A DNA stretch of 57,613 bases from Candidatus Saccharimonadota bacterium (GTDB lineage Bacteria > Patescibacteriota > Saccharimonadia > Saccharimonadales > Saccharimonadaceae): the NCBI GenBank assembly GCA_027492635.1, contig JAPUEH010000001.1, positions 30,553-88,165 on the forward strand, written 5' to 3'. The notes beneath the pieces are model-generated. The model saw only the letters and a program-made list of their open reading frames with translations. It searched no databases and was not told the DNA's origin. Shown here piece after piece: positions 1-57,613 of this stretch. The position numbers and the translations under genes are program-made. The first letter of the stretch is position 1, and every line of letters begins with the position of its first letter.

Positions 1-258
1 GCTATATGAACATTGCTTCTCTATCTCCGACCACTCAACCATGTCATTTGTTTGTTCGGTGGCGTATTTCATATCTTCGTAGAGAGTGGTGAATCTTTTG
101 CGATCTGGGTCTGGGATGGGAGGAGAAAGCCAGAGGAAGAGTGCAAGGGCTGTCATGATTAGTGCCCAGATGATGAGGGTTATTTTTTGTTTTTTGGTGA
201 GTGGTTTTTTGATGCTAGTTTTTTTGGGGTTGGATTTAGGGGGTTTTGGGGTTTTCAT
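1..258 (-). CDS. Partial single-pass membrane protein, family B (C-terminus beyond the left edge)
   Basis: The ATG at 258 opens a frame that runs off the window after 86 codons. The N-terminus is Pro/Lys-rich (MKTPKPPKSNPKK), followed by one membrane segment (ITLIIWALIMTALALFLWL, about residues 26-44) and then a hydrophilic part. The predicted topology is a short cytoplasmic tail, one helix and an outside domain. It starts 2 nt after the stop of the family A gene 261-620, so the two are probably cotranslated. Its position after a family A gene matches the place of the fragment 1442-1867 in the copy to the right, so I group both as family B by position. Sequence similarity between them cannot be tested because the present piece stops early. 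No function is recognised. Confidence 0.6.
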   Translation of the reverse strand, partial: MKTPKPPKSNPKKTSIKKPLTKKQKITLIIWALIMTALALFLWLSPPIPDPDRKRFTTLYEDMKYATEQTNDMVEWSEIEKQCSYS

Positions 259-260
259 TT

Positions 261-620
261 CTAACTCTCGTTCTGCTGGTCTATCTCCTTTTGTCGTTGT
301 CGACCCTCTTCTGTCAATATGTCCGGTAAATAGCCCGCATTTTCAGCCTCTTCTTGCGAACAGTAGTATGACTGTCCCGCACCTACACTATAACTATAAC
401 TGCCCGGAACACTGTAACGAGGCCTAGATCCACCAAACCCAATTTTTCCTCCAGCATGCGCTACCACTGGCATACCACCGCATTTTACAACATAGAACAT
501 ATAGCGTGTATACTGTGTGAAAAATACCTCTACAAGAATCAACACAGCAACCATCCCCATCAACAATAGACGTACATTTTTTGTTTTTTTCTGACTTGTA
601 GCTTTCTGTATTTTATTCAT
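261..620 (-). CDS. Small membrane-anchored protein, family A (paralogue of 1921-2223)
   Basis: This is a 119-residue protein from the ATG at 620, chosen because AGGAG lies 8 nt upstream; a longer TTG start at 641 has no such site. A basic N-terminus (MNKIQKATSQKKTKN) precedes one membrane segment (about residues 18-36), then YVVKCGGMPVV and a C-terminal YYCSQEEAENAGYLPD. The protein at 1921-2223 has the same plan, with YYVKCGSQPVKV and FYCSEQEAIRAGIQPYD, so the two are paralogues. The conserved VKCG and (Y/F)YCSEQEA cysteines may form a disulphide in an extracytoplasmic domain; this is inference. The gene lies upstream of and nearly touches the partial gene 1-258. I do not recognise the family. 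Confidence 0.65.
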   Translation of the reverse strand: MNKIQKATSQKKTKNVRLLLMGMVAVLILVEVFFTQYTRYMFYVVKCGGMPVVAHAGGKIGFGGSRPRYSVPGSYSYSVGAGQSYYCSQEEAENAGYLPDILTEEGRQRQKEIDQQNES

Positions 621-775
621 AAACAATACTCCTAAAACCAAACTTTAATCACCTTCTGTATGCCTATAATAGCAGATACTAGTGCACTAGCGAGACGCAT
701 GATCAAATTATGTAAATACGAGACAGGTGATGGAGCCGAAGGTGTCGTTGGATGAGTGAGTGGAAAGCGCAAATC

Positions 776-1060
776 CTATTCAAACCACCATAGAGTAAAG
801 TATCCTAAAAGAGCAACGCACCCGCATACAGTCGCGCAACCGATGAGACTCATTGTCGCACTTACCTGTTGCCGGTGGAAAGTACTTACGATATTGACAA
901 TAAAACCCCCCAGTCCTATGATTATCGCCGCCGCCCCAAGTAGACTTGCGTAACTAGAGTCTCGTACGGGAATGTAAACAAGCAACATACCAAGTAGCAA
1001 CGATAAACCCGTAACTAATAGATTAATCTTTTTAATCTTCGCCTCTTCTTTTCTACTCAC
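776..1060 (-). CDS. Small three- to four-helix membrane protein, family C
   Basis: This is a 94-residue protein starting at GTG 1060, preceded by AGGAGGG with 7 nt spacing; a TTG at 1066 is less well placed. After a charged start (SRKEEAKIKK) it is almost entirely hydrophobic: about residues 13-31, 38-57 and 66-90. Length, topology and a closing glycine-aromatic segment (LLGYFTL) resemble the neighbour at 1171-1449 (LVGNYFL end), so I regard them as diverged paralogues. A decayed copy of the tail of the family B gene lies directly upstream (1071-1128), mirroring the B-C order at 1442-1867/1171-1449. Small polytopic proteins next to secreted-protein genes are sometimes immunity proteins, but nothing here proves that. 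Confidence 0.6.
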   Translation of the reverse strand: MSRKEEAKIKKINLLVTGLSLLLGMLLVYIPVRDSSYASLLGAAAIIIGLGGFIVNIVSTFHRQQVSATMSLIGCATVCGCVALLGYFTLWWFE

Positions 1061-1070
1061 ACTCAAACCC

Positions 1071-1128
1071 TCCTGGCACTTGCCATTTTCGTGAATGTAT
1101 TCTGCTAATTAAACTTAATTATACTTGT
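1071..1128 (-). pseudogene. Decayed 3' remnant of a family B gene
   Basis: Read on the minus strand, this stretch gives TSIIKFN-stop-QNTFTKMAS. It aligns with the last part of the gene 1442-1867 (TSMIKFNQQNILVKMAS), with one in-frame TAG where the intact copy has CAG. Both are followed by an AGGAGG-type site and then a GTG-initiated family C gene. It is therefore a leftover from duplication of a B-C pair. Only the tail remains; no open frame extends upstream. Confidence 0.7.
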
Positions 1129-1170
1129 AGTCTGTGTCGAAAAGGTTTAACTTTTTTAGCCGTGAGCCTC

Positions 1171-1449
1171 TTATAGGAAATAATTGCCAACCAATATATA
1201 GAATCCGTAAAATAGTCCAGCAATAAAACCTAGTGTAGTCAGGGCCTTTTGACTACCGTGCAGCCTCTTGTAGGAAATAATTGCCAAGGTAGAACATGCG
1301 ACACATAGCAACGCCGCACATAGTAACGCTATGTGGCCTGTGGATGTAGCAGAAAACAACGCTGGACCAATCAGATAATAATACACTGGCACACTTAGCA
1401 AACTTCCTATCTGAGTTAATATCCATATATTTTTCTTTTTCTTACTCAC
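1171..1449 (-). CDS. Small membrane protein, family C
   Basis: This is a 92-residue hydrophobic protein. I place the start at GTG 1449 (VSKKKKN), with GGGAGGAGAG a few bases upstream; the stop of the upstream fragment overlaps the start by 8 nt, suggesting translational coupling. Three membrane segments are visible, about residues 8-27, 37-58 and 69-91. A 25-bp direct repeat with one mismatch (1166-1190 and 1263-1287) lies inside the gene and across its stop. It is read in two different frames, so the present C-terminus may have arisen by a small rearrangement. It is a likely paralogue of 776-1060. Function unknown. Confidence 0.6.
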   Translation of the reverse strand: MSKKKKNIWILTQIGSLLSVPVYYYLIGPALFSATSTGHIALLCAALLCVACSTLAIISYKRLHGSQKALTTLGFIAGLFYGFYILVGNYFL

Positions 1450-1867
1450 AACTCTCTCCTCCCGGCACACTTGCCATCTTTACCAATATATTCTGCTGAT
1501 TAAACTTTATCATACTCGTACTTTGCGGTTTGTAGGCGACACACTGTCCATTCTGCTTCTTTGTGAGGATAACTGGGAGCGGACTGTCCGTAGGGTTGTC
1601 TGGGTGGCTGTGGTCTAGGGTGATGAGTTTGTTAAACTGCGGTATATATTCGTTAGCTTTGCTGGTGGCGAGGAGGTTCCAGTCTTGGATAGGCTCATTG
1701 GCCTTGCCGAAGAGTGGGTCGTTGGGCGGGGTGGTGATGGTTGGAATGAGCGGGAGGGCGGCGATGGTGTTGGCTGCTGTGCCTGTTGGAGTGTAATCGC
1801 TAATGCCTAGTTGGGATTCGGCTGCATGAAAATTGTGGTAGAGATAGGTTGTTTTGGGTGCCGTCAC
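1442..1867 (-). pseudogene. 5'-truncated family B gene (secreted-domain fragment)
   Basis: The frame is open for 141 codons from GTG 1867, and continues open without an ATG for about 19 codons further upstream, where it meets a TGA. It has no ribosome site and no signal peptide or membrane anchor, unlike the partial gene at 1-258. Its upstream border is a 42-bp duplicate (1874-1915) of the start of the family A gene, read here in the wrong frame. The most economical reading is that a recombination replaced its 5' half. The remaining part is Pro/Thr-rich (PLIPTITTPPNDP) and ends in QNGQCVAYKP and GGESCE, consistent with a former extracellular domain. It might still be expressed from an internal start. 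Function unknown. Confidence 0.55.
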
Positions 1868-1873
1868 CCATAA

Positions 1874-1915
1874 TCCAGATATAAAGCTTTCTATGGTTTT
1901 TTGCGACGGGTTTTG
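1874..1915. repeat. Direct repeat, left copy (42 bp, one mismatch to 2178-2219)
   Basis: This copy matches 2178-2219 except at one base. The right copy holds the overlapping end of the SGNH gene and start of the family A gene; the left copy carries the same KPVAKNH(R/K)KLYIW coding in a frame that leads nowhere. It marks a duplication junction. Confidence 0.9.
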
Positions 1916-1920
1916 CGTGT

Positions 1921-2223
1921 TTAAGGATCATATGGTTGAATTCCAGCCCGAATTGCTTCTTGCTCAGAGCAGTAGAAGCCTGAAATAAAAAGCTTTGTTT
2001 CTCGGTAACTTGGACTAGAAGGAGTGACGTAACCATATGTCTGAGACGCATAGTTTATTACTTTCACTGGTTGCGAGCCACACTTCACATAGTAGTAGGA
2101 ATATTGGGGAATCTGCAGTGCAAAGAGTAGAAAAATACTAAAAAGAATAACTGGAATAGTAATGACTGCACCTATACTCCAGATATAAAGCTTTTTATGG
2201 TTTTTTGCGACGGGTTTTGGCAT
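1921..2223 (-). CDS. Small membrane-anchored protein, family A
   Basis: This is a 100-residue protein from ATG 2223 (MPKPVAKNHKK). The first 29 bp overlap the 3' end of the SGNH-hydrolase gene in another frame. A basic N-terminus is followed by one membrane helix (about residues 13-36), then YYVKCGSQPVKV, a Tyr/Ser-rich middle, and FYCSEQEAIRAGIQPYD near the C-terminus. It is clearly related to 261-620 by the VKCG and YCSEQEA blocks and by length. The deep overlap suggests it is expressed with the large surface protein upstream. No known family is recognised; an extracytoplasmic disulphide-bonded domain is inferred. Confidence 0.65.
   Translation of the reverse strand: MPKPVAKNHKKLYIWSIGAVITIPVILFSIFLLFALQIPQYSYYYVKCGSQPVKVINYASQTYGYVTPSSPSYRETKLFISGFYCSEQEAIRAGIQPYDP
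2178..2219. repeat. Direct repeat, right copy (parent of 1874-1915)
   Basis: This is the original context of the 42-bp repeat: it contains the stop of the SGNH-hydrolase gene and the first codons of family A gene 1921-2223. Confidence 0.9.
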
Positions 2224-4978
2224 ATACAAATCCTGTTAGTGTTACTATACATACTATCACGAATATAATTATGCTTACATTTATGAGTGGAAAACTATTT
2301 TTTGGCTGAGGCGTCTCCCTCTCTAATACTCTAGCAGACACACCTCCATACGGGGGCTGCTCCGAAACACTATTCTGACGCAAAGACATAGTCTCACCAT
2401 CCTTATCGCGGTAGCCCGGTATATTATCAGTCGTATGATGTGGCCTAGACTGTAGAAGTTTTTTGACCGCCACACTCGTAAAACTACTCGACACAGGTGC
2501 GTCGCCATCATCTTGCTGAATAGGTGGTGACACCTCCATTGGCACCTCGGAACCAATCTTGGGGTCGCAGCGATCGTCAATACCATCATTATCGCTATCT
2601 TGCACATCCCCAACTACAAATGGGCACGGCTGCAGCGTGTCATTCACGCCATTACCGTCTAGGTCACCGTCCAGACCAAGTATCGTGATATGTTGCCATA
2701 GTGTAATTTGCTCTCCAGCCGGCGAAAGGGCGTCTATATAGAGCGTGTGTATGCCCGGCTCAACATCCCTAGGCACAGTAAGGTCTGCATCCAATACGCC
2801 GTCTTCGCTAATCTCCACTACCCCAAGAGTGCGCGGCGTGCTCTCCATACGAACTGTCGCACTTCCCTTTCCTAGTCCGACTGCCGAGACACGAAGCGTT
2901 GAGTTTACGAGTGGCTGAAGTAAGGTCTGAGCAAAACTCTCACCAATCCATTGAAGCGGCGCTGTATTGATTATTTTGAAAAAATCCGTAAGTGGTGGCA
3001 CCGGCGAATTTTTCGGGCAGACAGTAGCAGAACCGTGGCAGTAGGAATACTCTACCGGCGACTTACCACCAAGTGCCGCTTGAATCGCCCTCGCCATGAC
3101 ATAATGCCCCATGGAGTCAGGATGGAAGCTCTCGTTGCTAAAAAAGTCCCTGTTACCTAGTTGACCCCAAGTGCTATTAAAAGTTATTCCGTTGACATAC
3201 TCTGTTTTAGCCTCACCGCACAACACCGCGTCGCCAAGCGACGACTCGATATCTACATACTTCACACCTGCCGCATTTGCAGCCGCTTCTATGACATCGT
3301 TCATCATGATAGTCCCTTCACGCACAAGCCTTCGTTCAGTCGTATCAAGACCAACATTTGCCGCACACGTGACATCCCTACCCGACACGAACTGCGGATA
3401 ACCGACCGCGTATATTTTTGTCTTGGGTGATTTGTTGTGAATCGTCTTATATAGTTGTGTCAGGGTGTCGTACTGAGCACGTATCGTTCCTCCAAGTTTG
3501 GATATTTTAAGCGGACTTGTTGCATCCGTGCAGGTATCAGCTGGGTCTGCACATTTTGTTATAATTTTTGCAAACCCCACATCATTGCCGCCACCCGTGA
3601 TTGTCACCGCTTTTGGCTGATACTTCTTTACAAAAGATATCTGCTTGTTTCGCCCAGGTATGAACGAGATGTCCAATGCATCTCTCTTTACCTGACTTAC
3701 CATTACATCAGAGAGTCTTGCCAATCGAGACCCCTGACCTTTATATCCCCTCTCACTGCCGGTATAATCATGCGCTACCACAGCACCAGAACATGCAATT
3801 GAACGCATCGTAGCATCAGCCATGAGCCATTTATGCAACAAAAACGGATACGAACGGTCGCTCACATGACACGTTTCACTAGGAGTCATAACATCACCAA
3901 GAATATCCGTACCCTTCAAATAGTGATTTCCCATGCCAGTCTCCACCCCCTCTCCACTTGAATATGAATCTCCCATAGCCAGATAACCCAGCTGTCTATC
4001 TCTAAAAAGGTCTGGTATTGAAAAGGTCGTTCTGTAATAGTTGTAGCTATTCGACACTGGCAAAACCTCATAGCTCATCATCGTCACGTTTGTCGCCGTG
4101 TCATTAAACTCTAGGCCAGACGGAATGGCTATATGTGGCACATTCTCTGTCACAAGCCTTGTCTCACACGCCATACTCGCCTCCACATCACAGTTCTTGT
4201 TTCGCCACACTTGAACAGTTCGAAAGAAATTATTGCTACCCTCCGACCTTGCATATGTGTTAATCGTAACGTATTCACCATCGTCAGATATAGCGATATC
4301 TCGGTAGCTTTCTTGCGAGTACGCTTCCGTATCCAATATGTAGCCCACTGTAGTAGTGGTGTTGGTTGCTAGATTAACCATTTTAACCGCAAGTTTAGTC
4401 TCACCACTACCGGTACCGACATATGCAGCAAAATGACCATCGCTTGATATACGCGGGAAAGTCAAAAGATGTGGTGATTGCGAATACTGAAAGGTTGGCT
4501 GCGAAGCTTGCAGGACATAGAGCCCATCAGAGTAGACAAGTCTACTGGAGGCGTTTTCGTAAACCGCAAAAGTACCGGCGTATGAACTAACATTTCTATA
4601 CATCACTACCCTATCGGTGTTTGGAGACAAAGTGACGTATCTATCACCGGGGATGTCAAGCGGATAAAAAGTTTGATCATATCCTTTTGCGATGAACGTG
4701 CCGTTGGCAGTATGCGCAAACTTCAGTCTCGTACCCTGCGATACACATGCGGCTGTTGGACCAATTCCTTTTATTGGGACATCGTCACGAAGCTTACAAT
4801 CTAAGCCTCGTATCGAGAGGCTATATGCCGAATCATCCTGTTGACCTACGGTGATATCCGACGAAAACCATCCAACAGTGTTCGCTCGTACATTCACAGA
4901 AAGAATGAACGATATACACATGCAGCCAATGAGGGCGATTAACCAAGTGCGCACTTTGAGTCTTTGCAGTAATCTCAT
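2195..4978 (-). CDS. Large surface-anchored SGNH/GDSL hydrolase with beta-propeller-like and calcium-binding regions
   Basis: This is a 927-residue protein with a signal peptide or anchor (about residues 9-32). Residues 100-320 carry spaced blade-like repeats (YVTLSPNTDRVVMYR, ISSDGHFAAYVG, ISDDGEYVTINT) like TolB/PD40 propellers. The SGNH core follows: GDSYSSGEG with the probable nucleophile Ser338, GGGNDVGF (about 462-469) as the Gly/Asn block, and SFHPDSMGH with the probable catalytic His619. Around 770-810, DLDGNGVNDT and DSDNDGIDDRCD are thrombospondin type 3-like calcium loops. A C-terminal helix (about 902-920) and KTRRKKP anchor it. The family includes esterases, lipases and deacetylases of lipids or polysaccharides. 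The exact substrate is not visible; an outward-facing envelope or host-surface hydrolase is inferred. Confidence 0.85.
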   Translation of the reverse strand: MRLLQRLKVRTWLIALIGCMCISFILSVNVRANTVGWFSSDITVGQQDDSAYSLSIRGLDCKLRDDVPIKGIGPTAACVSQGTRLKFAHTANGTFIAKGYDQTFYPLDIPGDRYVTLSPNTDRVVMYRNVSSYAGTFAVYENASSRLVYSDGLYVLQASQPTFQYSQSPHLLTFPRISSDGHFAAYVGTGSGETKLAVKMVNLATNTTTTVGYILDTEAYSQESYRDIAISDDGEYVTINTYARSEGSNNFFRTVQVWRNKNCDVEASMACETRLVTENVPHIAIPSGLEFNDTATNVTMMSYEVLPVSNSYNYYRTTFSIPDLFRDRQLGYLAMGDSYSSGEGVETGMGNHYLKGTDILGDVMTPSETCHVSDRSYPFLLHKWLMADATMRSIACSGAVVAHDYTGSERGYKGQGSRLARLSDVMVSQVKRDALDISFIPGRNKQISFVKKYQPKAVTITGGGNDVGFAKIITKCADPADTCTDATSPLKISKLGGTIRAQYDTLTQLYKTIHNKSPKTKIYAVGYPQFVSGRDVTCAANVGLDTTERRLVREGTIMMNDVIEAAANAAGVKYVDIESSLGDAVLCGEAKTEYVNGITFNSTWGQLGNRDFFSNESFHPDSMGHYVMARAIQAALGGKSPVEYSYCHGSATVCPKNSPVPPLTDFFKIINTAPLQWIGESFAQTLLQPLVNSTLRVSAVGLGKGSATVRMESTPRTLGVVEISEDGVLDADLTVPRDVEPGIHTLYIDALSPAGEQITLWQHITILGLDGDLDGNGVNDTLQPCPFVVGDVQDSDNDGIDDRCDPKIGSEVPMEVSPPIQQDDGDAPVSSSFTSVAVKKLLQSRPHHTTDNIPGYRDKDGETMSLRQNSVSEQPPYGGVSARVLERETPQPKNSFPLINVSIIIFVIVCIVTLTGFVYAKTRRKKP

Positions 4979-5047
4979 TCTATTTTAAACAATAGCACAG
5001 GTGATACCCTATACAAAGCATCTATTATCAAAACTCGAAGTCGATAG

Positions 5048-5968
5048 TTACGACTTTGGCAGCTGTATCATCACATTATACGCCGCGCCCTCAAGAATCC
5101 TCTGGCGTGTCAGTCTACCGTCCGTAAAATATGGATACGGATCCTTCTCGGCGGCGCCGTACTCAGCCTGCACAAGTGCGCCAAGATCTGGATATACAGA
5201 AGGTACTTTGTCGAGCATTTCCCGCGGAAACTCAATGTCGAGATCGATACCAATTTTTGGCTCCTGCCCGGCTTTTTCCATAATGATGACGTTGCAGCCA
5301 AACAGACTGTGATCTGCATGCGCAGGATGCTGGCCGCTTTCAATGGTCGCATAATAGTCCGCCGCGACACCAAGCGACTTTAAATTTTTGTGTCGGTTCA
5401 TCGCCCCTTCGTATGATTCTTCGATCGTCATCGGCTGCTCATTGACGCCCGTGTCAACTTTTTGCCCCATCACCCGCACGGGTATACCAGCTCGCCGCAT
5501 CGCTCGCGCGATCGCTGTATGCTTGATTGTACTCCCTGTACTCATATATACAAGTGGCAACGATGCATAATACTCGTCGATTGCTGCCAAATCTCCGTCA
5601 AGTACAATCGGGTAGATGCCATAGATCTCATCAGCATAACTCACTTCTGGTATAGGATTGAGCAAAAACACCTCTAGCCCGTGTGCGTACGCATAGGTAA
5701 TTTCCATCAACGTATTGCCGCCCACGTAGTTCGCGACACCCTTCTTGTCATGATTGACGACAAGAATAGCATCGGATGTGTCGATTTTAGCAAAATGCTC
5801 GTCGATAAATGTTCGTTTGAGTATCGCGTTTTTCTCGGAGTCTTGGCTATAGTCCTGTCCTTCCGTGATATTTGGCAGTGCCACCTCATAACCGCGATCT
5901 TCAAGTTGCCTGCGTATGTTCGTCATCTCAGGGGCAAACTGCATTGATCCGCATAGTGTGAGTTTCAT
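5048..5968 (-). CDS. Fusion: nucleoside 2-deoxyribosyltransferase-like domain plus DUF84/YjjX-like NTPase
   Basis: This is a 306-residue protein in two parts. The first 135 residues look like the nucleoside deoxyribosyltransferase fold: MKLTLCGSMQF at the nucleotide loop and GGNTLMEITYAYAHGLEV, where the Glu in (T/L)MEITYA matches the family's catalytic Glu context. Residues 140-306 resemble inosine/xanthosine triphosphatases of the DUF84/YjjX type: STGSTIKHTAI, VNEQPMTIEESYEGAMNR, ADYYATIESGQ. Both families handle nucleotides, so a sanitation or salvage enzyme is likely. It starts 8 nt after the YecM-like gene and has no clear ribosome site. The fused layout is unusual; a frameshift artefact is unlikely because the frame is continuous. 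Confidence 0.75.
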   Translation of the reverse strand: MKLTLCGSMQFAPEMTNIRRQLEDRGYEVALPNITEGQDYSQDSEKNAILKRTFIDEHFAKIDTSDAILVVNHDKKGVANYVGGNTLMEITYAYAHGLEVFLLNPIPEVSYADEIYGIYPIVLDGDLAAIDEYYASLPLVYMSTGSTIKHTAIARAMRRAGIPVRVMGQKVDTGVNEQPMTIEESYEGAMNRHKNLKSLGVAADYYATIESGQHPAHADHSLFGCNVIIMEKAGQEPKIGIDLDIEFPREMLDKVPSVYPDLGALVQAEYGAAEKDPYPYFTDGRLTRQRILEGAAYNVMIQLPKS

Positions 5969-5976
5969 GGTAGTTA

Positions 5977-6516
5977 CTATACCGTCACATGCCCTGCAGC
6001 GATTGGATCCACCGCTTGCTCAATGTTCACCACTGCCCCGATACTCAGCTGATGGAACTTCATCGCCGCTCTGGTATTCTTAAGTCCATATTCTGGATTG
6101 ATCGGCCGAGCAGCCGCCTTTGTGTCAAACGGCACCTCGGGATGACGATACACAAAGTCTTTCAAGTTGCCACGTACAACAAATTCAGCATGTTCGAGTC
6201 CTTCTGGGTACGGCGAGCCTTCTTTGGGTGCGGGCAGCTCAATATAAGGTATAATCCAGCCGTTTGAATCGATGAAATCATGTAATTGAAACACGGATAT
6301 TGGTCGACCTTGCACCTTCGTCTCGCCTTGCAAAACAGCGATGCTCGCGAGGATATCTTGCATTTCCTTGTAGCGCTCGGGGGTCTCTACGCGAAAACAC
6401 AAATGATCAAGCTCGCTCAACTCGTTGCGCCGTATCCCATACTCAGCCAGTTCGTTGGTGATTTTCGCTACATGCTCATCGAGGCTATGCCCTAGTACTT
6501 GCTCGTGTGTTGTCAT
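5977..6516 (-). CDS. YecM-like protein (VOC-like fold)
   Basis: This is a 179-residue protein from ATG 6516, preceded by GGAGAAG; a longer frame to 6564 lacks a site. Family signs are ELDHLCFRVETPERY, GRPISVFQLHDF, IPYIELPAPKEGS and LEHAEFVV, which match the YecM family (Pfam DUF/YecM, vicinal-oxygen-chelate-like). Conserved His/Glu residues suggest metal binding. The biochemical role of YecM is not firmly established. It follows the nrd operon on the same strand but a strong hairpin (6533-6568) separates them; it is tightly linked to the next gene, 5048-5968. Confidence 0.8.
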   Translation of the reverse strand: MTTHEQVLGHSLDEHVAKITNELAEYGIRRNELSELDHLCFRVETPERYKEMQDILASIAVLQGETKVQGRPISVFQLHDFIDSNGWIIPYIELPAPKEGSPYPEGLEHAEFVVRGNLKDFVYRHPEVPFDTKAAARPINPEYGLKNTRAAMKFHQLSIGAVVNIEQAVDPIAAGHVTV

Positions 6517-6532
6517 ATCTTCTCCAAATAAA

Positions 6533-6568
6533 ACAGGCGTGTACCGCAGATTTCTCGTACACACCTGT
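6533..6568 (-). terminator. Terminator of the nrd operon
   Basis: A 12-bp stem with one mismatch (6533-6544 with 6557-6568) is followed on the minus strand by TTTTATTT. It lies 18 nt after the nrdB stop. Confidence 0.75.
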
Positions 6569-6586
6569 TGTTAACGATCTTATTAC

Positions 6587-7573
6587 TTACTTATCTTTCG
6601 TCGCGTTGACTTCGTAGCTCGTGTTAGTACTTTCGAAAAAGTTCACTAGTTCGAGCGTATCATTGGCGGCGGCCATCCACTTGGCAGGGTTGCTCACTTT
6701 GTAGTGCGCGCCGAACCCAAGCTCTTCGAGACGGCGGTCTGTCAGATACTTCACGTACTGATTCACGTAGTCGGCGTTGAGGCCAAGGATGCCTTTTGGC
6801 AGCAAGTCGTTGTTGTACTGCTCTTCCATCTCCACCGCGTCGAGAATCATCTGTTTGATTTCCTCTGCAAACTCAGGTGTTTGCAAATCTTCGTTTTCTT
6901 CGAGCGTCGTGAGGATAAGGTTGATACCAAACTTGAGGTGGAGCGATTCATCACGAATAATCCAGTCCATGAGCGAGCCAAAGTTACGCATCAGATTGCG
7001 CTGGCGGAAACTGAGCGCCACCATGAAACCGCTGTAAAACCAGATGCCTTCGAGGATGATATTGTAGGCGATCAGGTTTTTGACGAAGTCTTTTTTGCCT
7101 TCAGTCGTGGTAATATCGAGCGTATCTTCGGTCATGCGTTTGATGTATTTGGTCTCAAACTCTTCCTTGGCCTTCATGCTCGGCACTTCGACGTGGGCGT
7201 TGTATGCCGTCTCGCGGTCGATCGGAAATGTTTCGAGGACGTATTCGAAGCTCATGCAGTGATTGGCCTCTTCCCACATCTGTTTGGCGAGGTAGAGGTG
7301 ACATTCCGCCGCGTTAACGTACGGGTAGACACCAAACGCCAGCGCTTTGTTGACCAGCAGCTCGTTTGGATTGAAATAACTCATGAGGTATGTCAGCGCA
7401 TGCTTCTCCTCGTCGGTCATTTTTTTCCAGTCGCTCAGATCTTGGCCAAGCTGGATTTCGTTTGGAAACCACGTGTTGGCGACTGCCTGGTCGTAGAGAT
7501 CCATCGCCCATTGATAATGAACCGGTTTGAGTAGTAGTCCATCTTGGATACCTGTTCCTAATATTCCTGCCAT
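6587..7573 (-). CDS. nrdB: Ribonucleoside-diphosphate reductase beta subunit, class Ic-like
   Basis: This 328-residue protein from ATG 7573 (AGGAGG upstream) makes the radical for ribonucleotide reduction. Metal ligands are readable: Glu71, Glu102 and His105 (EEANH), Glu175 (ILEGIWFYSGF), Glu209 and His212 (RDESLH). The spacings Glu71-Glu102 (31) and Glu175-Glu209 (34) equal those of E. coli R2. Two positions differ from the usual class Ia enzyme: the first ligand is Glu, not Asp, and the residue four after His105, normally the radical Tyr, is Phe109. That pair is the hallmark of the Mn/Fe class Ic enzyme of Chlamydia. A C-terminal Tyr (residue 320) could serve radical transfer. The gene is cotranscribed with the tail gene and nrdA. 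Confidence 0.93.
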   Translation of the reverse strand: MAGILGTGIQDGLLLKPVHYQWAMDLYDQAVANTWFPNEIQLGQDLSDWKKMTDEEKHALTYLMSYFNPNELLVNKALAFGVYPYVNAAECHLYLAKQMWEEANHCMSFEYVLETFPIDRETAYNAHVEVPSMKAKEEFETKYIKRMTEDTLDITTTEGKKDFVKNLIAYNIILEGIWFYSGFMVALSFRQRNLMRNFGSLMDWIIRDESLHLKFGINLILTTLEENEDLQTPEFAEEIKQMILDAVEMEEQYNNDLLPKGILGLNADYVNQYVKYLTDRRLEELGFGAHYKVSNPAKWMAAANDTLELVNFFESTNTSYEVNATKDK

Positions 7574-7584
7574 TACTTCCTCCT

Positions 7585-7761
7585 TTACTGGCAACCTTCG
7601 CACATCGTGAGATCTGCTGGGTCGAGTGGCACATTTGTCACTGTACCATCATCATTTGTCACTTGCTTTGTTTGCCCCATCATTGCCGCCATCGCCTGAT
7701 CGATAGCTGCAAGCTTTTCCTCTAGTGTCATGTCGTCGCTGATGATTTGTGATGCATTCAT
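7585..7761 (-). CDS. 58-residue protein resembling a detached C-terminal redox tail of NrdA
   Basis: ATG 7761 is preceded by AGGGGG at good spacing; the TAA lies 11 nt before nrdB. The protein is polar, with an N-terminal helical part (MTLEEKLAAIDQAMAAMMG) and a flexible end that finishes in MCEGCQ. Class I NrdA proteins normally end in a mobile arm with a CxxC-type pair (for example the CEACQ-like endings) that re-reduces the active site. The NrdA encoded just upstream ends without any such cysteines. The small frame is not in phase with nrdA, which has two in-frame stops before it, so this is a separate polypeptide. I infer that it acts in trans as the reductant arm; this has not been shown. 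Confidence 0.75.
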   Translation of the reverse strand: MNASQIISDDMTLEEKLAAIDQAMAAMMGQTKQVTNDDGTVTNVPLDPADLTMCEGCQ

Positions 7762-7787
7762 TGTTATTGTCCCCCTAATTCTTTTGA

Positions 7788-10187
7788 TTATACTTTTGCA
7801 AACCCGAATCCGACTTTTCGCCCGCCGCCAGATTTTGCAATTTCTTCTGTCTTATTTACTTTTGTCGTACTCTGCTCTGCCTGATGTCGCGGTTTGACGT
7901 GCAGATAGTAGGTCGTCTTGAGACCACGCCGCCAACATTCGCTATAAATTTTTACATATTCATCAATGTCGCGTGTTTCGAGATACATATTGCGGCTAAT
8001 TGCCTGATCTACCCATTTTTGGGCGCGCGCTGCAACCTCGATAAACGCATACGGGCTCAGTTGGAAGCTCGTCTTGTAGACATCTTTGATACGCTGCGGT
8101 ACCTCATCAATCGTCTGAATATCACCCTGATTGGCCAGTACCTGATCTTTGATCTGATCCCAAAGATTGAGTTCTTTGAGGTCGCGTACAAGATTTGTAT
8201 TCACTTCAAGGAACTTGCCATTGAGCGTTGAACGGCTAAAGATTTGTGCAAATTGCGGATCGAGGCCGGGTGTTGTGCCCGCAATATGTGCAATATTGGC
8301 TGTTGGAGCAATAGCCATAAGTGTTGCGTTTCGCATGCCTTTTTTGACCTTTTTGCGCAGGGGCTCCCAGTCAAGCTTGTGTTTGCGGTTGACTTTTACC
8401 GCTACTTTGCGGTCGGTCGCGAGCTCATCAATCGTATCGACTGGCAATATACCCTTACTCCAACCACTACCCTTAAATGTTGGGTAAATACCGCGGGTCT
8501 GCGCAAGATCCGCAGATTCATCAATCGCATGATAGCTTACAAACTCAGTCAACTGGTCGATTAAGTCATATGCTTCTTCGCTTTCATAACTATATCCCAG
8601 CTTTTCAATCACATCGGTAAAGCCCATCACACCCAGGCCAAGCGCACGGTTTTGCAAATTGCTGTTCATCGCCTCTGGAATAGGCGTATTGGTAATATCA
8701 CACAGATTATCGAGCTGACGCACTGCACTACGTGTACTCGCGCTGAGGCGATCCCAATCCCACGATTTGTCATCGCCCAGATGCGCCGAGAGGTTGATAC
8801 TCACAAGATTACACACCGCCGTATTATCTTTGTCCTGCGGCAAGGTAATTTCCGTACAGAGGTTACTGAGGTGAATAGTGCTCGTATTGTTATTGAGAGC
8901 ACGTACGTTGATAGTGTCTTTCCATGTCAGCCATGGGTGGCTGGTTGCTTGCAGCGTCGTCAAGATTTGCTTGAACTGTTGGCGAGCCGGAATCTTGGCA
9001 AAGTCGCGCATCTCGCCCTTTTCGGCTTTTTTGATGTATTCTTTGTAGCGTTCGCTAAATTCTTTGCCGTAGAGTTCGGGCAAATCTTCTACTTCAGCCG
9101 GGTCAAACAAATACCAGTCTTGGTCTTTTTCGACGCGCTTCATGAATTCGTCGCTGATAAACACGGCCGTATTTGCCAGACGTGTCCGTAGGTACGGGTC
9201 GCCGCTGTTTTGTTTGAGGTCCAAAAACTGCGGAAAATTCAGGTGCCAGTTTTCCATATACAGTGCTGCTGCACCAGCTTTTTTGCCCTTACGACTCACC
9301 GCAAATAGCGCCGTATCAATCATCTTCATAAACGGAATTGGGCCGGTACTTTCAGTGTTGGTGGTATGGACAGGACTCCCCGCCGCGCGCAGCTTGTTCA
9401 GACTGATGCCGATGCCGCCGGTACCTTTGGCAATCCACATTGTGTCGCGCACACCCTTGGCAATCGACTCCATATCGTCTTGTACTTCGAGCAAGAAACA
9501 GTTCGATAGTTGCGGGAACGAGCCGCCGGCGTTGACACGCGTACTACCGCCAGGCACATATTCGAGTCGCGACATGTGCTCGTAAAAATCGATTGCCGCC
9601 GCCGTTGGGTCTTTTTCGTTAAAGCTCAGTCCCATCGCGATACGCATATGCGTAAACTGCGGCACCTCAATAGGCGCGCCGGATTGTTTGCGCAGTGCAT
9701 AGCGGTTTTTGTTGGTAATCACACCGAGATACTTACTCAAATCATCACGCTCATGGTTGAGTGCTTTGGCGAGCTTCTTGAGGTCAAATAGTTTTGTGTC
9801 AGCCATGCGCGTATCAAGCAAGCCATCTTTGACGCCCTGTTTGATATATTCTGGAAACTTCTGCTCATGAAGCTTCTTCAGCTCTTCATCAGTCGTATAA
9901 TTCCCAAGAATGCTTTTGTAGATTGTTTTGAGCAACAGGCGGGCGGCGATTTTATCAAAATCAGGATCGTCTTTGACGTTTTGCAGTGCTGTATGAATCA
10001 CCGCTTGATCCAACTGCTCGCTTGTAATCCCATCAAATAATGTCAACTGCAGTTCGCTTGCTACTTGCACAACCTTGCTAATCTGATCTGGCAAACCCTC
10101 ACTTGCCGCGACCAGAGCAAGATTGATCTTGTTGGCGTCAAATGGTTCGCGGGTGCCATCGCGTTTCACCACATGAATTCCGTTCAT
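7788..10187 (-). CDS. nrdA: Ribonucleoside-diphosphate reductase alpha subunit (class I), lacking the C-terminal cysteine tail
   Basis: This is a 799-residue catalytic subunit from ATG 10187 (AAGGGG upstream). Residues 1-95 form an ATP cone (VVKRDGTREPFDANKI), the allosteric site for overall activity. The active site is intact: SNCFLLE (about residue 230, one redox Cys), LSNLCTEI (about 440, Asn-Cys-Glu), and TTYYLHV (about 761, the Tyr pair of radical transfer). The protein stops at EIAKSGGGRKVGFGFAKV with no cysteine pair. In other class I enzymes the chain continues to a CxxC-type arm needed for turnover; here a separate small gene ending MCEGCQ follows. Likely controlled by NrdR through the boxes upstream. 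Confidence 0.93.
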   Translation of the reverse strand: MNGIHVVKRDGTREPFDANKINLALVAASEGLPDQISKVVQVASELQLTLFDGITSEQLDQAVIHTALQNVKDDPDFDKIAARLLLKTIYKSILGNYTTDEELKKLHEQKFPEYIKQGVKDGLLDTRMADTKLFDLKKLAKALNHERDDLSKYLGVITNKNRYALRKQSGAPIEVPQFTHMRIAMGLSFNEKDPTAAAIDFYEHMSRLEYVPGGSTRVNAGGSFPQLSNCFLLEVQDDMESIAKGVRDTMWIAKGTGGIGISLNKLRAAGSPVHTTNTESTGPIPFMKMIDTALFAVSRKGKKAGAAALYMENWHLNFPQFLDLKQNSGDPYLRTRLANTAVFISDEFMKRVEKDQDWYLFDPAEVEDLPELYGKEFSERYKEYIKKAEKGEMRDFAKIPARQQFKQILTTLQATSHPWLTWKDTINVRALNNNTSTIHLSNLCTEITLPQDKDNTAVCNLVSINLSAHLGDDKSWDWDRLSASTRSAVRQLDNLCDITNTPIPEAMNSNLQNRALGLGVMGFTDVIEKLGYSYESEEAYDLIDQLTEFVSYHAIDESADLAQTRGIYPTFKGSGWSKGILPVDTIDELATDRKVAVKVNRKHKLDWEPLRKKVKKGMRNATLMAIAPTANIAHIAGTTPGLDPQFAQIFSRSTLNGKFLEVNTNLVRDLKELNLWDQIKDQVLANQGDIQTIDEVPQRIKDVYKTSFQLSPYAFIEVAARAQKWVDQAISRNMYLETRDIDEYVKIYSECWRRGLKTTYYLHVKPRHQAEQSTTKVNKTEEIAKSGGGRKVGFGFAKV

Positions 10188-10333
10188 CTTATACCCCTTG
10201 GCTACGTTATTTATATTTTCATCTATCCACCTTCCACCGCGAGCGCTCTCACCTTCTCGCGATAGACACAAGCAAAATAACGACGTAGCCGCCTATCGTT
10301 ACCCTCCTTGCAATATGTGTGTTTTATTGACTT

Positions 10334-10381
10334 ACTACATATGTAGTGTCTATGTACAATGATAGACCCTATATATGTGGG
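10334..10381. promoter_or_regulatory. NrdR-like box pair, proximal, with overlapping nrdA promoter
   Basis: Two 16-bp sites, at 10334-10349 (contains the palindrome ACTACATATGTAGT) and 10366-10381 (ACCCTATATATGTGGG), have centres exactly 32 bp apart, the usual spacing of NrdR box pairs. Each matches one half of the ACACTATATATAGTGT-type consensus better than the other. On the minus strand TTGAAA, 17 bp and TATCAT overlap the pair, giving a promoter for nrdA with a leader of about 150 nt. Confidence 0.6.
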
Positions 10382-10443
10382 TTTCAAGCCCTTTTGGTAA
10401 TTTCGTGAGGGTAATTTTCACCACACAGCTATCCGCCCCTGTT

Positions 10444-10491
10444 AATCGTAATATAGTGTCTGTTTTGTTTTTACAACGCTATATGTAGCGT
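10444..10491. promoter_or_regulatory. NrdR-like box pair, distal
   Basis: Sites at 10444-10459 (right half ATATAGTGT) and 10476-10491 (ACGCTATATGTAGCGT, a near-perfect palindrome) are again 32 bp apart centre to centre. The rest of 10188-10552, apart from this and the proximal pair, holds no gene that I can support. Confidence 0.6.
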
Positions 10492-10552
10492 TTATGTTTG
10501 AAATTTGAGAAAAGAGATATCGCGTGTCAGCTCACTTTCCATTGTTTGTCCG

Positions 10553-10595
10553 CCATAGAAAATAGCTTGATCAAAGACCAAGCTATTTTCTATGG
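10553..10595 (-). terminator. Terminator hairpin fused to the tRNA-Ser(CGA) 3' end
   Basis: Perfect 17-bp arms (10553-10569 and 10579-10595) surround a 9-nt loop. One arm begins with the CCA of the tRNA itself. Confidence 0.7.
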
Positions 10596-10680
10596 CGGAG
10601 AGAGAGGGATTCGAACCCTCGGTACGTTGCCGTACACTTGTTTTCGAGACAAGCCAGTTCAACCACTCCTGCACCTCTCC
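10593..10680 (-). tRNA. tRNA-Ser(CGA)
   Basis: The minus strand folds as a class II tRNA with acceptor GGAGAGG paired to the 3' side, anticodon stem CTTGT/ACAAG with loop CTCGAAA (anticodon CGA, reads UCG), a long variable arm, the TTCGAATC T-loop and encoded CCA. Confidence 0.93.
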
Positions 10681-10942
10681 ACGACTCCATTTATTCTATC
10701 ATGGATTTATGACCTCACCACCATGTCAAGGTTCAGCCTTGGCATGGGAAGCTCTCGGTAAGATATCTCTACGCTCCTCCATTCCTCACAAAAATATGTA
10801 AACACATTTTTGTTTCGTTCATTTCGCCGGCAGAATGCAGTGAAATCGTGTACGAGTTTACTCGTAGGACGATAAGTAAGTGGAGGAGCGTAGCGATACT
10901 TCTTTTGCTCCGTAAAAGCTAAGTTTGAAGCATGACAATAGA
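10681..10942. other. Intergenic stretch with inverted repeat and a shared AT-rich element
   Basis: No gene is supported here. The arms CTACGCTCCTCCA (near 10770) and TGGAGGAGCGTAG (near 10881) form a long inverted repeat. Between them, AAAAATATGTAAACACATTTT (near 10798) resembles a segment near 35600, which also lies just before a minus-strand tRNA. Confidence 0.5.
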
Positions 10943-10984
10943 CCATAGAAAAAAGACTAGCCGTGGCTAGTCTTTTTTCTATGG
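10943..10984 (-). terminator. Terminator hairpin fused to the tRNA-Arg 3' end
   Basis: Perfect 20-bp arms (10943-10962 and 10965-10984) enclose a 2-nt centre, with runs of A and T. The tRNA CCA is the first base-paired part. Confidence 0.75.
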
Positions 10985-11058
10985 TACACCCGACAAGATT
11001 CGAACTTATGACCTCTGGCTCCGCAAGCCAGCGCTCTATCCAGCTGAGCTACGGGTGC
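10982..11058 (-). tRNA. tRNA-Arg(GCG)
   Basis: A 77-nt cloverleaf on the minus strand: GCACCCG acceptor, D-loop AGCTGGATAG, anticodon stem CTGGC/GCCAG with loop TTGCGGA (anticodon GCG, reads CGC and CGU), TTCGAATC T-loop, encoded CCA. Most bacteria use ACG (edited to ICG) for these codons. Confidence 0.9.
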
Positions 11059-11125
11059 TCATATAGCTGTTGCATCAATTTGACACTAGAGGTAATTATA
11101 TCAAAACTATTCTTGCAATACAAGA

Positions 11126-11800
11126 TTAGAGACGAAGGAATTTTACAATTTGATCAACAAAATCAAGCCGTAATTCTTCCATTGGCAACCGTGAACCAAG
11201 CGAATCCACGATCATCTCGCCAGATTCTACCGGGAAGTACACCTGCAGACTAGGGCGAAACCGTTTGATAGGAATAAGATGAATAGAGTTCTCTTTGCCG
11301 TCATGCAGTACGCCGAACGCCCTGTAATCACTAAGTGGATAAAGTTGCTCATCAACACGCAGCCCTTCAGCATCAAGCGTATAGTTAATCATGCGGGCGG
11401 GCCGTACATGCATCACAATCACCACCACGGCAATCACAATTGCAAGAAGCGACACTGTAAAGAACGTCTTGAGTACAAAAATATCAAGCGCAATAATACC
11501 CACGACCACAAGTCCTAGCGCCACATACCAAATAGGACTTTTGTCTGGAGAGATGTACTCCTTGGCTTGCCATTGTACGACATCCGTATCTTGTGAACTG
11601 CCCTGCGGAGCTGATTGAACTGCGTCTGTAGAAGCGATAGTATCGGCAAGTGCCATATCACCCATAGACAGCGTTACAGCTGGCGTCTGGCGGTCGACCG
11701 ACTCTATAACATCTTGTGGAGGGGTTTGGGCTGCCGGCTGAGATACAGGCGCCGGTGCAGGCGTAGCTGGTTGTGGCTGCTGTGTAGTGTCTGGTTGCAT
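11126..11800 (-). CDS. Membrane protein with Pro/Gln-rich N-terminus and PH-like C-terminal domain
   Basis: This is a 224-residue protein from ATG 11800; a TATACT box ends 6 nt upstream, so the mRNA is probably leaderless. Residues 1-85 are low-complexity (Pro, Gln, Ala, Thr). Two adjacent membrane helices follow (about 92-137, SPIWYVALGLVVVGIIALD onward). The last 90 residues (INYTLDAEGLRVDEQLYPLSD and IHLIPIKRFRPSLQVYFP) look like the small beta-rich PH-like domains seen behind two helices in many bacterial membrane proteins. That assignment rests on pattern only. Role unknown. It stands alone between a tRNA and the beta-helix gene. Confidence 0.7.
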   Translation of the reverse strand: MQPDTTQQPQPATPAPAPVSQPAAQTPPQDVIESVDRQTPAVTLSMGDMALADTIASTDAVQSAPQGSSQDTDVVQWQAKEYISPDKSPIWYVALGLVVVGIIALDIFVLKTFFTVSLLAIVIAVVVIVMHVRPARMINYTLDAEGLRVDEQLYPLSDYRAFGVLHDGKENSIHLIPIKRFRPSLQVYFPVESGEMIVDSLGSRLPMEELRLDFVDQIVKFLRL

Positions 11801-11887
11801 ACTGGTAGTATAGCATGAGCGTTGTGGGAAATACCAGAAAAAATAGCTGTCGGTGCAAAAGACATACGGGCACACATCAGCGCTATG

Positions 11888-13645
11888 CTACCTAGTGAAA
11901 TAACTCCATATGCTCTGCCTCGTTGTCTGTTTTTGAAATCCCGTATTTGGCGCAAGTGGCAGTACTGATCTAGTGCCCGGAGCACGCAGCGGCGCACTCT
12001 CATCATGAGAATCAATCAGAGCTCCTTGTTGCTCGGGAGCTGGTTTATCGACAGGTTCAATTGGCTCAGGAGGTTCAACGGCTTTTTCTACATTGAGTGT
12101 AAATGACTCACCAAACCACGTGCGCATCTCCAGTGGAATTGCATCAGTAGCAACCTCCATCATGCCATCAGGTGCGTCAGCGGGAACAGTAATCGTAAAT
12201 GATACGATGTCATTGTCGCTTGGTGACAAATGGGCAGCCGAACCGTCACTTAGCATCGCAAGATGGACAGGTATCGTATATGTTGCGCCCGGCCGCACAG
12301 GACTCGGTAGCTCAGCTGTACGCACTACCCATGTCGGGATAACCACAAGTCCCGGACTTTCTGTCACCACTGCACATGCCGGTGCAGAACTGTGTGGATC
12401 CTGGCTGCAGCCCCACCAATTTGCAGGTGCAGAGATTGGCGCAGTACTAGTATTCTCAACGCCAACATCATTGGCCGCCAAACGATTTTGCGTCATGATA
12501 ACATTTGTCGGCGAACCACTGGCATTGCTCGCGCTACGCACGGCAGTAGTCAGGCCAACGAGTTCATTGTTCATAATCGACACCGTATCCATCGCCCCGG
12601 TCATGCGGATACCCGTTGTACTGTGTGATACATCTACTGGCGAAAACCCATCGCCTTCGATAAAATTACCCTCTATATGCAAGCGCCCGATACTTTGCCC
12701 AACCCCCGCAAGTGCTGGTGCCTGGACTGAAATCGCATTTTTCGTTCCATTGATGGTACTGATGTGGTTATTGGTGATTTCAATGTCGCTAAACCCACCG
12801 TTGAGCCTGCCTGGTGCAGTCTGCGCTATCGCAATACCGCGCCCCTCAAATATGTTACTGTCGATTGTGACTTTACCAAGATTTGGGCCGTCTAGCGGTA
12901 TACCATGTCCGATAAAGAGTGACGTTGCACCAAATGGTCCCTCGTGGAGCGTTGAATTTTGTATAGTGATGGTATTGCGCCAATCTTCAAACAACACGCC
13001 GTTGCCCCGTGTACCAGAAACCTCTACGTGATTGATCGATGCAGCGGGCTCTGGCAATGATGCGACACCTGCAAAATAGATGCCATAGTCTGTCGCGCTA
13101 TCGGACACACCTGTTCCTTGTATCTCAATATTTGAAAGATTTACAGGCTGGGTTGTCGGAAAAGAAGCTGTTGCGCCAGAGCGTACAAATATACCATAGC
13201 GATTACCGGTAGTGTTTTTGCGGCTAAAATTCCGCAACGTAAAGCCCGAAAGATTAACCGCACCATCGCGGTTTGTATGGATGCGAATTGTACCATCCTG
13301 TGAATAACCCCCGCTTGTAAGTCCAGCGTCAATGATTGTCTGTCCTTCGCCAGCACCAATAATTGTGAGTGGCTTACTGACAAGGATCTGCGTAACTGTG
13401 TAGATACCCGCTTCAATGGAGATCGTATCGTGAGGCGCAGCCGCAGTGACTGCTGCCTGAATATTGTTATAGGCGCAGCCGCTCGGGCACACGTTGAGTG
13501 TCGCTGCGTGCGCCGGCGAAATTGCTTGTAAAAAAATACTCGTCGCAACAAACCCCGCCAGTATCACCGCAACGATACCAAACAACGAAATACTACCTAG
13601 TGGAGTAGTGAGACGGTGCCGCTGCGAAATGTGAAGGTGGTTCAT
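11888..13645 (-). CDS. Secreted right-handed beta-helix (pectin-lyase-like) protein
   Basis: This is a 585-residue protein. A membrane or signal segment lies at about residues 16-46, ending SPAHAA. Repeated short beta-strand units follow (NNIQAAVTAAAPHDTISIEAG, LSGFTLRNFS, INHVEVSGTRGNGVLFED, ITIQNSTLHEG, VTIDSNIFEGRGIAI, IEITNNHIST, LHIEGNFIEGDG, VSIMNNELVG, VIMTQNRLAAND), the pattern of parallel beta-helix proteins with periodic Asn ladders. The end is LPLAPNTGFQ, similar to a sortase-type LPxTG motif, but no membrane helix follows. Such proteins bind or cleave polysaccharides; no catalytic residues could be assigned. A surface adhesin or glycan-binding role is inferred. Confidence 0.8.
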   Translation of the reverse strand: MNHLHISQRHRLTTPLGSISLFGIVAVILAGFVATSIFLQAISPAHAATLNVCPSGCAYNNIQAAVTAAAPHDTISIEAGIYTVTQILVSKPLTIIGAGEGQTIIDAGLTSGGYSQDGTIRIHTNRDGAVNLSGFTLRNFSRKNTTGNRYGIFVRSGATASFPTTQPVNLSNIEIQGTGVSDSATDYGIYFAGVASLPEPAASINHVEVSGTRGNGVLFEDWRNTITIQNSTLHEGPFGATSLFIGHGIPLDGPNLGKVTIDSNIFEGRGIAIAQTAPGRLNGGFSDIEITNNHISTINGTKNAISVQAPALAGVGQSIGRLHIEGNFIEGDGFSPVDVSHSTTGIRMTGAMDTVSIMNNELVGLTTAVRSASNASGSPTNVIMTQNRLAANDVGVENTSTAPISAPANWWGCSQDPHSSAPACAVVTESPGLVVIPTWVVRTAELPSPVRPGATYTIPVHLAMLSDGSAAHLSPSDNDIVSFTITVPADAPDGMMEVATDAIPLEMRTWFGESFTLNVEKAVEPPEPIEPVDKPAPEQQGALIDSHDESAPLRAPGTRSVLPLAPNTGFQKQTTRQSIWSYFTR

Positions 13646-13774
13646 TTTTGTGTTTATTTTATACGATTACTTACTTATAATTATTAACACAGATTTGTTC
13701 AAAAGTCAAGTACGTTGTTTTAAGGAGAGGGTTATCAGCCAAGACTCTAGGGTTCGAAGCACTGAATCGACAGC

Positions 13775-13810
13775 ACAAAAAGAGATGACCAAATGGTCAT
13801 CTCTTTTTGT
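13775..13810 (-). terminator. Terminator hairpin after tRNA-Ser(GGA)
   Basis: Perfect 16-bp arms (13775-13790 and 13795-13810) with a 4-nt loop, adjacent to the tRNA 3' end, with a T-run on the transcript side. Confidence 0.7.
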
Positions 13811-13899
13811 GGCGGAGAGACAGGGATTCGAACCCTGGGTGAGTTTGACCCCACACACGCGTTCCAGGCGTGCCAATTCAACCACTCTTGCACCTCTCC
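13810..13899 (-). tRNA. tRNA-Ser(GGA)
   Basis: Class II tRNA of 90 nt on the minus strand: acceptor GGAGAGG, anticodon stem CACGC/GCGTG with loop CTGGAAC (anticodon GGA, reads UCC and UCU), long variable arm, TTCGAATC T-loop and encoded CCA. Confidence 0.93.
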
Positions 13900-14028
13900 A
13901 GAAACTACTCCACAGAACAGTCTCTATTTTAGCAGAATCTCCTACCAAACAGCGAAAAGTCCATCCTACAACATTTCTATACCGCTCAAGGTTGCGTCCT
14001 ATCTGTTGTTCACCCTATAATAGGAGGA

Positions 14029-14823
14029 ATGAAAAAATCGACCTCAGCACCAGTCATATCTTTGCGTGGCCTTACAAAACGCTACGGTATCGGCGACGCC
14101 GAACAGACAGTGCTTGACGGAATTGATCTCGAAATCAAAAAAGGTGAATTTATCGCCATTATGGGTCCGAGTGGCTGCGGCAAAACTACCTTGCTGAACG
14201 TGCTTGGTCTGCTCGACAAGCCGGATAGCGGAGAATACCAACTAGACGGCAAAAATGTCGAACGGCTCACCAGTGCCAAGCGTGCCGAAATCCGCTCTGG
14301 GCGCATTGGATTTGTGTTCCAAAGCTTCAACCTTGTCCCTCGCCTGAGTGTTATCGAAAATGTTGCGTTGCCGCTCGCCTATACTGGCACCTCGCATGTC
14401 AAAAGCCTCAAAAAAGCCAGCGCTATGCTCGGTACATTTCATCTCAACGAACGTGAATACTACATGCCATGGCAGCTTAGCGGCGGCCAAACGCAGCGTG
14501 TCGCCATTGCCCGTGCGCTTGTCAATGATCCAAGCATCATCCTCGCCGACGAGCCTACCGGTAATCTCGACAGTAAATCAAGCCATGTTATCCTCGAAGA
14601 ACTCTCTGATATTCATCGCCGCGGCAACACCATTATTATGGTGACGCACAATCCCGACATGACCACCTATGCCGACCGTGTCATTACCATGCTCGACGGC
14701 CGTATCGACACCGACACCAAGACGACAATTGTCCAAAATACCCGCAGCGTTACCTCCAAAAAAGTTTCACTTGGATCTCGCACAAAACCTACAGCAAAAA
14801 AATCCAAAAAGGAGAAAAAATAA
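14029..14823 (+). CDS. ABC transporter ATP-binding protein, MacB/LolD type
   Basis: This is a 264-residue ATPase with all core motifs: Walker [10 protein letters not shown] (about residues 45-53), Q-loop [13 protein letters not shown], signature [15 protein letters not shown], Walker [13 protein letters not shown], and the switch His in MVTHNPD. About 35 extra residues at the C-terminus are Lys/Thr-rich and probably disordered. The MacB/LolD subfamily drives a permease with a large periplasmic domain, which is encoded next with no gap. TATAAT ends 7 nt before the ATG and AGGAGGA fills the space, so it may be either leaderless or read from an earlier promoter. Confidence 0.93.
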
Positions 14824-16056
14824 ATGCGACTCCTCTTGCTCAATCACATCACCGTCGCACGCGAATCACTTCGCCGCAATCGCTTGCGCACAACACTCAC
14901 CACGCTCGGTATCACGCTCGGTGTCGCCTGTATCACCGTTATTTTGGCGCTAAGCTTTGGAGCTATCAAACTTATCAACGACCAGATTGATGCGCTCGGC
15001 GGCAATATCATGGTTCTCAGGCCAGACAACAAGCCAACACACGATTTGCGCGATGCTATCATCCCGCTTGGTGGCGACTCGTTTACGGTCAGCTCGCTTA
15101 CCGAGCGTGACTACAAGGCAATCTCCGACCTCGACGGTGTTGCCGAGGCTGCGCCGCTCATGTCGGTAGCTGGCTCCGTCTCAACCACAAAGGGTACACG
15201 CACCAATGCGCCTATTGTTGCAACCACACCTTCGCTCGCTAGCATCTCCGACCTCAAAATCCAAGACGGACAGTTTATCGACCAAGTGACCAATCAGACG
15301 ACTGCCGTCATCGGCCACCAACTTTCTGTCGACATGTTTGGCACCGACCAATCTATTGGTCAGATTTTCAAAATTCGCGGACAGCAGTTTACTGTTATTG
15401 GCGTGCTCAAACCTGTTAATGATTCTATCAACTACAACAATCTTAATATCAATAATGCCGCCATCATCAGCCTCGACAGCGGCAAATCATTCAACCAAGG
15501 CATCGCACAAATCCGCCAAGTCAATATCAAAGCCAAAGACCCAGCCCAAATTCCAGCACTTTCGGGCCAAATCACCAAACTCATCACAGACAATCACGGT
15601 GGCGAGCACGACTTTAGCCTCCTTGTTGGCCAAGATATCTCTCGACCAACATCAACACTCTTCAGTATCGTTGGCATGGTAGCCGCCATTATATCAACCG
15701 TATCGCTCATCATTGGTGGGATAGGTATTATGAATATCATGCTGGCAAATGTCGCTGAGCGCACCCGTGAAATTGGTATTCGCAAAGCCGTCGGCGCAAG
15801 CGACTATCACATCACCTTCCAGTTCCTCATAGAAGCGCTCGTCATGAGTGTATCGGGCGGCCTCATCGGATTCCTGCTCGGCTATGCGATCGCCCTACTA
15901 CTTGGCACGTTTTTACCTTTCAATCCTGGATTCTCGTGGCAAGTACCTGTTGCCTCTATCGGCACCTCGGTTGTCGTTGGTGTACTCTTTGGTCTCTACC
16001 CAGCCCTGCGCGCCGCGCGCAAAAATCCCATTGAAGCCCTGCGCCAATATCATTAG
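14824..16056 (+). CDS. ABC transporter permease, MacB/FtsX type
   Basis: This is a 410-residue protein that starts at the base after the ATPase stop. It has an N-terminal helix (about residues 22-45, TLTTLGITLGVACITVILALS), a long extracytoplasmic domain (about 46-275) and three C-terminal helices (about 285-312, 333-360, 368-395). RTREIGIRKAVGAS, the signature coupling loop of the FtsX family, lies between helices 2 and 3. With 14029-14823 it forms a mechanotransmission-type exporter for peptides, lipids or envelope factors. No periplasmic adaptor gene is adjacent, as expected for a single-membrane cell. Confidence 0.93.
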   Translation: MRLLLLNHITVARESLRRNRLRTTLTTLGITLGVACITVILALSFGAIKLINDQIDALGGNIMVLRPDNKPTHDLRDAIIPLGGDSFTVSSLTERDYKAISDLDGVAEAAPLMSVAGSVSTTKGTRTNAPIVATTPSLASISDLKIQDGQFIDQVTNQTTAVIGHQLSVDMFGTDQSIGQIFKIRGQQFTVIGVLKPVNDSINYNNLNINNAAIISLDSGKSFNQGIAQIRQVNIKAKDPAQIPALSGQITKLITDNHGGEHDFSLLVGQDISRPTSTLFSIVGMVAAIISTVSLIIGGIGIMNIMLANVAERTREIGIRKAVGASDYHITFQFLIEALVMSVSGGLIGFLLGYAIALLLGTFLPFNPGFSWQVPVASIGTSVVVGVLFGLYPALRAARKNPIEALRQYH

Positions 16057-16072
16057 GTCATTCGCTTCAGTA

Positions 16073-16197
16073 GACCTGAGTCTCGCAACCTCCTCGAAAC
16101 ACACTAAAAGCGAAGTGCAGCCCTATTATTCCTGCTATTGCAAAGAATAAATAGGCGCGTAACGGTGTGTTGAGCGGGAGGTTGCGAGACTCAGGTC
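16073..16197. mobile_element. 125-bp inverted-repeat element, MITE-like
   Basis: Perfect 21-bp terminal inverted repeats (16073-16093 and 16177-16197) are flanked by AGTA on both sides (16069-16072 and 16198-16201), a possible 4-bp target duplication. Inside, CACAC/GTGTG and CCTATT/AATAGG add further pairing, so an RNA copy would form one long hairpin. It has no coding capacity. It could instead be a bidirectional terminator or structured RNA. Confidence 0.5.
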
Positions 16198-16205
16198 AGT
16201 AACTA

Positions 16206-16234
16206 TTAACTTTTTATAAAAATTGTGATATAAT
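16206..16234 (+). promoter_or_regulatory. Promoter of 16288-16770
   Basis: TTAACT, a 17-bp spacer, then TATAAT with the extended TG (TGTGATATAAT). Confidence 0.7.
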
Positions 16235-16287
16235 AGTAAATAATGTCGCTCGGAAAGTCCGAGTGCATTTGGAGATAAGAGGTCACA

Positions 16288-16770
16288 ATGACTACTTTGC
16301 GTGAACGCACCACGAGTGCGCTCCCCTACGAGGTCGTGCAGGATCTGGCGCGGTTTTGCCAGCGTGTAGAGCCGATGACACCCGTCCGCGACACGCATCT
16401 CGTGCTGATCGACCGGATGCAGATGGAGCAGCCCATCCTGCCGATCGTGATGATCAAGCAGCCGCTGGATCACGACTGGCGTCAAGGCCGTCCCGTGACA
16501 TTCGACAGCCTTCGCAACTGGGTACGCTGCGGCTACCAGCTGCGGTTCGCTTACGCGTGCGACGAGCTGAAGCTCAGCTACACAGTCAAGGTGTCGCGGA
16601 TCCCTCCGAAAGGCGGCATCATGATCGAAGACATCCGTGACATCACGGTTCAATCTGGTGTCGAAGTCGACTGGCGCCAGAACTTCTCGGAGCCATTCAC
16701 GACGACCATTGACAATCTCACCATCCCCGGGCAGATGATCCTCTACTTGAGCGATCGTGCCCAGCACTAG
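16288..16770 (+). CDS. Orphan protein of unknown function, G/C-rich gene
   Basis: This is a 160-residue soluble protein from ATG 16288 with AAGAGGT upstream. No signal peptide or membrane helix is seen. It has a well-placed promoter (16206-16234) and its own hairpin terminator, so it is a single-gene unit. Third codon positions are visibly richer in G and C than in neighbours such as the ABC genes. Late beta-rich sequence (LRFAYACDELKLSYTVKVS, TVQSGVEVDW) suggests a small folded domain. I do not recognise the family. Gene style resembles 19578-20333 and 24068-24586, hinting at a common source. Confidence 0.7.
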   Translation: MTTLRERTTSALPYEVVQDLARFCQRVEPMTPVRDTHLVLIDRMQMEQPILPIVMIKQPLDHDWRQGRPVTFDSLRNWVRCGYQLRFAYACDELKLSYTVKVSRIPPKGGIMIEDIRDITVQSGVEVDWRQNFSEPFTTTIDNLTIPGQMILYLSDRAQH

Positions 16771-16784
16771 CCCGTCGCTAGCGG

Positions 16785-16822
16785 TTGAAGCCCCAAACGG
16801 CTCCCGCTGTGGCGGGCTTCAA
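16785..16822 (+). terminator. Terminator between convergent genes
   Basis: TTGAAGCCC (16785-16793) pairs with GGGCTTCAA (16814-16822), closing a loop with further G/C pairing. It serves 16288-16770 and possibly the convergent isomerase gene. Confidence 0.55.
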
Positions 16823-16828
16823 TCATAT

Positions 16829-17869
16829 CTAACCCAATTCTTTTTTGAACTTCTCAATCAAATCTACAGGTGTCGGATCGACGCCATTGAGCACCGCTAC
16901 ATAGATACTCACAAAGTCCGCCAGTATACATCCCCAAAGCATCTGCGCCAGCGGCGTCTCGCCCTGCAAGTGCACGATATGGGATTTAGGACGACGACCA
17001 CTCAGCAGTTTGTCGCTCACTTCAAATCGTCGCTGTATTCGTTCGTGTTCAAAATTGCTCACGATATCAAACACCGCAAACGGCTTCTCTATCGGATGGC
17101 TCGCCCAGCCCATAAACTCGTTGTGATTAAACTCGGGCAGTTCGTTCCAAAACGCTACGTTTTTGGCATTTTCGTTCCAGCTAATTTTCCACTTGTAGGC
17201 CACGGGCGCCATGAGATGTCCTGCATAAAACACAGGGGTTTTGCCGACAGCAAAAAGCGCCAGCTGCTTGGCAATATTTTTATCGGTCGTCACCTCGCTC
17301 AGCCACGCAGCCGATTCTTGCTGCAGCCAGTCGCCATAGCGCGCCACCTCGTCGTAATATTTTTTGTCGAGTTGCCCAAAATGCACAAGCAGCTTGAGAA
17401 GCGCGCGCAGATTATACAACATCGCCATACGCGGCTGCACACCAGCAGGTAGCACAACAGAAGTGATACCTCGCTCGTCTGCCTGTGTGACGAGCGCGCC
17501 GCCCGCAGCGATAACCGCAAGCTGCGCTCCTCTTGCGGCAGCGCCTTCGAGCGTAGATAGCGTCTCCTCTGTGTTGCCAGAATAACTACTGCAAATCACC
17601 AGTGTTGATTCGTCGACATACCCCGGCAGTTCGTAGGTCCGCACTACCTCGATTGCGAGCCGTGTTTCTGTTTCAAGCCAGTTTTTGGCAAGCAGCGCCG
17701 CAAGTGCCGAGCCGCCCATGCCCGCAACAACCACACGCTCAATATGCCTGTTATCGTGCTCCGGGTGACGAATCTCGGCGTCATATGTCGTTTGCTCCCA
17801 CTCGTGCGCCGCCACGCCAAGCGCATCGGACGGGTCTTTTTGCTTATACAGCTGTACGTCGTCTAACAT
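16829..17869 (-). CDS. Bifunctional phosphoglucose/phosphomannose isomerase-type SIS protein
   Basis: This is a 346-residue protein from ATG 17869 with AAGGAGAAG upstream. Two SIS sugar-phosphate-isomerase domains are present. The first shows VVVAGMGGSALAALLAKNW (about residues 46-64) and LVICSSYSGNTEET (about 90-103), the phosphosugar-binding Ser/Thr loop. Later NENAKNVAFWNELPEFNHNE matches the C-terminal catalytic region of the PGI/PMI family known from archaea and many Patescibacteria. It would interconvert glucose-6-phosphate, fructose-6-phosphate and perhaps mannose-6-phosphate, feeding glycolysis or glycan precursors. Monocistronic by context. Confidence 0.88.
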   Translation of the reverse strand: MLDDVQLYKQKDPSDALGVAAHEWEQTTYDAEIRHPEHDNRHIERVVVAGMGGSALAALLAKNWLETETRLAIEVVRTYELPGYVDESTLVICSSYSGNTEETLSTLEGAAARGAQLAVIAAGGALVTQADERGITSVVLPAGVQPRMAMLYNLRALLKLLVHFGQLDKKYYDEVARYGDWLQQESAAWLSEVTTDKNIAKQLALFAVGKTPVFYAGHLMAPVAYKWKISWNENAKNVAFWNELPEFNHNEFMGWASHPIEKPFAVFDIVSNFEHERIQRRFEVSDKLLSGRRPKSHIVHLQGETPLAQMLWGCILADFVSIYVAVLNGVDPTPVDLIEKFKKELG

Positions 17870-17966
17870 ACTTCTCCTTATCTAGAAATCACATATTGCT
17901 TATGTCTATGTATCCATGATACAGTATTTAGTAAAGAATGGTAATTAGAAAATTTTAGAGGTGGGC

Positions 17967-18470
17967 ATGAATATTCAACCGGATAACACAACGACCAATA
18001 TCAGTGATGATCAGGAGCTAGCCAAAGTACTGGCTGGCGTAAACGCGACGGACGACGCTGCAGATGTCGACTATGAAGAAACTGGAGAAGCGGTAGCACC
18101 TGCCCCAGAACCAGTAGCGCCAGAGCCGATTGCTATTGAACCTTTGCCGATTGCTCCAAACCCAGTACCCGCTCGGGGCGACCTCGAAGGCGTCAAGATG
18201 GAAGCTATCAACGAGCTTCGTCCACTCATCGACAAGCTTGACCTCCCGCCAGAAGAAAAGTTCGACACCTACCTTCTTCTTATTCGCTGCACAGATGACA
18301 AAGAGCTCGTACCACCAGCCCACGAAGTTGCCAAGCTCATTGCTGACGACTCTCGTCGTGCCATGGCTCTACTCGACATCATCAAAGAAATCGACTACCT
18401 TTCTAGCAAAGCCGAAGAGCCTGTATCTGTAGCAGATTCTCCCCTGCCAACACCAGATCTCGCAGCCTAA
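17967..18470 (+). CDS. Acidic protein with Pro-rich linker, unknown function
   Basis: This is a 167-residue protein from ATG 17967 (GAGGTG upstream; a GTG at 17961 is also in frame). An acidic N-terminus is followed by a low-complexity Pro/Ala/Glu run (about residues 45-70) and a helical C-terminal domain (MEAINELRPLIDKLDLPPEE, RRAMALLDIIKEIDYLSSK). No signal peptide or membrane helix is seen. The helical end looks like a small protein-interaction module on a flexible arm. A G/C-rich hairpin terminator follows. I do not recognise the family. Confidence 0.7.
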   Translation: MNIQPDNTTTNISDDQELAKVLAGVNATDDAADVDYEETGEAVAPAPEPVAPEPIAIEPLPIAPNPVPARGDLEGVKMEAINELRPLIDKLDLPPEEKFDTYLLLIRCTDDKELVPPAHEVAKLIADDSRRAMALLDIIKEIDYLSSKAEEPVSVADSPLPTPDLAA

Positions 18471-18487
18471 CATACAAGGTCAGTAAA

Positions 18488-18520
18488 AACATAGCCCCGC
18501 ACATTCAGCGGGGTTATGTT
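18488..18520 (+). terminator. Terminator after 17967-18470
   Basis: AACATA-CCCCGC pairs with GCGGGG-TATGTT, 13-bp arms with one mismatch and a 7-nt loop. It may also act for the convergent glycosyltransferase gene. Confidence 0.7.
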
Positions 18521-18525
18521 ATGAA

Positions 18526-19497
18526 TTAAGTTTGGAGTTCTGGCTTGATAGCATGATGACGCCAACCATCACTTACGGCCATTGGTAACGACGGAACGAT
18601 ATACGTGTCTGGGTGCACTCTACCGCTATGCATATCAATACCCGCAAAGTTCTCAAATTTGCGTACTACATCAAGCGACACCAACTCTTTGCCTTCCATA
18701 TAGTTCAGAACTGTTCGCCGACTCAAATGATTCATATCAGCATATACCTTCTTAAGCGCAGCGTCAGATTGAAAATCATTCCAAAAATGATGTGCGTTTT
18801 TCTGGTGCTTTGATCGTATATAGAGATGTGACAATACCTGATCATACACGCTATATATAGCGTAGCCAGCCGCAAAAAGCCGAAGAGAATGGATTACTTC
18901 TTCTCCAATAAAACAAATCCTCGCTTCGTATGGCACATGACGGCATACCCCGCCCGAACCAAACTGCAAGCCGCCCGCTACAAACGCACCACGCAACGAT
19001 ACGCCCGAAGGAATCTCTTTGCCAAAAAACACTGGCGTAAGATCTTCATGGATATCATGAACAACCAGCCTGTTTGGGTTTGACGGCACAAAAACCTCTT
19101 TTTCATTACCGTCATACTGATATGCTGGCGGATACGACGACAAAATTGCCCGCGAATCATCCAACCTTCGCCATTCTTGCTCCAGCCTTTCGTCCCAATC
19201 CTGCTCAGCACGCATATGAGAATCAATTTGCAAGAAAAAATCCTCTTTTTCGTACAGCTCATCGGTCATACGACGTGCCGCACCCACGCCACGCGCAGCA
19301 TGCCAAGGTGTTTCGACTATACGAAATCGCTTGTCACTTTTATACCTATCGAGTATATGCGCCGTCTCGGGTCCGTATTGGTGTACAATTGCAAACCGCA
19401 ACCGTTTTGGATACTTCGCCCGCTCGAGCAAACTCGCGATTGTCTTGGGCAGCTCGTCGTCGCGGTAGCTGGCGATTTGTATGAGGATGGTATTCAT
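18526..19497 (-). CDS. Glycosyltransferase, GlcNAc-transferase-like (GT-A fold)
   Basis: This is a 323-residue cytosolic protein. The N-terminus ILIQIASYRDDELPKTIASL and FFLQIDSHMRAEQDWDERL (Asp-Ser-His in place of DxD for metal and sugar-nucleotide binding) match the GlcNAc family (Pfam PF11397), related to Skp1 hydroxyproline GlcNAc-transferases. The middle (GVSLRGAFVAGGLQFGSGGV) fits the acceptor side. Bacterial members add sugars to surface glycans or proteins; the acceptor here is unknown. It sits alone between two unrelated genes, with the stop close to the terminator 18488-18520. Confidence 0.82.
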   Translation of the reverse strand: MNTILIQIASYRDDELPKTIASLLERAKYPKRLRFAIVHQYGPETAHILDRYKSDKRFRIVETPWHAARGVGAARRMTDELYEKEDFFLQIDSHMRAEQDWDERLEQEWRRLDDSRAILSSYPPAYQYDGNEKEVFVPSNPNRLVVHDIHEDLTPVFFGKEIPSGVSLRGAFVAGGLQFGSGGVCRHVPYEARICFIGEEVIHSLRLFAAGYAIYSVYDQVLSHLYIRSKHQKNAHHFWNDFQSDAALKKVYADMNHLSRRTVLNYMEGKELVSLDVVRKFENFAGIDMHSGRVHPDTYIVPSLPMAVSDGWRHHAIKPELQT

Positions 19498-19577
19498 CTG
19501 TTTCTATCATACCAAAGAACAAGCCCGCCGGTTTCCCGACGGGCGATAGCATAGTTTATACCTACGCCGTGTTCTTG

Positions 19578-20333
19578 TTACTCCCCGAGGACGTGGTCGA
19601 TCCTCTGCTTGATCTTGAGCATCTCCGCCTTCGTCGCTGCAAGGTGCTCATTGCGCTCACGCAAATCACCGACAGACTGCTCAAGCCGATCGTTCGCCTC
19701 GGTCAACTGTGCGTTTTCTGCTAGCAGTCCGGCATTCTCCTCGGTCAGACGAGCCATCTCCGCACGTGCGTCCGCCAGCTCAGCGCTCGCGTTCTCACCC
19801 CCGATCTGCAGATCTACGCACGACACCTCCATGCCGACCCCCACGAGCGAACGCGCGTTGCCGCGCAAGTCGAGCGTCGACATTGCCATGAAGACATCAT
19901 ACACACGACCGTAGTCGACGTCATACGTCTGCGCCAGTTCGTCGTACAGCGCCCTGATGTACTCAGGCGCACTCTTGCCGTTGTTGATCGACCCCTCCTC
20001 CCCAGCATCACGCTTGAGAAGTGCATGCAGCTGAATCAGCAGCTCTACAGCACTGATAGCCAGCTTGGGAATCTTGACAACAACGGCCGCCTTCGAGCAG
20101 TCGTACTTGTCGGCACGAATCGGCAAACCAGAAAAAGGATGACGCACGAGGTACACCTCGTGGCGCTTCTCCAAGTTGTCGAGCGCAGTGAACAAATGCT
20201 CGCGCTCCTGACAGCTGGGTGCCCTGCCAGGGCAGAGCCGATTAGCGACAGGACGATACTCGTCGCCGACGGGACCATGCGAAACCGCCTTCCTAATCAT
20301 CCTCTCGGCGTGCTGAACGGATGAAATAGTCAC
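19578..20333 (-). CDS. Orphan protein with C-terminal coiled coil, G/C-rich gene
   Basis: This is a 251-residue protein from GTG 20333, chosen because AAGGAG lies just upstream; a TTG at 20357 is also in frame. Residues 1-170 are mixed alpha/beta with a Cys pair (LCPGRAPSCQ). Residues 180-250 form a long coiled coil (ELADARAEMARLTEENAGLL, AENAQLTEANDRLEQ) with leucine heptads, suggesting dimer or filament formation. No membrane segment is seen. Codon use is G/C-rich compared with groEL next door. I do not recognise the family. Confidence 0.7.
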   Translation of the reverse strand: MTISSVQHAERMIRKAVSHGPVGDEYRPVANRLCPGRAPSCQEREHLFTALDNLEKRHEVYLVRHPFSGLPIRADKYDCSKAAVVVKIPKLAISAVELLIQLHALLKRDAGEEGSINNGKSAPEYIRALYDELAQTYDVDYGRVYDVFMAMSTLDLRGNARSLVGVGMEVSCVDLQIGGENASAELADARAEMARLTEENAGLLAENAQLTEANDRLEQSVGDLRERNEHLAATKAEMLKIKQRIDHVLGE

Positions 20334-20417
20334 AGTGACTCCTTCAGTAGACAACAAGAACTCTCACACCTCACGATATGAGCACATTTACCATACTATT
20401 TTTTAAAATAAAATACA

Positions 20418-20444
20418 AGAGACTCAGTATGTGAGCCTCTTGTG
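20418..20444 (-). terminator. Terminator of the groES-groEL transcript
   Basis: Arms of 11 bp with one mismatch (20418-20428 and 20434-20444), followed on the minus strand by TTGTATTTTATTTTAAA, 19 nt past the groEL stop. Confidence 0.65.
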
Positions 20445-20463
20445 AATACTAGTCGCTAGGATA

Positions 20464-22107
20464 CTACATCATCCCCATACCAGGCATACCACCACCTGCC
20501 GCAGGAGCTTCCGGCTCCGGAATGTCGACGACCAATGCGCCCATCGTTGCAGCGGTCGAGGCGATAGACACAGCGTTTTGGACTGCTTCTTTCGTGACAC
20601 GTGCCGGGTCGATCACACCAGCTTTCTTCACATCCACAAGGCCTTTTTCTGGCGCATTTACGTCCACGCCAAAGCCTGCTTTGCCTGCTTCTACTTGCGC
20701 CAGCAACGCTTCGCTATTCAGCCCAGCGTTTGCCATGATCTGAAGGAATGGCTGTTTGAGCGCGTTTTTGAGAATCAGCTTGCCTGCCGAGTGCGAATCC
20801 GCACCATCCGCCTTGATAGCATCCGACAGATTTACAAGCGTCACGCCGCCACCCGCCACGATACCTTCAGCCAAAGCTGCCTTGGTCGCTGCTACTGCGT
20901 CATCGACACGGAACTTCTTTTCGTCAATCTCGGTCTCACTGGCGCCGCCAACTTTGATAACCGCCACTTTGCCGCTCAAAGCCGCTGCACGTTTTTCATA
21001 CTGCTCACGATCGTAATTGCTTGGGGCACTTTCGGCCTGTGTACCTATTGTAGAGATGCGCGCCTTTACGTCAGCAGCCTTACCGGCGCCTTCGATAATC
21101 GTCGTCTCGTCTTTGCCGACAATCACCTTGCGCGCGCTACCGACCACTTCAAGTCCAGTATTTTCGAAAGTAGCACCACGCTCTTCGCTCACCACTGTCG
21201 CACCAGTCAGTACTGCGATATCTTCGAGCACTTCTTTGCGGCGATCACCAAAACTTGGAGCTTTAACCACCACGCTATTAAATACGCCCTTGAGTTTGTT
21301 GAGCACCAAAATACTCAGCGCCTCACCCTCTACTTCATCGGCAATAAGTACTAAGCTCTTTTGCCCGGCTTGCGCCAGTTTTTCCAAGATTGGAGCGATA
21401 TCTTGCACACTACTGAGCTTCTTGTCCGTCAACACAATAGCTGGCTTCTCAAACACTGCTTCTTGGCGATTAACATCTGTGACAAACAGCGCAGACGCGA
21501 AACCTTTGTCGAGATTGAAGCCTTCGACTACTTCACTCTCGAGCTCAAGACCTTGGCCGGCTTCTACTGTTACCACACCGTCTTTGCCAACTTTTTCGAT
21601 CACACTGGCGATTAGCTCGCCAATTTCACGGCTCCCCGCAGAGATAGTCGCGACTTCTGCTACGCGGTCGCTTTTGCCCTCGATCGATTCGGCCTGCTTT
21701 TCGAGTGATTTAATCACATCGACAGCCGCCGCTTCAATGCCTTTGCGTAGTTCCTGGGGATTGTGGCCAGCTGCTATCAGGCGATTTGCTTCTTTGAGGA
21801 TGCTGTAGGTCAGCACCGTCACAGTGGTCGTGCCGTCGCCTGCTACCTTGTTGAGCTTGGTTGCCGCTTGTTTGATCAGCTCTGCGCCAACTTTGTAGCC
21901 CAATGTCTCGTCATCATTCTCGGGCAGTTCTACACTTTCGGCTACCGTGACACCGTCGTGTGTCACGGTCGGACCACCATAGCCTTTGGCGATCACCACG
22001 TTGCCGCCTTTTGGCCCGTAAGTTACTTTTACTGCGTCGTACAGCGCCTTTGCGCCACCAAGCACGCGCTCGCGTGCGTCTTCATCATAAAAAATCTTCT
22101 TTGCCAT
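20464..22107 (-). CDS. groL: 60-kDa chaperonin GroEL
   Basis: This is a 547-residue, full-length chaperonin from ATG 22107 with a strong AGGAGG site. Hallmarks are KVTYGPKGGNVV, the ATP-binding loop AGDGTTTVTVL (about residues 84-95), GGGVTLV and the flexible Gly-Met tail GGGMPGMGMM. It folds proteins in the cytoplasm with GroES. The N-terminus (AKKIFYDEDARERVLGGAKA) and all domains look intact. It lies 157 nt after groES; this long spacer holds a structured RNA element (22168-22235), so groEL may be regulated separately from groES within the same transcript. Confidence 0.97.
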   Translation of the reverse strand: MAKKIFYDEDARERVLGGAKALYDAVKVTYGPKGGNVVIAKGYGGPTVTHDGVTVAESVELPENDDETLGYKVGAELIKQAATKLNKVAGDGTTTVTVLTYSILKEANRLIAAGHNPQELRKGIEAAAVDVIKSLEKQAESIEGKSDRVAEVATISAGSREIGELIASVIEKVGKDGVVTVEAGQGLELESEVVEGFNLDKGFASALFVTDVNRQEAVFEKPAIVLTDKKLSSVQDIAPILEKLAQAGQKSLVLIADEVEGEALSILVLNKLKGVFNSVVVKAPSFGDRRKEVLEDIAVLTGATVVSEERGATFENTGLEVVGSARKVIVGKDETTIIEGAGKAADVKARISTIGTQAESAPSNYDREQYEKRAAALSGKVAVIKVGGASETEIDEKKFRVDDAVAATKAALAEGIVAGGGVTLVNLSDAIKADGADSHSAGKLILKNALKQPFLQIMANAGLNSEALLAQVEAGKAGFGVDVNAPEKGLVDVKKAGVIDPARVTKEAVQNAVSIASTAATMGALVVDIPEPEAPAAGGGMPGMGMM

Positions 22108-22167
22108 AATCTTAAACCTCCTAAAGTTATCGTGTTATGCTGCGAGAGGATTGTTTTGCGCTTTGCG

Positions 22168-22235
22168 ACAACAGGGGCTCTCGTTTCCGAGAGTTTTTGC
22201 ATCGTGATCCGTGCAAAAACGTGTCCCTGTGTTGT
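22168..22235 (-). promoter_or_regulatory. Structured RNA element between groES and groEL (three-way junction)
   Basis: On the transcript, an outer stem (ACAACA..GGG with CCCTGTTGT) encloses two hairpins: TTTTTGCA/TGCAAAAA with a 10-nt loop, and CTCTCG-GAAA-CGAGAG, a perfect 6-bp stem with a GNRA tetraloop. It starts 29 nt after the groES stop. Possible roles are processing site, stabiliser, thermosensor or attenuator; no known family is recognised. Confidence 0.6.
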
Positions 22236-22264
22236 AAATGTGCAAAATAATCCGAATAGTCAAT

Positions 22265-22528
22265 CTACACCGTCGCCAATATATCTTCTTCTTTCACGAT
22301 CAGGTATTCAACGTCATTGATCTTCAGCTCAGTCGTCGAATATTCCTTGTAGACAATCTTATCGCCCTCTTTCACCGCCTTGGCCTCTGGTCCCACAGCC
22401 ACGACCTCTGCGACAACAGGCTTTTCCTTAGAACTATCTGGAAGATACAGTCCGCTTGCAGTCTTTTCTTGCGCTTTTTCACGCACCGCCACAACACGAT
22501 CTGCCAATGGTTTGATAGGTGAACTCAT
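22265..22528 (-). CDS. groS: 10-kDa co-chaperonin GroES
   Basis: This is an 87-residue protein, slightly short of the usual 95-100. PIKPLADRVVAVREKAQEKT starts the beta barrel, SGLYLPDSSKEKP is the mobile loop that binds GroEL, and VGPEAKAVKEGDKIVYKEY is the typical roof/core block. It caps the GroEL cavity. ATG 22528 has GGAGGA upstream. It is the first gene of the gro operon, transcribed from a promoter overlapped by a CIRCE operator. Confidence 0.95.
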   Translation of the reverse strand: MSSPIKPLADRVVAVREKAQEKTASGLYLPDSSKEKPVVAEVVAVGPEAKAVKEGDKIVYKEYSTTELKINDVEYLIVKEEDILATV

Positions 22529-22564
22529 GTATTTTCCTCCGTGTTTATTAGCTTTATGTATCTA

Positions 22565-22606
22565 ATTATAGCCAAAAAATTGGCACTTGCAAGTATAGAG
22601 TGCCAA
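22565..22606 (-). promoter_or_regulatory. groES promoter with CIRCE operator (HrcA site)
   Basis: Minus-strand TTGGCACTC, 9 nt, AAGTGCCAA (22580-22606) matches CIRCE (TTAGCACTC-N9-GAGTGCTAA) in layout, with one broken pair. The inferred promoter is TTGCAA (inside CIRCE), 16 bp, TATAAT (22565-22570). HrcA binding would block the -35 region. Confidence 0.8.
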
Positions 22607-22621
22607 AATATGCTCGCTTAA

Positions 22622-22650
22622 TTGACATACCAAAGTTTTTATGCTAGTAT
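22622..22650 (+). promoter_or_regulatory. Promoter of 22684-23559
   Basis: TTGACA (22622-22627), 17-bp spacer, TAGTAT (22645-22650); an alternative -10 is TATGAT at 22648-22653. Confidence 0.6.
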
Positions 22651-22683
22651 GATACTAAAGTTATCTAAAAACAAAAAAGCATC

Positions 22684-23559
22684 ATGCCAAAAACAAATAC
22701 CCCCCCCGAAACGATCAACAATACACACGCAGCCGACAATCCAACACGCTTCAGTAGCCTGGAGGATGCACGCAATATCGCTACCCAGATTACTGAAAGC
22801 GACGTGTTTTATACTCTTGCGGCACAAGGAGGCGTTGATATCCGCACTACCTCTAGTGACGAATATCTTGAACTTATGTCGGTTACTACAAGAGATTATG
22901 TAGAAAACAATCAAAACAACAACCTACTCTCCTACGAACAAGCAGCAGCCATCTTAGTCTTCGGACAAGCCCCCTACGCCTTGCGCCAACAAGAACTTTT
23001 AGAGGCAAACTCTCAGCAACGCTTCCTCGGCTCAAAAGAATTCCATGATGCCAAAGACTATCTCGTCAACTACAATGCTGATGTGTCGGCGCTTTTACGT
23101 GCCTATCCAGACGAGCCGCTAGAAAATATCGAAGCCAATATTGTCCGTACCGCCACAGAAAAAATGGAAAGCTCACCAGAAAGTTTGCAGCGTTACGTCA
23201 ACGACACACTGCGCGGTATGCGTGCCGAAAACACGTTCTATGACATGGTCGAACCACTCGGCATACCAATCCGGCATGGTACGCCCCAAGAAGAGCGCAA
23301 AGGTGTAGATTTCGTCGTCGGATCGGGCGCACAAAGTATCCGAGTAGATATCAAAGACTCGCTTGATCAAGTTGCTGGCAAAAACGGAGGCTACGCTGAC
23401 AAGATGCCATATGCCAAAACCAGGGATGGTAATATCGTATACTTCCCCTATACAAAAGATATAATCTATAAAAATGGGTCCTCGACCGTAAAAAACGAGA
23501 TGGTCGAGCCCGTCAGAATGCAAATTCTTGGCGATCTCGGACGTATGCTACACGCATAA
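22684..23559 (+). CDS. Soluble protein with a PD-(D/E)XK nuclease-like motif
   Basis: This is a 291-residue protein from ATG 22684. The first 160 residues are helical and unrecognised. Near the C-terminus, AENTFYDMVEPLGI (a helix with Glu), KGVDFVVG (Asp on a strand) and, about 12 residues later, IRVDIKDSL (Asp-x-Lys on the next strand) follow the order and spacing of the PD-(D/E)XK nuclease fold. This is pattern recognition only; membership and activity are inferred. The gene stands alone, divergent from groES. A DNA-processing or restriction-like role is possible; a degenerate non-catalytic fold is an alternative. Confidence 0.65.
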   Translation: MPKTNTPPETINNTHAADNPTRFSSLEDARNIATQITESDVFYTLAAQGGVDIRTTSSDEYLELMSVTTRDYVENNQNNNLLSYEQAAAILVFGQAPYALRQQELLEANSQQRFLGSKEFHDAKDYLVNYNADVSALLRAYPDEPLENIEANIVRTATEKMESSPESLQRYVNDTLRGMRAENTFYDMVEPLGIPIRHGTPQEERKGVDFVVGSGAQSIRVDIKDSLDQVAGKNGGYADKMPYAKTRDGNIVYFPYTKDIIYKNGSSTVKNEMVEPVRMQILGDLGRMLHA

Positions 23560-23562
23560 TAG

Positions 23563-23591
23563 TTGACTATTTGTAGTGTATGTGTTATCAT
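23563..23591 (+). promoter_or_regulatory. Promoter of 23631-23879
   Basis: TTGACT (23563-23568), exactly 17 bp, TATCAT (23586-23591). Confidence 0.7.
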
Positions 23592-23630
23592 AGGTAATGT
23601 CTCTGTACACGTAGTGAAAGGAGCGGGACA

Positions 23631-23879
23631 ATGCGGCGGTTCACCTGTCGCTGGGTTGATGCAAAATCAGCCCTCTACGATGCTTCCGAGCATCACAAGT
23701 CTGTTGACGTACCTACGGGCAACGCCGACGAGAAAGTCGAATGCGAAGTGAGCAAGATTGTCCATAAGGCATTTGGGCACATGTTTGAGCTCGCTACCAC
23801 ACGCGGCGCACTCCCAATCACCATCCAGACCACACACGGTTCGGATGATGTCGAAATCACCATCTACGAACGGAGGTAA
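23631..23879 (+). CDS. Small protein of unknown function
   Basis: This is an 82-residue protein from ATG 23631, with AAAGGAGCGGG upstream, a near-consensus promoter and a hairpin terminator just behind the stop, so it is a complete single-gene unit. The sequence is mixed: KVECEVSKIVHKAFGHMFEL looks helical, and ALPITIQTTHGSDDVEITIYE looks like a beta hairpin. No signal peptide or membrane segment. I do not recognise a family. Like 16288-16770 and 24068-24586 it lies isolated between unrelated genes. Confidence 0.6.
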   Translation: MRRFTCRWVDAKSALYDASEHHKSVDVPTGNADEKVECEVSKIVHKAFGHMFELATTRGALPITIQTTHGSDDVEITIYERR

Positions 23880-23880
23880 A

Positions 23881-23903
23881 GGGCTCTCTACTACAGGGAG
23901 CCC
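23881..23903 (+). terminator. Terminator after 23631-23879
   Basis: GGGCTC pairs with GAGCCC around a short loop, followed by TCTTC; it starts right behind the stop codon. Confidence 0.65.
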
Positions 23904-23972
23904 TCTTCAAATTACCGCAGTATTAAAATCTCGACTGAAAAGCATGAAATCGACACGACCGAAGTAGTCCTA

Positions 23973-24001
23973 TTTACATAATGGTGTTTTTGTGATATAA
24001 T
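23973..24001 (+). promoter_or_regulatory. Promoter of 24068-24586
   Basis: TTTACA (23973-23978), 17-bp spacer, TATAAT (23996-24001) with an upstream TG. Confidence 0.7.
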
Positions 24002-24067
24002 CAAATTATGAGATTGGTATCCGCCATCTCAGAACCTAGACAGTACAGACGATAGAAAGGTGACGTT

Positions 24068-24586
24068 ATGTCATCCGCCGACCTGTTCGTCCACGTGCTC
24101 TCCGATGAGCACACCACCAAGGAGTTCGTCGCAGAAGTGGCGAGCAAGATCGGTGTTGACACCGATCCGTACAAGGACTACTGCCCCAACCATCTCACCT
24201 CCATCGGCTGGGGGCTCAACTACGAGAGCCTCAGAATGGCCTACGACGAGGGACGATGGGAAGAGGGGTGCGTCGTGTATGCGCTTAGCTGCTTCTTTGA
24301 CGAAGACTGGCGAGAGCGCGAGAGTGTCGAAGAGTTCGGTGACCGCGCTGCGGCGGAAGAGTTCGCCGACTGGCTGATCGGTCCCAACGACCAGTGTCCG
24401 CTCATCGTCGTCGACGAGGAGACCACCGAGGAGGTGCACTTCCCGGCGCTGGTGACCGCCATTCGCAAGCATCAGCTTGAGGAAGGCCAGTCGCGTCTCC
24501 GCGTCTTCACCCACACGGGTAGCGACCCGCGCACCCTGCGAGAGGTCGTCGACCTGCCCGTCACCATCCGAAAAATCGAGGCTTAG
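24068..24586 (+). CDS. Acidic orphan protein of unknown function, G/C-rich gene
   Basis: This is a 172-residue, strongly acidic protein (many Asp/Glu) from ATG 24068 with AAAGGTG upstream. Blocks such as VYALSCFFDEDWRERESVEE and AAAEEFADWLIGP are helical; LRVFTHTGSDPRTLREVV is near the end. It has three Cys and no signal peptide. Third codon positions are G/C-rich, unlike murE which follows convergently. It has its own promoter and ends before a strong shared terminator (24647-24688). High acidity is compatible with a DNA-mimic or protein-binding role, but this is speculation. Family not recognised. Confidence 0.7.
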   Translation: MSSADLFVHVLSDEHTTKEFVAEVASKIGVDTDPYKDYCPNHLTSIGWGLNYESLRMAYDEGRWEEGCVVYALSCFFDEDWRERESVEEFGDRAAAEEFADWLIGPNDQCPLIVVDEETTEEVHFPALVTAIRKHQLEEGQSRLRVFTHTGSDPRTLREVVDLPVTIRKIEA

Positions 24587-24646
24587 CCCATGAGCTGATC
24601 CAGAAAGGATCGAAGGTAAGTGACGGCAAGTTGTTCTGTACTGTCA

Positions 24647-24688
24647 CTTCACCAGAGTTACAAAATTCGTTTTGTATTTCTGGTGAAG
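24647..24688. terminator. Bidirectional terminator between convergent genes
   Basis: CTTCACCAGA/TCTGGTGAAG and TACAAAA/TTTTGTA stack around a TTCG loop; it serves 24068-24586 and murE. Confidence 0.75.
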
Positions 24689-24689
24689 A

Positions 24690-25976
24690 CTAGACTGTCA
24701 ATTCTTTGACAACCGCCGCATCGTTCCACGGAATCCGTTTGCCATTGACGATGCGATATTGCTCGTGCCCCATACCCGTGACAAGGATTGTATCTCCTTT
24801 GGTCGCGATAGACAGGGCTTTTTCAATTGCTTCTTTGCGATCGGCTATTTCGGTCATTTTGGCGCTCGCCTTGGCTTTTTCGACTCCCTCTATAATTGCG
24901 CTACGGATAGCATTTGGATCTTCGTTGTAGCTTTCTTCGTCGGTCACGATGATGCGGTTCGCTAGCTGCCCTGCTATCTCGCCCATGATAGGCCGCTTGA
25001 GCTTATCACGGTCGCCGCACGCACCAAATACCAAGATAACGCGGTTTTTAGTGATAGCTTTTGTGGTTTCGAGCAGTTTTTGGAGCGCATCGGGTGTATG
25101 CGCATAATCCACAATCACTTCATAGGGCTTATCGCCGATATCCACACGCTCAAACCGCCCCGGAATCTCCTCCAGATCGGCCACGCCTTCCACAATTTTA
25201 TCCACACTCACACCCAACAAATACGCAATTGTCGCTGCGGCTGTCATATTGCTAATATTGAATTTGCCCGGCAAATGCGTCGCCAGCTCCAGCTTGGTCT
25301 GGTGATCAAACACCACGTCGGCCTCGCTACCTTTTTTGTACAGTTTAGTGTGTTCGATATGCGCTTCGGCCTCTTTGTGTTCGCCATACGTCATCTTTTG
25401 CTCGCCCGCATCAAACTTGTCGTAGTAATCAAACCATTCGTCGTCGCGATTGAGCACCATATAGCGCGGCTCGCTCGCAAACAGCAGCGCCTTGGCGGCA
25501 GCGTAGTCTTCCATCGTCTTGTGATAATCTAGATGATCCTGGGTGAGATTGGTCATGATAGCCGCCTCGATCGGTACGCCGTCGAGCTTGTGCTGATGCA
25601 GCGCGTGGCTGGTGATTTCGAGTACCACGTAGTCGACCTTGGCTTTTTTTGCATCGCGAAAAAACTCTTGCATACGAGCGGTCGTACCCACGGTTGCATT
25701 GAGGTCGTTAAGCTGCGTTTCACCCGCTACTTCTATAAGCGCGGTACTAAACATCGCCGTCTTGTAGCCCGCAGCTTTGAGGATAGAGTTGATATAATTA
25801 ATCGTCGTTGTCTTGCCGTTGGTACCTGTCACGGCGATCACTTTAAGCCCCCTAGCAGGATAGCCATAGCGAGCACTCACCGCTTTGACGCGCGTCTTGC
25901 GGTAGCTCTCCTCCAGCTTACGGACAGATTTTTGTGGCAGCGCCCTCCGCACCCCTCGCACAAGTTTTTCTTTCAT
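24690..25976 (-). CDS. murE: Mur ligase, UDP-MurNAc-tripeptide synthetase type (MurE-like)
   Basis: This is a 428-residue protein; the usual MurE N-terminal UMP-binding domain is reduced to about 45 residues. VIAVTGTNGKTTTINYINSI (about 46-65) is the ATP loop; EITSHALHQHKLDGV, MTNLTQDHLDYH and the Lys in AAAKALLF are core Mur-ligase signs. VDYAHTPDALQKLL and FGACGDRDKLKRP mark the C-terminal domain. MurE adds the third residue of the peptidoglycan stem. The selectivity loop reads TDEESYNEDPNAI in place of the DNPR motif of diaminopimelate enzymes, so the amino acid used is uncertain. Probably leaderless (TATAAT at 25985-25990). Confidence 0.9.
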   Translation of the reverse strand: MKEKLVRGVRRALPQKSVRKLEESYRKTRVKAVSARYGYPARGLKVIAVTGTNGKTTTINYINSILKAAGYKTAMFSTALIEVAGETQLNDLNATVGTTARMQEFFRDAKKAKVDYVVLEITSHALHQHKLDGVPIEAAIMTNLTQDHLDYHKTMEDYAAAKALLFASEPRYMVLNRDDEWFDYYDKFDAGEQKMTYGEHKEAEAHIEHTKLYKKGSEADVVFDHQTKLELATHLPGKFNISNMTAAATIAYLLGVSVDKIVEGVADLEEIPGRFERVDIGDKPYEVIVDYAHTPDALQKLLETTKAITKNRVILVFGACGDRDKLKRPIMGEIAGQLANRIIVTDEESYNEDPNAIRSAIIEGVEKAKASAKMTEIADRKEAIEKALSIATKGDTILVTGMGHEQYRIVNGKRIPWNDAAVVKELTV

Positions 25977-25984
25977 ATTGTTAT

Positions 25985-26013
25985 ATTATACGCCTCGTCA
26001 AAGCCCACCTCAA
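25985..26013 (-). promoter_or_regulatory. murE promoter
   Basis: Minus-strand TTGAGG (26008-26013), 17 bp, TATAAT (25985-25990), 8 nt before the ATG at 25976; implies a leaderless mRNA. Confidence 0.65.
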
Positions 26014-26038
26014 GACTAATCAAGTGTAGAATGGAGTC

Positions 26039-26521
26039 ATGAGAACAATTTATCTTGTGCGCCATGGCCTCTCCGAGGCGAATAACCGCAACAGCCCCGC
26101 GTTTGGCGCAAGCGATGCCGAGCTGATGCAAGCAGGTGTCGAACATGCACAAGCCGCCGGGCGACTACTGATTGGCAGATACGCGCTTCTTCAGGTTGGC
26201 CAGGTTGCCGCCTCGACCATGCGCCGCGCCCAGCAAACAGCCCAGGAAGCGGGATTTGGTGATTTTACCGCGTATTCTTGTCTCGACGAAATAGCTATCG
26301 AAGGTACTGTCGCCGAGCAGCGCGAGGGGTGGTACAAAGGTAAATTTGATGGGTATGTCACCGAACACGCTCTGACAACGCTCGCCCGCGCTCCACACGA
26401 ACAGATTTGGTTTACTCATGGGCTGCGGATCGGGGTCATCTGGAAAGGTCTTGGACATCACCAAGAGATGCGGCCGATTCCGAGGTTTGGGGAGGTGCGC
26501 GAGATAACCATCGACACCTAG
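26039..26521 (+). CDS. Histidine phosphatase family protein
   Basis: This is a 160-residue protein of the phosphoglycerate-mutase-like superfamily. LVRHGLSEANNR at residues 6-17 holds the phospho-accepting His of the RHG motif; VAASTMRRAQQTAQ holds the next Arg; IWFTHGLRI (about 125) supplies the second His. Small cytosolic members dephosphorylate sugars, nucleotides or proteins; the substrate here is unknown. TAGAAT ends 6 nt before the ATG, so the transcript is probably leaderless. It diverges from murE and lies just upstream of tsaD. Confidence 0.87.
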   Translation: MRTIYLVRHGLSEANNRNSPAFGASDAELMQAGVEHAQAAGRLLIGRYALLQVGQVAASTMRRAQQTAQEAGFGDFTAYSCLDEIAIEGTVAEQREGWYKGKFDGYVTEHALTTLARAPHEQIWFTHGLRIGVIWKGLGHHQEMRPIPRFGEVREITIDT

Positions 26522-26562
26522 CCGACTTTTTACAAATATAGTGATATAATTTCACTAGTAGT

Positions 26563-27759
26563 ATGTTGATTTTGGGAATCGAAAGCAGTTGTGACGAAAC
26601 TGCCGCTGCCGTGGTACAAGACGGTCAGCGGTTGCTGAGCAATGTCGTCAATTCGCAGATCGACATCCATGCCGAATACGGCGGCGTCGTGCCAGAGGTG
26701 GCAGCACGAAGTCACCTAGAGGTCGTCAATCCCGTCATCAATAAAGCGCTTGAGGATGCAGGCGTGACGTGGGATGACATCGACGCGATCGCCGTCACGT
26801 ACGCGCCCGGGCTGTCTGGCTCGCTGCTTATCGGCACGATTGCCGCCAAAACACTGGCATATTTGCACGACAAGCCACTCTACCCCATTCATCATGTGGA
26901 AGCGCATGTGTATGCGAATTTTATTACCATAAGCAACACAGCAGAGCGAAAGCTGCCGACTGATTTAGAAGACTCGGACTTTCCGTCCGCAGCGAACCAA
27001 GAGCGTCAGCTAGATCAGTTAGCGGCGAGCGGGTCTGAGAAATCAGTCGACAGTTTGAGCGATCTATTGCTACCAAAAAACCAACCCTCGTTTCCTATGC
27101 TCGCCCTCATCGTCTCTGGTGGACACTCGCAGCTCGTCCTCTTTCGCGACCATGGTGATTACACGCTGCTTGGGCAAACCCAAGACGATGCCATCGGCGA
27201 GGCGTTTGACAAAGTTGCCAAAATCATCGGCCTCCCCTACCCTGGCGGCCCGTCTGTCGCAAAAGCAGCCGAGACAGGTGATGCCATGCGATTCACGTTT
27301 CCAAAAGCCAGGCTGGCAGGCAAATATGATTTTAGCTTCTCTGGCCTCAAAACAGCTGTCCTACGCACCGTACAGCGCGAAGTGGGCGTGGACTTCACTT
27401 TTCCCTCGCACGAGCTTTCAGCGCGCGTAGGCGACGAATTACGCCATGATATCGCGGCTAGCTTCCAGCGAATCGCCATTGAGACGCTCGTCGACAAGGC
27501 AAAACTCGCCTACGAGGAATATTCTCCCACTTCTGTCGTCATCGCGGGTGGCGTGGCAGCCAATCAGGAACTACGCCGCCAACTCTCCGCTCGGCTGCCA
27601 CTCGACATAGAGTACGCACCCATCCAGCTCTGCACCGACAATGCCGCCATGATCGCCACACTCGGCTACTACAGAAGCCAGATAGACCATCCTGTCAGTC
27701 CGTTTGCACTCGAAATCCGCCCCAGTTTATCTATGACCATACAGGAGAGTGTTGTATGA
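26563..27759 (+). CDS. tsaD: tRNA threonylcarbamoyladenosine transferase TsaD, with an insertion
   Basis: This is a 398-residue protein; TsaD is usually about 340. LGIESSCDETAAAVV starts the ASKHA fold; PGLSGSLLIG, HHVEAH (110-115, metal-binding His) and ALIVSGGHSQLV follow; GGVAANQELR and CTDNAAMIA close it. TsaD transfers threonylcarbamoyl to A37 of tRNAs reading ANN codons, with TsaB and TsaE. About 50 extra polar residues (roughly 122-172, including ERKLPTDLEDSDFPSAANQE) lie after the metal motif and are probably a surface loop. TATAAT (26545-26550) lies 12 nt before the ATG. It overlaps the next gene by ATGA. Confidence 0.93.
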   Translation: MLILGIESSCDETAAAVVQDGQRLLSNVVNSQIDIHAEYGGVVPEVAARSHLEVVNPVINKALEDAGVTWDDIDAIAVTYAPGLSGSLLIGTIAAKTLAYLHDKPLYPIHHVEAHVYANFITISNTAERKLPTDLEDSDFPSAANQERQLDQLAASGSEKSVDSLSDLLLPKNQPSFPMLALIVSGGHSQLVLFRDHGDYTLLGQTQDDAIGEAFDKVAKIIGLPYPGGPSVAKAAETGDAMRFTFPKARLAGKYDFSFSGLKTAVLRTVQREVGVDFTFPSHELSARVGDELRHDIAASFQRIAIETLVDKAKLAYEEYSPTSVVIAGGVAANQELRRQLSARLPLDIEYAPIQLCTDNAAMIATLGYYRSQIDHPVSPFALEIRPSLSMTIQESVV

Positions 27760-28691
27760 CACACAACGATATAACAGTTCATTTTTTACAATCAGAAGCC
27801 TGGCAAAAATTTCAAGAATCGCTTGAGCGCACAGTGTTTCACCGCACTGGCGATGGTTGGGAATACCGTGCTATTTTGGAGCCGGCGCGATTTGGTATGA
27901 GTCGCCTCTACTGCCCCTATGGCCCCACCGCCTCTACTCCACACGCCCTCAAAACTGCACTCGACTCGCTCGTGGCATTGGCGCGCAGTCAAAAAGCCGC
28001 CTATGTGCGCGTCCAGCCCATCGGCGCGGAGTTTGGTGAGCTAAAAAATCTTGGCCTGCGCCCCATCTCCTACTCCCAGCCAGCCCATACCCGGTATATC
28101 GACGTGTCGCGCACAGAAGATGAGATTATCGCCGACATGAAACAAAACAACCGCAATCTCTACCGTACTTATGAAAAAAAGGGTATGACGTATGAAAAAA
28201 GTCATAATCCCGAGGACATATCGCGACTAACTACCCTCCTCCATAGCGTCGCTACACAAAATCAGATTACCGTACACCCAGACAGTTATTTCGAGGCCCA
28301 AGCCGACGTATTACTACCTATTGGGGCGGCATCGCTTCACTTCATGACCTACGAGGGTGAAACCATCGCCGCCGCGTTTGCCTACGAAGACGATCACGCC
28401 ACCTATTACGCCCATGCCGCCGCCACGCACGAACACCGCAAACTCGGCGCCAGCACTGCCTTGCTCACCCAGATTATCATCGACGCGCACCAGCAAGGCA
28501 AGCAAATTTGCGACCTCTACGGTATCACCGACAGCGACGATCCCGCGCATCGCTGGGCAGGATTTACACGGTTCAAGAAGTCGTTTGGCGGGTACGAAAA
28601 GACCCTTTCTAGTACCTACGAATACCCTGTCGATAGGTTGCGCTACAAGGCGTATCAGACGGCGAAATCTGTGAAGAAGCTTTTGTCCTAG
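27756..28691 (+). CDS. FemAB/FemX-like peptidoglycan peptidyltransferase
   Basis: This is a 311-residue protein with the duplicated GNAT fold of lipid II:amino-acid transferases. SEAWQKFQESLERTVF begins the family pattern, YCPYGPTAS, KQNNRNLYRTYEKKGMTYE, and KKSFGGYEKTLSSTYEY are typical FemX/FemAB blocks, and LGASTALLTQIIIDAHQQGK is the second acetyltransferase-type helix. Such enzymes add amino acids from aminoacyl-tRNA to the peptidoglycan stem or cross-bridge. It overlaps tsaD by 4 nt (ATGA), so both are translated together. A more general aminoacyl-tRNA-dependent transferase is the alternative. Confidence 0.87.
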   Translation: MTHNDITVHFLQSEAWQKFQESLERTVFHRTGDGWEYRAILEPARFGMSRLYCPYGPTASTPHALKTALDSLVALARSQKAAYVRVQPIGAEFGELKNLGLRPISYSQPAHTRYIDVSRTEDEIIADMKQNNRNLYRTYEKKGMTYEKSHNPEDISRLTTLLHSVATQNQITVHPDSYFEAQADVLLPIGAASLHFMTYEGETIAAAFAYEDDHATYYAHAAATHEHRKLGASTALLTQIIIDAHQQGKQICDLYGITDSDDPAHRWAGFTRFKKSFGGYEKTLSSTYEYPVDRLRYKAYQTAKSVKKLLS

Positions 28692-28768
28692 CTGTATATT
28701 ACGATTGGATTCCGTATTGAGCAACACAAGTAAAAAAATAACGAAAAGACCCCAGAAAACAACAAAGG

Positions 28769-28797
28769 CTGACACCTCTCCCCCACTATGCTATACT
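28769..28797 (+). promoter_or_regulatory. valS promoter
   Basis: CTGACA (28769-28774), 17 bp, TATACT (28792-28797); predicts a leader of about 110 nt before valS. Confidence 0.65.
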
Positions 28798-28847
28798 AGT
28801 AGTACAAACAAACATGTGGCAAAACCTGGGTAGGTAGCCTCGCGTAT

Positions 28848-28892
28848 TTTCACGTGAAAGGTTTAGTTTTGCTCAAGTTTTTTCACGTGAAA
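28848..28892 (+). promoter_or_regulatory. Twin TTTCACGTGAAA palindromes in the valS leader
   Basis: The same perfect 12-bp palindrome occurs at 28848-28859 and 28881-28892, centres 33 bp apart (about three helical turns). On DNA it could be a double operator; in RNA the two copies can pair into a 12- to 13-bp stem with a loop of about 21 nt. No T-box signature is seen. Confidence 0.6.
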
Positions 28893-28917
28893 AATTACTT
28901 TTTGATCAGGAACAGAC

Positions 28918-31467
28918 ATGCAACTAGCAAAAACATACGAGCCGAATCAATACGAACCGAATATCTACGCCATGTGGGAAACCTCTGGCGCTTTTTCTCC
29001 AAAAGGGGAGGGTGAACCCTATAGTATCGTCATGCCGCCGCCAAATGCCAACGGCAACCTGCATGTCGGCCACGCGCTCATGGTGGAGGTAGAGGATATC
29101 TTGATTCGTTACCATCGTATGAACGGCTACGACACAGTCTACCTGCCAGGCGCAGACCATGCTGGGTTTGAAACATGGGTTGTCTACGAACGGATTTTGC
29201 GCGAAAAAGGACAGAGCCGCTTTGATTTCAGTAGGGAACAGCTCTACAGCCAGGTCTGGAACTTCGTCGATGAACAGCGCGGCAACATGGAACTACAGCT
29301 CCGCGCGCTGGGCGCTAGCGCCGACTGGAGCAACCTGACGTTTACACTCGACAAAAAGGTGATTGATACCGTCTATACGACGTTTAAAAAAATGTGGGAC
29401 GACGGCCTTATTTACAGAGGTGAACGCATCGTCAACTATAGCACCAAATACCAGACAAGCTATGCCGATATCGAAGTCGATCACAAGACAGAAAAAGGCA
29501 CACTCTGGAAAATTGCCTACCCACTGGTCGACAAAGTAGGGGAGTTGGTCGTGGCGACAACGCGCCCAGAAACGCTGCTGGGCGATACGGCCGTGGCTGT
29601 CCATCCAGATGACGAGCGCTACAAACATCTCATCGGCAGCAGTGTCCAGCTCCCTCTCACACACCGTGAGATCCCCGTCATCGCCGATGACTATGTAGAC
29701 CCTGAATACGGCACGGGTGTCGTAAAAATCACGCCCGCCCACGACCCCAACGACTTCGAAATGGGCAATCGCCATGATTTGCCGCGTATCCAAGTTATCG
29801 GGTTTGACGGCAAGATGACCGAAGAAGCCGGTAATTACTACGGGCTTGAAGTAGAGGATGCACGCAAAAAAGTCCTCGCCGCGCTCGAAGCACTGGAGCT
29901 CCGCAGAGGAGAGGAAACTATCGAGCATTCTGTTGGCTACGACTACAAGAGTGGGCTACCAATTCAGCCGCTCATCAAAGAGCAATGGTTTGTAAGTGTC
30001 AAACCTCTCGTCGAAAAAGCCAAAGCAGCTATCGAAGCAGGTGAGATTACATTTTATCCAGAAAGCAAGAAAGCTGCGCTGTTGCAGTATTTTGACAACC
30101 TCAAAGACTGGAATATTAGCCGCCAAATCCCATGGGGTATCCCAATCCCAGCGTTCGTCAACAAACACGACCCAGAAGATTGGATTTTTGATACACATGT
30201 CGATGAAAAAGAGATTGTTGTAGAAGGTACAACATATATACGTGAAGAAGACACCTTTGATACATGGTTTAGCAGTGGACAGTGGCCGTACATCACGACC
30301 AACTACCTTGATGGCAGCGAACTCGCCAAATATTACCCCACAAGCGTCCTTGAAACAGGCCACGACATCCTCTATCCATGGGTTTCCCGTATGATTATGC
30401 TCGGCCTCTACGCCACTGGCAAAGTTCCGTTCAAAGACGTCTACCTTCATGGGCTCGTACTCGACGAACACGGCCAAAAAATGAGCAAAAGCAAGGGCAA
30501 CGTCGTCAACCCAATGGAAACGCTCGGCAAATACGGCTCCGACGCGCTGCGGTTCGGTCTAATCTCGAGTCGTAGCGCTGGGCAAAATCAAGCCTTTTCA
30601 CTCAGCAAAGTGGTGGCTGGCCGCAATTTTTGCAACAAGCTCTGGAATATCTCGCGTTTCATCCTCGATAAACTAGGGGAGGGGTATACACCCAGCGCGC
30701 CAAAGACTGTCTCGCTGGCCGACGACTGGATTGTCGCTCAACTCAATAACGCCTCGCGAAATATCGGCGAACAAATCAAGAATTATCGCTTTGCCGAAGC
30801 TAGCGAAGCCATGTACCACGCCATCTGGGACGATGTGGCCGACTGGTATATCGAAGCCAGCAAAGCCGAGCCGAATCCAGACTTGCTCGCATGGGTACTC
30901 GAAACCTGCCTGCGGCTTGCGCATCCTTTTGCGCCGTTTGTAACAGAGACAATCTGGCAGACTGTCGGCTGGACAGACAGCGTACTCATCCTTGAACACT
31001 GGCCCAAAGAGCTGCACTATGATGAAATCGCCGCAGGACAGTTTACCCGCGTTCAAGCGCTCGTGAGTGAAGCGCGCTATGTGATGAGCGAACTGCCCGG
31101 CAACAAGCGCTATCCGATGCTGTTTCAGCAGGATTCGCTCGTAGGAGATAATGCTCAGCTGATCAAGCAGCTTTCCCGCGTCAGCGATGTCGCGCAAGTC
31201 GATCAAGCGAGAGGACTTCGTCTCGCCGCCTCTGGGCGTGAAGCTTGGCTCGATATCGACGAGGACACACTCTATGAACACCAAACCAACCTAGAGGTAC
31301 GCCTCGCCGAGACACGACAGAAAAAAGCGTCGCTCGAAGCTCGACTTGCCAACGAAAATTACATCGCCAAAGCTCCCGAGCACCTCGTAGAAGAAACCAA
31401 ACAGAATCTTGAGGCCACAGAGAAGCTTATTGCTCAACTCGCCAGCGAGCTAGAAGTACTCAACTAG
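28918..31467 (+). CDS. valS: Valyl-tRNA synthetase
   Basis: This is an 849-residue class Ia synthetase that charges tRNA-Val. It has NGNLHVGHALMVEV (HIGH-type ATP site, about residues 42-55), the CP1 editing domain (TTRPETLLGDTAVAVHPDDE), the KMSKSKGN loop (about 520), a helical anticodon-binding domain and the C-terminal coiled-coil arm (about 785-849) typical of ValRS. Length is normal. An upstream leader carries the twin palindromes. No other gene follows in the same direction for 400 nt, so it is monocistronic. Confidence 0.96.
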   Translation: MQLAKTYEPNQYEPNIYAMWETSGAFSPKGEGEPYSIVMPPPNANGNLHVGHALMVEVEDILIRYHRMNGYDTVYLPGADHAGFETWVVYERILREKGQSRFDFSREQLYSQVWNFVDEQRGNMELQLRALGASADWSNLTFTLDKKVIDTVYTTFKKMWDDGLIYRGERIVNYSTKYQTSYADIEVDHKTEKGTLWKIAYPLVDKVGELVVATTRPETLLGDTAVAVHPDDERYKHLIGSSVQLPLTHREIPVIADDYVDPEYGTGVVKITPAHDPNDFEMGNRHDLPRIQVIGFDGKMTEEAGNYYGLEVEDARKKVLAALEALELRRGEETIEHSVGYDYKSGLPIQPLIKEQWFVSVKPLVEKAKAAIEAGEITFYPESKKAALLQYFDNLKDWNISRQIPWGIPIPAFVNKHDPEDWIFDTHVDEKEIVVEGTTYIREEDTFDTWFSSGQWPYITTNYLDGSELAKYYPTSVLETGHDILYPWVSRMIMLGLYATGKVPFKDVYLHGLVLDEHGQKMSKSKGNVVNPMETLGKYGSDALRFGLISSRSAGQNQAFSLSKVVAGRNFCNKLWNISRFILDKLGEGYTPSAPKTVSLADDWIVAQLNNASRNIGEQIKNYRFAEASEAMYHAIWDDVADWYIEASKAEPNPDLLAWVLETCLRLAHPFAPFVTETIWQTVGWTDSVLILEHWPKELHYDEIAAGQFTRVQALVSEARYVMSELPGNKRYPMLFQQDSLVGDNAQLIKQLSRVSDVAQVDQARGLRLAASGREAWLDIDEDTLYEHQTNLEVRLAETRQKKASLEARLANENYIAKAPEHLVEETKQNLEATEKLIAQLASELEVLN

Positions 31468-31469
31468 GT

Positions 31470-31817
31470 TTACGCCAGTACAATCGTGTGATCAGTCATA
31501 TCGGCCTGACCAGGAAGGCGGAAATAATCACGCTGGCTTTGATTTTGATGACGAGTTTTGTCATCGCGCGGGTCGCGGGCGAGAGACGCCTGCGACTTAC
31601 CCCCAAGCGGATTGCGTTCGCTATGCGTGTGAGCATGCGATGAGATACTTGTGCTCGCTCCGTCTATTTGATTGTGATGAGCCACTAAGTGGACGGTCAC
31701 CTTGTCGAGATTTGTATCATGCAAACATATCCCACAGAGGGTACTGAGTGCCAAAAAGCCGATGATAGGTTGGATTACTTGTTGCATATTTTTGTTTTGA
31801 TTGTTTACAATGCTCAT
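31470..31817 (-). CDS. Small exported or membrane protein with His-rich tail, unknown function
   Basis: This is a 115-residue protein from ATG 31817; a second ATG at 31787 is possible because the -10 region (TATGAT/GATAAT, 31818-31826) abuts the first. A hydrophobic stretch (VIQPIIGFLALSTLCGICL) near the N-terminus acts as signal or anchor. The rest is polar and rich in His, Asp and Ser (SSHAHTHSERN, DPRDDKTRHQNQSQRDY). Metal binding is possible but unproven. It diverges from 31867-32202 with intertwined promoters in a 49-bp gap. Family not recognised. Confidence 0.55.
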   Translation of the reverse strand: MSIVNNQNKNMQQVIQPIIGFLALSTLCGICLHDTNLDKVTVHLVAHHNQIDGASTSISSHAHTHSERNPLGGKSQASLARDPRDDKTRHQNQSQRDYFRLPGQADMTDHTIVLA

Positions 31818-31831
31818 ATTATCATAAGATA

Positions 31832-31860
31832 TTGTAAATGTCAAGTATCTATGGTATAGT
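31832..31860 (+). promoter_or_regulatory. Promoter of 31867-32202
   Basis: TTGTAA, 17 bp, TATAGT (31855-31860), 6 nt before the GTG start; implies a leaderless mRNA. A TTGACA on the other strand (31839-31844) serves the divergent gene. Confidence 0.65.
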
Positions 31861-31866
31861 GTAGTT

Positions 31867-32202
31867 GTGTTCAATTGGAAGAATGCACTCGCGGCGACCT
31901 GCGTAGTGGGCGCCGCACTCACCTCTACGGCGTGCGCAGCAGACCCGCCGCCACCCGTCACATGGAAGGAGCATTTCAACGAGCAGGGGAGTGACCTCGG
32001 GTTTGAGGATCCGCACGTCACCGATGAGAAATATCAAATCAAGATGTTTCGAAACGGGTGCATCCTCTACCAGACTCTCGTCGGACTCAAGGAAGTCGCA
32101 ACTCTCGTGAGTCGCGACACCACACAACACCAGCGGTTTTCGTCGATACCCAGTGTTGACGAAATTCGTCCCTACCTGGAAAGGTTTGGCTGCAACAAGT
32201 GA
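31867..32202 (+). CDS. Small secreted protein or lipoprotein
   Basis: This is a 111-residue protein starting at GTG 31867. The N-terminus NWKNALAATCVVGAALTSTAC reads as a signal peptide; LTSTAC is a weak lipobox (Ser rather than Leu at -3), so either lipid anchoring at Cys or cleavage after ACA is possible. The mature part (about 88 residues) is polar with two further Cys (GCILYQ, RFGCNK) that may form a disulphide. Two stacked hairpin terminators follow. Function unknown; the complete promoter-gene-terminator unit resembles the other orphan cassettes. Confidence 0.65.
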   Translation: MFNWKNALAATCVVGAALTSTACAADPPPPVTWKEHFNEQGSDLGFEDPHVTDEKYQIKMFRNGCILYQTLVGLKEVATLVSRDTTQHQRFSSIPSVDEIRPYLERFGCNK

Positions 32203-32209
32203 ACACACC

Positions 32210-32259
32210 GCCGTCTTGCGGACAAGACGGCCACAGGGCGAGTCTTCGCGACTCGCCCT
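32210..32259 (+). terminator. Tandem terminator hairpins
   Basis: GCCGTCTTG/CAAGACGGC (32210-32231, loop CGGA) is followed by AGGGCGAGTC/GACTCGCCCT (32235-32259, 5-nt loop) and a T-rich tract. Confidence 0.75.
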
Positions 32260-32269
32260 TTCACTTTAT

Positions 32270-32728
32270 CTATATATGGTGATATTTACCTCCGGCCGCA
32301 ATCTCCTGTGCTCGATATACTTGCTCTATCAGCAGAAGCCGAACCAGCTGATGGGGAAACACAAGGCCAGAAAGCGACCACACAAACGCTGCCCGGGCAC
32401 GCAATTCATCTGTCACGCCGTATGCGCCACCGATAATGATTGTGATCGACCGACTGTGGATAAACTGCGCGGAAATGAGGTCGGCAAGCTGCAGTGATGA
32501 GATGTTTTTTCCTACTTCGTCTAGCAGCACTACATATGAATTACCATTAATCCGAGCAAGTATACGCTCAGACTCTTCCTGACGGGCACTGGCACCTGTC
32601 AGGCTGGAATGGGGAAGAAGCTGCCATTCTATGTCATAGGGCTTTTGTAGGCGTTTTTGATACCGTTTTATGCCATCAGCAACCCAAGACTCGTGCTTTT
32701 TTCCTATTGCCACTACTTTGATTGCCAT
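32270..32728 (-). CDS. rlmH: 23S rRNA pseudouridine-1915 N3-methyltransferase RlmH
   Basis: This is a 152-residue SPOUT methyltransferase from ATG 32728, starting 4 nt after the stop of the HIT gene. IKVVAIGKKHESWVADGI begins the family pattern; VVLLDEVGKNISS, ITIIIGGAYGVTDELRARA (SAM-binding knot) and LVFPHQLVRLLLIEQVYRAQ with the closing GGKYHH are diagnostic. RlmH methylates m3-pseudouridine 1915 in helix 69 of 23S rRNA. Length is normal. No ribosome site is visible, consistent with coupling to the upstream gene. Confidence 0.95.
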   Translation of the reverse strand: MAIKVVAIGKKHESWVADGIKRYQKRLQKPYDIEWQLLPHSSLTGASARQEESERILARINGNSYVVLLDEVGKNISSLQLADLISAQFIHSRSITIIIGGAYGVTDELRARAAFVWSLSGLVFPHQLVRLLLIEQVYRAQEIAAGGKYHHI

Positions 32729-32732
32729 ACAG

Positions 32733-33128
32733 CTATACCAATGTAAGTTTTTCTGCCATTGTCGCCAACGCTGCATGATCTGGCTCGCTATTCATATCAG
32801 GAACATGGCGATATTCACTCACTTCGCGAAACGGTATCAGGTGAACATGAGCATGCGGCACGTCGACACCGATAATCTGCTCGCCCACGTAGGGCACATC
32901 AAGTGTCCTACGCATGTGTCGGGCGATATTTTGTACGCTCCGCTGCAGCGCCTGATAGTCGTCTTCGTCGAGATCCCAGACAAATTCCACCTGCTTTTTG
33001 GGGATGACAAGAGTGTGACCAGGAGTGATAGGATGGATATCAAGAAACGCGTAGGTACGGTCGTCTTCGTAGATTTTATGGCTGGGGATTTCGCCTTTGA
33101 TAATTTTGGTAAAAATCGAGTCTTGCAT
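32733..33128 (-). CDS. HIT family hydrolase (Hint-like)
   Basis: This is a 131-residue protein with the classic start DSIFTKIIKGEIPSHKIYED and the HIT motif VPHAHVHLIPF (His-x-His-x-His, about residues 98-108), the nucleotide hydrolase site. TPGHTLVIPKKQVEFV is the central family strand. Bacterial Hint proteins hydrolyse nucleotide phosphoramidates and related adenylates. TATACT (33135-33140) ends 6 nt before the ATG, so the mRNA is probably leaderless and shared with rlmH. Confidence 0.93.
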   Translation of the reverse strand: MQDSIFTKIIKGEIPSHKIYEDDRTYAFLDIHPITPGHTLVIPKKQVEFVWDLDEDDYQALQRSVQNIARHMRRTLDVPYVGEQIIGVDVPHAHVHLIPFREVSEYRHVPDMNSEPDHAALATMAEKLTLV

Positions 33129-33196
33129 ATAGCTAGTATACTGGATTTTCGGATTAGTCCAGAGAATGGCGCACGCGCAACTGTTATACTGGTAGT

Positions 33197-33649
33197 ATGG
33201 ATTCCACGTTGCTCGCCATCCGCGCTATCACCGCCCACTACGGACGCCAGTTGCTGTGGCCAGTGCTATGGATAGGACTCGGCATATATGCGCTTGTTTT
33301 TGGGCTGACATGGTGGCTCGCCTACAACCTTAGTTCGTGGTGGTGGCTCATTGAATTGTTTGCAACACCTTTACTTATGATTGGTCTATTACTATGGTCG
33401 GCTTGTTTTGTAATTATTCGACGTATTCACCCCAAGCTCAACAAAGATCAACGCAAGCTAGTACGCGAGATTGTTGGACATGCAACACATATCGCCTCAG
33501 AAATGGGCACTCCAAAATTCATCATCCTGGGTCGGATTGTACGCGACGTTGTATTCGGTACAAGTGTTCGTGGCTCCTATATAGGTGAACTTACGGCCGA
33601 ACCAGGAGAAGCAAAGCGAAAATTTGACGAGCTGCGAAGGTCGCTGTAG
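33197..33649 (+). CDS. Two-helix membrane protein of unknown function
   Basis: This is a 150-residue protein. Two strong membrane segments lie at about residues 19-44 (LLWPVLWIGLGIYALVFGL) and 49-75; a basic loop (RRIHPKLNKDQRKLVREIV) and a cytoplasmic C-terminal part follow. No catalytic motif is seen. TATACT (33185-33190) ends 6 nt before the ATG; the promoter faces away from the HIT-rlmH operon across 68 bp. Family not recognised; it may be lineage-specific. Confidence 0.7.
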   Translation: MDSTLLAIRAITAHYGRQLLWPVLWIGLGIYALVFGLTWWLAYNLSSWWWLIELFATPLLMIGLLLWSACFVIIRRIHPKLNKDQRKLVREIVGHATHIASEMGTPKFIILGRIVRDVVFGTSVRGSYIGELTAEPGEAKRKFDELRRSL

Positions 33650-33688
33650 AGAATAGCCGCCACATTATCGTCTTCATTATGCTATAGC

Positions 33689-33716
33689 TTGACTTTTTTA
33701 TATTTTTATGTATAAT
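33689..33716 (+). promoter_or_regulatory. Promoter of the PP2C gene
   Basis: TTGACT (33689-33694), 16 bp, TATAAT (33711-33716), 10 nt before the ATG at 33727; near-leaderless. Confidence 0.7.
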
Positions 33717-33726
33717 ATAATTCATT

Positions 33727-34803
33727 ATGGCAGAATATCACCATGATAGGCCTAAACGTACCGATTACTCAAATCCTGTACAAGTAATTAACCTTGCCGA
33801 GCTACACGAACACTTTGACAAACACGATGTTACTAATCAACTAGGCTATGCAGCTGCTCATGCCGAAAACACGACACCTCTACCTTCGGCTGACATTCCC
33901 GTAATAACCAAGCCTATGGATCGTCACGAAAGAGAGCGTGTCGTCTATCCTGCCGCGCAGCACTCCGAGGCTTCACCCACGCATCCACATCACAATGACG
34001 ACAGGATATTTGCATCTTCAAAAGGCTATCTTGGCGTGGCAGATGGCGTGGGCGGACAAAGAGGATCGGAGCAAGCAGCACACATAGCAAGTAATATCAT
34101 GAGTAACTACGCAGAGTTTACTCATCTATGCACCTCTCCCTCCGATGCCGCAGTCTATTTGACGGAGGTCTTACGTGGCGCACATCGTGCAGTTGACGCC
34201 CACAACAAAACGCGAGTAGCGCAAAACCTATCACCTCTTGCAACCACTGGAACGATTGCAGCAGTCACAAAGCACAATGGCCATAATTACGTCTCTTGGG
34301 CGACGGCAGGGGACAGTCGTCTGCTGGTATTCCGGCCCGAAAACAACGTCCTTCATAGCCTTACTCTAGATGACACGGCAATTTCTGCACACAAGCCACA
34401 CAATAATCGCATACTTGAACAGCAAGCGCTTGATAGCGTCCGCACCATTGATGACTATAATTCACTCGAAACACACCGCCAAGTTAGTTATAACCAAAGA
34501 AACAAAATTGCGTATGCGCTAGGCAACATAATGCCAGAAAAGGTACAGGCTGGGTATCAACAGGTTGCATCGGGAGATATTGTATTTGCAGTGTCTGACG
34601 CATATACCGATAATTTTACGCAGGATGAAATTGCACAAATGATAAAAGAGGCTATAAAGACTCATAGTGACACCGTTGATGTGCATCAAATTACCAAGTA
34701 TATGAACGATAAAATCCAATGGTTTATGCGACATCATCATGAAACAAACAGTATTCGCGGTAAGGCAGATGACGCAAGTATTGCGATGATAGAGGTGACG
34801 TAG
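33727..34803 (+). CDS. PP2C-family serine/threonine phosphatase
   Basis: This is a 358-residue protein. After about 90 variable residues, PP2C motifs appear in order: HHNDDRIF (metal Asp), GVADGVGGQRGSEQAA (metal Asp-Gly), TTGTIAAV, ATAGDSRLLVF, VFAVSDAYTDNFTQDEI (metal Asp; the usual SDG is SDA here) and KADDASIAMIEV (last metal Asp). Such enzymes remove phosphate from Ser/Thr in signalling with Hanks-type kinases; no kinase is adjacent. No membrane helix, so cytoplasmic. The SDA change is tolerated in some members, so activity is likely but not certain. Confidence 0.87.
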   Translation: MAEYHHDRPKRTDYSNPVQVINLAELHEHFDKHDVTNQLGYAAAHAENTTPLPSADIPVITKPMDRHERERVVYPAAQHSEASPTHPHHNDDRIFASSKGYLGVADGVGGQRGSEQAAHIASNIMSNYAEFTHLCTSPSDAAVYLTEVLRGAHRAVDAHNKTRVAQNLSPLATTGTIAAVTKHNGHNYVSWATAGDSRLLVFRPENNVLHSLTLDDTAISAHKPHNNRILEQQALDSVRTIDDYNSLETHRQVSYNQRNKIAYALGNIMPEKVQAGYQQVASGDIVFAVSDAYTDNFTQDEIAQMIKEAIKTHSDTVDVHQITKYMNDKIQWFMRHHHETNSIRGKADDASIAMIEVT

Positions 34804-34860
34804 AGAGATATCGCTTCGCAACTTCAGCGAGAGTTTATATCTCGCCGGTCATAATAAAAA

Positions 34861-34879
34861 AACGACCACAAGGGTCATT
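34861..34879 (-). terminator. Terminator after tRNA-Ser(GCT)
   Basis: Short GACC/GGTC stem extended by A/T pairs, followed on the minus strand by a long T-run. Confidence 0.6.
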
Positions 34880-34888
34880 TCTTTATTC

Positions 34889-34981
34889 TGGCGGAGGATG
34901 GGAGATTCGAACTCCCGCTACAGGTCTCCCCGTACTAACGATTTAGCAAACCGTCCCCTTCAGCCACTTGGGTAATCCTCC
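34889..34981 (-). tRNA. tRNA-Ser(GCT)
   Basis: Class II tRNA of 93 nt on the minus strand: acceptor GGAGGAT, anticodon stem ACGGT/ATCGT with loop TTGCTAA (anticodon GCT, reads AGC and AGU), long variable arm, TTCGAATC and encoded CCA. Confidence 0.93.
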
Positions 34982-35087
34982 AAATATCTATCGGCTGACT
35001 TGGATTATTGTAGCATATCTACCCCTGATAGACAAACGCTGTGTTTTTATAGTAAAATAAAGGCAGAAACTAGTAGGAATATATCAT

Positions 35088-35510
35088 ATGAAACGAACTC
35101 TTCAATATCTCACAGTCGTCGCAGCAACCAGTTTACTGCTTGGATTTGGTACTCTTGTATCCGCCGAACAGATGCAGGGGGGTGTACCTGGTGGTGCGGC
35201 GGCAGCGCGCGGCGATGGGCAACCAGCTGTGTTGTTTGGCGATGGTGGTGTCTTTGCCAAGATTACCAACGTCATGCTATTTATCGTCGGTGCCATTAGC
35301 GTTATCATGATTATCATCGGCGGTCTACGTTATGTACTCTCTGGCGGCGACTCAGCCAATGTAAGCGCAGCCAAAAATACCATCCTCTACGCCATCGTAG
35401 GTATTATCGTATCACTGCTAGCGTATGCAGCAGTTAACTTTATCACTGGCACATTCGTTGATAATGGCGGATCACTTGGCGGTGGAGGCGGAGGAGCGAC
35501 GAGCTTCTAG
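35088..35510 (+). CDS. VirB2/TrbC-like pilin-type protein (stand-alone copy)
   Basis: This is a 140-residue protein with a signal peptide (about residues 1-26), a short polar region and two membrane helices: ITNVMLFIVGAISVIMIIIG and ILYAIVGIIVSLLAYAAVNF. The linking block GGLRYVLSGGDSANVSAAKN matches the pilin-like set at 37317-39064. A Gly-rich tail (GGSLGGGGGG) is unique to this copy. VirB2-like proteins assemble into conjugative-type pili or line the secretion channel. It is separated from the main cluster by comF and hsp20 and has its own terminator. Confidence 0.82.
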   Translation: MKRTLQYLTVVAATSLLLGFGTLVSAEQMQGGVPGGAAAARGDGQPAVLFGDGGVFAKITNVMLFIVGAISVIMIIIGGLRYVLSGGDSANVSAAKNTILYAIVGIIVSLLAYAAVNFITGTFVDNGGSLGGGGGGATSF

Positions 35511-35524
35511 AGCGAGAGTATAGC

Positions 35525-35555
35525 AAAAGGCAGCCTTTTTGGGCTGTTTTTTTGT
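35525..35555 (+). terminator. Terminator after 35088-35510
   Basis: CAGCC/GGCTG stem extended by A/T pairs, then a run of seven or more T. Confidence 0.75.
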
Positions 35556-35695
35556 TTTTAGAGAGTGGGGTATCGCTTCGCTCTTCCGTTCGCTCATAAA
35601 AAATGTCAACACATTTTCATTTCACTCACTACACCGAACCCACGGTACGCACGGCTTTTGCCGTGCCCGTGGGTTCAAAGCGCACTCTCAGAGAA

Positions 35696-35733
35696 ATAGA
35701 AAAGCCGCAACCAGATGGTTGCGGCTTTTCTAT
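35696..35733 (-). terminator. Terminator hairpin after tRNA-Ser(TGA)
   Basis: Perfect 17-bp arms (35696-35712 and 35717-35733) with an AGAT loop, meeting the tRNA 3' CCA. Confidence 0.75.
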
Positions 35734-35822
35734 GGCGGAGAGAGTGGGATTCGAACCCACGGTACGTTTTACCGCACGCCGGTTTTCAAGACCGGTACCT
35801 TCAACCACTCGGTCATCTCTCC
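35733..35822 (-). tRNA. tRNA-Ser(TGA)
   Basis: Class II tRNA of 90 nt on the minus strand: acceptor GGAGAGA, anticodon stem CCGGT/ACCGG with loop CTTGAAA (anticodon TGA, reads UCA and other UCN), long variable arm, TTCGAATC and encoded CCA. Confidence 0.93.
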
Positions 35823-35860
35823 AGAACTATGCCCACTATACCATAGACACCCCTGTATGA

Positions 35861-36523
35861 CTAGACCTGCCGCATCAATACGAGAAACGCAACATGCTTA
35901 GCGCCCATATCCTGTAGGCAACGTACGGCAGCGACAATAGAAGCGCCCGTCGTCACAATGTCGTCGCACATGACATACAGCGCCTCACTGTCTAGCAACC
36001 CGCCTTTGGTCCTAAACGCATTACTAGCTTGTGTTTTGCGCTCAGCAGCCGTCGCACCCACCTGAGCCTTGTTGTGGCGGCGCACTAGCAGGGGGGTGTA
36101 CTCGTAGCCACGCAGCTTAGCAAACAGCTTGGAAAAATCCCGCGTATGATCAAACCCGCGTCTACGAATATGCACGCTAGATGTCGGTAATGGTACAACA
36201 TGGGTCGCGCCGGGGAAGAGCGGTGCTGCTGCGTCAAAGCATCGCGCAACCTGTCGATACGCCGCTCGTTTGTAGGCGAACTTATACTCGTTTAGCAATC
36301 GCTCCAATACATCACGTCGTTCCGCAAGTACAATTTGCGTCACATCCGCTAAATCCTCGCACACCCCGCACTGCAATCCAACCAACAAACCTCCGCACAA
36401 CACGCATTGTTCGCGCGGAACAAGTTCGATGTCAAAAAAACAATTATCGCAAATTTGTGCGCCAATTTCACCACAGGACAAACAGTAGTGAGGCGCAAGC
36501 CACGAAATAAGTGAATCTAGCAT
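35861..36523 (-). CDS. comF: ComF family phosphoribosyltransferase-like protein
   Basis: This is a 220-residue protein. The N-terminus holds a zinc-finger-like set of Cys (HYCLSCGEIG, CDNC, CVLCGG, CGVC, about residues 13-72). The C-terminus has a type I phosphoribosyltransferase loop, VMCDDIVTTGASIVAAV (about 187-203). ComF proteins take part in natural DNA uptake, bringing single-stranded DNA across the membrane with ComFA or a helicase. Presence next to a pilin-like gene fits DNA uptake, which Patescibacteria are thought to rely on for nucleotides. It diverges from hsp20. Confidence 0.92.
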   Translation of the reverse strand: MLDSLISWLAPHYCLSCGEIGAQICDNCFFDIELVPREQCVLCGGLLVGLQCGVCEDLADVTQIVLAERRDVLERLLNEYKFAYKRAAYRQVARCFDAAAPLFPGATHVVPLPTSSVHIRRRGFDHTRDFSKLFAKLRGYEYTPLLVRRHNKAQVGATAAERKTQASNAFRTKGGLLDSEALYVMCDDIVTTGASIVAAVRCLQDMGAKHVAFLVLMRQV

Positions 36524-36554
36524 TGTACTTTTTACGTTTTTTATACCCTCGCTA

Positions 36555-36582
36555 TTGATTATAGACCCTTGTTTGCTATACT
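36555..36582 (+). promoter_or_regulatory. hsp20 promoter
   Basis: TTGATT (36555-36560), 16 bp, TATACT (36577-36582). Confidence 0.6.
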
Positions 36583-36630
36583 AAAAGGGACTATTTGTCG
36601 ACAAGAGCCTAGAGAAAAGTGGAGGATATC

Positions 36631-37101
36631 ATGGCCCGTAAACAAAACGACGATTTATTGATCGAAGACGAACTGGCGGCAGCATTTCTGAATGACGATG
36701 ACTTGACGCAGGTTCCGCAAGAAGATGATACAGTAATGCAGCAGCAAATCGCTCAGGAAGACCCAGAAGACGATTTTCCTGGTCAACTTGCTGTTGATGT
36801 GTATGAGACAGAAGAAGAGCTTGTAGTAAAAGCACGCACCGCAGGCGTCAACAAAGACGACCTCGATGTAAGCATTAGTGAAGGCATCCTGACAATCAGC
36901 GGTACACTTAGTAGCGGTGACGAGTCGGAAGCCAACAACTGGCACATCCAGGAATGCTACTGGGGCGAATTTAGCCGCACGCTCGCGCTTCCTGTACCCG
37001 TCAAAGAAGATGAAGCGCGTGCAGCGCTCAAAGATGGTGTGCTCACTATCAGCTTCTCAAAGGTACAGCAGGAGCAAGCCAAGAAAATCCAGATTATGTA
37101 G
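36631..37101 (+). CDS. Small heat-shock protein, Hsp20 family
   Basis: This is a 156-residue protein from ATG 36631 (GGAGG 7 nt upstream; an in-frame GTG at 36619 is less likely). An acidic N-terminal arm of about 55 residues precedes the alpha-crystallin domain: LAVDVYETEEELVVKARTAG, DDLDVSISEGILTISG and DGVLTISFSK. Hsp20 proteins hold unfolded proteins for refolding by GroEL or DnaK. The C-terminal IxI-type motif is present as IQIM. A hairpin terminator follows directly. Confidence 0.92.
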   Translation: MARKQNDDLLIEDELAAAFLNDDDLTQVPQEDDTVMQQQIAQEDPEDDFPGQLAVDVYETEEELVVKARTAGVNKDDLDVSISEGILTISGTLSSGDESEANNWHIQECYWGEFSRTLALPVPVKEDEARAALKDGVLTISFSKVQQEQAKKIQIM

Positions 37102-37114
37102 TATTTGGGTCTAT

Positions 37115-37149
37115 CAAAAAACACTCTCCAAACAGGGGAGTGTTTTTTG
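37115..37149 (+). terminator. Terminator after hsp20
   Basis: CAAAAAACACTCTCC pairs with GGGGAGTGTTTTTTG around a short loop. Confidence 0.8.
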
Positions 37150-37261
37150 ATTCGAGACATGAGGCGGTCTCTTGTGCCGTTCGCCACCGCCAAGGTAGCT
37201 TAGCAGTGCCCCATTAAGGTCGCAGAGCCTCGCGCACAAAGCTTCTATAACATTACATAGA

Positions 37262-37301
37262 CAATAAAATACACCCGCAAAGTTGCGGATGTATTTTATT
37301 G
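37262..37301 (-). terminator. Terminator of the pilin-like gene cluster
   Basis: 19-bp arms with one mismatch (37262-37280 and 37283-37301), A/T-rich at the base, 15 nt past the stop of 37317-37745. Confidence 0.75.
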
Positions 37302-37316
37302 AATAAATCAGTAAAA

Positions 37317-37745
37317 CTATTCTTGTACAAACGAGCTTGTGACAAACTGTACAATCGCGTAAGCAAGAATTGCTACTACAAGACCGATGATAGCGTACAT
37401 GATAGTGTTTTTAGCTGACTGCACCGCACCTTGGTCGCCGTTGGAGATAGTATAGCGGATACCACCAATGATGAGCATAATCACACTCACAGCACCAATG
37501 AGAAAGAGCATCACGTTTGTGACGACCTGGAACATACCGCCGTCACCAAAAAGTGAGCTTGGCTGGTCCTTACCCTGGGCACAGTTTACACCGTCATTAA
37601 TAGACAGGTCCGAACCGCTACCGTTGACATTACAGTCAGCAGCATAGGTAGGCGTGGCCACTACGCCACCAAATGCAAATGCTGCGACAAATGCAAATGC
37701 TGCAGTTGTTACAATGCTATTAATTTTTTGTTGAAGTTTCTTCAT
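37317..37745 (-). CDS. VirB2/TrbC-like pilin-type protein, subtype 1
   Basis: This is a 142-residue protein with a signal peptide ending TPTYAA (about residue 35), a polar segment with two Cys (ADCNVNGSG, VNCAQG) and two helices (VTNVMLFLIGAVSVIMLIIG and TIMYAIIGLVVAILAYAIVQ) joined by GIRYTISNGDQGAVQSAKN. It is the last gene of the minus-strand cluster. Its LFGDGG(M/V)F block before helix 1 is shared with 35088-35510, making these two the closest pair outside the main group. Pilus or channel subunit by family. Confidence 0.82.
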   Translation of the reverse strand: MKKLQQKINSIVTTAAFAFVAAFAFGGVVATPTYAADCNVNGSGSDLSINDGVNCAQGKDQPSSLFGDGGMFQVVTNVMLFLIGAVSVIMLIIGGIRYTISNGDQGAVQSAKNTIMYAIIGLVVAILAYAIVQFVTSSFVQE

Positions 37746-37801
37746 TTTATTTTCCTTCCTTAATATTGTTTATATCATACACAAGCACAAAAGGGAACAG
37801 T

Positions 37802-38170
37802 TTAGAATAGGTTAACAACCCAACGGACGATACCGTAAGCCATGATAGCAACTATGAGACCTATGACCGCATAGAGAATAGTATCTTTTGCAGACTTAAT
37901 ACTGCTTGCGTCACCGTTTGATGTCGTATATTTGATACCACCAATGATGATGGCTATGACAGCAATTGTACCAATAAGAAATAGTAGTATGTTGGTTACA
38001 ATCTCAATGCCACCCTCTAGGCTCTGTCCAGAAGCACCAGTAGCGCCACTTCCTTGATTGATTATATCTTTTGCTGCCGCAAAAGTCTCTGCTGATAGGC
38101 CGAGCGCTACTGCCACAGCAGACAAAAAAGCAGCAGGGATTTTTGTGTATATGTTTTTTAAACTTATCAT
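37802..38170 (-). CDS. VirB2/TrbC-like pilin-type protein, subtype 1
   Basis: This is a 122-residue protein: signal peptide (about residues 1-32, SAETFAAA), a short polar stretch, then helices IVTNILLFLIGTIAVIAIII and ILYAVIGLIVAIMAYGIVRW with the linker GGIKYTTSNGDASSIKSAKD. A 91-bp block including helix 1 and the linker is identical in DNA to part of the next gene (38185-38598), while the rest differs, as expected after gene conversion. No Cys is present in the mature part. Likely structural subunit of the secretion or pilus apparatus. Confidence 0.82.
   Translation of the reverse strand: MISLKNIYTKIPAAFLSAVAVALGLSAETFAAAKDIINQGSGATGASGQSLEGGIEIVTNILLFLIGTIAVIAIIIGGIKYTTSNGDASSIKSAKDTILYAVIGLIVAIMAYGIVRWVVNLF
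37882..37972. repeat. 91-bp perfect repeat, copy 1 (second copy 38265-38355)
   Basis: Base-for-base identical to 38265-38355 by eye; covers the first helix and linker codons of two adjacent pilin-like genes. Confidence 0.9.
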
Positions 38171-38184
38171 GGCTGTATTATACC

Positions 38185-38598
38185 CTAGAATCTATCGAGA
38201 ACAAAGCCAACAATCGCCCAAGAGAGAAGTGCAGCGATAAGACCAACTACCGCATACATAATCATATCTTTTGCAGACTTAATACTGCTTGCGTCACCGT
38301 TTGATGTCGTATATTTGATACCACCAATGATGATGGCTATGACAGCAATTGTACCGAGTACAAATAAGAGGATATTTGTGATACCTCGTATTATATTAGA
38401 ATTGCCATTTTTGATATTTTCATTTTGAGCTTGACGGAAATACTTATCAGCGCCACCTTGGTTTTCTTGTATAACATTCACCGCATGCGCCTCGGTCGCC
38501 ATAAGCGAAGTTGACATCATAGGCACAGCAAGCGCCGCAAGAAGAAATACACCAAAAACCGATCGATACAGTGTGCTGCTTTTTTTAATATGTCGCAT
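38185..38598 (-). CDS. VirB2/TrbC-like pilin-type protein, subtype 1
   Basis: This is a 137-residue protein from ATG 38598 (GGAAAAG upstream). The signal peptide is about residues 1-42 (LAALAVPMMSTSLMATEAHA), followed by a Gln/Asn-rich segment (VIQENQGGADKYFRQAQNEN) and two helices around GGIKYTTSNGDASSIKSAKD. After the shared 91-bp block the second helix diverges (AVVGLIAALLSWAIVGFVLD). Start region and ectodomain differ from the neighbour, so the two would present different surfaces on the same core. Confidence 0.8.
   Translation of the reverse strand: MRHIKKSSTLYRSVFGVFLLAALAVPMMSTSLMATEAHAVNVIQENQGGADKYFRQAQNENIKNGNSNIIRGITNILLFVLGTIAVIAIIIGGIKYTTSNGDASSIKSAKDMIMYAVVGLIAALLSWAIVGFVLDRF
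38265..38355. repeat. 91-bp perfect repeat, copy 2
   Basis: Second copy of 37882-37972, in the same orientation and frame. Confidence 0.9.
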
Positions 38599-38632
38599 AC
38601 TTTTCCTTTCAATTAATACATTTGTTCCTGAG

Positions 38633-39064
38633 CTATGGGCTAGGAGCAGGAGTAGTGTTCTGAGGTGTTGATGACGGCGTCCCAGTGTCGGCTGAGTTGA
38701 CGACAAAATTTACTATTGCGCCCGCCATAAGAGCCACGATGAGACCAACGACAGAATACATGATAGTATTTTTTGCAGAAGCGATTTGCTGCGCTTCACC
38801 GTTGGCAGCTGCATATCTTATACCACCAATAATAATCCCGATTACCGCCGCAGTACCAACTAGAAAGAGGAGGATGTTTGTAAGCTGAGCTACAAATCCA
38901 CCATTGCGATCCTTAAGATCTTGTCCCGTACCCCTACAGACCGGGCTTGAGTTAACAGCACCATTGCTACAACCCTCTATTGTGATGGCGGATGTAGAAG
39001 GCACTACCAATATCGACATGCTAACCATTGCGCACAATGTAATAAGAAGTTTTTTCATCATCAT
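38633..39064 (-). CDS. VirB2/TrbC-like pilin-type protein, subtype 1
   Basis: This is a 143-residue protein. Three ATG codons are in a row at 39064; the first overlaps the stop of the upstream gene as ATGA. The signal peptide (MVSMSILVVPSTSA) is followed by a Cys pair (EGCSNGA, SPVCRG) and helices LTNILLFLVGTAAVIGIIIG and IMYSVVGLIVALMAGAIVNF with GGIRYAAANGEAQQIASAKN between. The tail is Pro/Thr/Ser-rich (TGTPSSTPQNTTPAPSP), unlike the other copies, and would be exposed if the topology matches VirB2. Confidence 0.82.
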   Translation of the reverse strand: MMMKKLLITLCAMVSMSILVVPSTSAITIEGCSNGAVNSSPVCRGTGQDLKDRNGGFVAQLTNILLFLVGTAAVIGIIIGGIRYAAANGEAQQIASAKNTIMYSVVGLIVALMAGAIVNFVVNSADTGTPSSTPQNTTPAPSP

Positions 39065-39369
39065 ACAAACGATCCTGATACAAATCCAGTAATACCAAAA
39101 GCCGCTAGAACAATCACAAGGCCTATAGATGCATATATAATTGCGTTCTTGCCCTTCTGTACCTGTGAAGGGTTGTCGCCACCTGTAATATACCAGAATG
39201 CACCAACTATAATAGCGATCACTGCTGCAGCGCCAGCAAAAAAGTATACCGTATTAAGGATGCTATCAAGTAAAGACGCACCTGAATCGTTTACCTGAAA
39301 CTGCGATGGGTAATTACTCGGAAGGTCAACTTTAGCATTTGATAGTAGTGATAGTATTGTATATATCAT
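39061..39369 (-). CDS. VirB2/TrbC-like pilin-type protein without signal peptide
   Basis: This is a 102-residue protein from ATG 39369 (AAGGACA upstream). It is the shortest of the set and begins MIYTILSLLSNAKVDLPSNY, with no cleavable signal. Two helices (ILNTVYFFAGAAAVIAIIVG and IIYASIGLVIVLAAFGITGF) flank FWYITGGDNPSQVQKGKN, where KGKN replaces the usual SAKN. Its stop overlaps the next start by 4 nt. A core rather than surface-exposed subunit is conceivable. Confidence 0.78.
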   Translation of the reverse strand: MIYTILSLLSNAKVDLPSNYPSQFQVNDSGASLLDSILNTVYFFAGAAAVIAIIVGAFWYITGGDNPSQVQKGKNAIIYASIGLVIVLAAFGITGFVSGSFV

Positions 39370-39389
39370 AAGTGTCCTTAGTTTTTATT

Positions 39390-39812
39390 TTACACCAATA
39401 TTAGATTTACTATACCTATAGAGGCGATTGATATCACTAACCCAATCACCGCATTAAGAATAGTCTTACGGCCTTTTTCATTGGCGTCTGGTGATCCGGC
39501 ACTTGTTATATACTTGAAGCCCCCAATGATAATAAAAGCTACGGCGACATATGCCACGATATGAAGGAGAATTTCCACAATATTAACCGCGAGGGTAGAG
39601 AAAAACTGCGAAAGATTAGAAGAAGGGTCTTTAATCTCGCAGGTGCCACCGCTACCTGGCTCCACTAGCCCTCGATACCAAGCAGGGAGCGTCAATAGAC
39701 GTTCATCACCACATGCAGCATAGGATGCCGGAGTATACATAAAAGATCCAAGCAGCGACGCTAGTGCACCAAATAGTAGTAAGTAGATTGTTTGTTGTGT
39801 TCGTTTTATCAT
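39390..39812 (-). CDS. VirB2/TrbC-like pilin-type protein
   Basis: This is a 140-residue protein whose ATG overlaps the stop of the 619-residue gene (ATGA). It has a signal peptide (about residues 1-32, MYTPASYAA), then two Cys (AACGDER, GGTCEIKD), and helices LAVNIVEILLHIVAYVAVAF and ILNAVIGLVISIASIGIVNL around GGFKYITSAGSPDANEKGRK. The GRKTI end of the linker parallels the SAKNTI of other copies. Translational coupling suggests it is made together with the large Cys-rich protein. Confidence 0.8.
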   Translation of the reverse strand: MIKRTQQTIYLLLFGALASLLGSFMYTPASYAACGDERLLTLPAWYRGLVEPGSGGTCEIKDPSSNLSQFFSTLAVNIVEILLHIVAYVAVAFIIIGGFKYITSAGSPDANEKGRKTILNAVIGLVISIASIGIVNLILV

Positions 39813-41668
39813 CTAAAGGCTCCTCCAGGTATTATATATTGCATTATAGCCCACATGGCCGCAAAAAGCACAAGTCCGATTATAACATTTCTCATAAACT
39901 CAATAGCCTGCTTGCGTTCGCCTGCATCGTCTGACGATGAAGCGTAACGTACTGCTCCCCATACAATACCAGCGGTCGCGACAACACCTACAAGTGCAAA
40001 GAGAATATTCATAATGATTAGCATGAGATTCCAGATACCCGACCTGTCGAGTGTATTACCACCACGACAAGTAAAGTAGGCTGTGAGGACTCCACCGCAA
40101 TCGTTTGCCTCACCGCGTGCAGTCTGTATCATTTGACTCACATCATTGACATTATTAGCAGGGTTATTAGGGTCGATAACACGCCCCAGAGGTGGGCCGG
40201 GGTTATATATACGTGATTTTTCAGTACGGAGGCCATCCTGGCAGCCTTTGTCACCTCCGCAAAATGCATAATCTACAATATACTGCACATGACCTTCGAT
40301 ACATGCTTCTCGGGCACGCGACGAAAGCTCCTGGCGATATTGCTCGGCAAACTCATCAGTATTTATCTCTATAGAAAATGGATCATACGCACCGCCTAAA
40401 TTAACCGGGGTTGGATCGTAACCATTCGTCGGAACGGCACGGGGGAAGTTTCCGGTGCGTCCTGCTATCGTGCCAATATTTCCGTAGGGCTGCATTTCTC
40501 GTAGGTATTTATTAAACTCTTCTGCAAACTTACCAGGAAAATTTGCATATGCCCTTGGAGGCTTTGTACCCAGATAGCGAGCAGAGCATATCATACCCTT
40601 GCCAAATCCAATCTCATACCCTATATAGCAAGAGTGTAATATATACCTCCAGTCATAACGATCTTCCTCTAGAGTGTCATAATACTCACAAAAAGTCTTC
40701 GCCGAGGCAGAGGGTCCGTAGGCGACTTGATTGACATTATATCTTGCGTTTGGAGCTGCCGCCTTGATTGATTTAATCCAACGCTCTGCTTCTTTTTTAT
40801 TCTCCTCCACACATTTCGGGTCGGGTCGTCTGTTTTGAGGATTTCGAAGATCACTACCATCTTCAATAAATCCGCAAAGGCCTGAATCTCCCTCTGAAAC
40901 ACTAAAAACCTCAACACAGTCAGGCTCCACGGTCTGTCCTCCTACTGCACTACCAACCTGCTTCATCTGACATTGATAACACTTATTATCATTTAGGCCA
41001 TCTGCTGGAATAGTATTGTAGCCTATAGAGGCACTCGTTCCTCCTACGTTTTGATTATTGACCGCGTAGGGAACTCCATTGACAAATGTAATACCATTGC
41101 CACCCCTAGTCGTTCTAGGAGGACAAGTGTAGTTGTCTTTTTTTACATCACCAGTAGGATCGCCATCGTTGCCAACCCTACATATCGCATCATCTGCTAG
41201 CGATTGATTATTAATATCACATTCAAACTGATAGCATTTATTCGGATCATAACTCTGTCTTCCATCTTCACTGTATATACCCTTTCGCTTTTCGGCTTGA
41301 AAATAGTCGTTCAATGCACTACCGGAAAGATTGTAGACAGACCTTCTGTCCCCATTATCGTTATGACTATCCACTACACCGTCACATCCACCCCCCTGAA
41401 TAGTAGGTCGTTCAGTGTATGCCTGAGGGGTATAACTAGATGGCTGGCTTGAGGTAGGTTGATATGAGCTACCATTCCATTTATAGCACTGGGAACTATT
41501 CCAGTTTGTTTTATTAGTAACACGTTGCAAAGTCGCAGAGTCAACCTCTCCGTTTGGACATTTCCCATAAGCCAGCACTGTTGCATTGCTGTACGCAAAC
41601 GCAGAGAAAACAGCGCACACTATAGAAAGTGTCAAAAATGCCAAATTACCACCAATCCGTATACCCAT
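39809..41668 (-). CDS. Large Cys-rich ectodomain fused to a pilin-like two-helix domain
   Basis: This is a 619-residue protein: signal peptide (about residues 1-34, NATVLAYGKC), then about 510 residues of polar sequence with about 20 Cys in spaced pairs (NKCYQFECD, DNKCYQCQMK), and a C-terminal two-helix domain (about 546-619, IWNLMLIIMNILFALVGVV and IIGLVLFAAMWAIMQYIIPG) that ends IIPGGAFR. The last part matches the neighbours 41741-42196 and 42206-42640 (IPGG(I/V)F ends). It looks like a minor pilin or tip adhesin with a disulphide-rich head, or an anchored channel cap. No catalytic motif was found. Confidence 0.8.
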   Translation of the reverse strand: MGIRIGGNLAFLTLSIVCAVFSAFAYSNATVLAYGKCPNGEVDSATLQRVTNKTNWNSSQCYKWNGSSYQPTSSQPSSYTPQAYTERPTIQGGGCDGVVDSHNDNGDRRSVYNLSGSALNDYFQAEKRKGIYSEDGRQSYDPNKCYQFECDINNQSLADDAICRVGNDGDPTGDVKKDNYTCPPRTTRGGNGITFVNGVPYAVNNQNVGGTSASIGYNTIPADGLNDNKCYQCQMKQVGSAVGGQTVEPDCVEVFSVSEGDSGLCGFIEDGSDLRNPQNRRPDPKCVEENKKEAERWIKSIKAAAPNARYNVNQVAYGPSASAKTFCEYYDTLEEDRYDWRYILHSCYIGYEIGFGKGMICSARYLGTKPPRAYANFPGKFAEEFNKYLREMQPYGNIGTIAGRTGNFPRAVPTNGYDPTPVNLGGAYDPFSIEINTDEFAEQYRQELSSRAREACIEGHVQYIVDYAFCGGDKGCQDGLRTEKSRIYNPGPPLGRVIDPNNPANNVNDVSQMIQTARGEANDCGGVLTAYFTCRGGNTLDRSGIWNLMLIIMNILFALVGVVATAGIVWGAVRYASSSDDAGERKQAIEFMRNVIIGLVLFAAMWAIMQYIIPGGAFR

Positions 41669-41740
41669 AATGCTTATACTTTATAGTAATCCGTTCGCAA
41701 AGAAAGTACAACTCGTAAAACTATACCTAGCCACGTGTCT

Positions 41741-42196
41741 CTATGGAGTAGGAGGTCCTGCTGCAGCATTAAAGATACCGCCAGGGATAAGATACTGAAG
41801 TATCACAAACATCCCAGCGTACAGCACGATACCTATAATGACATTGCGGATAATTCCGACAGCCTCCTGTACTTGAGATGAGTTGTCCTGTGCTGATGTA
41901 TACATGATTGCGCCATAGACAATCCCCCCAACAGCCAATATTCCAACAAGACCTGTCATGATATTAAGCGCCATGATCAGCAATGACCATAGACCTGAGT
42001 TTTGAAGTGCACCGCCGCCTTGACCGCCACCGCCGCCACCTTGACCACCACAATCCAATACAGCCGTCTCAACACCACAAGTGTCAATAGCCGCAGCCTG
42101 ACTTGTTAATACCCATTGAAAACTAAGGGTGATACACATTGTAACCATGACAGTAAGGAAAAACTTCATATTGCTTTTGATAGTAGCATACATCAT
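41741..42196 (-). CDS. VirB2/TrbC-like pilin-type protein, subtype 2 (IPGG end)
   Basis: This is a 151-residue protein with a signal peptide (about residues 8-36), two Cys (DTCGVETAVLDC), a Gly/Gln-rich spacer (GGQGGGGGGQGGG) and helices SLLIMALNIMTGLVGILAVG and IIGIVLYAGMFVILQYLIPG, ending GGIFNAAAGPPTP. The linker IMYTSAQDNSSQVQEAVG differs from subtype 1. The IPGG(I/V/A)F end defines a second subtype with 42206-42640 and the tail of 39809-41668. Start 9 nt after the upstream stop. Confidence 0.82.
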   Translation of the reverse strand: MMYATIKSNMKFFLTVMVTMCITLSFQWVLTSQAAAIDTCGVETAVLDCGGQGGGGGGQGGGALQNSGLWSLLIMALNIMTGLVGILAVGGIVYGAIMYTSAQDNSSQVQEAVGIIRNVIIGIVLYAGMFVILQYLIPGGIFNAAAGPPTP

Positions 42197-42205
42197 GGAC
42201 TATTA

Positions 42206-42640
42206 TCAAAATACCCCGCCAGGAATGGCATATTCTAGAATGACATACATACCCGCAAACGCTACAAACCCAATAATCACATCACGGATAATCACCTTTG
42301 CCTTGGCTGCTTGCGACTCGTTATCTCCTGCGCTTGCATACATAATAGCGCCCCAAACAACGCCGCCAACTCCCACAACACCCGCAAGCGATATCGCTAT
42401 ACCAAGAAGATAACTCAACAACCACCAAAAACCTGTATTTTCAAGCCTAGATGCTTCGGCAGGGGCGTTACATTTGATGTAAGAGGTGTCTACGCCCGCA
42501 CAGCGCTCGCTAGCAAGTGCCTGGCTGGGTACAAGGACAGGAAAGCTGATTGCTGCAACGAGACCAATAAGAGCCATTAGTTTCACACAGTCGCGAAGCA
42601 TTGCAGTAGTATTTAACCATAAGCGTGTTGCGGATTGCAT
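42206..42640 (-). CDS. VirB2/TrbC-like pilin-type protein, subtype 2 (IPGG end)
   Basis: This 144-residue protein is the first gene of the minus-strand cluster. An internal ATG at 42601 would give a shorter signal peptide (MLRDCVKLMALIGLVAAISF). Two Cys follow (SERCAGVDTSYIKC), then helices LLSYLLGIAISLAGVVGVGG and VIIGFVAFAGMYVILEYAIP with IMYASAGDNESQAAKAK between and the end IPGGVF. It is divergent from the first VirB6-like gene, with only 28 bp between the outermost starts (67 bp if 42601 is used). Confidence 0.8.
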   Translation of the reverse strand: MQSATRLWLNTTAMLRDCVKLMALIGLVAAISFPVLVPSQALASERCAGVDTSYIKCNAPAEASRLENTGFWWLLSYLLGIAISLAGVVGVGGVVWGAIMYASAGDNESQAAKAKVIIRDVIIGFVAFAGMYVILEYAIPGGVF

Positions 42641-42668
42641 AATAGTATCATACCATTATTACATAACT
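42602..42668. promoter_or_regulatory. Divergent regulatory region of the secretion locus
   Basis: This short region must hold the promoters for both arms. TATGAT and TACTAT occur on the minus strand and TATCAT and TACATA on the plus strand, with no clear ribosome sites, so leaderless transcripts from overlapping promoters are likely. The exact boxes cannot be fixed by eye. Confidence 0.45.
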
Positions 42669-45098
42669 ATGTATCTCTATAATTTCACCCGACGAAGCTA
42701 CATATTTATCTTTGCGGCAAGCTGCACACTCTTGGCCATGATTATTGGCTTGCTGTTTTTTAGCCAGCCGGTTTATGCAGATGACAACAAGGCTCAGTGG
42801 CGAGGAAATGACCTGTATCTACACGGCAATAAATTCGTGCGTACCGATTATGGCAGTATCAATGAAGAGGTCTATAACGATAATGCCCGTCATAGGATGA
42901 AGGAGCTAAAACGAGACTTTCCTCCGCCACAGTATAATACAGATGCCGACTTCGAGACTTGGACTTTTTTTGAGTGGAAAGAGAATAGTGACTGTCAAGA
43001 CGTCATTGCAATCCCTCCTAATGACAACATAAAGCAAGTGACACATGTTGCTTTTTGGCGAGTCGATGGCAAGAAATTTGGTGGCAACAACTACCATGGC
43101 GGCCCATATAGCGTCTTCTACAGCGTAAGCGCAGGCTGTTGGGTCACTCAGTCAAAGTACGTCCCCGTAGAGCAGGTTCGTCTTGATGCCAATGGCAGGC
43201 CCATTCCCCCAGATGAAACTCCAAACGAGGAAGGGAAGCAGGCATGTGAAGCTCAATGGCTTGGGTGGATTATATGTCAAGTATCGCGTGTGATTGCATT
43301 AACTGTTCAAGGCGCCTTCAAGGTATTGAAAATGCTTATGGTACTACCCCCTCTAGATAGAAACCAGCCTGGAGGAAGGGAACTATTTGATATATGGGGA
43401 TCTTTTCGTAATCTTGCCAATCTATTCTTTATATTTATATTTCTCACAATAGTCATATCCCAAGTTACAAATATGGGTATTAGTAATTATGGCGTAAAAA
43501 AGATGCTACCTCGCATGATTGTTGTTGCTGTGCTTATCAACGTGTCTTTTATCCTGTGCGCAATCTTAGTTGACGTATTCAATGTGCTGGGTAATTCTAT
43601 ATTTGATATCCTCATGAGTGTTCAAAGCCGAGTTGATCCAGAATTTGGTGCTTTTGGTAATATTGCTGGTTCTGCATTTGTTTTGGCTGGAGCGGGCGCA
43701 CTAGGGGCTTTGATCTATATAAATGCACTTGCTCTCGTGCCACTACTAGTAAGTGGTATCTTTGCGCTTTTTGTTACGATTATCACTCTAGTGGTGCGCC
43801 AGGCTGTACTCATTATATTCGTCGCGCTTTCCCCCTTGGCATTTGCACTTAATATCTTACCCTCAACTCAGCCGTGGTTTAATAAATATTGGTCAAACTT
43901 CATGACGCTTCTGATGCTATATCCAGCAATTGCCGCCGTGTTTGGAGGGTCCCAGGTACTCGCTGGAGTAGTGAGTGCGGCCGCACCAGCCACAAGCTCA
44001 GGAATAACCAGTGATGTCACTAAATTAATTTTTGCCGTCCTTGCAATAGCAGTGCAATTAATACCATTCTTTTTTACTCCCCTTATCGTCAAGCTAAGCG
44101 GTCAATTGGTCAATAAACTCTCGGCGGCAGTTAACAATCCTTCCAAGAAGCTATTTGACAAAGGTCAGGAGAGGGCAGGGCAGTGGGCCGAAGACAAGGA
44201 GAAGCAACGCGAAACAGCTGCCCTAAACAAAAACGGCGGTGGGCTTTACACCAGAGTGAAGAAACGTTCCAATGCACGCAAACAAATTGCCGATCATCAT
44301 GCATCGCAGCTCTCCGACCCAACAAAGGGTGCATATGGAAGCTTTATGTCACAGTCGGGCAATCAGGCAAAAGTCGCAAAAGCTTTGGGTAAAAATGCTG
44401 CTCTTGCCCCTCCGCCCGGAGGAGCTGGAGCTAATCAAGGAAGTCCTGGAGGAGGAGCTTCACAGCCTGGTGGCACCCCACCAACTCAACCAACACCACC
44501 TAGCAGTGCTCAACACAGGCAAGATGCGCTAGAGAATCAACTACAGGGACTTAGTCTAAATCTTGAGATTTCCGAGATAGAAGCGGCCACTGCCATATTT
44601 ACAGAAGACGACTACAACAGAGATGAGCTTCGTAATGCGGCGTACGATGGAGTCAAAAAAGACGGAGCGAATCTTACGGAGGATGAAGTAGCTGCGGCAC
44701 GTCAACTCTTGGCAAAATCTGGCACATTAGATGATATACATAAGTTGATTGAACAGGTGCGAGATGAGCAGGGCTCCGCAAGCGCGCGTGAGGCCTTGAT
44801 AAAAGGCATATCAAACAATCCTGTGGCCAAAGGCGCATCCCACTTAAACGCAGAAGGAATTAGGGCTGGACAGGGTGTCGGCGAGCTCTACGATAGCGCA
44901 GCAAGCAGAGGGGCATACACGCCTGGTGGATTAGCCTCGCAAAACTCCGCTGCCATAGCAGGCTTAGCCCAACACTCAGGTCACCTATCAGAATCCTCCA
45001 AGGCTAACATACGCAATAGTCGGGAGATAGTCCACTCCAAAGAAAAGTATCGCAACCATCTTTCGCCCAAGGATGTTGCTCACATCAACAGTATCTAG
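42669..45098 (+). CDS. VirB6/TrbL-like membrane protein 1
   Basis: This is an 809-residue protein from ATG 42669. It has a signal anchor (about residues 12-36, SQPVYAD), an outside domain of about 160 residues, and LGWIICQVSR (about 197). A block of several helices (about 245-480) starts with FRNLANLFFIFIFLTIVISQ, NYGVKKMLPRMIVVAVLINV and LCAILVDVFNVLGN. The Gln/Ala/Pro-rich cytoplasmic tail of about 330 residues includes LDDIHKLIEQV and LYDSAASRGAYTPGGLASQN. All five tandem genes share this plan. VirB6/TrbL proteins form the inner-membrane channel of type IV secretion systems; identity rests on topology and context. Confidence 0.75.
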   Translation: MYLYNFTRRSYIFIFAASCTLLAMIIGLLFFSQPVYADDNKAQWRGNDLYLHGNKFVRTDYGSINEEVYNDNARHRMKELKRDFPPPQYNTDADFETWTFFEWKENSDCQDVIAIPPNDNIKQVTHVAFWRVDGKKFGGNNYHGGPYSVFYSVSAGCWVTQSKYVPVEQVRLDANGRPIPPDETPNEEGKQACEAQWLGWIICQVSRVIALTVQGAFKVLKMLMVLPPLDRNQPGGRELFDIWGSFRNLANLFFIFIFLTIVISQVTNMGISNYGVKKMLPRMIVVAVLINVSFILCAILVDVFNVLGNSIFDILMSVQSRVDPEFGAFGNIAGSAFVLAGAGALGALIYINALALVPLLVSGIFALFVTIITLVVRQAVLIIFVALSPLAFALNILPSTQPWFNKYWSNFMTLLMLYPAIAAVFGGSQVLAGVVSAAAPATSSGITSDVTKLIFAVLAIAVQLIPFFFTPLIVKLSGQLVNKLSAAVNNPSKKLFDKGQERAGQWAEDKEKQRETAALNKNGGGLYTRVKKRSNARKQIADHHASQLSDPTKGAYGSFMSQSGNQAKVAKALGKNAALAPPPGGAGANQGSPGGGASQPGGTPPTQPTPPSSAQHRQDALENQLQGLSLNLEISEIEAATAIFTEDDYNRDELRNAAYDGVKKDGANLTEDEVAAARQLLAKSGTLDDIHKLIEQVRDEQGSASAREALIKGISNNPVAKGASHLNAEGIRAGQGVGELYDSAASRGAYTPGGLASQNSAAIAGLAQHSGHLSESSKANIRNSREIVHSKEKYRNHLSPKDVAHINSI

Positions 45099-45145
45099 CT
45101 ACCCTTTATCTTTCACTACTTTTACTGCATAATGATATCAAGCTT

Positions 45146-47881
45146 ATGTTAAAGAGATGGCTATTGTATTATTTGGGTGGGGCACTGCTGCTTAGTGCCT
45201 CTCTGAGTCTGTTTCAAACCCCGAATGTTTCAGCCGCTGGCGAGTCTTACACTTGGGTGAATTACTCAAAGATAGGGGCACGAGGTGGAAGTTATGCGTC
45301 GCTAAATATTCGTGCTCTTGGTAACGAGACTCCGCAAGATTTTAGCCAACCGTATGATGTTGAGTTTACCCAAGATGAGAATGACCCGCATCTGTTTACT
45401 GCAAAACCAGGCACACCAGACTGCCCAGGGGAATTAAAACTTACACTTACTAGTACACCGGGCAGTCGAGAGGGGAATCTGCAGGTATCAAACTGCGCGC
45501 CACTCACTCAAGCAACAAACCCAGTCACGATAAGGGACGACGGGGCAATATTCGCTAAAACCTCTAATGATCAGGCGATTATGCGGTCGGCCTTTATGGA
45601 AAAGAACTGCCCTAGTAAGGATAGTGATGGATCCCCTCAGGCACAGGCAAGACAACAAGACTGTGAGGATCAAGCCCAGACCGCCTACACGACAGCAGTT
45701 AACGAGTGTAAGCAACAATTTAATTACGAAAACTCCCCACAGCTAGCAAACAAGTATCTTACTTGCTTGGCAGAGAAGCTATGCGTAGACCGGCCATCAG
45801 AAACCACAGAAGCAAAAGAGCCTAAAGACACACCTCCAAAATGTGCCCTTGGTGATATCGGATGGATTGTATGTCAAATATTCCAGCTTGAATCATGGCT
45901 TGCAGATAAGTCGTTTGAGCTACTCTCACGATTCATGACAGTTGATCCACTCAAAAAGGAGGTTCAGCTACCAACGCCGCCCCAAGGGCAACCCCAAAAC
46001 CCTCAGGCACCATCCCAACAAGGACAAACAGCAGACCGTAATCGCAACACACAACTTCCAACAACAGCAGGAAACGAAACGACCGTATACTCTGCATGGA
46101 AATTATTCCTTGGAGTCACAAACCTGATTTTTATCGCAGCGTTTCTTTTGGTTATATTTTCATATATTACGGGGTGGGGTCTATCGGCATACAATATCAA
46201 GCGCACCCTCCCGCGCATGATTGTCGCCGTGATATTGTCATCTGGGTCATTTTTGATTTGCGCACTCGCCGTTGACCTGTCAAATGTTGTGGGTAAGTTT
46301 ACCCAACAAACACTTATCGATATATCTCCTCCCGGGTCATATGGCAGCTGGACGGAAATTACCAGTAAGGTCGTATCAACAACAGGATCCGACGAAGAAA
46401 CAAGCTCAACTCCAGACACGGAGTTTACTGAACCATCTTCGCAACCCCAAACCACCCCTCCTTCAAACCCGTCACAGGGAACATGTACAGCAAATATTCA
46501 GCCTCAACCTGACGTACAGCAGAACAGTGAAGAAGATCAAGGAATCGATGAGCCCCGATCGTTTGACGCAACAACCCAACAAAAACTCATGGTTGGAGGT
46601 GCGTATGTATTTGGCCCTATGATCATCTTCGCACTCTTGATTGTGCTCCTTCCATTTATGACCGCAGCACTACTCGCCATCGTGGCAACTCTGATAATAC
46701 TCATGCTGCGGCAAGTAATTATTATCGTACTCGTAGTAATATCGCCCGTGGCATTTGCTTTCTTTGTACTACCCAATACAAAGAAATGGTTTGAAAAGTG
46801 GAAAACCACCTTTACCACGGTGTTGATGTTATACCCTATAGTATCCCTAATATACGGTGCTGCATACTTTGCATCTCAGACGATTTACTCGCGAAGTGAA
46901 GAATACGACAGCTTGCTACTCTCAATGTTTGCCCTGGGTATATTAACCATACCTCTTTTTATGACTCCTGCTCTCATGAAAATGGGAGGGGGTCTGATGG
47001 AAAAATTTGCAGGTGTTGTTCAGCAAAAAAATCCACTCAACAGACTACAAGGCATGGCAGATGCGCACAGTGAAAGTAGGAAAAATGTCAAACGTCGCCA
47101 AGCAGCAAATGCAAGCGGACTACGTCTTCTAAATCCAGCCGTACAGATGCGTCGTTTTGGAATGCGAAGCCAGGCAAAGAGTCAGCAAACCAACCGCACA
47201 CTGCAGCACGTGCAGGCACGCTATAACGCTTCTCAAGGCATGAATACAGCGTCAAGCGCCGGTACTTCGAGCCAGTCTATCGATCAGATTCTGGCCGATG
47301 AGCTAAGTAAATTAGACTCAATCCATATGAAAGAAATCAAAGCGATATCGGGCCAGTTCGAGCAGACAAAAGATCATGACGAAATTAAAGAGATGGCTCA
47401 GTCAGGTATGGATGGTTCACGTGTCCTTAGTGACGTAGAGCGAGCAGCAGCGGTGCAGGCAGCTCTCAATCATGCAAGCTCTGAAGAAGTTCATGATATT
47501 ATTGCAGAATCAGGCAAGATGGGTGATCTAGCCAGGCGAACACTTGTTGATTCAATGAGAAAAACTGGCTTCACAAAACAAAATTCACATTTCGGCGGTG
47601 GTGCTATGAATCAAATATTAGAAGGTAAGGTGAACGGGCAAGGTGATATAGACAACATAATGGCTCGGGCGGCTTCAGCCAACGCCTATGGATCAAACGT
47701 TCTTGCAAATCAAAGTGACTACACGATCGGCCGCCTGTCTGAGCTAAAGAGACAAGGTAAAATTGACGCGACAGGAGTGGGTAATCTCCAGCGAAGCGCT
47801 GCGACAATCGGCGGTAGCGCAAAGCTTCGAGGACAAGTAGCCCCAGACACTCTTGCCGCCATCGAAAGGCTGGGCCGATAA
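45146..47881 (+). CDS. VirB6/TrbL-like membrane protein 2
   Basis: This is a 911-residue protein: signal peptide (about residues 8-30), an ectodomain of about 205 residues with several Cys, IGWIVCQIFQLE (about 240), and the helix block (about 316-615) with YNIKRTLPRMIVAVILSSGS and LICALAVDLSNVVGK. Between helices, residues of about 393-470 form an extra Thr/Ser/Pro-rich loop absent from its paralogues. The cytoplasmic tail carries VHDIIAESGKMGDLARRTLV, equivalent to the tails of copies 1 and 4. A CATAAT-type box but no ribosome site precedes the ATG, so it may have its own promoter. Confidence 0.75.
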   Translation: MLKRWLLYYLGGALLLSASLSLFQTPNVSAAGESYTWVNYSKIGARGGSYASLNIRALGNETPQDFSQPYDVEFTQDENDPHLFTAKPGTPDCPGELKLTLTSTPGSREGNLQVSNCAPLTQATNPVTIRDDGAIFAKTSNDQAIMRSAFMEKNCPSKDSDGSPQAQARQQDCEDQAQTAYTTAVNECKQQFNYENSPQLANKYLTCLAEKLCVDRPSETTEAKEPKDTPPKCALGDIGWIVCQIFQLESWLADKSFELLSRFMTVDPLKKEVQLPTPPQGQPQNPQAPSQQGQTADRNRNTQLPTTAGNETTVYSAWKLFLGVTNLIFIAAFLLVIFSYITGWGLSAYNIKRTLPRMIVAVILSSGSFLICALAVDLSNVVGKFTQQTLIDISPPGSYGSWTEITSKVVSTTGSDEETSSTPDTEFTEPSSQPQTTPPSNPSQGTCTANIQPQPDVQQNSEEDQGIDEPRSFDATTQQKLMVGGAYVFGPMIIFALLIVLLPFMTAALLAIVATLIILMLRQVIIIVLVVISPVAFAFFVLPNTKKWFEKWKTTFTTVLMLYPIVSLIYGAAYFASQTIYSRSEEYDSLLLSMFALGILTIPLFMTPALMKMGGGLMEKFAGVVQQKNPLNRLQGMADAHSESRKNVKRRQAANASGLRLLNPAVQMRRFGMRSQAKSQQTNRTLQHVQARYNASQGMNTASSAGTSSQSIDQILADELSKLDSIHMKEIKAISGQFEQTKDHDEIKEMAQSGMDGSRVLSDVERAAAVQAALNHASSEEVHDIIAESGKMGDLARRTLVDSMRKTGFTKQNSHFGGGAMNQILEGKVNGQGDIDNIMARAASANAYGSNVLANQSDYTIGRLSELKRQGKIDATGVGNLQRSAATIGGSAKLRGQVAPDTLAAIERLGR

Positions 47882-47942
47882 TGCCTCTCCCTACCATATA
47901 CATGCGCCCACTTGGTATAATACCAACCAAAGGTGGGAAGCA

Positions 47943-50396
47943 ATGAAACTTAGAACACGAACATATATTTTAGGCTCTACACTAAGCGTTCTATCTATCT
48001 TTGGTGCTCTATTGTTTATTTTTCCTTCACAAAACGCCAGTGCCGCCATCGGAGATGTTTGCCATCCGCCACTAAGCAGCGAAATGATAGAGGCTTGCAC
48101 AGATGGCTATAACAATGGAGTAGGCGACGGAAGTGTCTGTAGTCAGTATGATGGAGATCAAGCCCTTGTTGATATATGCGAAGATGGCTTTGATCAATAT
48201 GTAACAGACCTCAACAGATGTACAGGTACTCGATCAGTGTACACACCTGTCAGACAACGAGCCACTTTTGCTTCTCACTCCTCATCTTATACACGTGACG
48301 CAAAGCTTGCTGTACCGTTTAATGGAGACCCTGGTATCTATACTAATCCGAATAACGGACAACCAAAAAGCGAAGAAGAATGCAAACAAGAACTGAGAGG
48401 GGGTCAAAATAACCCAAGCAATCCAAACAACACAACTTCACAGCCGCAATCGCCGCCACCAGAAAAAGACGTAGGACAAATACCAGACGATGGCTCGATA
48501 GTCCCCATGGCTCACAAGCAGGAGAATGGTCAGCCAGTCGAATCAAACGCGCAAAAGTGTGGTATAGACGGCTTCTTCGGCACGACTGTTTGCGGTCTTA
48601 CTTTAATGACTGCCAAGGTAACCGATGGTGCTTTTTATGTTCTCAAAGTATTTCTTGAAACTGAACCTGTTTTTCAAACAGGTCGAGGGGGCGGCGACTC
48701 AACCATCTATTTAGCGTGGTCGATTCTTCGTGGATTTGCGAATGTATTTATGGTAATTGCATTTTTGGTCATTATATATTCCTACATAACAAATGCAGGC
48801 ATAGATAATTATGGACTAAAACGGATGATCCCACGCCTTATAGCGGGAGCAATTCTTATTAACCTATCGTTTTGGATTTGTGCAATCTTTGTCGATATAT
48901 CCAACATACTCGGTAAGGTTTTGATCGACGTGATACCAAACGTCATCAACCTGAACGACGCAAACAACAACCCCCCGGAATATAGCGGATGGGCAGATGC
49001 AGTAGGAAGCGTTCTCTTTGTTGGTTCGGCAGCAATTGCTGGTGGTGCTGCAGTTATGTATGGTAGCTTTTCGGCGCTGGCGCCTATATTGGCATCTGCT
49101 GTTATTGCCATTGTCACTACCTTTGTGCTCCTGATGATTCGACAAGTACTTATTATCCTGTTCATTGTTGTTTCACCTCTGGCGTTTGCCGCCATCCTAC
49201 TTCCAAACACACACTCATGGTTCGAAAAATGGAGAAAGGCTTTTGTACCCATTCTCATGCTATATCCTGTGGTCTCCTTTATATTTGGAATGAGCCAGCT
49301 TGCAGCAATAATGATACGAAATGTTGGTATAGCTCAAAGTACCGATCCAGACATGAATACAGTTATCGGCGTACTACTCATTATCTTTTCCCTTGGGATT
49401 CAGATTGCGCCACTCCTACTCATCCCCCGTGTCATGAAGCTTGGCGGAAATCTCATGAATAAGTGGGTCGGTAGCGGAGAAGGGAAGTTGGCAAAGGGCT
49501 TAAAAGGAAAGGCTCAGGACTATGCCGATCGAAAACAAAAAGAAAGGGATATAGGTGCATTATGGCACGGCGCGCAGGGCACGAAATCCCAGAATCCTCT
49601 TAAGCAGGTACGCAATAGAGCAATCCAGCGACGCTATAGCCGCCAAGCGAAAAGCCAGCAAATCAGCAACCAGCTTGCTACAGCACAGCTGTCATCATTC
49701 GCAAATCAGCTTCAAAACAGTCCTCGCATGCAAAAACAGCTAAGCCAATCATCAAATGCAGGGCTAATGAAAAGTGCCCTAAATCATGTACTTCATGCTA
49801 GAGTAAAAGCAAAGGCAGATGCTGTAAAAGTGCAGCAGGAAGCTAATGTCGCAAAGGGTCAAACGCGCGAACAGCGCATTGAGGAGGCAATTAATAGCGC
49901 AGGACATGTTAGTGAAATTGCTCAAGAGGCAGCAATTTTATCAGTAGCACAATCAGGCGATATCGGTGCGCTTTTAAATGTTATGAAAAACTCTACTAAT
50001 ATGACCGTCAAGCAGCGAAGAAAACTCATAGAAACAGCAGCTCAGTCGGGCGCCGTAAATGGCATGCCTATGCTAGCAGACTCCGATGTTCGCGAATCAT
50101 TTGCTCAAGACGGCTATTCAAATTTCATAGGCCAAAGCATTGCCGAAGGTGACCATAGCCCAGAAAATGTCGCAGCTCTCGATCAAGATGTCGCAAAAGA
50201 AATTGCAGACTACATAGACCAGGCAGCACAAAATGGAACAGATATTCCTCCTGAAAAAATCAAGGAAATCACCAAAGCTGCTGCAGCAGCAACCGACGCA
50301 ACCAACAACCCAGAGACTGCCGCCAAGGTTGCCAAAAACCGTGACCAGCTCATCAGGATCGCATCTTACGACACTCATAACTGGGGAGAATCGTAA
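47943..50396 (+). CDS. VirB6/TrbL-like membrane protein 3
   Basis: This is an 817-residue protein from ATG 47943 (AGGTGGG upstream). It has a signal peptide (about residues 10-33), a Cys-containing ectodomain with an Asn/Pro/Gln-rich part (NNPSNPNNTTSQPQS), GFFGTTVCGLTLMTAK (about 209), and the helix block (about 257-505) with NYGLKRMIPRLIAGAILINL and ICAIFVDISNILGK. The tail is helical and Ala/Gln-rich (QSGDIGALLNVMKN then RRKLIETAAQSG), the same scheme as its paralogues but more diverged. The stop overlaps the next ATG by 1 nt (TAATG). Confidence 0.75.
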   Translation: MKLRTRTYILGSTLSVLSIFGALLFIFPSQNASAAIGDVCHPPLSSEMIEACTDGYNNGVGDGSVCSQYDGDQALVDICEDGFDQYVTDLNRCTGTRSVYTPVRQRATFASHSSSYTRDAKLAVPFNGDPGIYTNPNNGQPKSEEECKQELRGGQNNPSNPNNTTSQPQSPPPEKDVGQIPDDGSIVPMAHKQENGQPVESNAQKCGIDGFFGTTVCGLTLMTAKVTDGAFYVLKVFLETEPVFQTGRGGGDSTIYLAWSILRGFANVFMVIAFLVIIYSYITNAGIDNYGLKRMIPRLIAGAILINLSFWICAIFVDISNILGKVLIDVIPNVINLNDANNNPPEYSGWADAVGSVLFVGSAAIAGGAAVMYGSFSALAPILASAVIAIVTTFVLLMIRQVLIILFIVVSPLAFAAILLPNTHSWFEKWRKAFVPILMLYPVVSFIFGMSQLAAIMIRNVGIAQSTDPDMNTVIGVLLIIFSLGIQIAPLLLIPRVMKLGGNLMNKWVGSGEGKLAKGLKGKAQDYADRKQKERDIGALWHGAQGTKSQNPLKQVRNRAIQRRYSRQAKSQQISNQLATAQLSSFANQLQNSPRMQKQLSQSSNAGLMKSALNHVLHARVKAKADAVKVQQEANVAKGQTREQRIEEAINSAGHVSEIAQEAAILSVAQSGDIGALLNVMKNSTNMTVKQRRKLIETAAQSGAVNGMPMLADSDVRESFAQDGYSNFIGQSIAEGDHSPENVAALDQDVAKEIADYIDQAAQNGTDIPPEKIKEITKAAAAATDATNNPETAAKVAKNRDQLIRIASYDTHNWGES

Positions 50397-53300
50397 TGCG
50401 TAGAGTTCTTTTATATATCGCCACACTCTCGGTGATAATCCAGGCTTTTTCAATACAGCCCGTTTTTGCTGATAATACTACTCGCCAAGGACAACGCAAC
50501 GATAATAACGAATACTACTATCTCGACTACAGTGAGTCAGATGATAAACTAACGCTCATTGGCACCGCAGGCGAATACGCAGAAGATGTAAAGTTCAAAG
50601 AAGTAAAAGATGACTCAGATGAAGCTGTACGTTCAGAAGCTCAGCCTTGGCGCGACCGTGGCTATCGCGTATTTACTCCAGAAGGTAAGTCAATTAAGCT
50701 TGCAGACACCAGTCAAAGTCAGACTATTGAAGGGGATGGTGTATCCGAGAAAGAAGCCAGCCAACAATACCAAGAGTGCACGTCGCTACCAACAAAGCGA
50801 TGGATAAAACGAGAACATCTGCGAGAAGATCCCCCTGAAGATAAAGATAGAAAACCATCATTGCTAGCTATAGTCGACCCTCGCAAAGGAACTTTGCAAA
50901 TGAGCATCACAGGAGATGCAATAGACCCGCATGATCTTAGTCGTATCATAGAAGACGGAGACCAGCAGCCGTGGAATGTAGCAGAAGATATCACAAATCT
51001 ACATATTGATTTTGACGGAGATGGATCCCTGATAAAAAACTCGGGGCTCTTCCTATGGGGCAAATTGAACCAGACCAAGTTTAGAATCGATGATCAGTCC
51101 GAGCCTGTGGGTGATAAACCCCCAGAAACAACAGGTGGACACACTGTCTCTCAGGCAGATAGAGAGGCCTATAATTTTAGAGTCAAGGTGTACGCCAATG
51201 GACCAGATAGAATTATAATCCCACCCCAGTTATATGCGACCGGCCCTTATGCACTAGGGGCTGATCTCGGAGATATTGAAATAAATACTCCGGATAGGTA
51301 TAGGATGCCCGACAAGCTTGTCCGAGCAACCCTCGGGGAAGAAGATTCTACGACCTGTAAATATAAGTTCTACGATCACTTTTGGCGATGGGTTTCCCCT
51401 TATAGCGCCCTCAATCCACAACCCGGACTACCAAATGGCAAGCTACTAGGCAATCCAAAGATGAAGTTTGACGACTGGGCGAATAATGGTGACAATAGGT
51501 TGGCTTTTTTTGCATATCACAACACCTCCCAAACAAAATACCTCAAACAATGTGCAAACCAACAGGATATGGAGAAATGCACAACCTCTCTCGACGACAC
51601 ATTCTACAAGTGCTACGGTCGTGGAATCGATAAAGATCTCGATGCGCTCAAGTCAAAAGTAAATGACCAAACGTCATCAGACGCCATACCACGGGACTAC
51701 GGGTCTACGCGTATCACTGGCGGACCACAAGGCTCGAAAGATGCCAATGTTCACGATAATGTTGACTTCCTCAATACCAACGAGAACGATGTTATATCTG
51801 CTCGGAATGAAATATGGAAAAACAAAGTCGACGAAGACAAAGCCGTTGAATGCTACACACAAGAAGCTAGTATCAAAGACTACTTTGCCGACGACGAAGA
51901 AATCACCGACTTTGCAGAGTCTATATTCAGTGAAACCACTCTCCCGCCATCACTCAAACCAGACAAAGCCGATGCAGTCACCACTAGCTTCGCAAAAGCC
52001 CCCGACGACACACGCTGCTCGCTCGGTATGCTCGGCTGGATACTATGTCCAACCATATCTTTCATTGCCGCAATTAACGACAAAGTCTATGACATGTTAA
52101 AAAACTGGCTTGTTATAGCACCATTCCAATTAAACGGTAGCTACAACACACCTGCATATGAAACATGGAAAAACATGCGAACAGTTAGTAATGCTATATT
52201 TGTCGTTGCATTTATGTATATTCTCTACGCGCAAATCACGGGCAACGGATCAAGCGCCTATGGACTACGTGTACGCGCGCCTCGCATCATAATTGCAGCA
52301 TTATTAACCAACTTATCGTATATACTTTGCGGAATCATCATAGACATCACAAATGTCCTTGGAGATTCGTTGTTTAGAGTATTGATGAATGTAACAATAG
52401 GTTCCTCAACTGTTGGTCAGTACGGCAGCTTCGAGGCTGTCGCTGCAAGTGTCACCTTAGCTGGTGGTGCAGCAGCAGGAACATGGGTGATTATAGCGAA
52501 TTTGGCGGCTCTTATACCAATGCTAGTGGCGGCTCTTATTGCCCTCGCAGGTGCATTCGTTATGCTTCTCTTCAGACAAGCCATCATTATCCTGCTGATA
52601 GCCATCTCGCCTTTGGCATTTGCAATGATCGCTGTACCAGGGCTCGAAAAATGGTTTGATAAATGGAAATCAATATTCCTTCAGCTGGCAATGGTCTACC
52701 CAATCTTTGCACTATTGTTTGGGGGTGGCAATATGATTGCCGAAATTATACGTGGAGACGCAGCCGAAGAGGGGGATATCATAATGACAATCTTGTCGCT
52801 CGGCATTCAGGTATTACCTCTATTCTTGATACCTTTTATTCTCAAGATGGGCAGTAGTTATCTTCAGCAAGTTGCAGGTGTATTTGACCGCGGAACTAAG
52901 AGTGGTACAGATGGAATACGCAAAAAAGCACAAGATTTCAGGGATGATCGAAAGATGCAGCAACAAACCAGGGCACTCAATGGGCGAAGGGGCGTCCCCG
53001 GATACGGTGCACTCATCCGTTTTGGCCAACGTAGTCAAGCAGTTCAAAGTGCCCGTCAAAAAGGCGCCAAACGCGATGCCGCCAAGTACGCCGCAAAGAA
53101 TCGAGACTCGCTTGCTAGAGGTATTTTAGGTAAAAATGCTGACGCAGAACTCTACCAGCTTGTTCAAATGGGCTTCTTGACAGCGCAAGACGCGGAGGCA
53201 ATGGAAGAACACGAAGCGGCTTTAGCCAATATACATCAAGGAGACCCACGTATAGACAAGGCGTATAATGAGATACTAAGCAAAAGCCTTGGCGAGCGTA

Positions 53301-53767
53301 AAGCAACAGGTGAGCATTCGGCAGCTATCGAGCGTATAGTTCAAAGTAGGGATATGGATAAAATCCACGATCTCATCGACAATCTCGATAAACTCAATGC
53401 CTTCGAGCGCAAGGTGCTTGTCGAGACAATACATGCAATGGGTCTCTCAAAAGAAGCAGCCCACCTCGATAGCGCCAATCTCACAGGCGTCTATGATGGC
53501 ACATATCACGGTGGTGTTGATGGACTATACGCCAGTGCAGCGGCAAATAATCTCTACACACCAGAGACAGTAGCACAGCAAAGTGCGCATTCTCTATCTG
53601 GACTTGAAACGGCTCATAACAACGGAGCGGTCACCGACAGCCAGTATAAAGCAGTGGGCGACTCCTTTCATACCGCAACCAGTACACCGCAGATACGCAG
53701 TAAGATGAGCTCCAGTACTTACAGCAAGGGGCATAGTATGTTTCCTAGAGGAGGGGCGAGCTCATGA
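50396..53767 (+). CDS. VirB6/TrbL-like membrane protein 4, the largest
   Basis: This is a 1123-residue protein. The signal peptide (about residues 1-25) is followed by an ectodomain of about 515 residues, more than twice that of its paralogues, with paired Cys (QECTSL, KQCANQQDMEKC, FYKCYG). LGMLGWILC (about 542) precedes the helix block (about 590-825), including AYGLRVRAPRIIIAALLTNL and ILCGIIIDITNVLGD. The tail has MDKIHDLIDNLDKLNAFERK and GLYASAAANNLYTPETVAQQ, closely matching copy 1. It overlaps the next gene by ATGA. The large head could be the part that contacts the outside. Confidence 0.75.
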   Translation: MRRVLLYIATLSVIIQAFSIQPVFADNTTRQGQRNDNNEYYYLDYSESDDKLTLIGTAGEYAEDVKFKEVKDDSDEAVRSEAQPWRDRGYRVFTPEGKSIKLADTSQSQTIEGDGVSEKEASQQYQECTSLPTKRWIKREHLREDPPEDKDRKPSLLAIVDPRKGTLQMSITGDAIDPHDLSRIIEDGDQQPWNVAEDITNLHIDFDGDGSLIKNSGLFLWGKLNQTKFRIDDQSEPVGDKPPETTGGHTVSQADREAYNFRVKVYANGPDRIIIPPQLYATGPYALGADLGDIEINTPDRYRMPDKLVRATLGEEDSTTCKYKFYDHFWRWVSPYSALNPQPGLPNGKLLGNPKMKFDDWANNGDNRLAFFAYHNTSQTKYLKQCANQQDMEKCTTSLDDTFYKCYGRGIDKDLDALKSKVNDQTSSDAIPRDYGSTRITGGPQGSKDANVHDNVDFLNTNENDVISARNEIWKNKVDEDKAVECYTQEASIKDYFADDEEITDFAESIFSETTLPPSLKPDKADAVTTSFAKAPDDTRCSLGMLGWILCPTISFIAAINDKVYDMLKNWLVIAPFQLNGSYNTPAYETWKNMRTVSNAIFVVAFMYILYAQITGNGSSAYGLRVRAPRIIIAALLTNLSYILCGIIIDITNVLGDSLFRVLMNVTIGSSTVGQYGSFEAVAASVTLAGGAAAGTWVIIANLAALIPMLVAALIALAGAFVMLLFRQAIIILLIAISPLAFAMIAVPGLEKWFDKWKSIFLQLAMVYPIFALLFGGGNMIAEIIRGDAAEEGDIIMTILSLGIQVLPLFLIPFILKMGSSYLQQVAGVFDRGTKSGTDGIRKKAQDFRDDRKMQQQTRALNGRRGVPGYGALIRFGQRSQAVQSARQKGAKRDAAKYAAKNRDSLARGILGKNADAELYQLVQMGFLTAQDAEAMEEHEAALANIHQGDPRIDKAYNEILSKSLGERKATGEHSAAIERIVQSRDMDKIHDLIDNLDKLNAFERKVLVETIHAMGLSKEAAHLDSANLTGVYDGTYHGGVDGLYASAAANNLYTPETVAQQSAHSLSGLETAHNNGAVTDSQYKAVGDSFHTATSTPQIRSKMSSSTYSKGHSMFPRGGASS

Positions 53768-56610
53768 GTAGGCGTTTTATCTATACACTTACAGGACTAC
53801 TCAGTGTCTTTGCCTGCGCCATAGGCGTGAGTATACCCGCATCAGCTGCTCCCATCCAATATATCTGGAATGGTAATGAGCAAATTATTGGTATCGGTGG
53901 TCCACTAGAGCAAATGAAATACTCTAAGCAAAAAAAAGATAACGATGCGACCGGTGTTACTTTTAAGCTCGACCGCGAGGGTGAAGGCGGTGTATATTAT
54001 AAAGCCGGCAACCTGAGAATTGGCAACAAGGATGCAACCGATCCTCTTGACGTGCGCAAAGGTGATGCCAGTGTCGATTCCGACAGCCTATTCGAAGACA
54101 TCTTTAGTACGGTATACGGCACAACACCAAAGCAAGTACAGTGCTTTATTACCTCTATGTCTCTTGTTTACAGTCCTAGCGAGAATAAAATAGTTGACGT
54201 AATAGTACATGAAGCCGCCATGGAAGCCGATGGCGGCAACTGGATTGCAAAAGCCGCCACAGCAGCAAACAATATGCTGAACACTTGCAAAAAAACATTC
54301 AACGGGGCATTTCTAACGGGCAAACTCAAGGCGGCCGATAGAACGGATAACATGTTCACGGCCACCGTCGAATCCCGTCAGGGGCACAATCCTATCTATT
54401 ACCGTTTCAACAAACAGCTTGGCATCATGTTTAATCGAGAGATTAACCGTTACCAACATAGGGTTTGCGGTATACCAAAAGCAAAACCAGAATGCATTGA
54501 ACCTACACGAAATATATACAGAAAGATATGGCTTGAATGCCGCTACAACTCTTATAATTCAGGTGAGTTGTCTGAAGCGAGCGAAGGTATTAACGATAGC
54601 GAAGAGGGCGGAAGAGCCCCTGCTAAAAAATTCGCTGCATGCATCAAAGAGAAGTCAGGTCTTGGAATAAATGAGAATCTGCTTGAACACAATACCGCCG
54701 TTGATATTGTTAGCTACGGCGATCGTTCCGGCTGTACAATCCCAAGTATTGGATACATTATTTGTCCACTTTCGCGCTTCCTCGCTAAAGTTGTAGACAA
54801 TACTTTCCAAGCCTTCTCTGTTTACTTTAAGGTAACGCCTCTCGACAGAGGAACTCCTGCAGGAGACGCTTTGCATAAAGTATGGGCGCTTATGCGTAAT
54901 ATCGCCAACGCAATCTTCATTTTAATTTTTCTACTTGTTATTGCAGCGCAGGTATCAAACTTTGGCATCAGCAATTATGGAGTAAAGCGCATGCTGCCAA
55001 AACTCATTGTAACTGCGCTTATCATCAATGCATCATATATCCTGTGTACATTTGCGGTAGATGTGGCAAATATCCTTGGAAATACACTGCGAAATGTCAT
55101 GGAACTCATGGTCCCTAACGCACCCCTGAAGCTGGATTTTGCAGCCCAAAGTGATGCGGCGAATAATTGGTCAAACACAACAAATTCAATCGTAGCACAC
55201 ACGGCTCTAGTTGGTAGCGTTGGACTGGTTGCGCTTACCGCATCGATAGTAGGACTAATTCCGCTACTTGTAGGGGCAGCTATCGCCGTCATTACAGCAA
55301 TGATCCTTATACTGATACGTTATGTAGCGATCCTTGGTCTTGTTGCTATTGCACCATTAGCGATAGCCTGCTCACTTCTTCCCGGCACTAAGTCGTGGTA
55401 TAAGCGATGGCTGAGTATGTTTACGTCTATGCTGATGCTCTATCCACTAATTTCACTTATCGTGGGCGCGTCAACTCTCGCAAGCGTAATAGTCATGAAT
55501 TCAAGCCTCACCCGTGAAACAGGTGGCGTGACTCTTGTACTCTTCGGTCTAGCTATTCAGTTTCTACCCCTTGCGCTCACACCTCTTATGCTGAAGTTCG
55601 GGGGGACGGAGTTCGGAAAAATTGCTAATAAAGTCCAGAACAACAAGGGATTTGGAGCAGCTAAGAATAAGGCTGGAGAGGTCAGGCAACGCCGCAAAAA
55701 TGCCCGAGATTTCAAAGCACTTCAGCACTCCGGCGCCAACCGTCGAGGAGGCGTTCGAGGCCTGCGAGATCGCATGATTCAGCGTAAATACCTTAAAAAA
55801 GGCGTTCGTACAATGCGCCAAGGTGAGCTCGACCGTAGTAGAAACCAATACTTAGCAGATTATGTTTCCGGCAAAGACGGATCAGGTGGAGATAAAGTTA
55901 GCTTACTCGAAAGAGCAAAGCAAGCTGGCTCAAAAGCCGTCCCTGGATATAACTATCAAGCAAAAAATAAAGGTACAAAACTAGCAAATAAAATGGCGGC
56001 CGGGGGAGGCTCTGCAGCCGATGTACTCAACTCATTCCAAAAAGCGAGTGTTAAATTTGATACCGATGTCGTAGAGGCGCACAAGGCCGGAATGAGATCA
56101 CAAATGCGACAATCTGGTAGTCTAGATAACACCTTAAATCAGGCTACCGACCCTGCTGCCGATGTTGCCATACGTCAAGCAGCAATTGAGATTGTTAAGG
56201 AGAGTGGTACACAGCAAGACATCTCACAACTCGTCAAGTCATCCAATACAATGACACCTACCCAACGAGCCACGACAGCACAGGCAGCGGCGACATCATC
56301 GCCACTATATAGCGCCCCTGAGATGCAAAACGCCATCCTATCAGGAAATATGAGCCCAGCTACCCATGACCAACATATTGCAAGCGTCATCAATTCCGGC
56401 CAACTTAGCGCCGAAGACTATGGGGCGTTTGATTCGCATACTCTTTCTGAGATCGAACGATCCCTACCTTTGGCAGACGCAAGTGCCACACAGGCTGCGC
56501 GTAGTTCAGCACAAGCAGCACACACTTCACCTTCATCTAATGCGCGTATGGATGATGCGAGTCGCGCGGCTCTTGATAGGTTTGCACGCGGCCCAAATAA
56601 CACCCCATAA
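53764..56610 (+). CDS. VirB6/TrbL-like membrane protein 5
   Basis: This is a 948-residue protein. It has a signal peptide (about residues 8-29, GVSIPASAAP), an ectodomain of about 290 residues with Cys (VQCFIT, NTCKKT, VCGIPKAKPEC, WLECRY, FAACIKE), SIGYIICPLSRF (about 327) and the helix block (about 375-615) with NYGVKRMLPKLIVTALIINA and LCTFAVDVANILGN. The basic KARRKN-type region and Ala/Gln-rich tail (TQQDISQLVKSSNTMTPTQR) repeat the family scheme. It is translationally coupled to copy 4. Confidence 0.75.
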   Translation: MSRRFIYTLTGLLSVFACAIGVSIPASAAPIQYIWNGNEQIIGIGGPLEQMKYSKQKKDNDATGVTFKLDREGEGGVYYKAGNLRIGNKDATDPLDVRKGDASVDSDSLFEDIFSTVYGTTPKQVQCFITSMSLVYSPSENKIVDVIVHEAAMEADGGNWIAKAATAANNMLNTCKKTFNGAFLTGKLKAADRTDNMFTATVESRQGHNPIYYRFNKQLGIMFNREINRYQHRVCGIPKAKPECIEPTRNIYRKIWLECRYNSYNSGELSEASEGINDSEEGGRAPAKKFAACIKEKSGLGINENLLEHNTAVDIVSYGDRSGCTIPSIGYIICPLSRFLAKVVDNTFQAFSVYFKVTPLDRGTPAGDALHKVWALMRNIANAIFILIFLLVIAAQVSNFGISNYGVKRMLPKLIVTALIINASYILCTFAVDVANILGNTLRNVMELMVPNAPLKLDFAAQSDAANNWSNTTNSIVAHTALVGSVGLVALTASIVGLIPLLVGAAIAVITAMILILIRYVAILGLVAIAPLAIACSLLPGTKSWYKRWLSMFTSMLMLYPLISLIVGASTLASVIVMNSSLTRETGGVTLVLFGLAIQFLPLALTPLMLKFGGTEFGKIANKVQNNKGFGAAKNKAGEVRQRRKNARDFKALQHSGANRRGGVRGLRDRMIQRKYLKKGVRTMRQGELDRSRNQYLADYVSGKDGSGGDKVSLLERAKQAGSKAVPGYNYQAKNKGTKLANKMAAGGGSAADVLNSFQKASVKFDTDVVEAHKAGMRSQMRQSGSLDNTLNQATDPAADVAIRQAAIEIVKESGTQQDISQLVKSSNTMTPTQRATTAQAAATSSPLYSAPEMQNAILSGNMSPATHDQHIASVINSGQLSAEDYGAFDSHTLSEIERSLPLADASATQAARSSAQAAHTSPSSNARMDDASRAALDRFARGPNNTP

Positions 56611-56651
56611 GAATATAAAATAGCCAAATGCTCTGCTATACTATAAGCAGT

Positions 56652-57533
56652 ATGGCAGTCTATAAAGTACCCCAAGACGTCGAAGCAGATGACAAGCTAC
56701 TTGGCCCATTTAGCTTTAGGCAATTCATCTACCTACTTGTTGTGGCGATGGCTATCGGCATGGGGTACGTGTTATCGCAGATCTTCATTGGCCTAGTTGT
56801 CATTGTTATTCCTATCATTGTGTTTTTTGGTGCGTTAGCTCTCCCGCTCAAAAAAGACCAGCCTATGGAAACGTACCTCGGTGCGCTCATATCTTTTTAT
56901 TTTCTCAAGCCGCGCAGGCGCTTGTGGCAGCCCGATGGACTCAACGCGCTTGTGGAAATTACTGCCCCAAAAACAGTAGAGCCCGAACTCAAAAAAGACA
57001 TCTCCGAAGAAGAAGCCGTACAGCGTCTCGGCTATCTTTCGGAAATCGTTGAGTCGCGCGGATGGTCTGTGCGTGGAGTAGGGGTGTCGCCTCAGGGAAT
57101 CGCCACCGCCGAACCCGAAACTGCCGCAATCACCTACGACAATGACATGCTAGACGACACAAACACAGAAGTGCAGCGCTTTGACCAAATGCTCAACGCC
57201 CGCGACCAGCAGGAAATGTCCACTTTGCGCAACAATTTTCAGCAGCAAATCGCCGCACCTCCGCCTGTAGCAATACCTCAATTACAATACAATCCGTACC
57301 CGCCGATACAGCAATCTGTCATACAACCCCTCTCGGTACAGCCCCAACCCGCTATACAGCAACCTCTGCCCCCCGAACCCCAAAGCACTAGCGCAACCAC
57401 CCCCTCACCTGATATAATCAAACTTGCAAACGAAAGTGAGGATCTCTCGGTGGCCTCGATCGCAGAACAAGCGCATCGTATCGAAAAAGAACATGGCCTA
57501 CCAGATGGGGAAGTGGAGATATCACTGCATTAA
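56652..57533 (+). CDS. PrgI-family type IV secretion protein
   Basis: This is a 293-residue protein from ATG 56652; TATACT lies 9 nt upstream, so a separate near-leaderless transcript is possible. Residues 1-105 match PrgI/VirB3-like proteins of Gram-positive conjugation systems: VYKVPQDVEADDKLLGPFSF, two close helices (FIYLLVVAMAIGMGYVLSQ and FIGLVVIVIPIIVFFGALAL), then LGALISFYFLKPRRRLWQP. The C-terminal 190 residues are hydrophilic with a Pro/Gln-rich run, an extension beyond normal PrgI length. PrgI proteins sit next to and work with the VirB4 ATPase, which is expected right after this gene. Confidence 0.88.
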   Translation: MAVYKVPQDVEADDKLLGPFSFRQFIYLLVVAMAIGMGYVLSQIFIGLVVIVIPIIVFFGALALPLKKDQPMETYLGALISFYFLKPRRRLWQPDGLNALVEITAPKTVEPELKKDISEEEAVQRLGYLSEIVESRGWSVRGVGVSPQGIATAEPETAAITYDNDMLDDTNTEVQRFDQMLNARDQQEMSTLRNNFQQQIAAPPPVAIPQLQYNPYPPIQQSVIQPLSVQPQPAIQQPLPPEPQSTSATTPSPDIIKLANESEDLSVASIAEQAHRIEKEHGLPDGEVEISLH

Positions 57534-57560
57534 ACAGACACCTTAGAGGAGGGGTAGGGA

Positions 57561-57613
57561 GTGCAACCGCAAAATCAGCAATATCCGCCGGCACCAGACC
57601 AGTCTGGCTATCC
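57561..57613 (+). CDS. Start of the next secretion gene (partial, runs off the right edge)
   Basis: GTG 57561 follows AGAGGAGGGG at good spacing, 27 nt after the PrgI-like stop. The 17 visible residues, MQPQNQQYPPAPDQSGY, are a Pro/Gln-rich lead. From gene order in type IV systems, a VirB4-type ATPase is likely, but the visible part cannot show it. Confidence 0.5.
   Translation, partial: MQPQNQQYPPAPDQSGY

Follow-up and report, generated by a model that had tools for sequence, protein, structure and literature searches.

When several genes for the same channel component lie side by side, each coding for a head of its own, one may ask whether a single channel makes use of several kinds of subunit. 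Such an arrangement is found in the window, by which we mean throughout the whole stretch of 57,613 nucleotides that was analysed. Five tandem open reading frames occupy positions 42669-56610 on the + strand, exactly where the original prediction had placed five VirB6/TrbL-like proteins. All five, named here v1 to v5, code for extended VirB6 proteins. The first, v1 (809 amino acids, 42669-45098), has its head at 42669-43235, its core at 43236-44132 and its tail at 44133-45095. It is followed by v2 (911 amino acids, 45146-47881; head 45146-45832, core 45833-47020 with a long insert, tail 47021-47878) and v3 (817 amino acids, 47943-50396; head 47943-48548, core 48549-49475, tail 49476-50393). 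The largest head belongs to v4 (1123 amino acids, 50396-53767; head 50396-52006, core 52007-52885, tail 52886-53764), and v5 closes the series (948 amino acids, 53764-56610; head 53764-54723, core 54724-55635, tail 55636-56607). Each protein begins with a hydrophobic segment, which is counted in its head of 189-537 residues; the core that follows, some 300 residues long, contains several membrane segments and leads into a tail of 286-324 residues. The genes are separated by +47, +61, -1 and -4 bases in this genome (G000) and by +57, -4, -1 and -4 bases in a congener (G001); the 4-base overlap of v4 and v5 is common to G000, G001, G003 and G008. The G+C content of the array, 46.3% as against 48.1% for the whole window, is uninformative on foreign origin. 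Phase variation by means of repeats was considered and rejected, since the locus has neither inverted nor simple repeats, a single A8 tract excepted.

What are these proteins? The TrbL/VirB6 family PF04610 is the top Pfam match for all five, each time below the curated cut-off (E 4.5e-4 for v1, 6.9e-4 for v2, 0.003 for v3, 0.04 for v4 and 1e-4 for v5), and v2 further matches NCBIfam CD3337_EF1877 (E 3e-5, again below cut-off). A paralogue encoded elsewhere in the genome, O2, scores above the PF04610 cut-off, and the same family matches 25 of 49 relatives (E up to 0.05; best 5e-8). An AlphaFold2 model of v1, made from a 49-row alignment, has a pLDDT of about 90 in the core and 90-97 in the C-terminal tail domain, the head being poorly modelled. 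Searched against the PDB with Foldseek, the core retrieves R388 TrwI/VirB6 at ranks 1-8 (probability 0.47-0.99, E 0.009-0.45). A second aligner places Legionella DotA (Z 8.6) and TrwI (Z 8.0-8.3) at ranks 1-4, the match spanning model residues 207-485 or so; a Z of about 8 is modest for helical proteins, one designed helical protein tying at 8.0, and the top rows of both lists are almost all VirB6-class proteins. The modelled v1 core thus has the VirB6-type fold, with long helices as in TrwI and DotA. Both of these best matches are stalk or protochannel proteins: VirB6 and DotA form pentameric stalks (PMC9259494, PMC12857230), and that of R388 VirB6 is five-fold and matches the pilus (PMC9259494). 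By contrast with v1-v5, these stalks are described as homopentamers of a single protein, and TrwI, with about 270 residues in the structures, is devoid of a large head or tail. PDB sequence searches with full-protein or tail profiles yielded no credible relative. Taken alone, the tail resembled armadillo/HEAT-like helical structures only weakly (Z 6.6 at best, Foldseek probability no higher than 0.38), and with matches this weak we claim no fold for it; it has the appearance of a small helical-repeat domain and might serve for docking.

The five proteins resemble one another to very different degrees along their length. Relative to v1, v2-v5 are 24-29% identical over the full length and 32-35% in the core. 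Leave-one-out core profiles recover each omitted paralogue at E values of 2e-74 to 7e-82 (v3 7e-82, v4 4e-78, v5 3e-78), while the six-row core profile reaches 0.23 at best against 1000 shuffled sequences: the relatedness of the cores is far above chance. In the core alignment of six paralogues 23 columns are invariant, which bears out the predicted consensus. They include two cysteines (C..GWIxC) and residues of the YGxKRMxPR and NxSxxxCxxxVDxxNxxG blocks, and 13 of the core columns remain invariant across 49 relatives. Of the predicted (W/Y)I(I/V/L)C block, the cysteine is invariant and the first position is not, v3 having T there. Leave-one-out tail profiles give E values of 3e-5 to 1e-13, and the tails of v1-v5 are mutually homologous (profile-profile probability 96.7-99.9%). 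A shared tail, as announced, is therefore present; it is, however, only mildly rich in Ala and Gln (A 13-15%, Q 6-10%), and its motif, clear in v1, v2 and v4, is weak in v3 and v5. The heads deserve to be called variable, those of different classes showing no homology by profile comparison, with v2 and v5 as the sole exception. They contain 4-9 cysteines and carry a net negative charge (near neutral in v5), whereas the tails have no cysteine and, after the last membrane segment, a net positive charge. Because of this difference in charge and cysteine content, the head is likely to lie outside the cell and the tail inside, so that the cytoplasmic location proposed for the shared tail is probable.

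The neighbourhood is that of a type IV secretion system (T4SS). Upstream, on the opposite strand, some nine genes for VirB2-like pilins form an array (37317-42640, - strand; PF18895 T4SS_pilin, with two of the three genes tested above the curated cut-off and E values down to 4e-11); pilin-like genes are similarly present in relatives. Amid the small pilins, a 619-residue protein (39809-41668, - strand) combines a T4SS pilin domain with a long head rich in cysteine. Downstream of v5 follow PrgI (VirB3-like; 56652-57533, + strand; PF12666, E 4e-14), a TrsD-like gene, VirB4 and large cell-wall-active proteins. The TrsD-like gene (304 amino acids, with a weak Pfam match to TraC) occupies its expected place beside VirB4; both stand just beyond the window on the same contig (G000:C1), VirB4 (PF19044, E 2.6e-28) being two genes past PrgI. 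PrgI and VirB4 are each single-copy in the genome. Past VirB4 we find a protein with an M23 peptidase and another with GDSL, beta-lactamase-like and transglycosylase domains. Two VirD4-type ATPases are encoded on other contigs (TraG-D_C matches above cut-off); the ATPases, whose absence had been named as grounds for giving up the VirB6 identification, are thus both present. The five genes have the neighbours expected of virB6, VirB3/PrgI and VirB4, and the locus as a whole, uniting VirB4, PrgI and VirB2-like pilins, with VirD4-type ATPases away from virB4, has the composition of a Patescibacteria T4SS. That MPF_FATA-derived system comprises a pilin array, PrgI, TrsD and VirB4 (PMC12102498). 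In Candidatus Southlakia epibionticum and Nanosynbacter lyticus TM7x a single place on the chromosome gathers VirB4, a TrsD-like protein, PrgI, VirB6 and an array of divergent VirB2-like pilins, with cell-wall hydrolase genes downstream of virB4 and the VirD4-type ATPase elsewhere, as here (PMC12102498). We conclude that v1-v5 are extended VirB6 subunits of this already described machine, the single chromosomal T4SS of this Saccharibacterium, and not parts of an undescribed apparatus, as had been proposed.

What is new is a lineage-restricted expansion to five VirB6 within a known machine. The accessible part of PMC12102498 treats VirB6 as a single, poorly detected component, whereas here five copies stand in tandem and two others, O1 and O2, are encoded elsewhere in the genome, for a total of seven; moreover, members of the family often have two VirB6 that are not equivalent. 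In the oral TM7 pangenome VirB4 is highly conserved and VirB6 clade- or subclade-specific, the portion of that study at hand describing no paralogue array (PMC7739484). Multiplication of VirB6 is known in Rickettsiales. The Rickettsia Rvh system has five extended VirB6, RvhB6a-e, of 674-1154 amino acids, with divergent flanks and with similarity confined to the VirB6/TrbL domain; it belongs to alphaproteobacterial diderms, represents a separate T4SS lineage and includes VirB8-VirB10 and VirB11 (PMC2653234). In Anaplasma phagocytophilum VirB6-1 to VirB6-4 are tandem, co-transcribed and adjacent to virB3 and virB4, the extension varies between strains and two of the paralogues are surface exposed; the differences are that copies number four, that the unusual extensions are C-terminal and that the organism is an intracellular pathogen (PMC7648143). 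With five copies in one and four in the other, the premise that known systems have one or a few VirB6 was wrong. The likeness of v1-v5 to these multi-VirB6 systems is one of architecture only. The four Ehrlichia paralogues reportedly interact, to judge by the title of Bao 2009, which PMC7648143 cites. VirB6 has expanded in two unrelated groups, Rickettsiales and Saccharibacteria, both of which need living host cells.

How far does the expansion extend? The core profile was used to count VirB6 genes in two sets, 198 genomes from this family and 295 Saccharimonadia genomes with a completeness of 90% or more; the counts are lower bounds, since the profile was built from the window's genome. Most of the 295 have one or two VirB6: family members mostly two, other families one and at most two, which disposes of the idea of exactly five everywhere. 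Among the genomes counted, only three have seven matches, the window's own and those of two congeners; G008, from another genus of the family and 80% complete, has six. Within the T4SS locus, the five-gene array was found in four genomes only, that of the window's species, those of two congeners and one from a second genus of the family (G000, G001, G003 and G008), with the same positional classes between pilins and PrgI. Wherever the assembly is intact, v1-v5 are all retained; in G003 and G008 the array is split across contigs, and no v3 is seen in G008, where contigs end. A further congener, G002, has two VirB6 at the array position on one contig, and so does G046. In eight other genera the order is pilins, VirB6 'A', an unrelated gene X, VirB6 'B' and PrgI (with A and B on separate contigs in G051). 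Two relatives were deposited as Candidatus Saccharibacteria (GW2011_GWC2_48_9 and AER2_9). Gene X (for example L017:10437-11606) codes for a protein of 300-400 amino acids with one hydrophobic segment and almost no cysteine; the one example tested has no Pfam match, and we found no credible PDB relative. It is absent from the five-gene loci, and its fusion into the heads was dismissed on finding no similarity between the two. Genus g12 has another five VirB6-like genes, in an island away from virB4 and interleaved with genes for 200-400 amino acids; this island was seen in G082, G121 and G200 (L054-L058).

A tree of 51 cores unites the v1 proteins of the two genera in one group, and likewise those of v2, v3, v4 and v5; O1 and O2 are also each a single group. 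Branch support is weaker for v1 and v4, yet each is a single group in 92-100% of bootstrap trees. O1 has as its sister group the A subunits of relatives with two VirB6. In a quicker second tree v1-v5 stand together and the g12 genes form a group of their own; tandem expansion therefore happened more than once in the family, and the g12 island is an independent case. The array itself would have arisen by tandem duplication of one VirB6 lineage before the two genera split. Between congeners, identity is 94-95% for VirB4, 80-81% for TrsD and 70% for PrgI, 71-74% for the O1 core and 64-67% for the O2 core. The array cores fall to 39-53% (37-41% to the other genus), the tails to 25-37%, and the heads mostly to 20-30%, one pair reaching 50%; taken at their widest, the ranges are 37-53% for cores, 21-37% for tails and 20-33% for heads. 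The heads are among the fastest-changing parts of the locus, beside a nearly invariant ATPase, and this makes them natural candidates for a host-contact surface. S. epibionticum, so far the only Saccharibacterium in which this was tested, cannot grow epibiotically without its T4SS (PMC12102498, reporting its reference 37).

How might five such subunits be used? By analogy with R388 and DotA, the five cores would build a pentameric stalk of VirB6 type, a protochannel on which the VirB2-like pilins would assemble, with tails docking to the ATPase or to the substrate side. The window's genome has one VirB4 and one PrgI, which we counted towards a single machine. To the reading that all five are made together and enter one mixed stalk on that machine, their fast-changing heads contacting, or evading, different host-cell envelopes, we give a probability of about 0.55.

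The most serious competitor, which we think possible if rather unlikely, is that v1-v5 form alternative homomeric stalks on the same VirB4/PrgI base, different heads serving for different hosts, or different substrates. Heads that differ in kind across the five classes and evolve fastest, on shared cores and tails, would suit such a device, as would a copy number that varies among relatives. Conserved gene overlaps, however, imply joint translation, the locus offers no inverted or simple repeats to support switching, and the keeping of five classes in two genera is not predicted for spare alternatives. For these reasons, to which tight and conserved spacing must be added, the sequences make us lean towards joint use.

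A stricter form of joint use would make the stalk an obligate hetero-oligomer, perhaps a pentamer in which v1-v5 occur once each, with five different outward heads, the norm in the family being a mixed stalk of A plus B. This we consider doubtful. Array size varies, and because G002 has two VirB6 at the same place, five are not required for this type of machine; O1 and O2, by bringing the total to seven, weaken a simple pentamer of one each. The widespread A/B pair, nonetheless, is the cleaner setting in which to test hetero-oligomeric VirB6 stalks.

It is improbable, to continue, that only one or two of the five (or O1/O2) make the true channel, the others being surface proteins for which the VirB6 core is a scaffold or tether, in adhesion, exclusion or shielding. 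Other VirB6-like genes of the family are indeed remote from virB4, in islands that contain additional genes and feature giant heads, and VirB6-3 and VirB6-4 of Anaplasma are exposed at the surface (PMC7648143), but the core invariants are intact in all five proteins and v1-v5 all sit within the operon-like T4SS locus. Finally, membership of an unrelated transporter or membrane enzyme family, which single-protein Pfam scores under the curated cut-off might evoke, is hardly credible when independent sequence and structure searches rank VirB6/TrbL/DotA first and the surrounding locus is that of a T4SS.

Several further observations deserve mention. O1 (G000:C7, about 64 kb; L028:8647-11286) lies directly after dnaJ and is well conserved in the genus. 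O2 belongs to a triad (G000:C7, about 102.7-109.9 kb; L009) with a ClpB/C-like AAA+ protein, whose N-terminus is hydrophobic, and an 899-residue protein related to the M23-bearing T4SS protein; kept in G001, G002, G003 and G046, and having no VirB4 of its own, the triad could represent another T4SS-like complex, one with an ATPase of a different kind. Giant VirB6-like pairs, of up to 1718 amino acids, occur in G014, G015 and G147. The assemblies of G001, G003 and G008 break within or just past the VirB6 array (L011/L012, L014-L016 and L018/L019), perhaps as a result of strain differences of this region within the sample. Congeners share only 24-37% identity in the M23-peptidase protein encoded downstream of virB4, and at L007 (5087-8551 and 14458-17391) two related M23/GDSL gene pairs stand close together.
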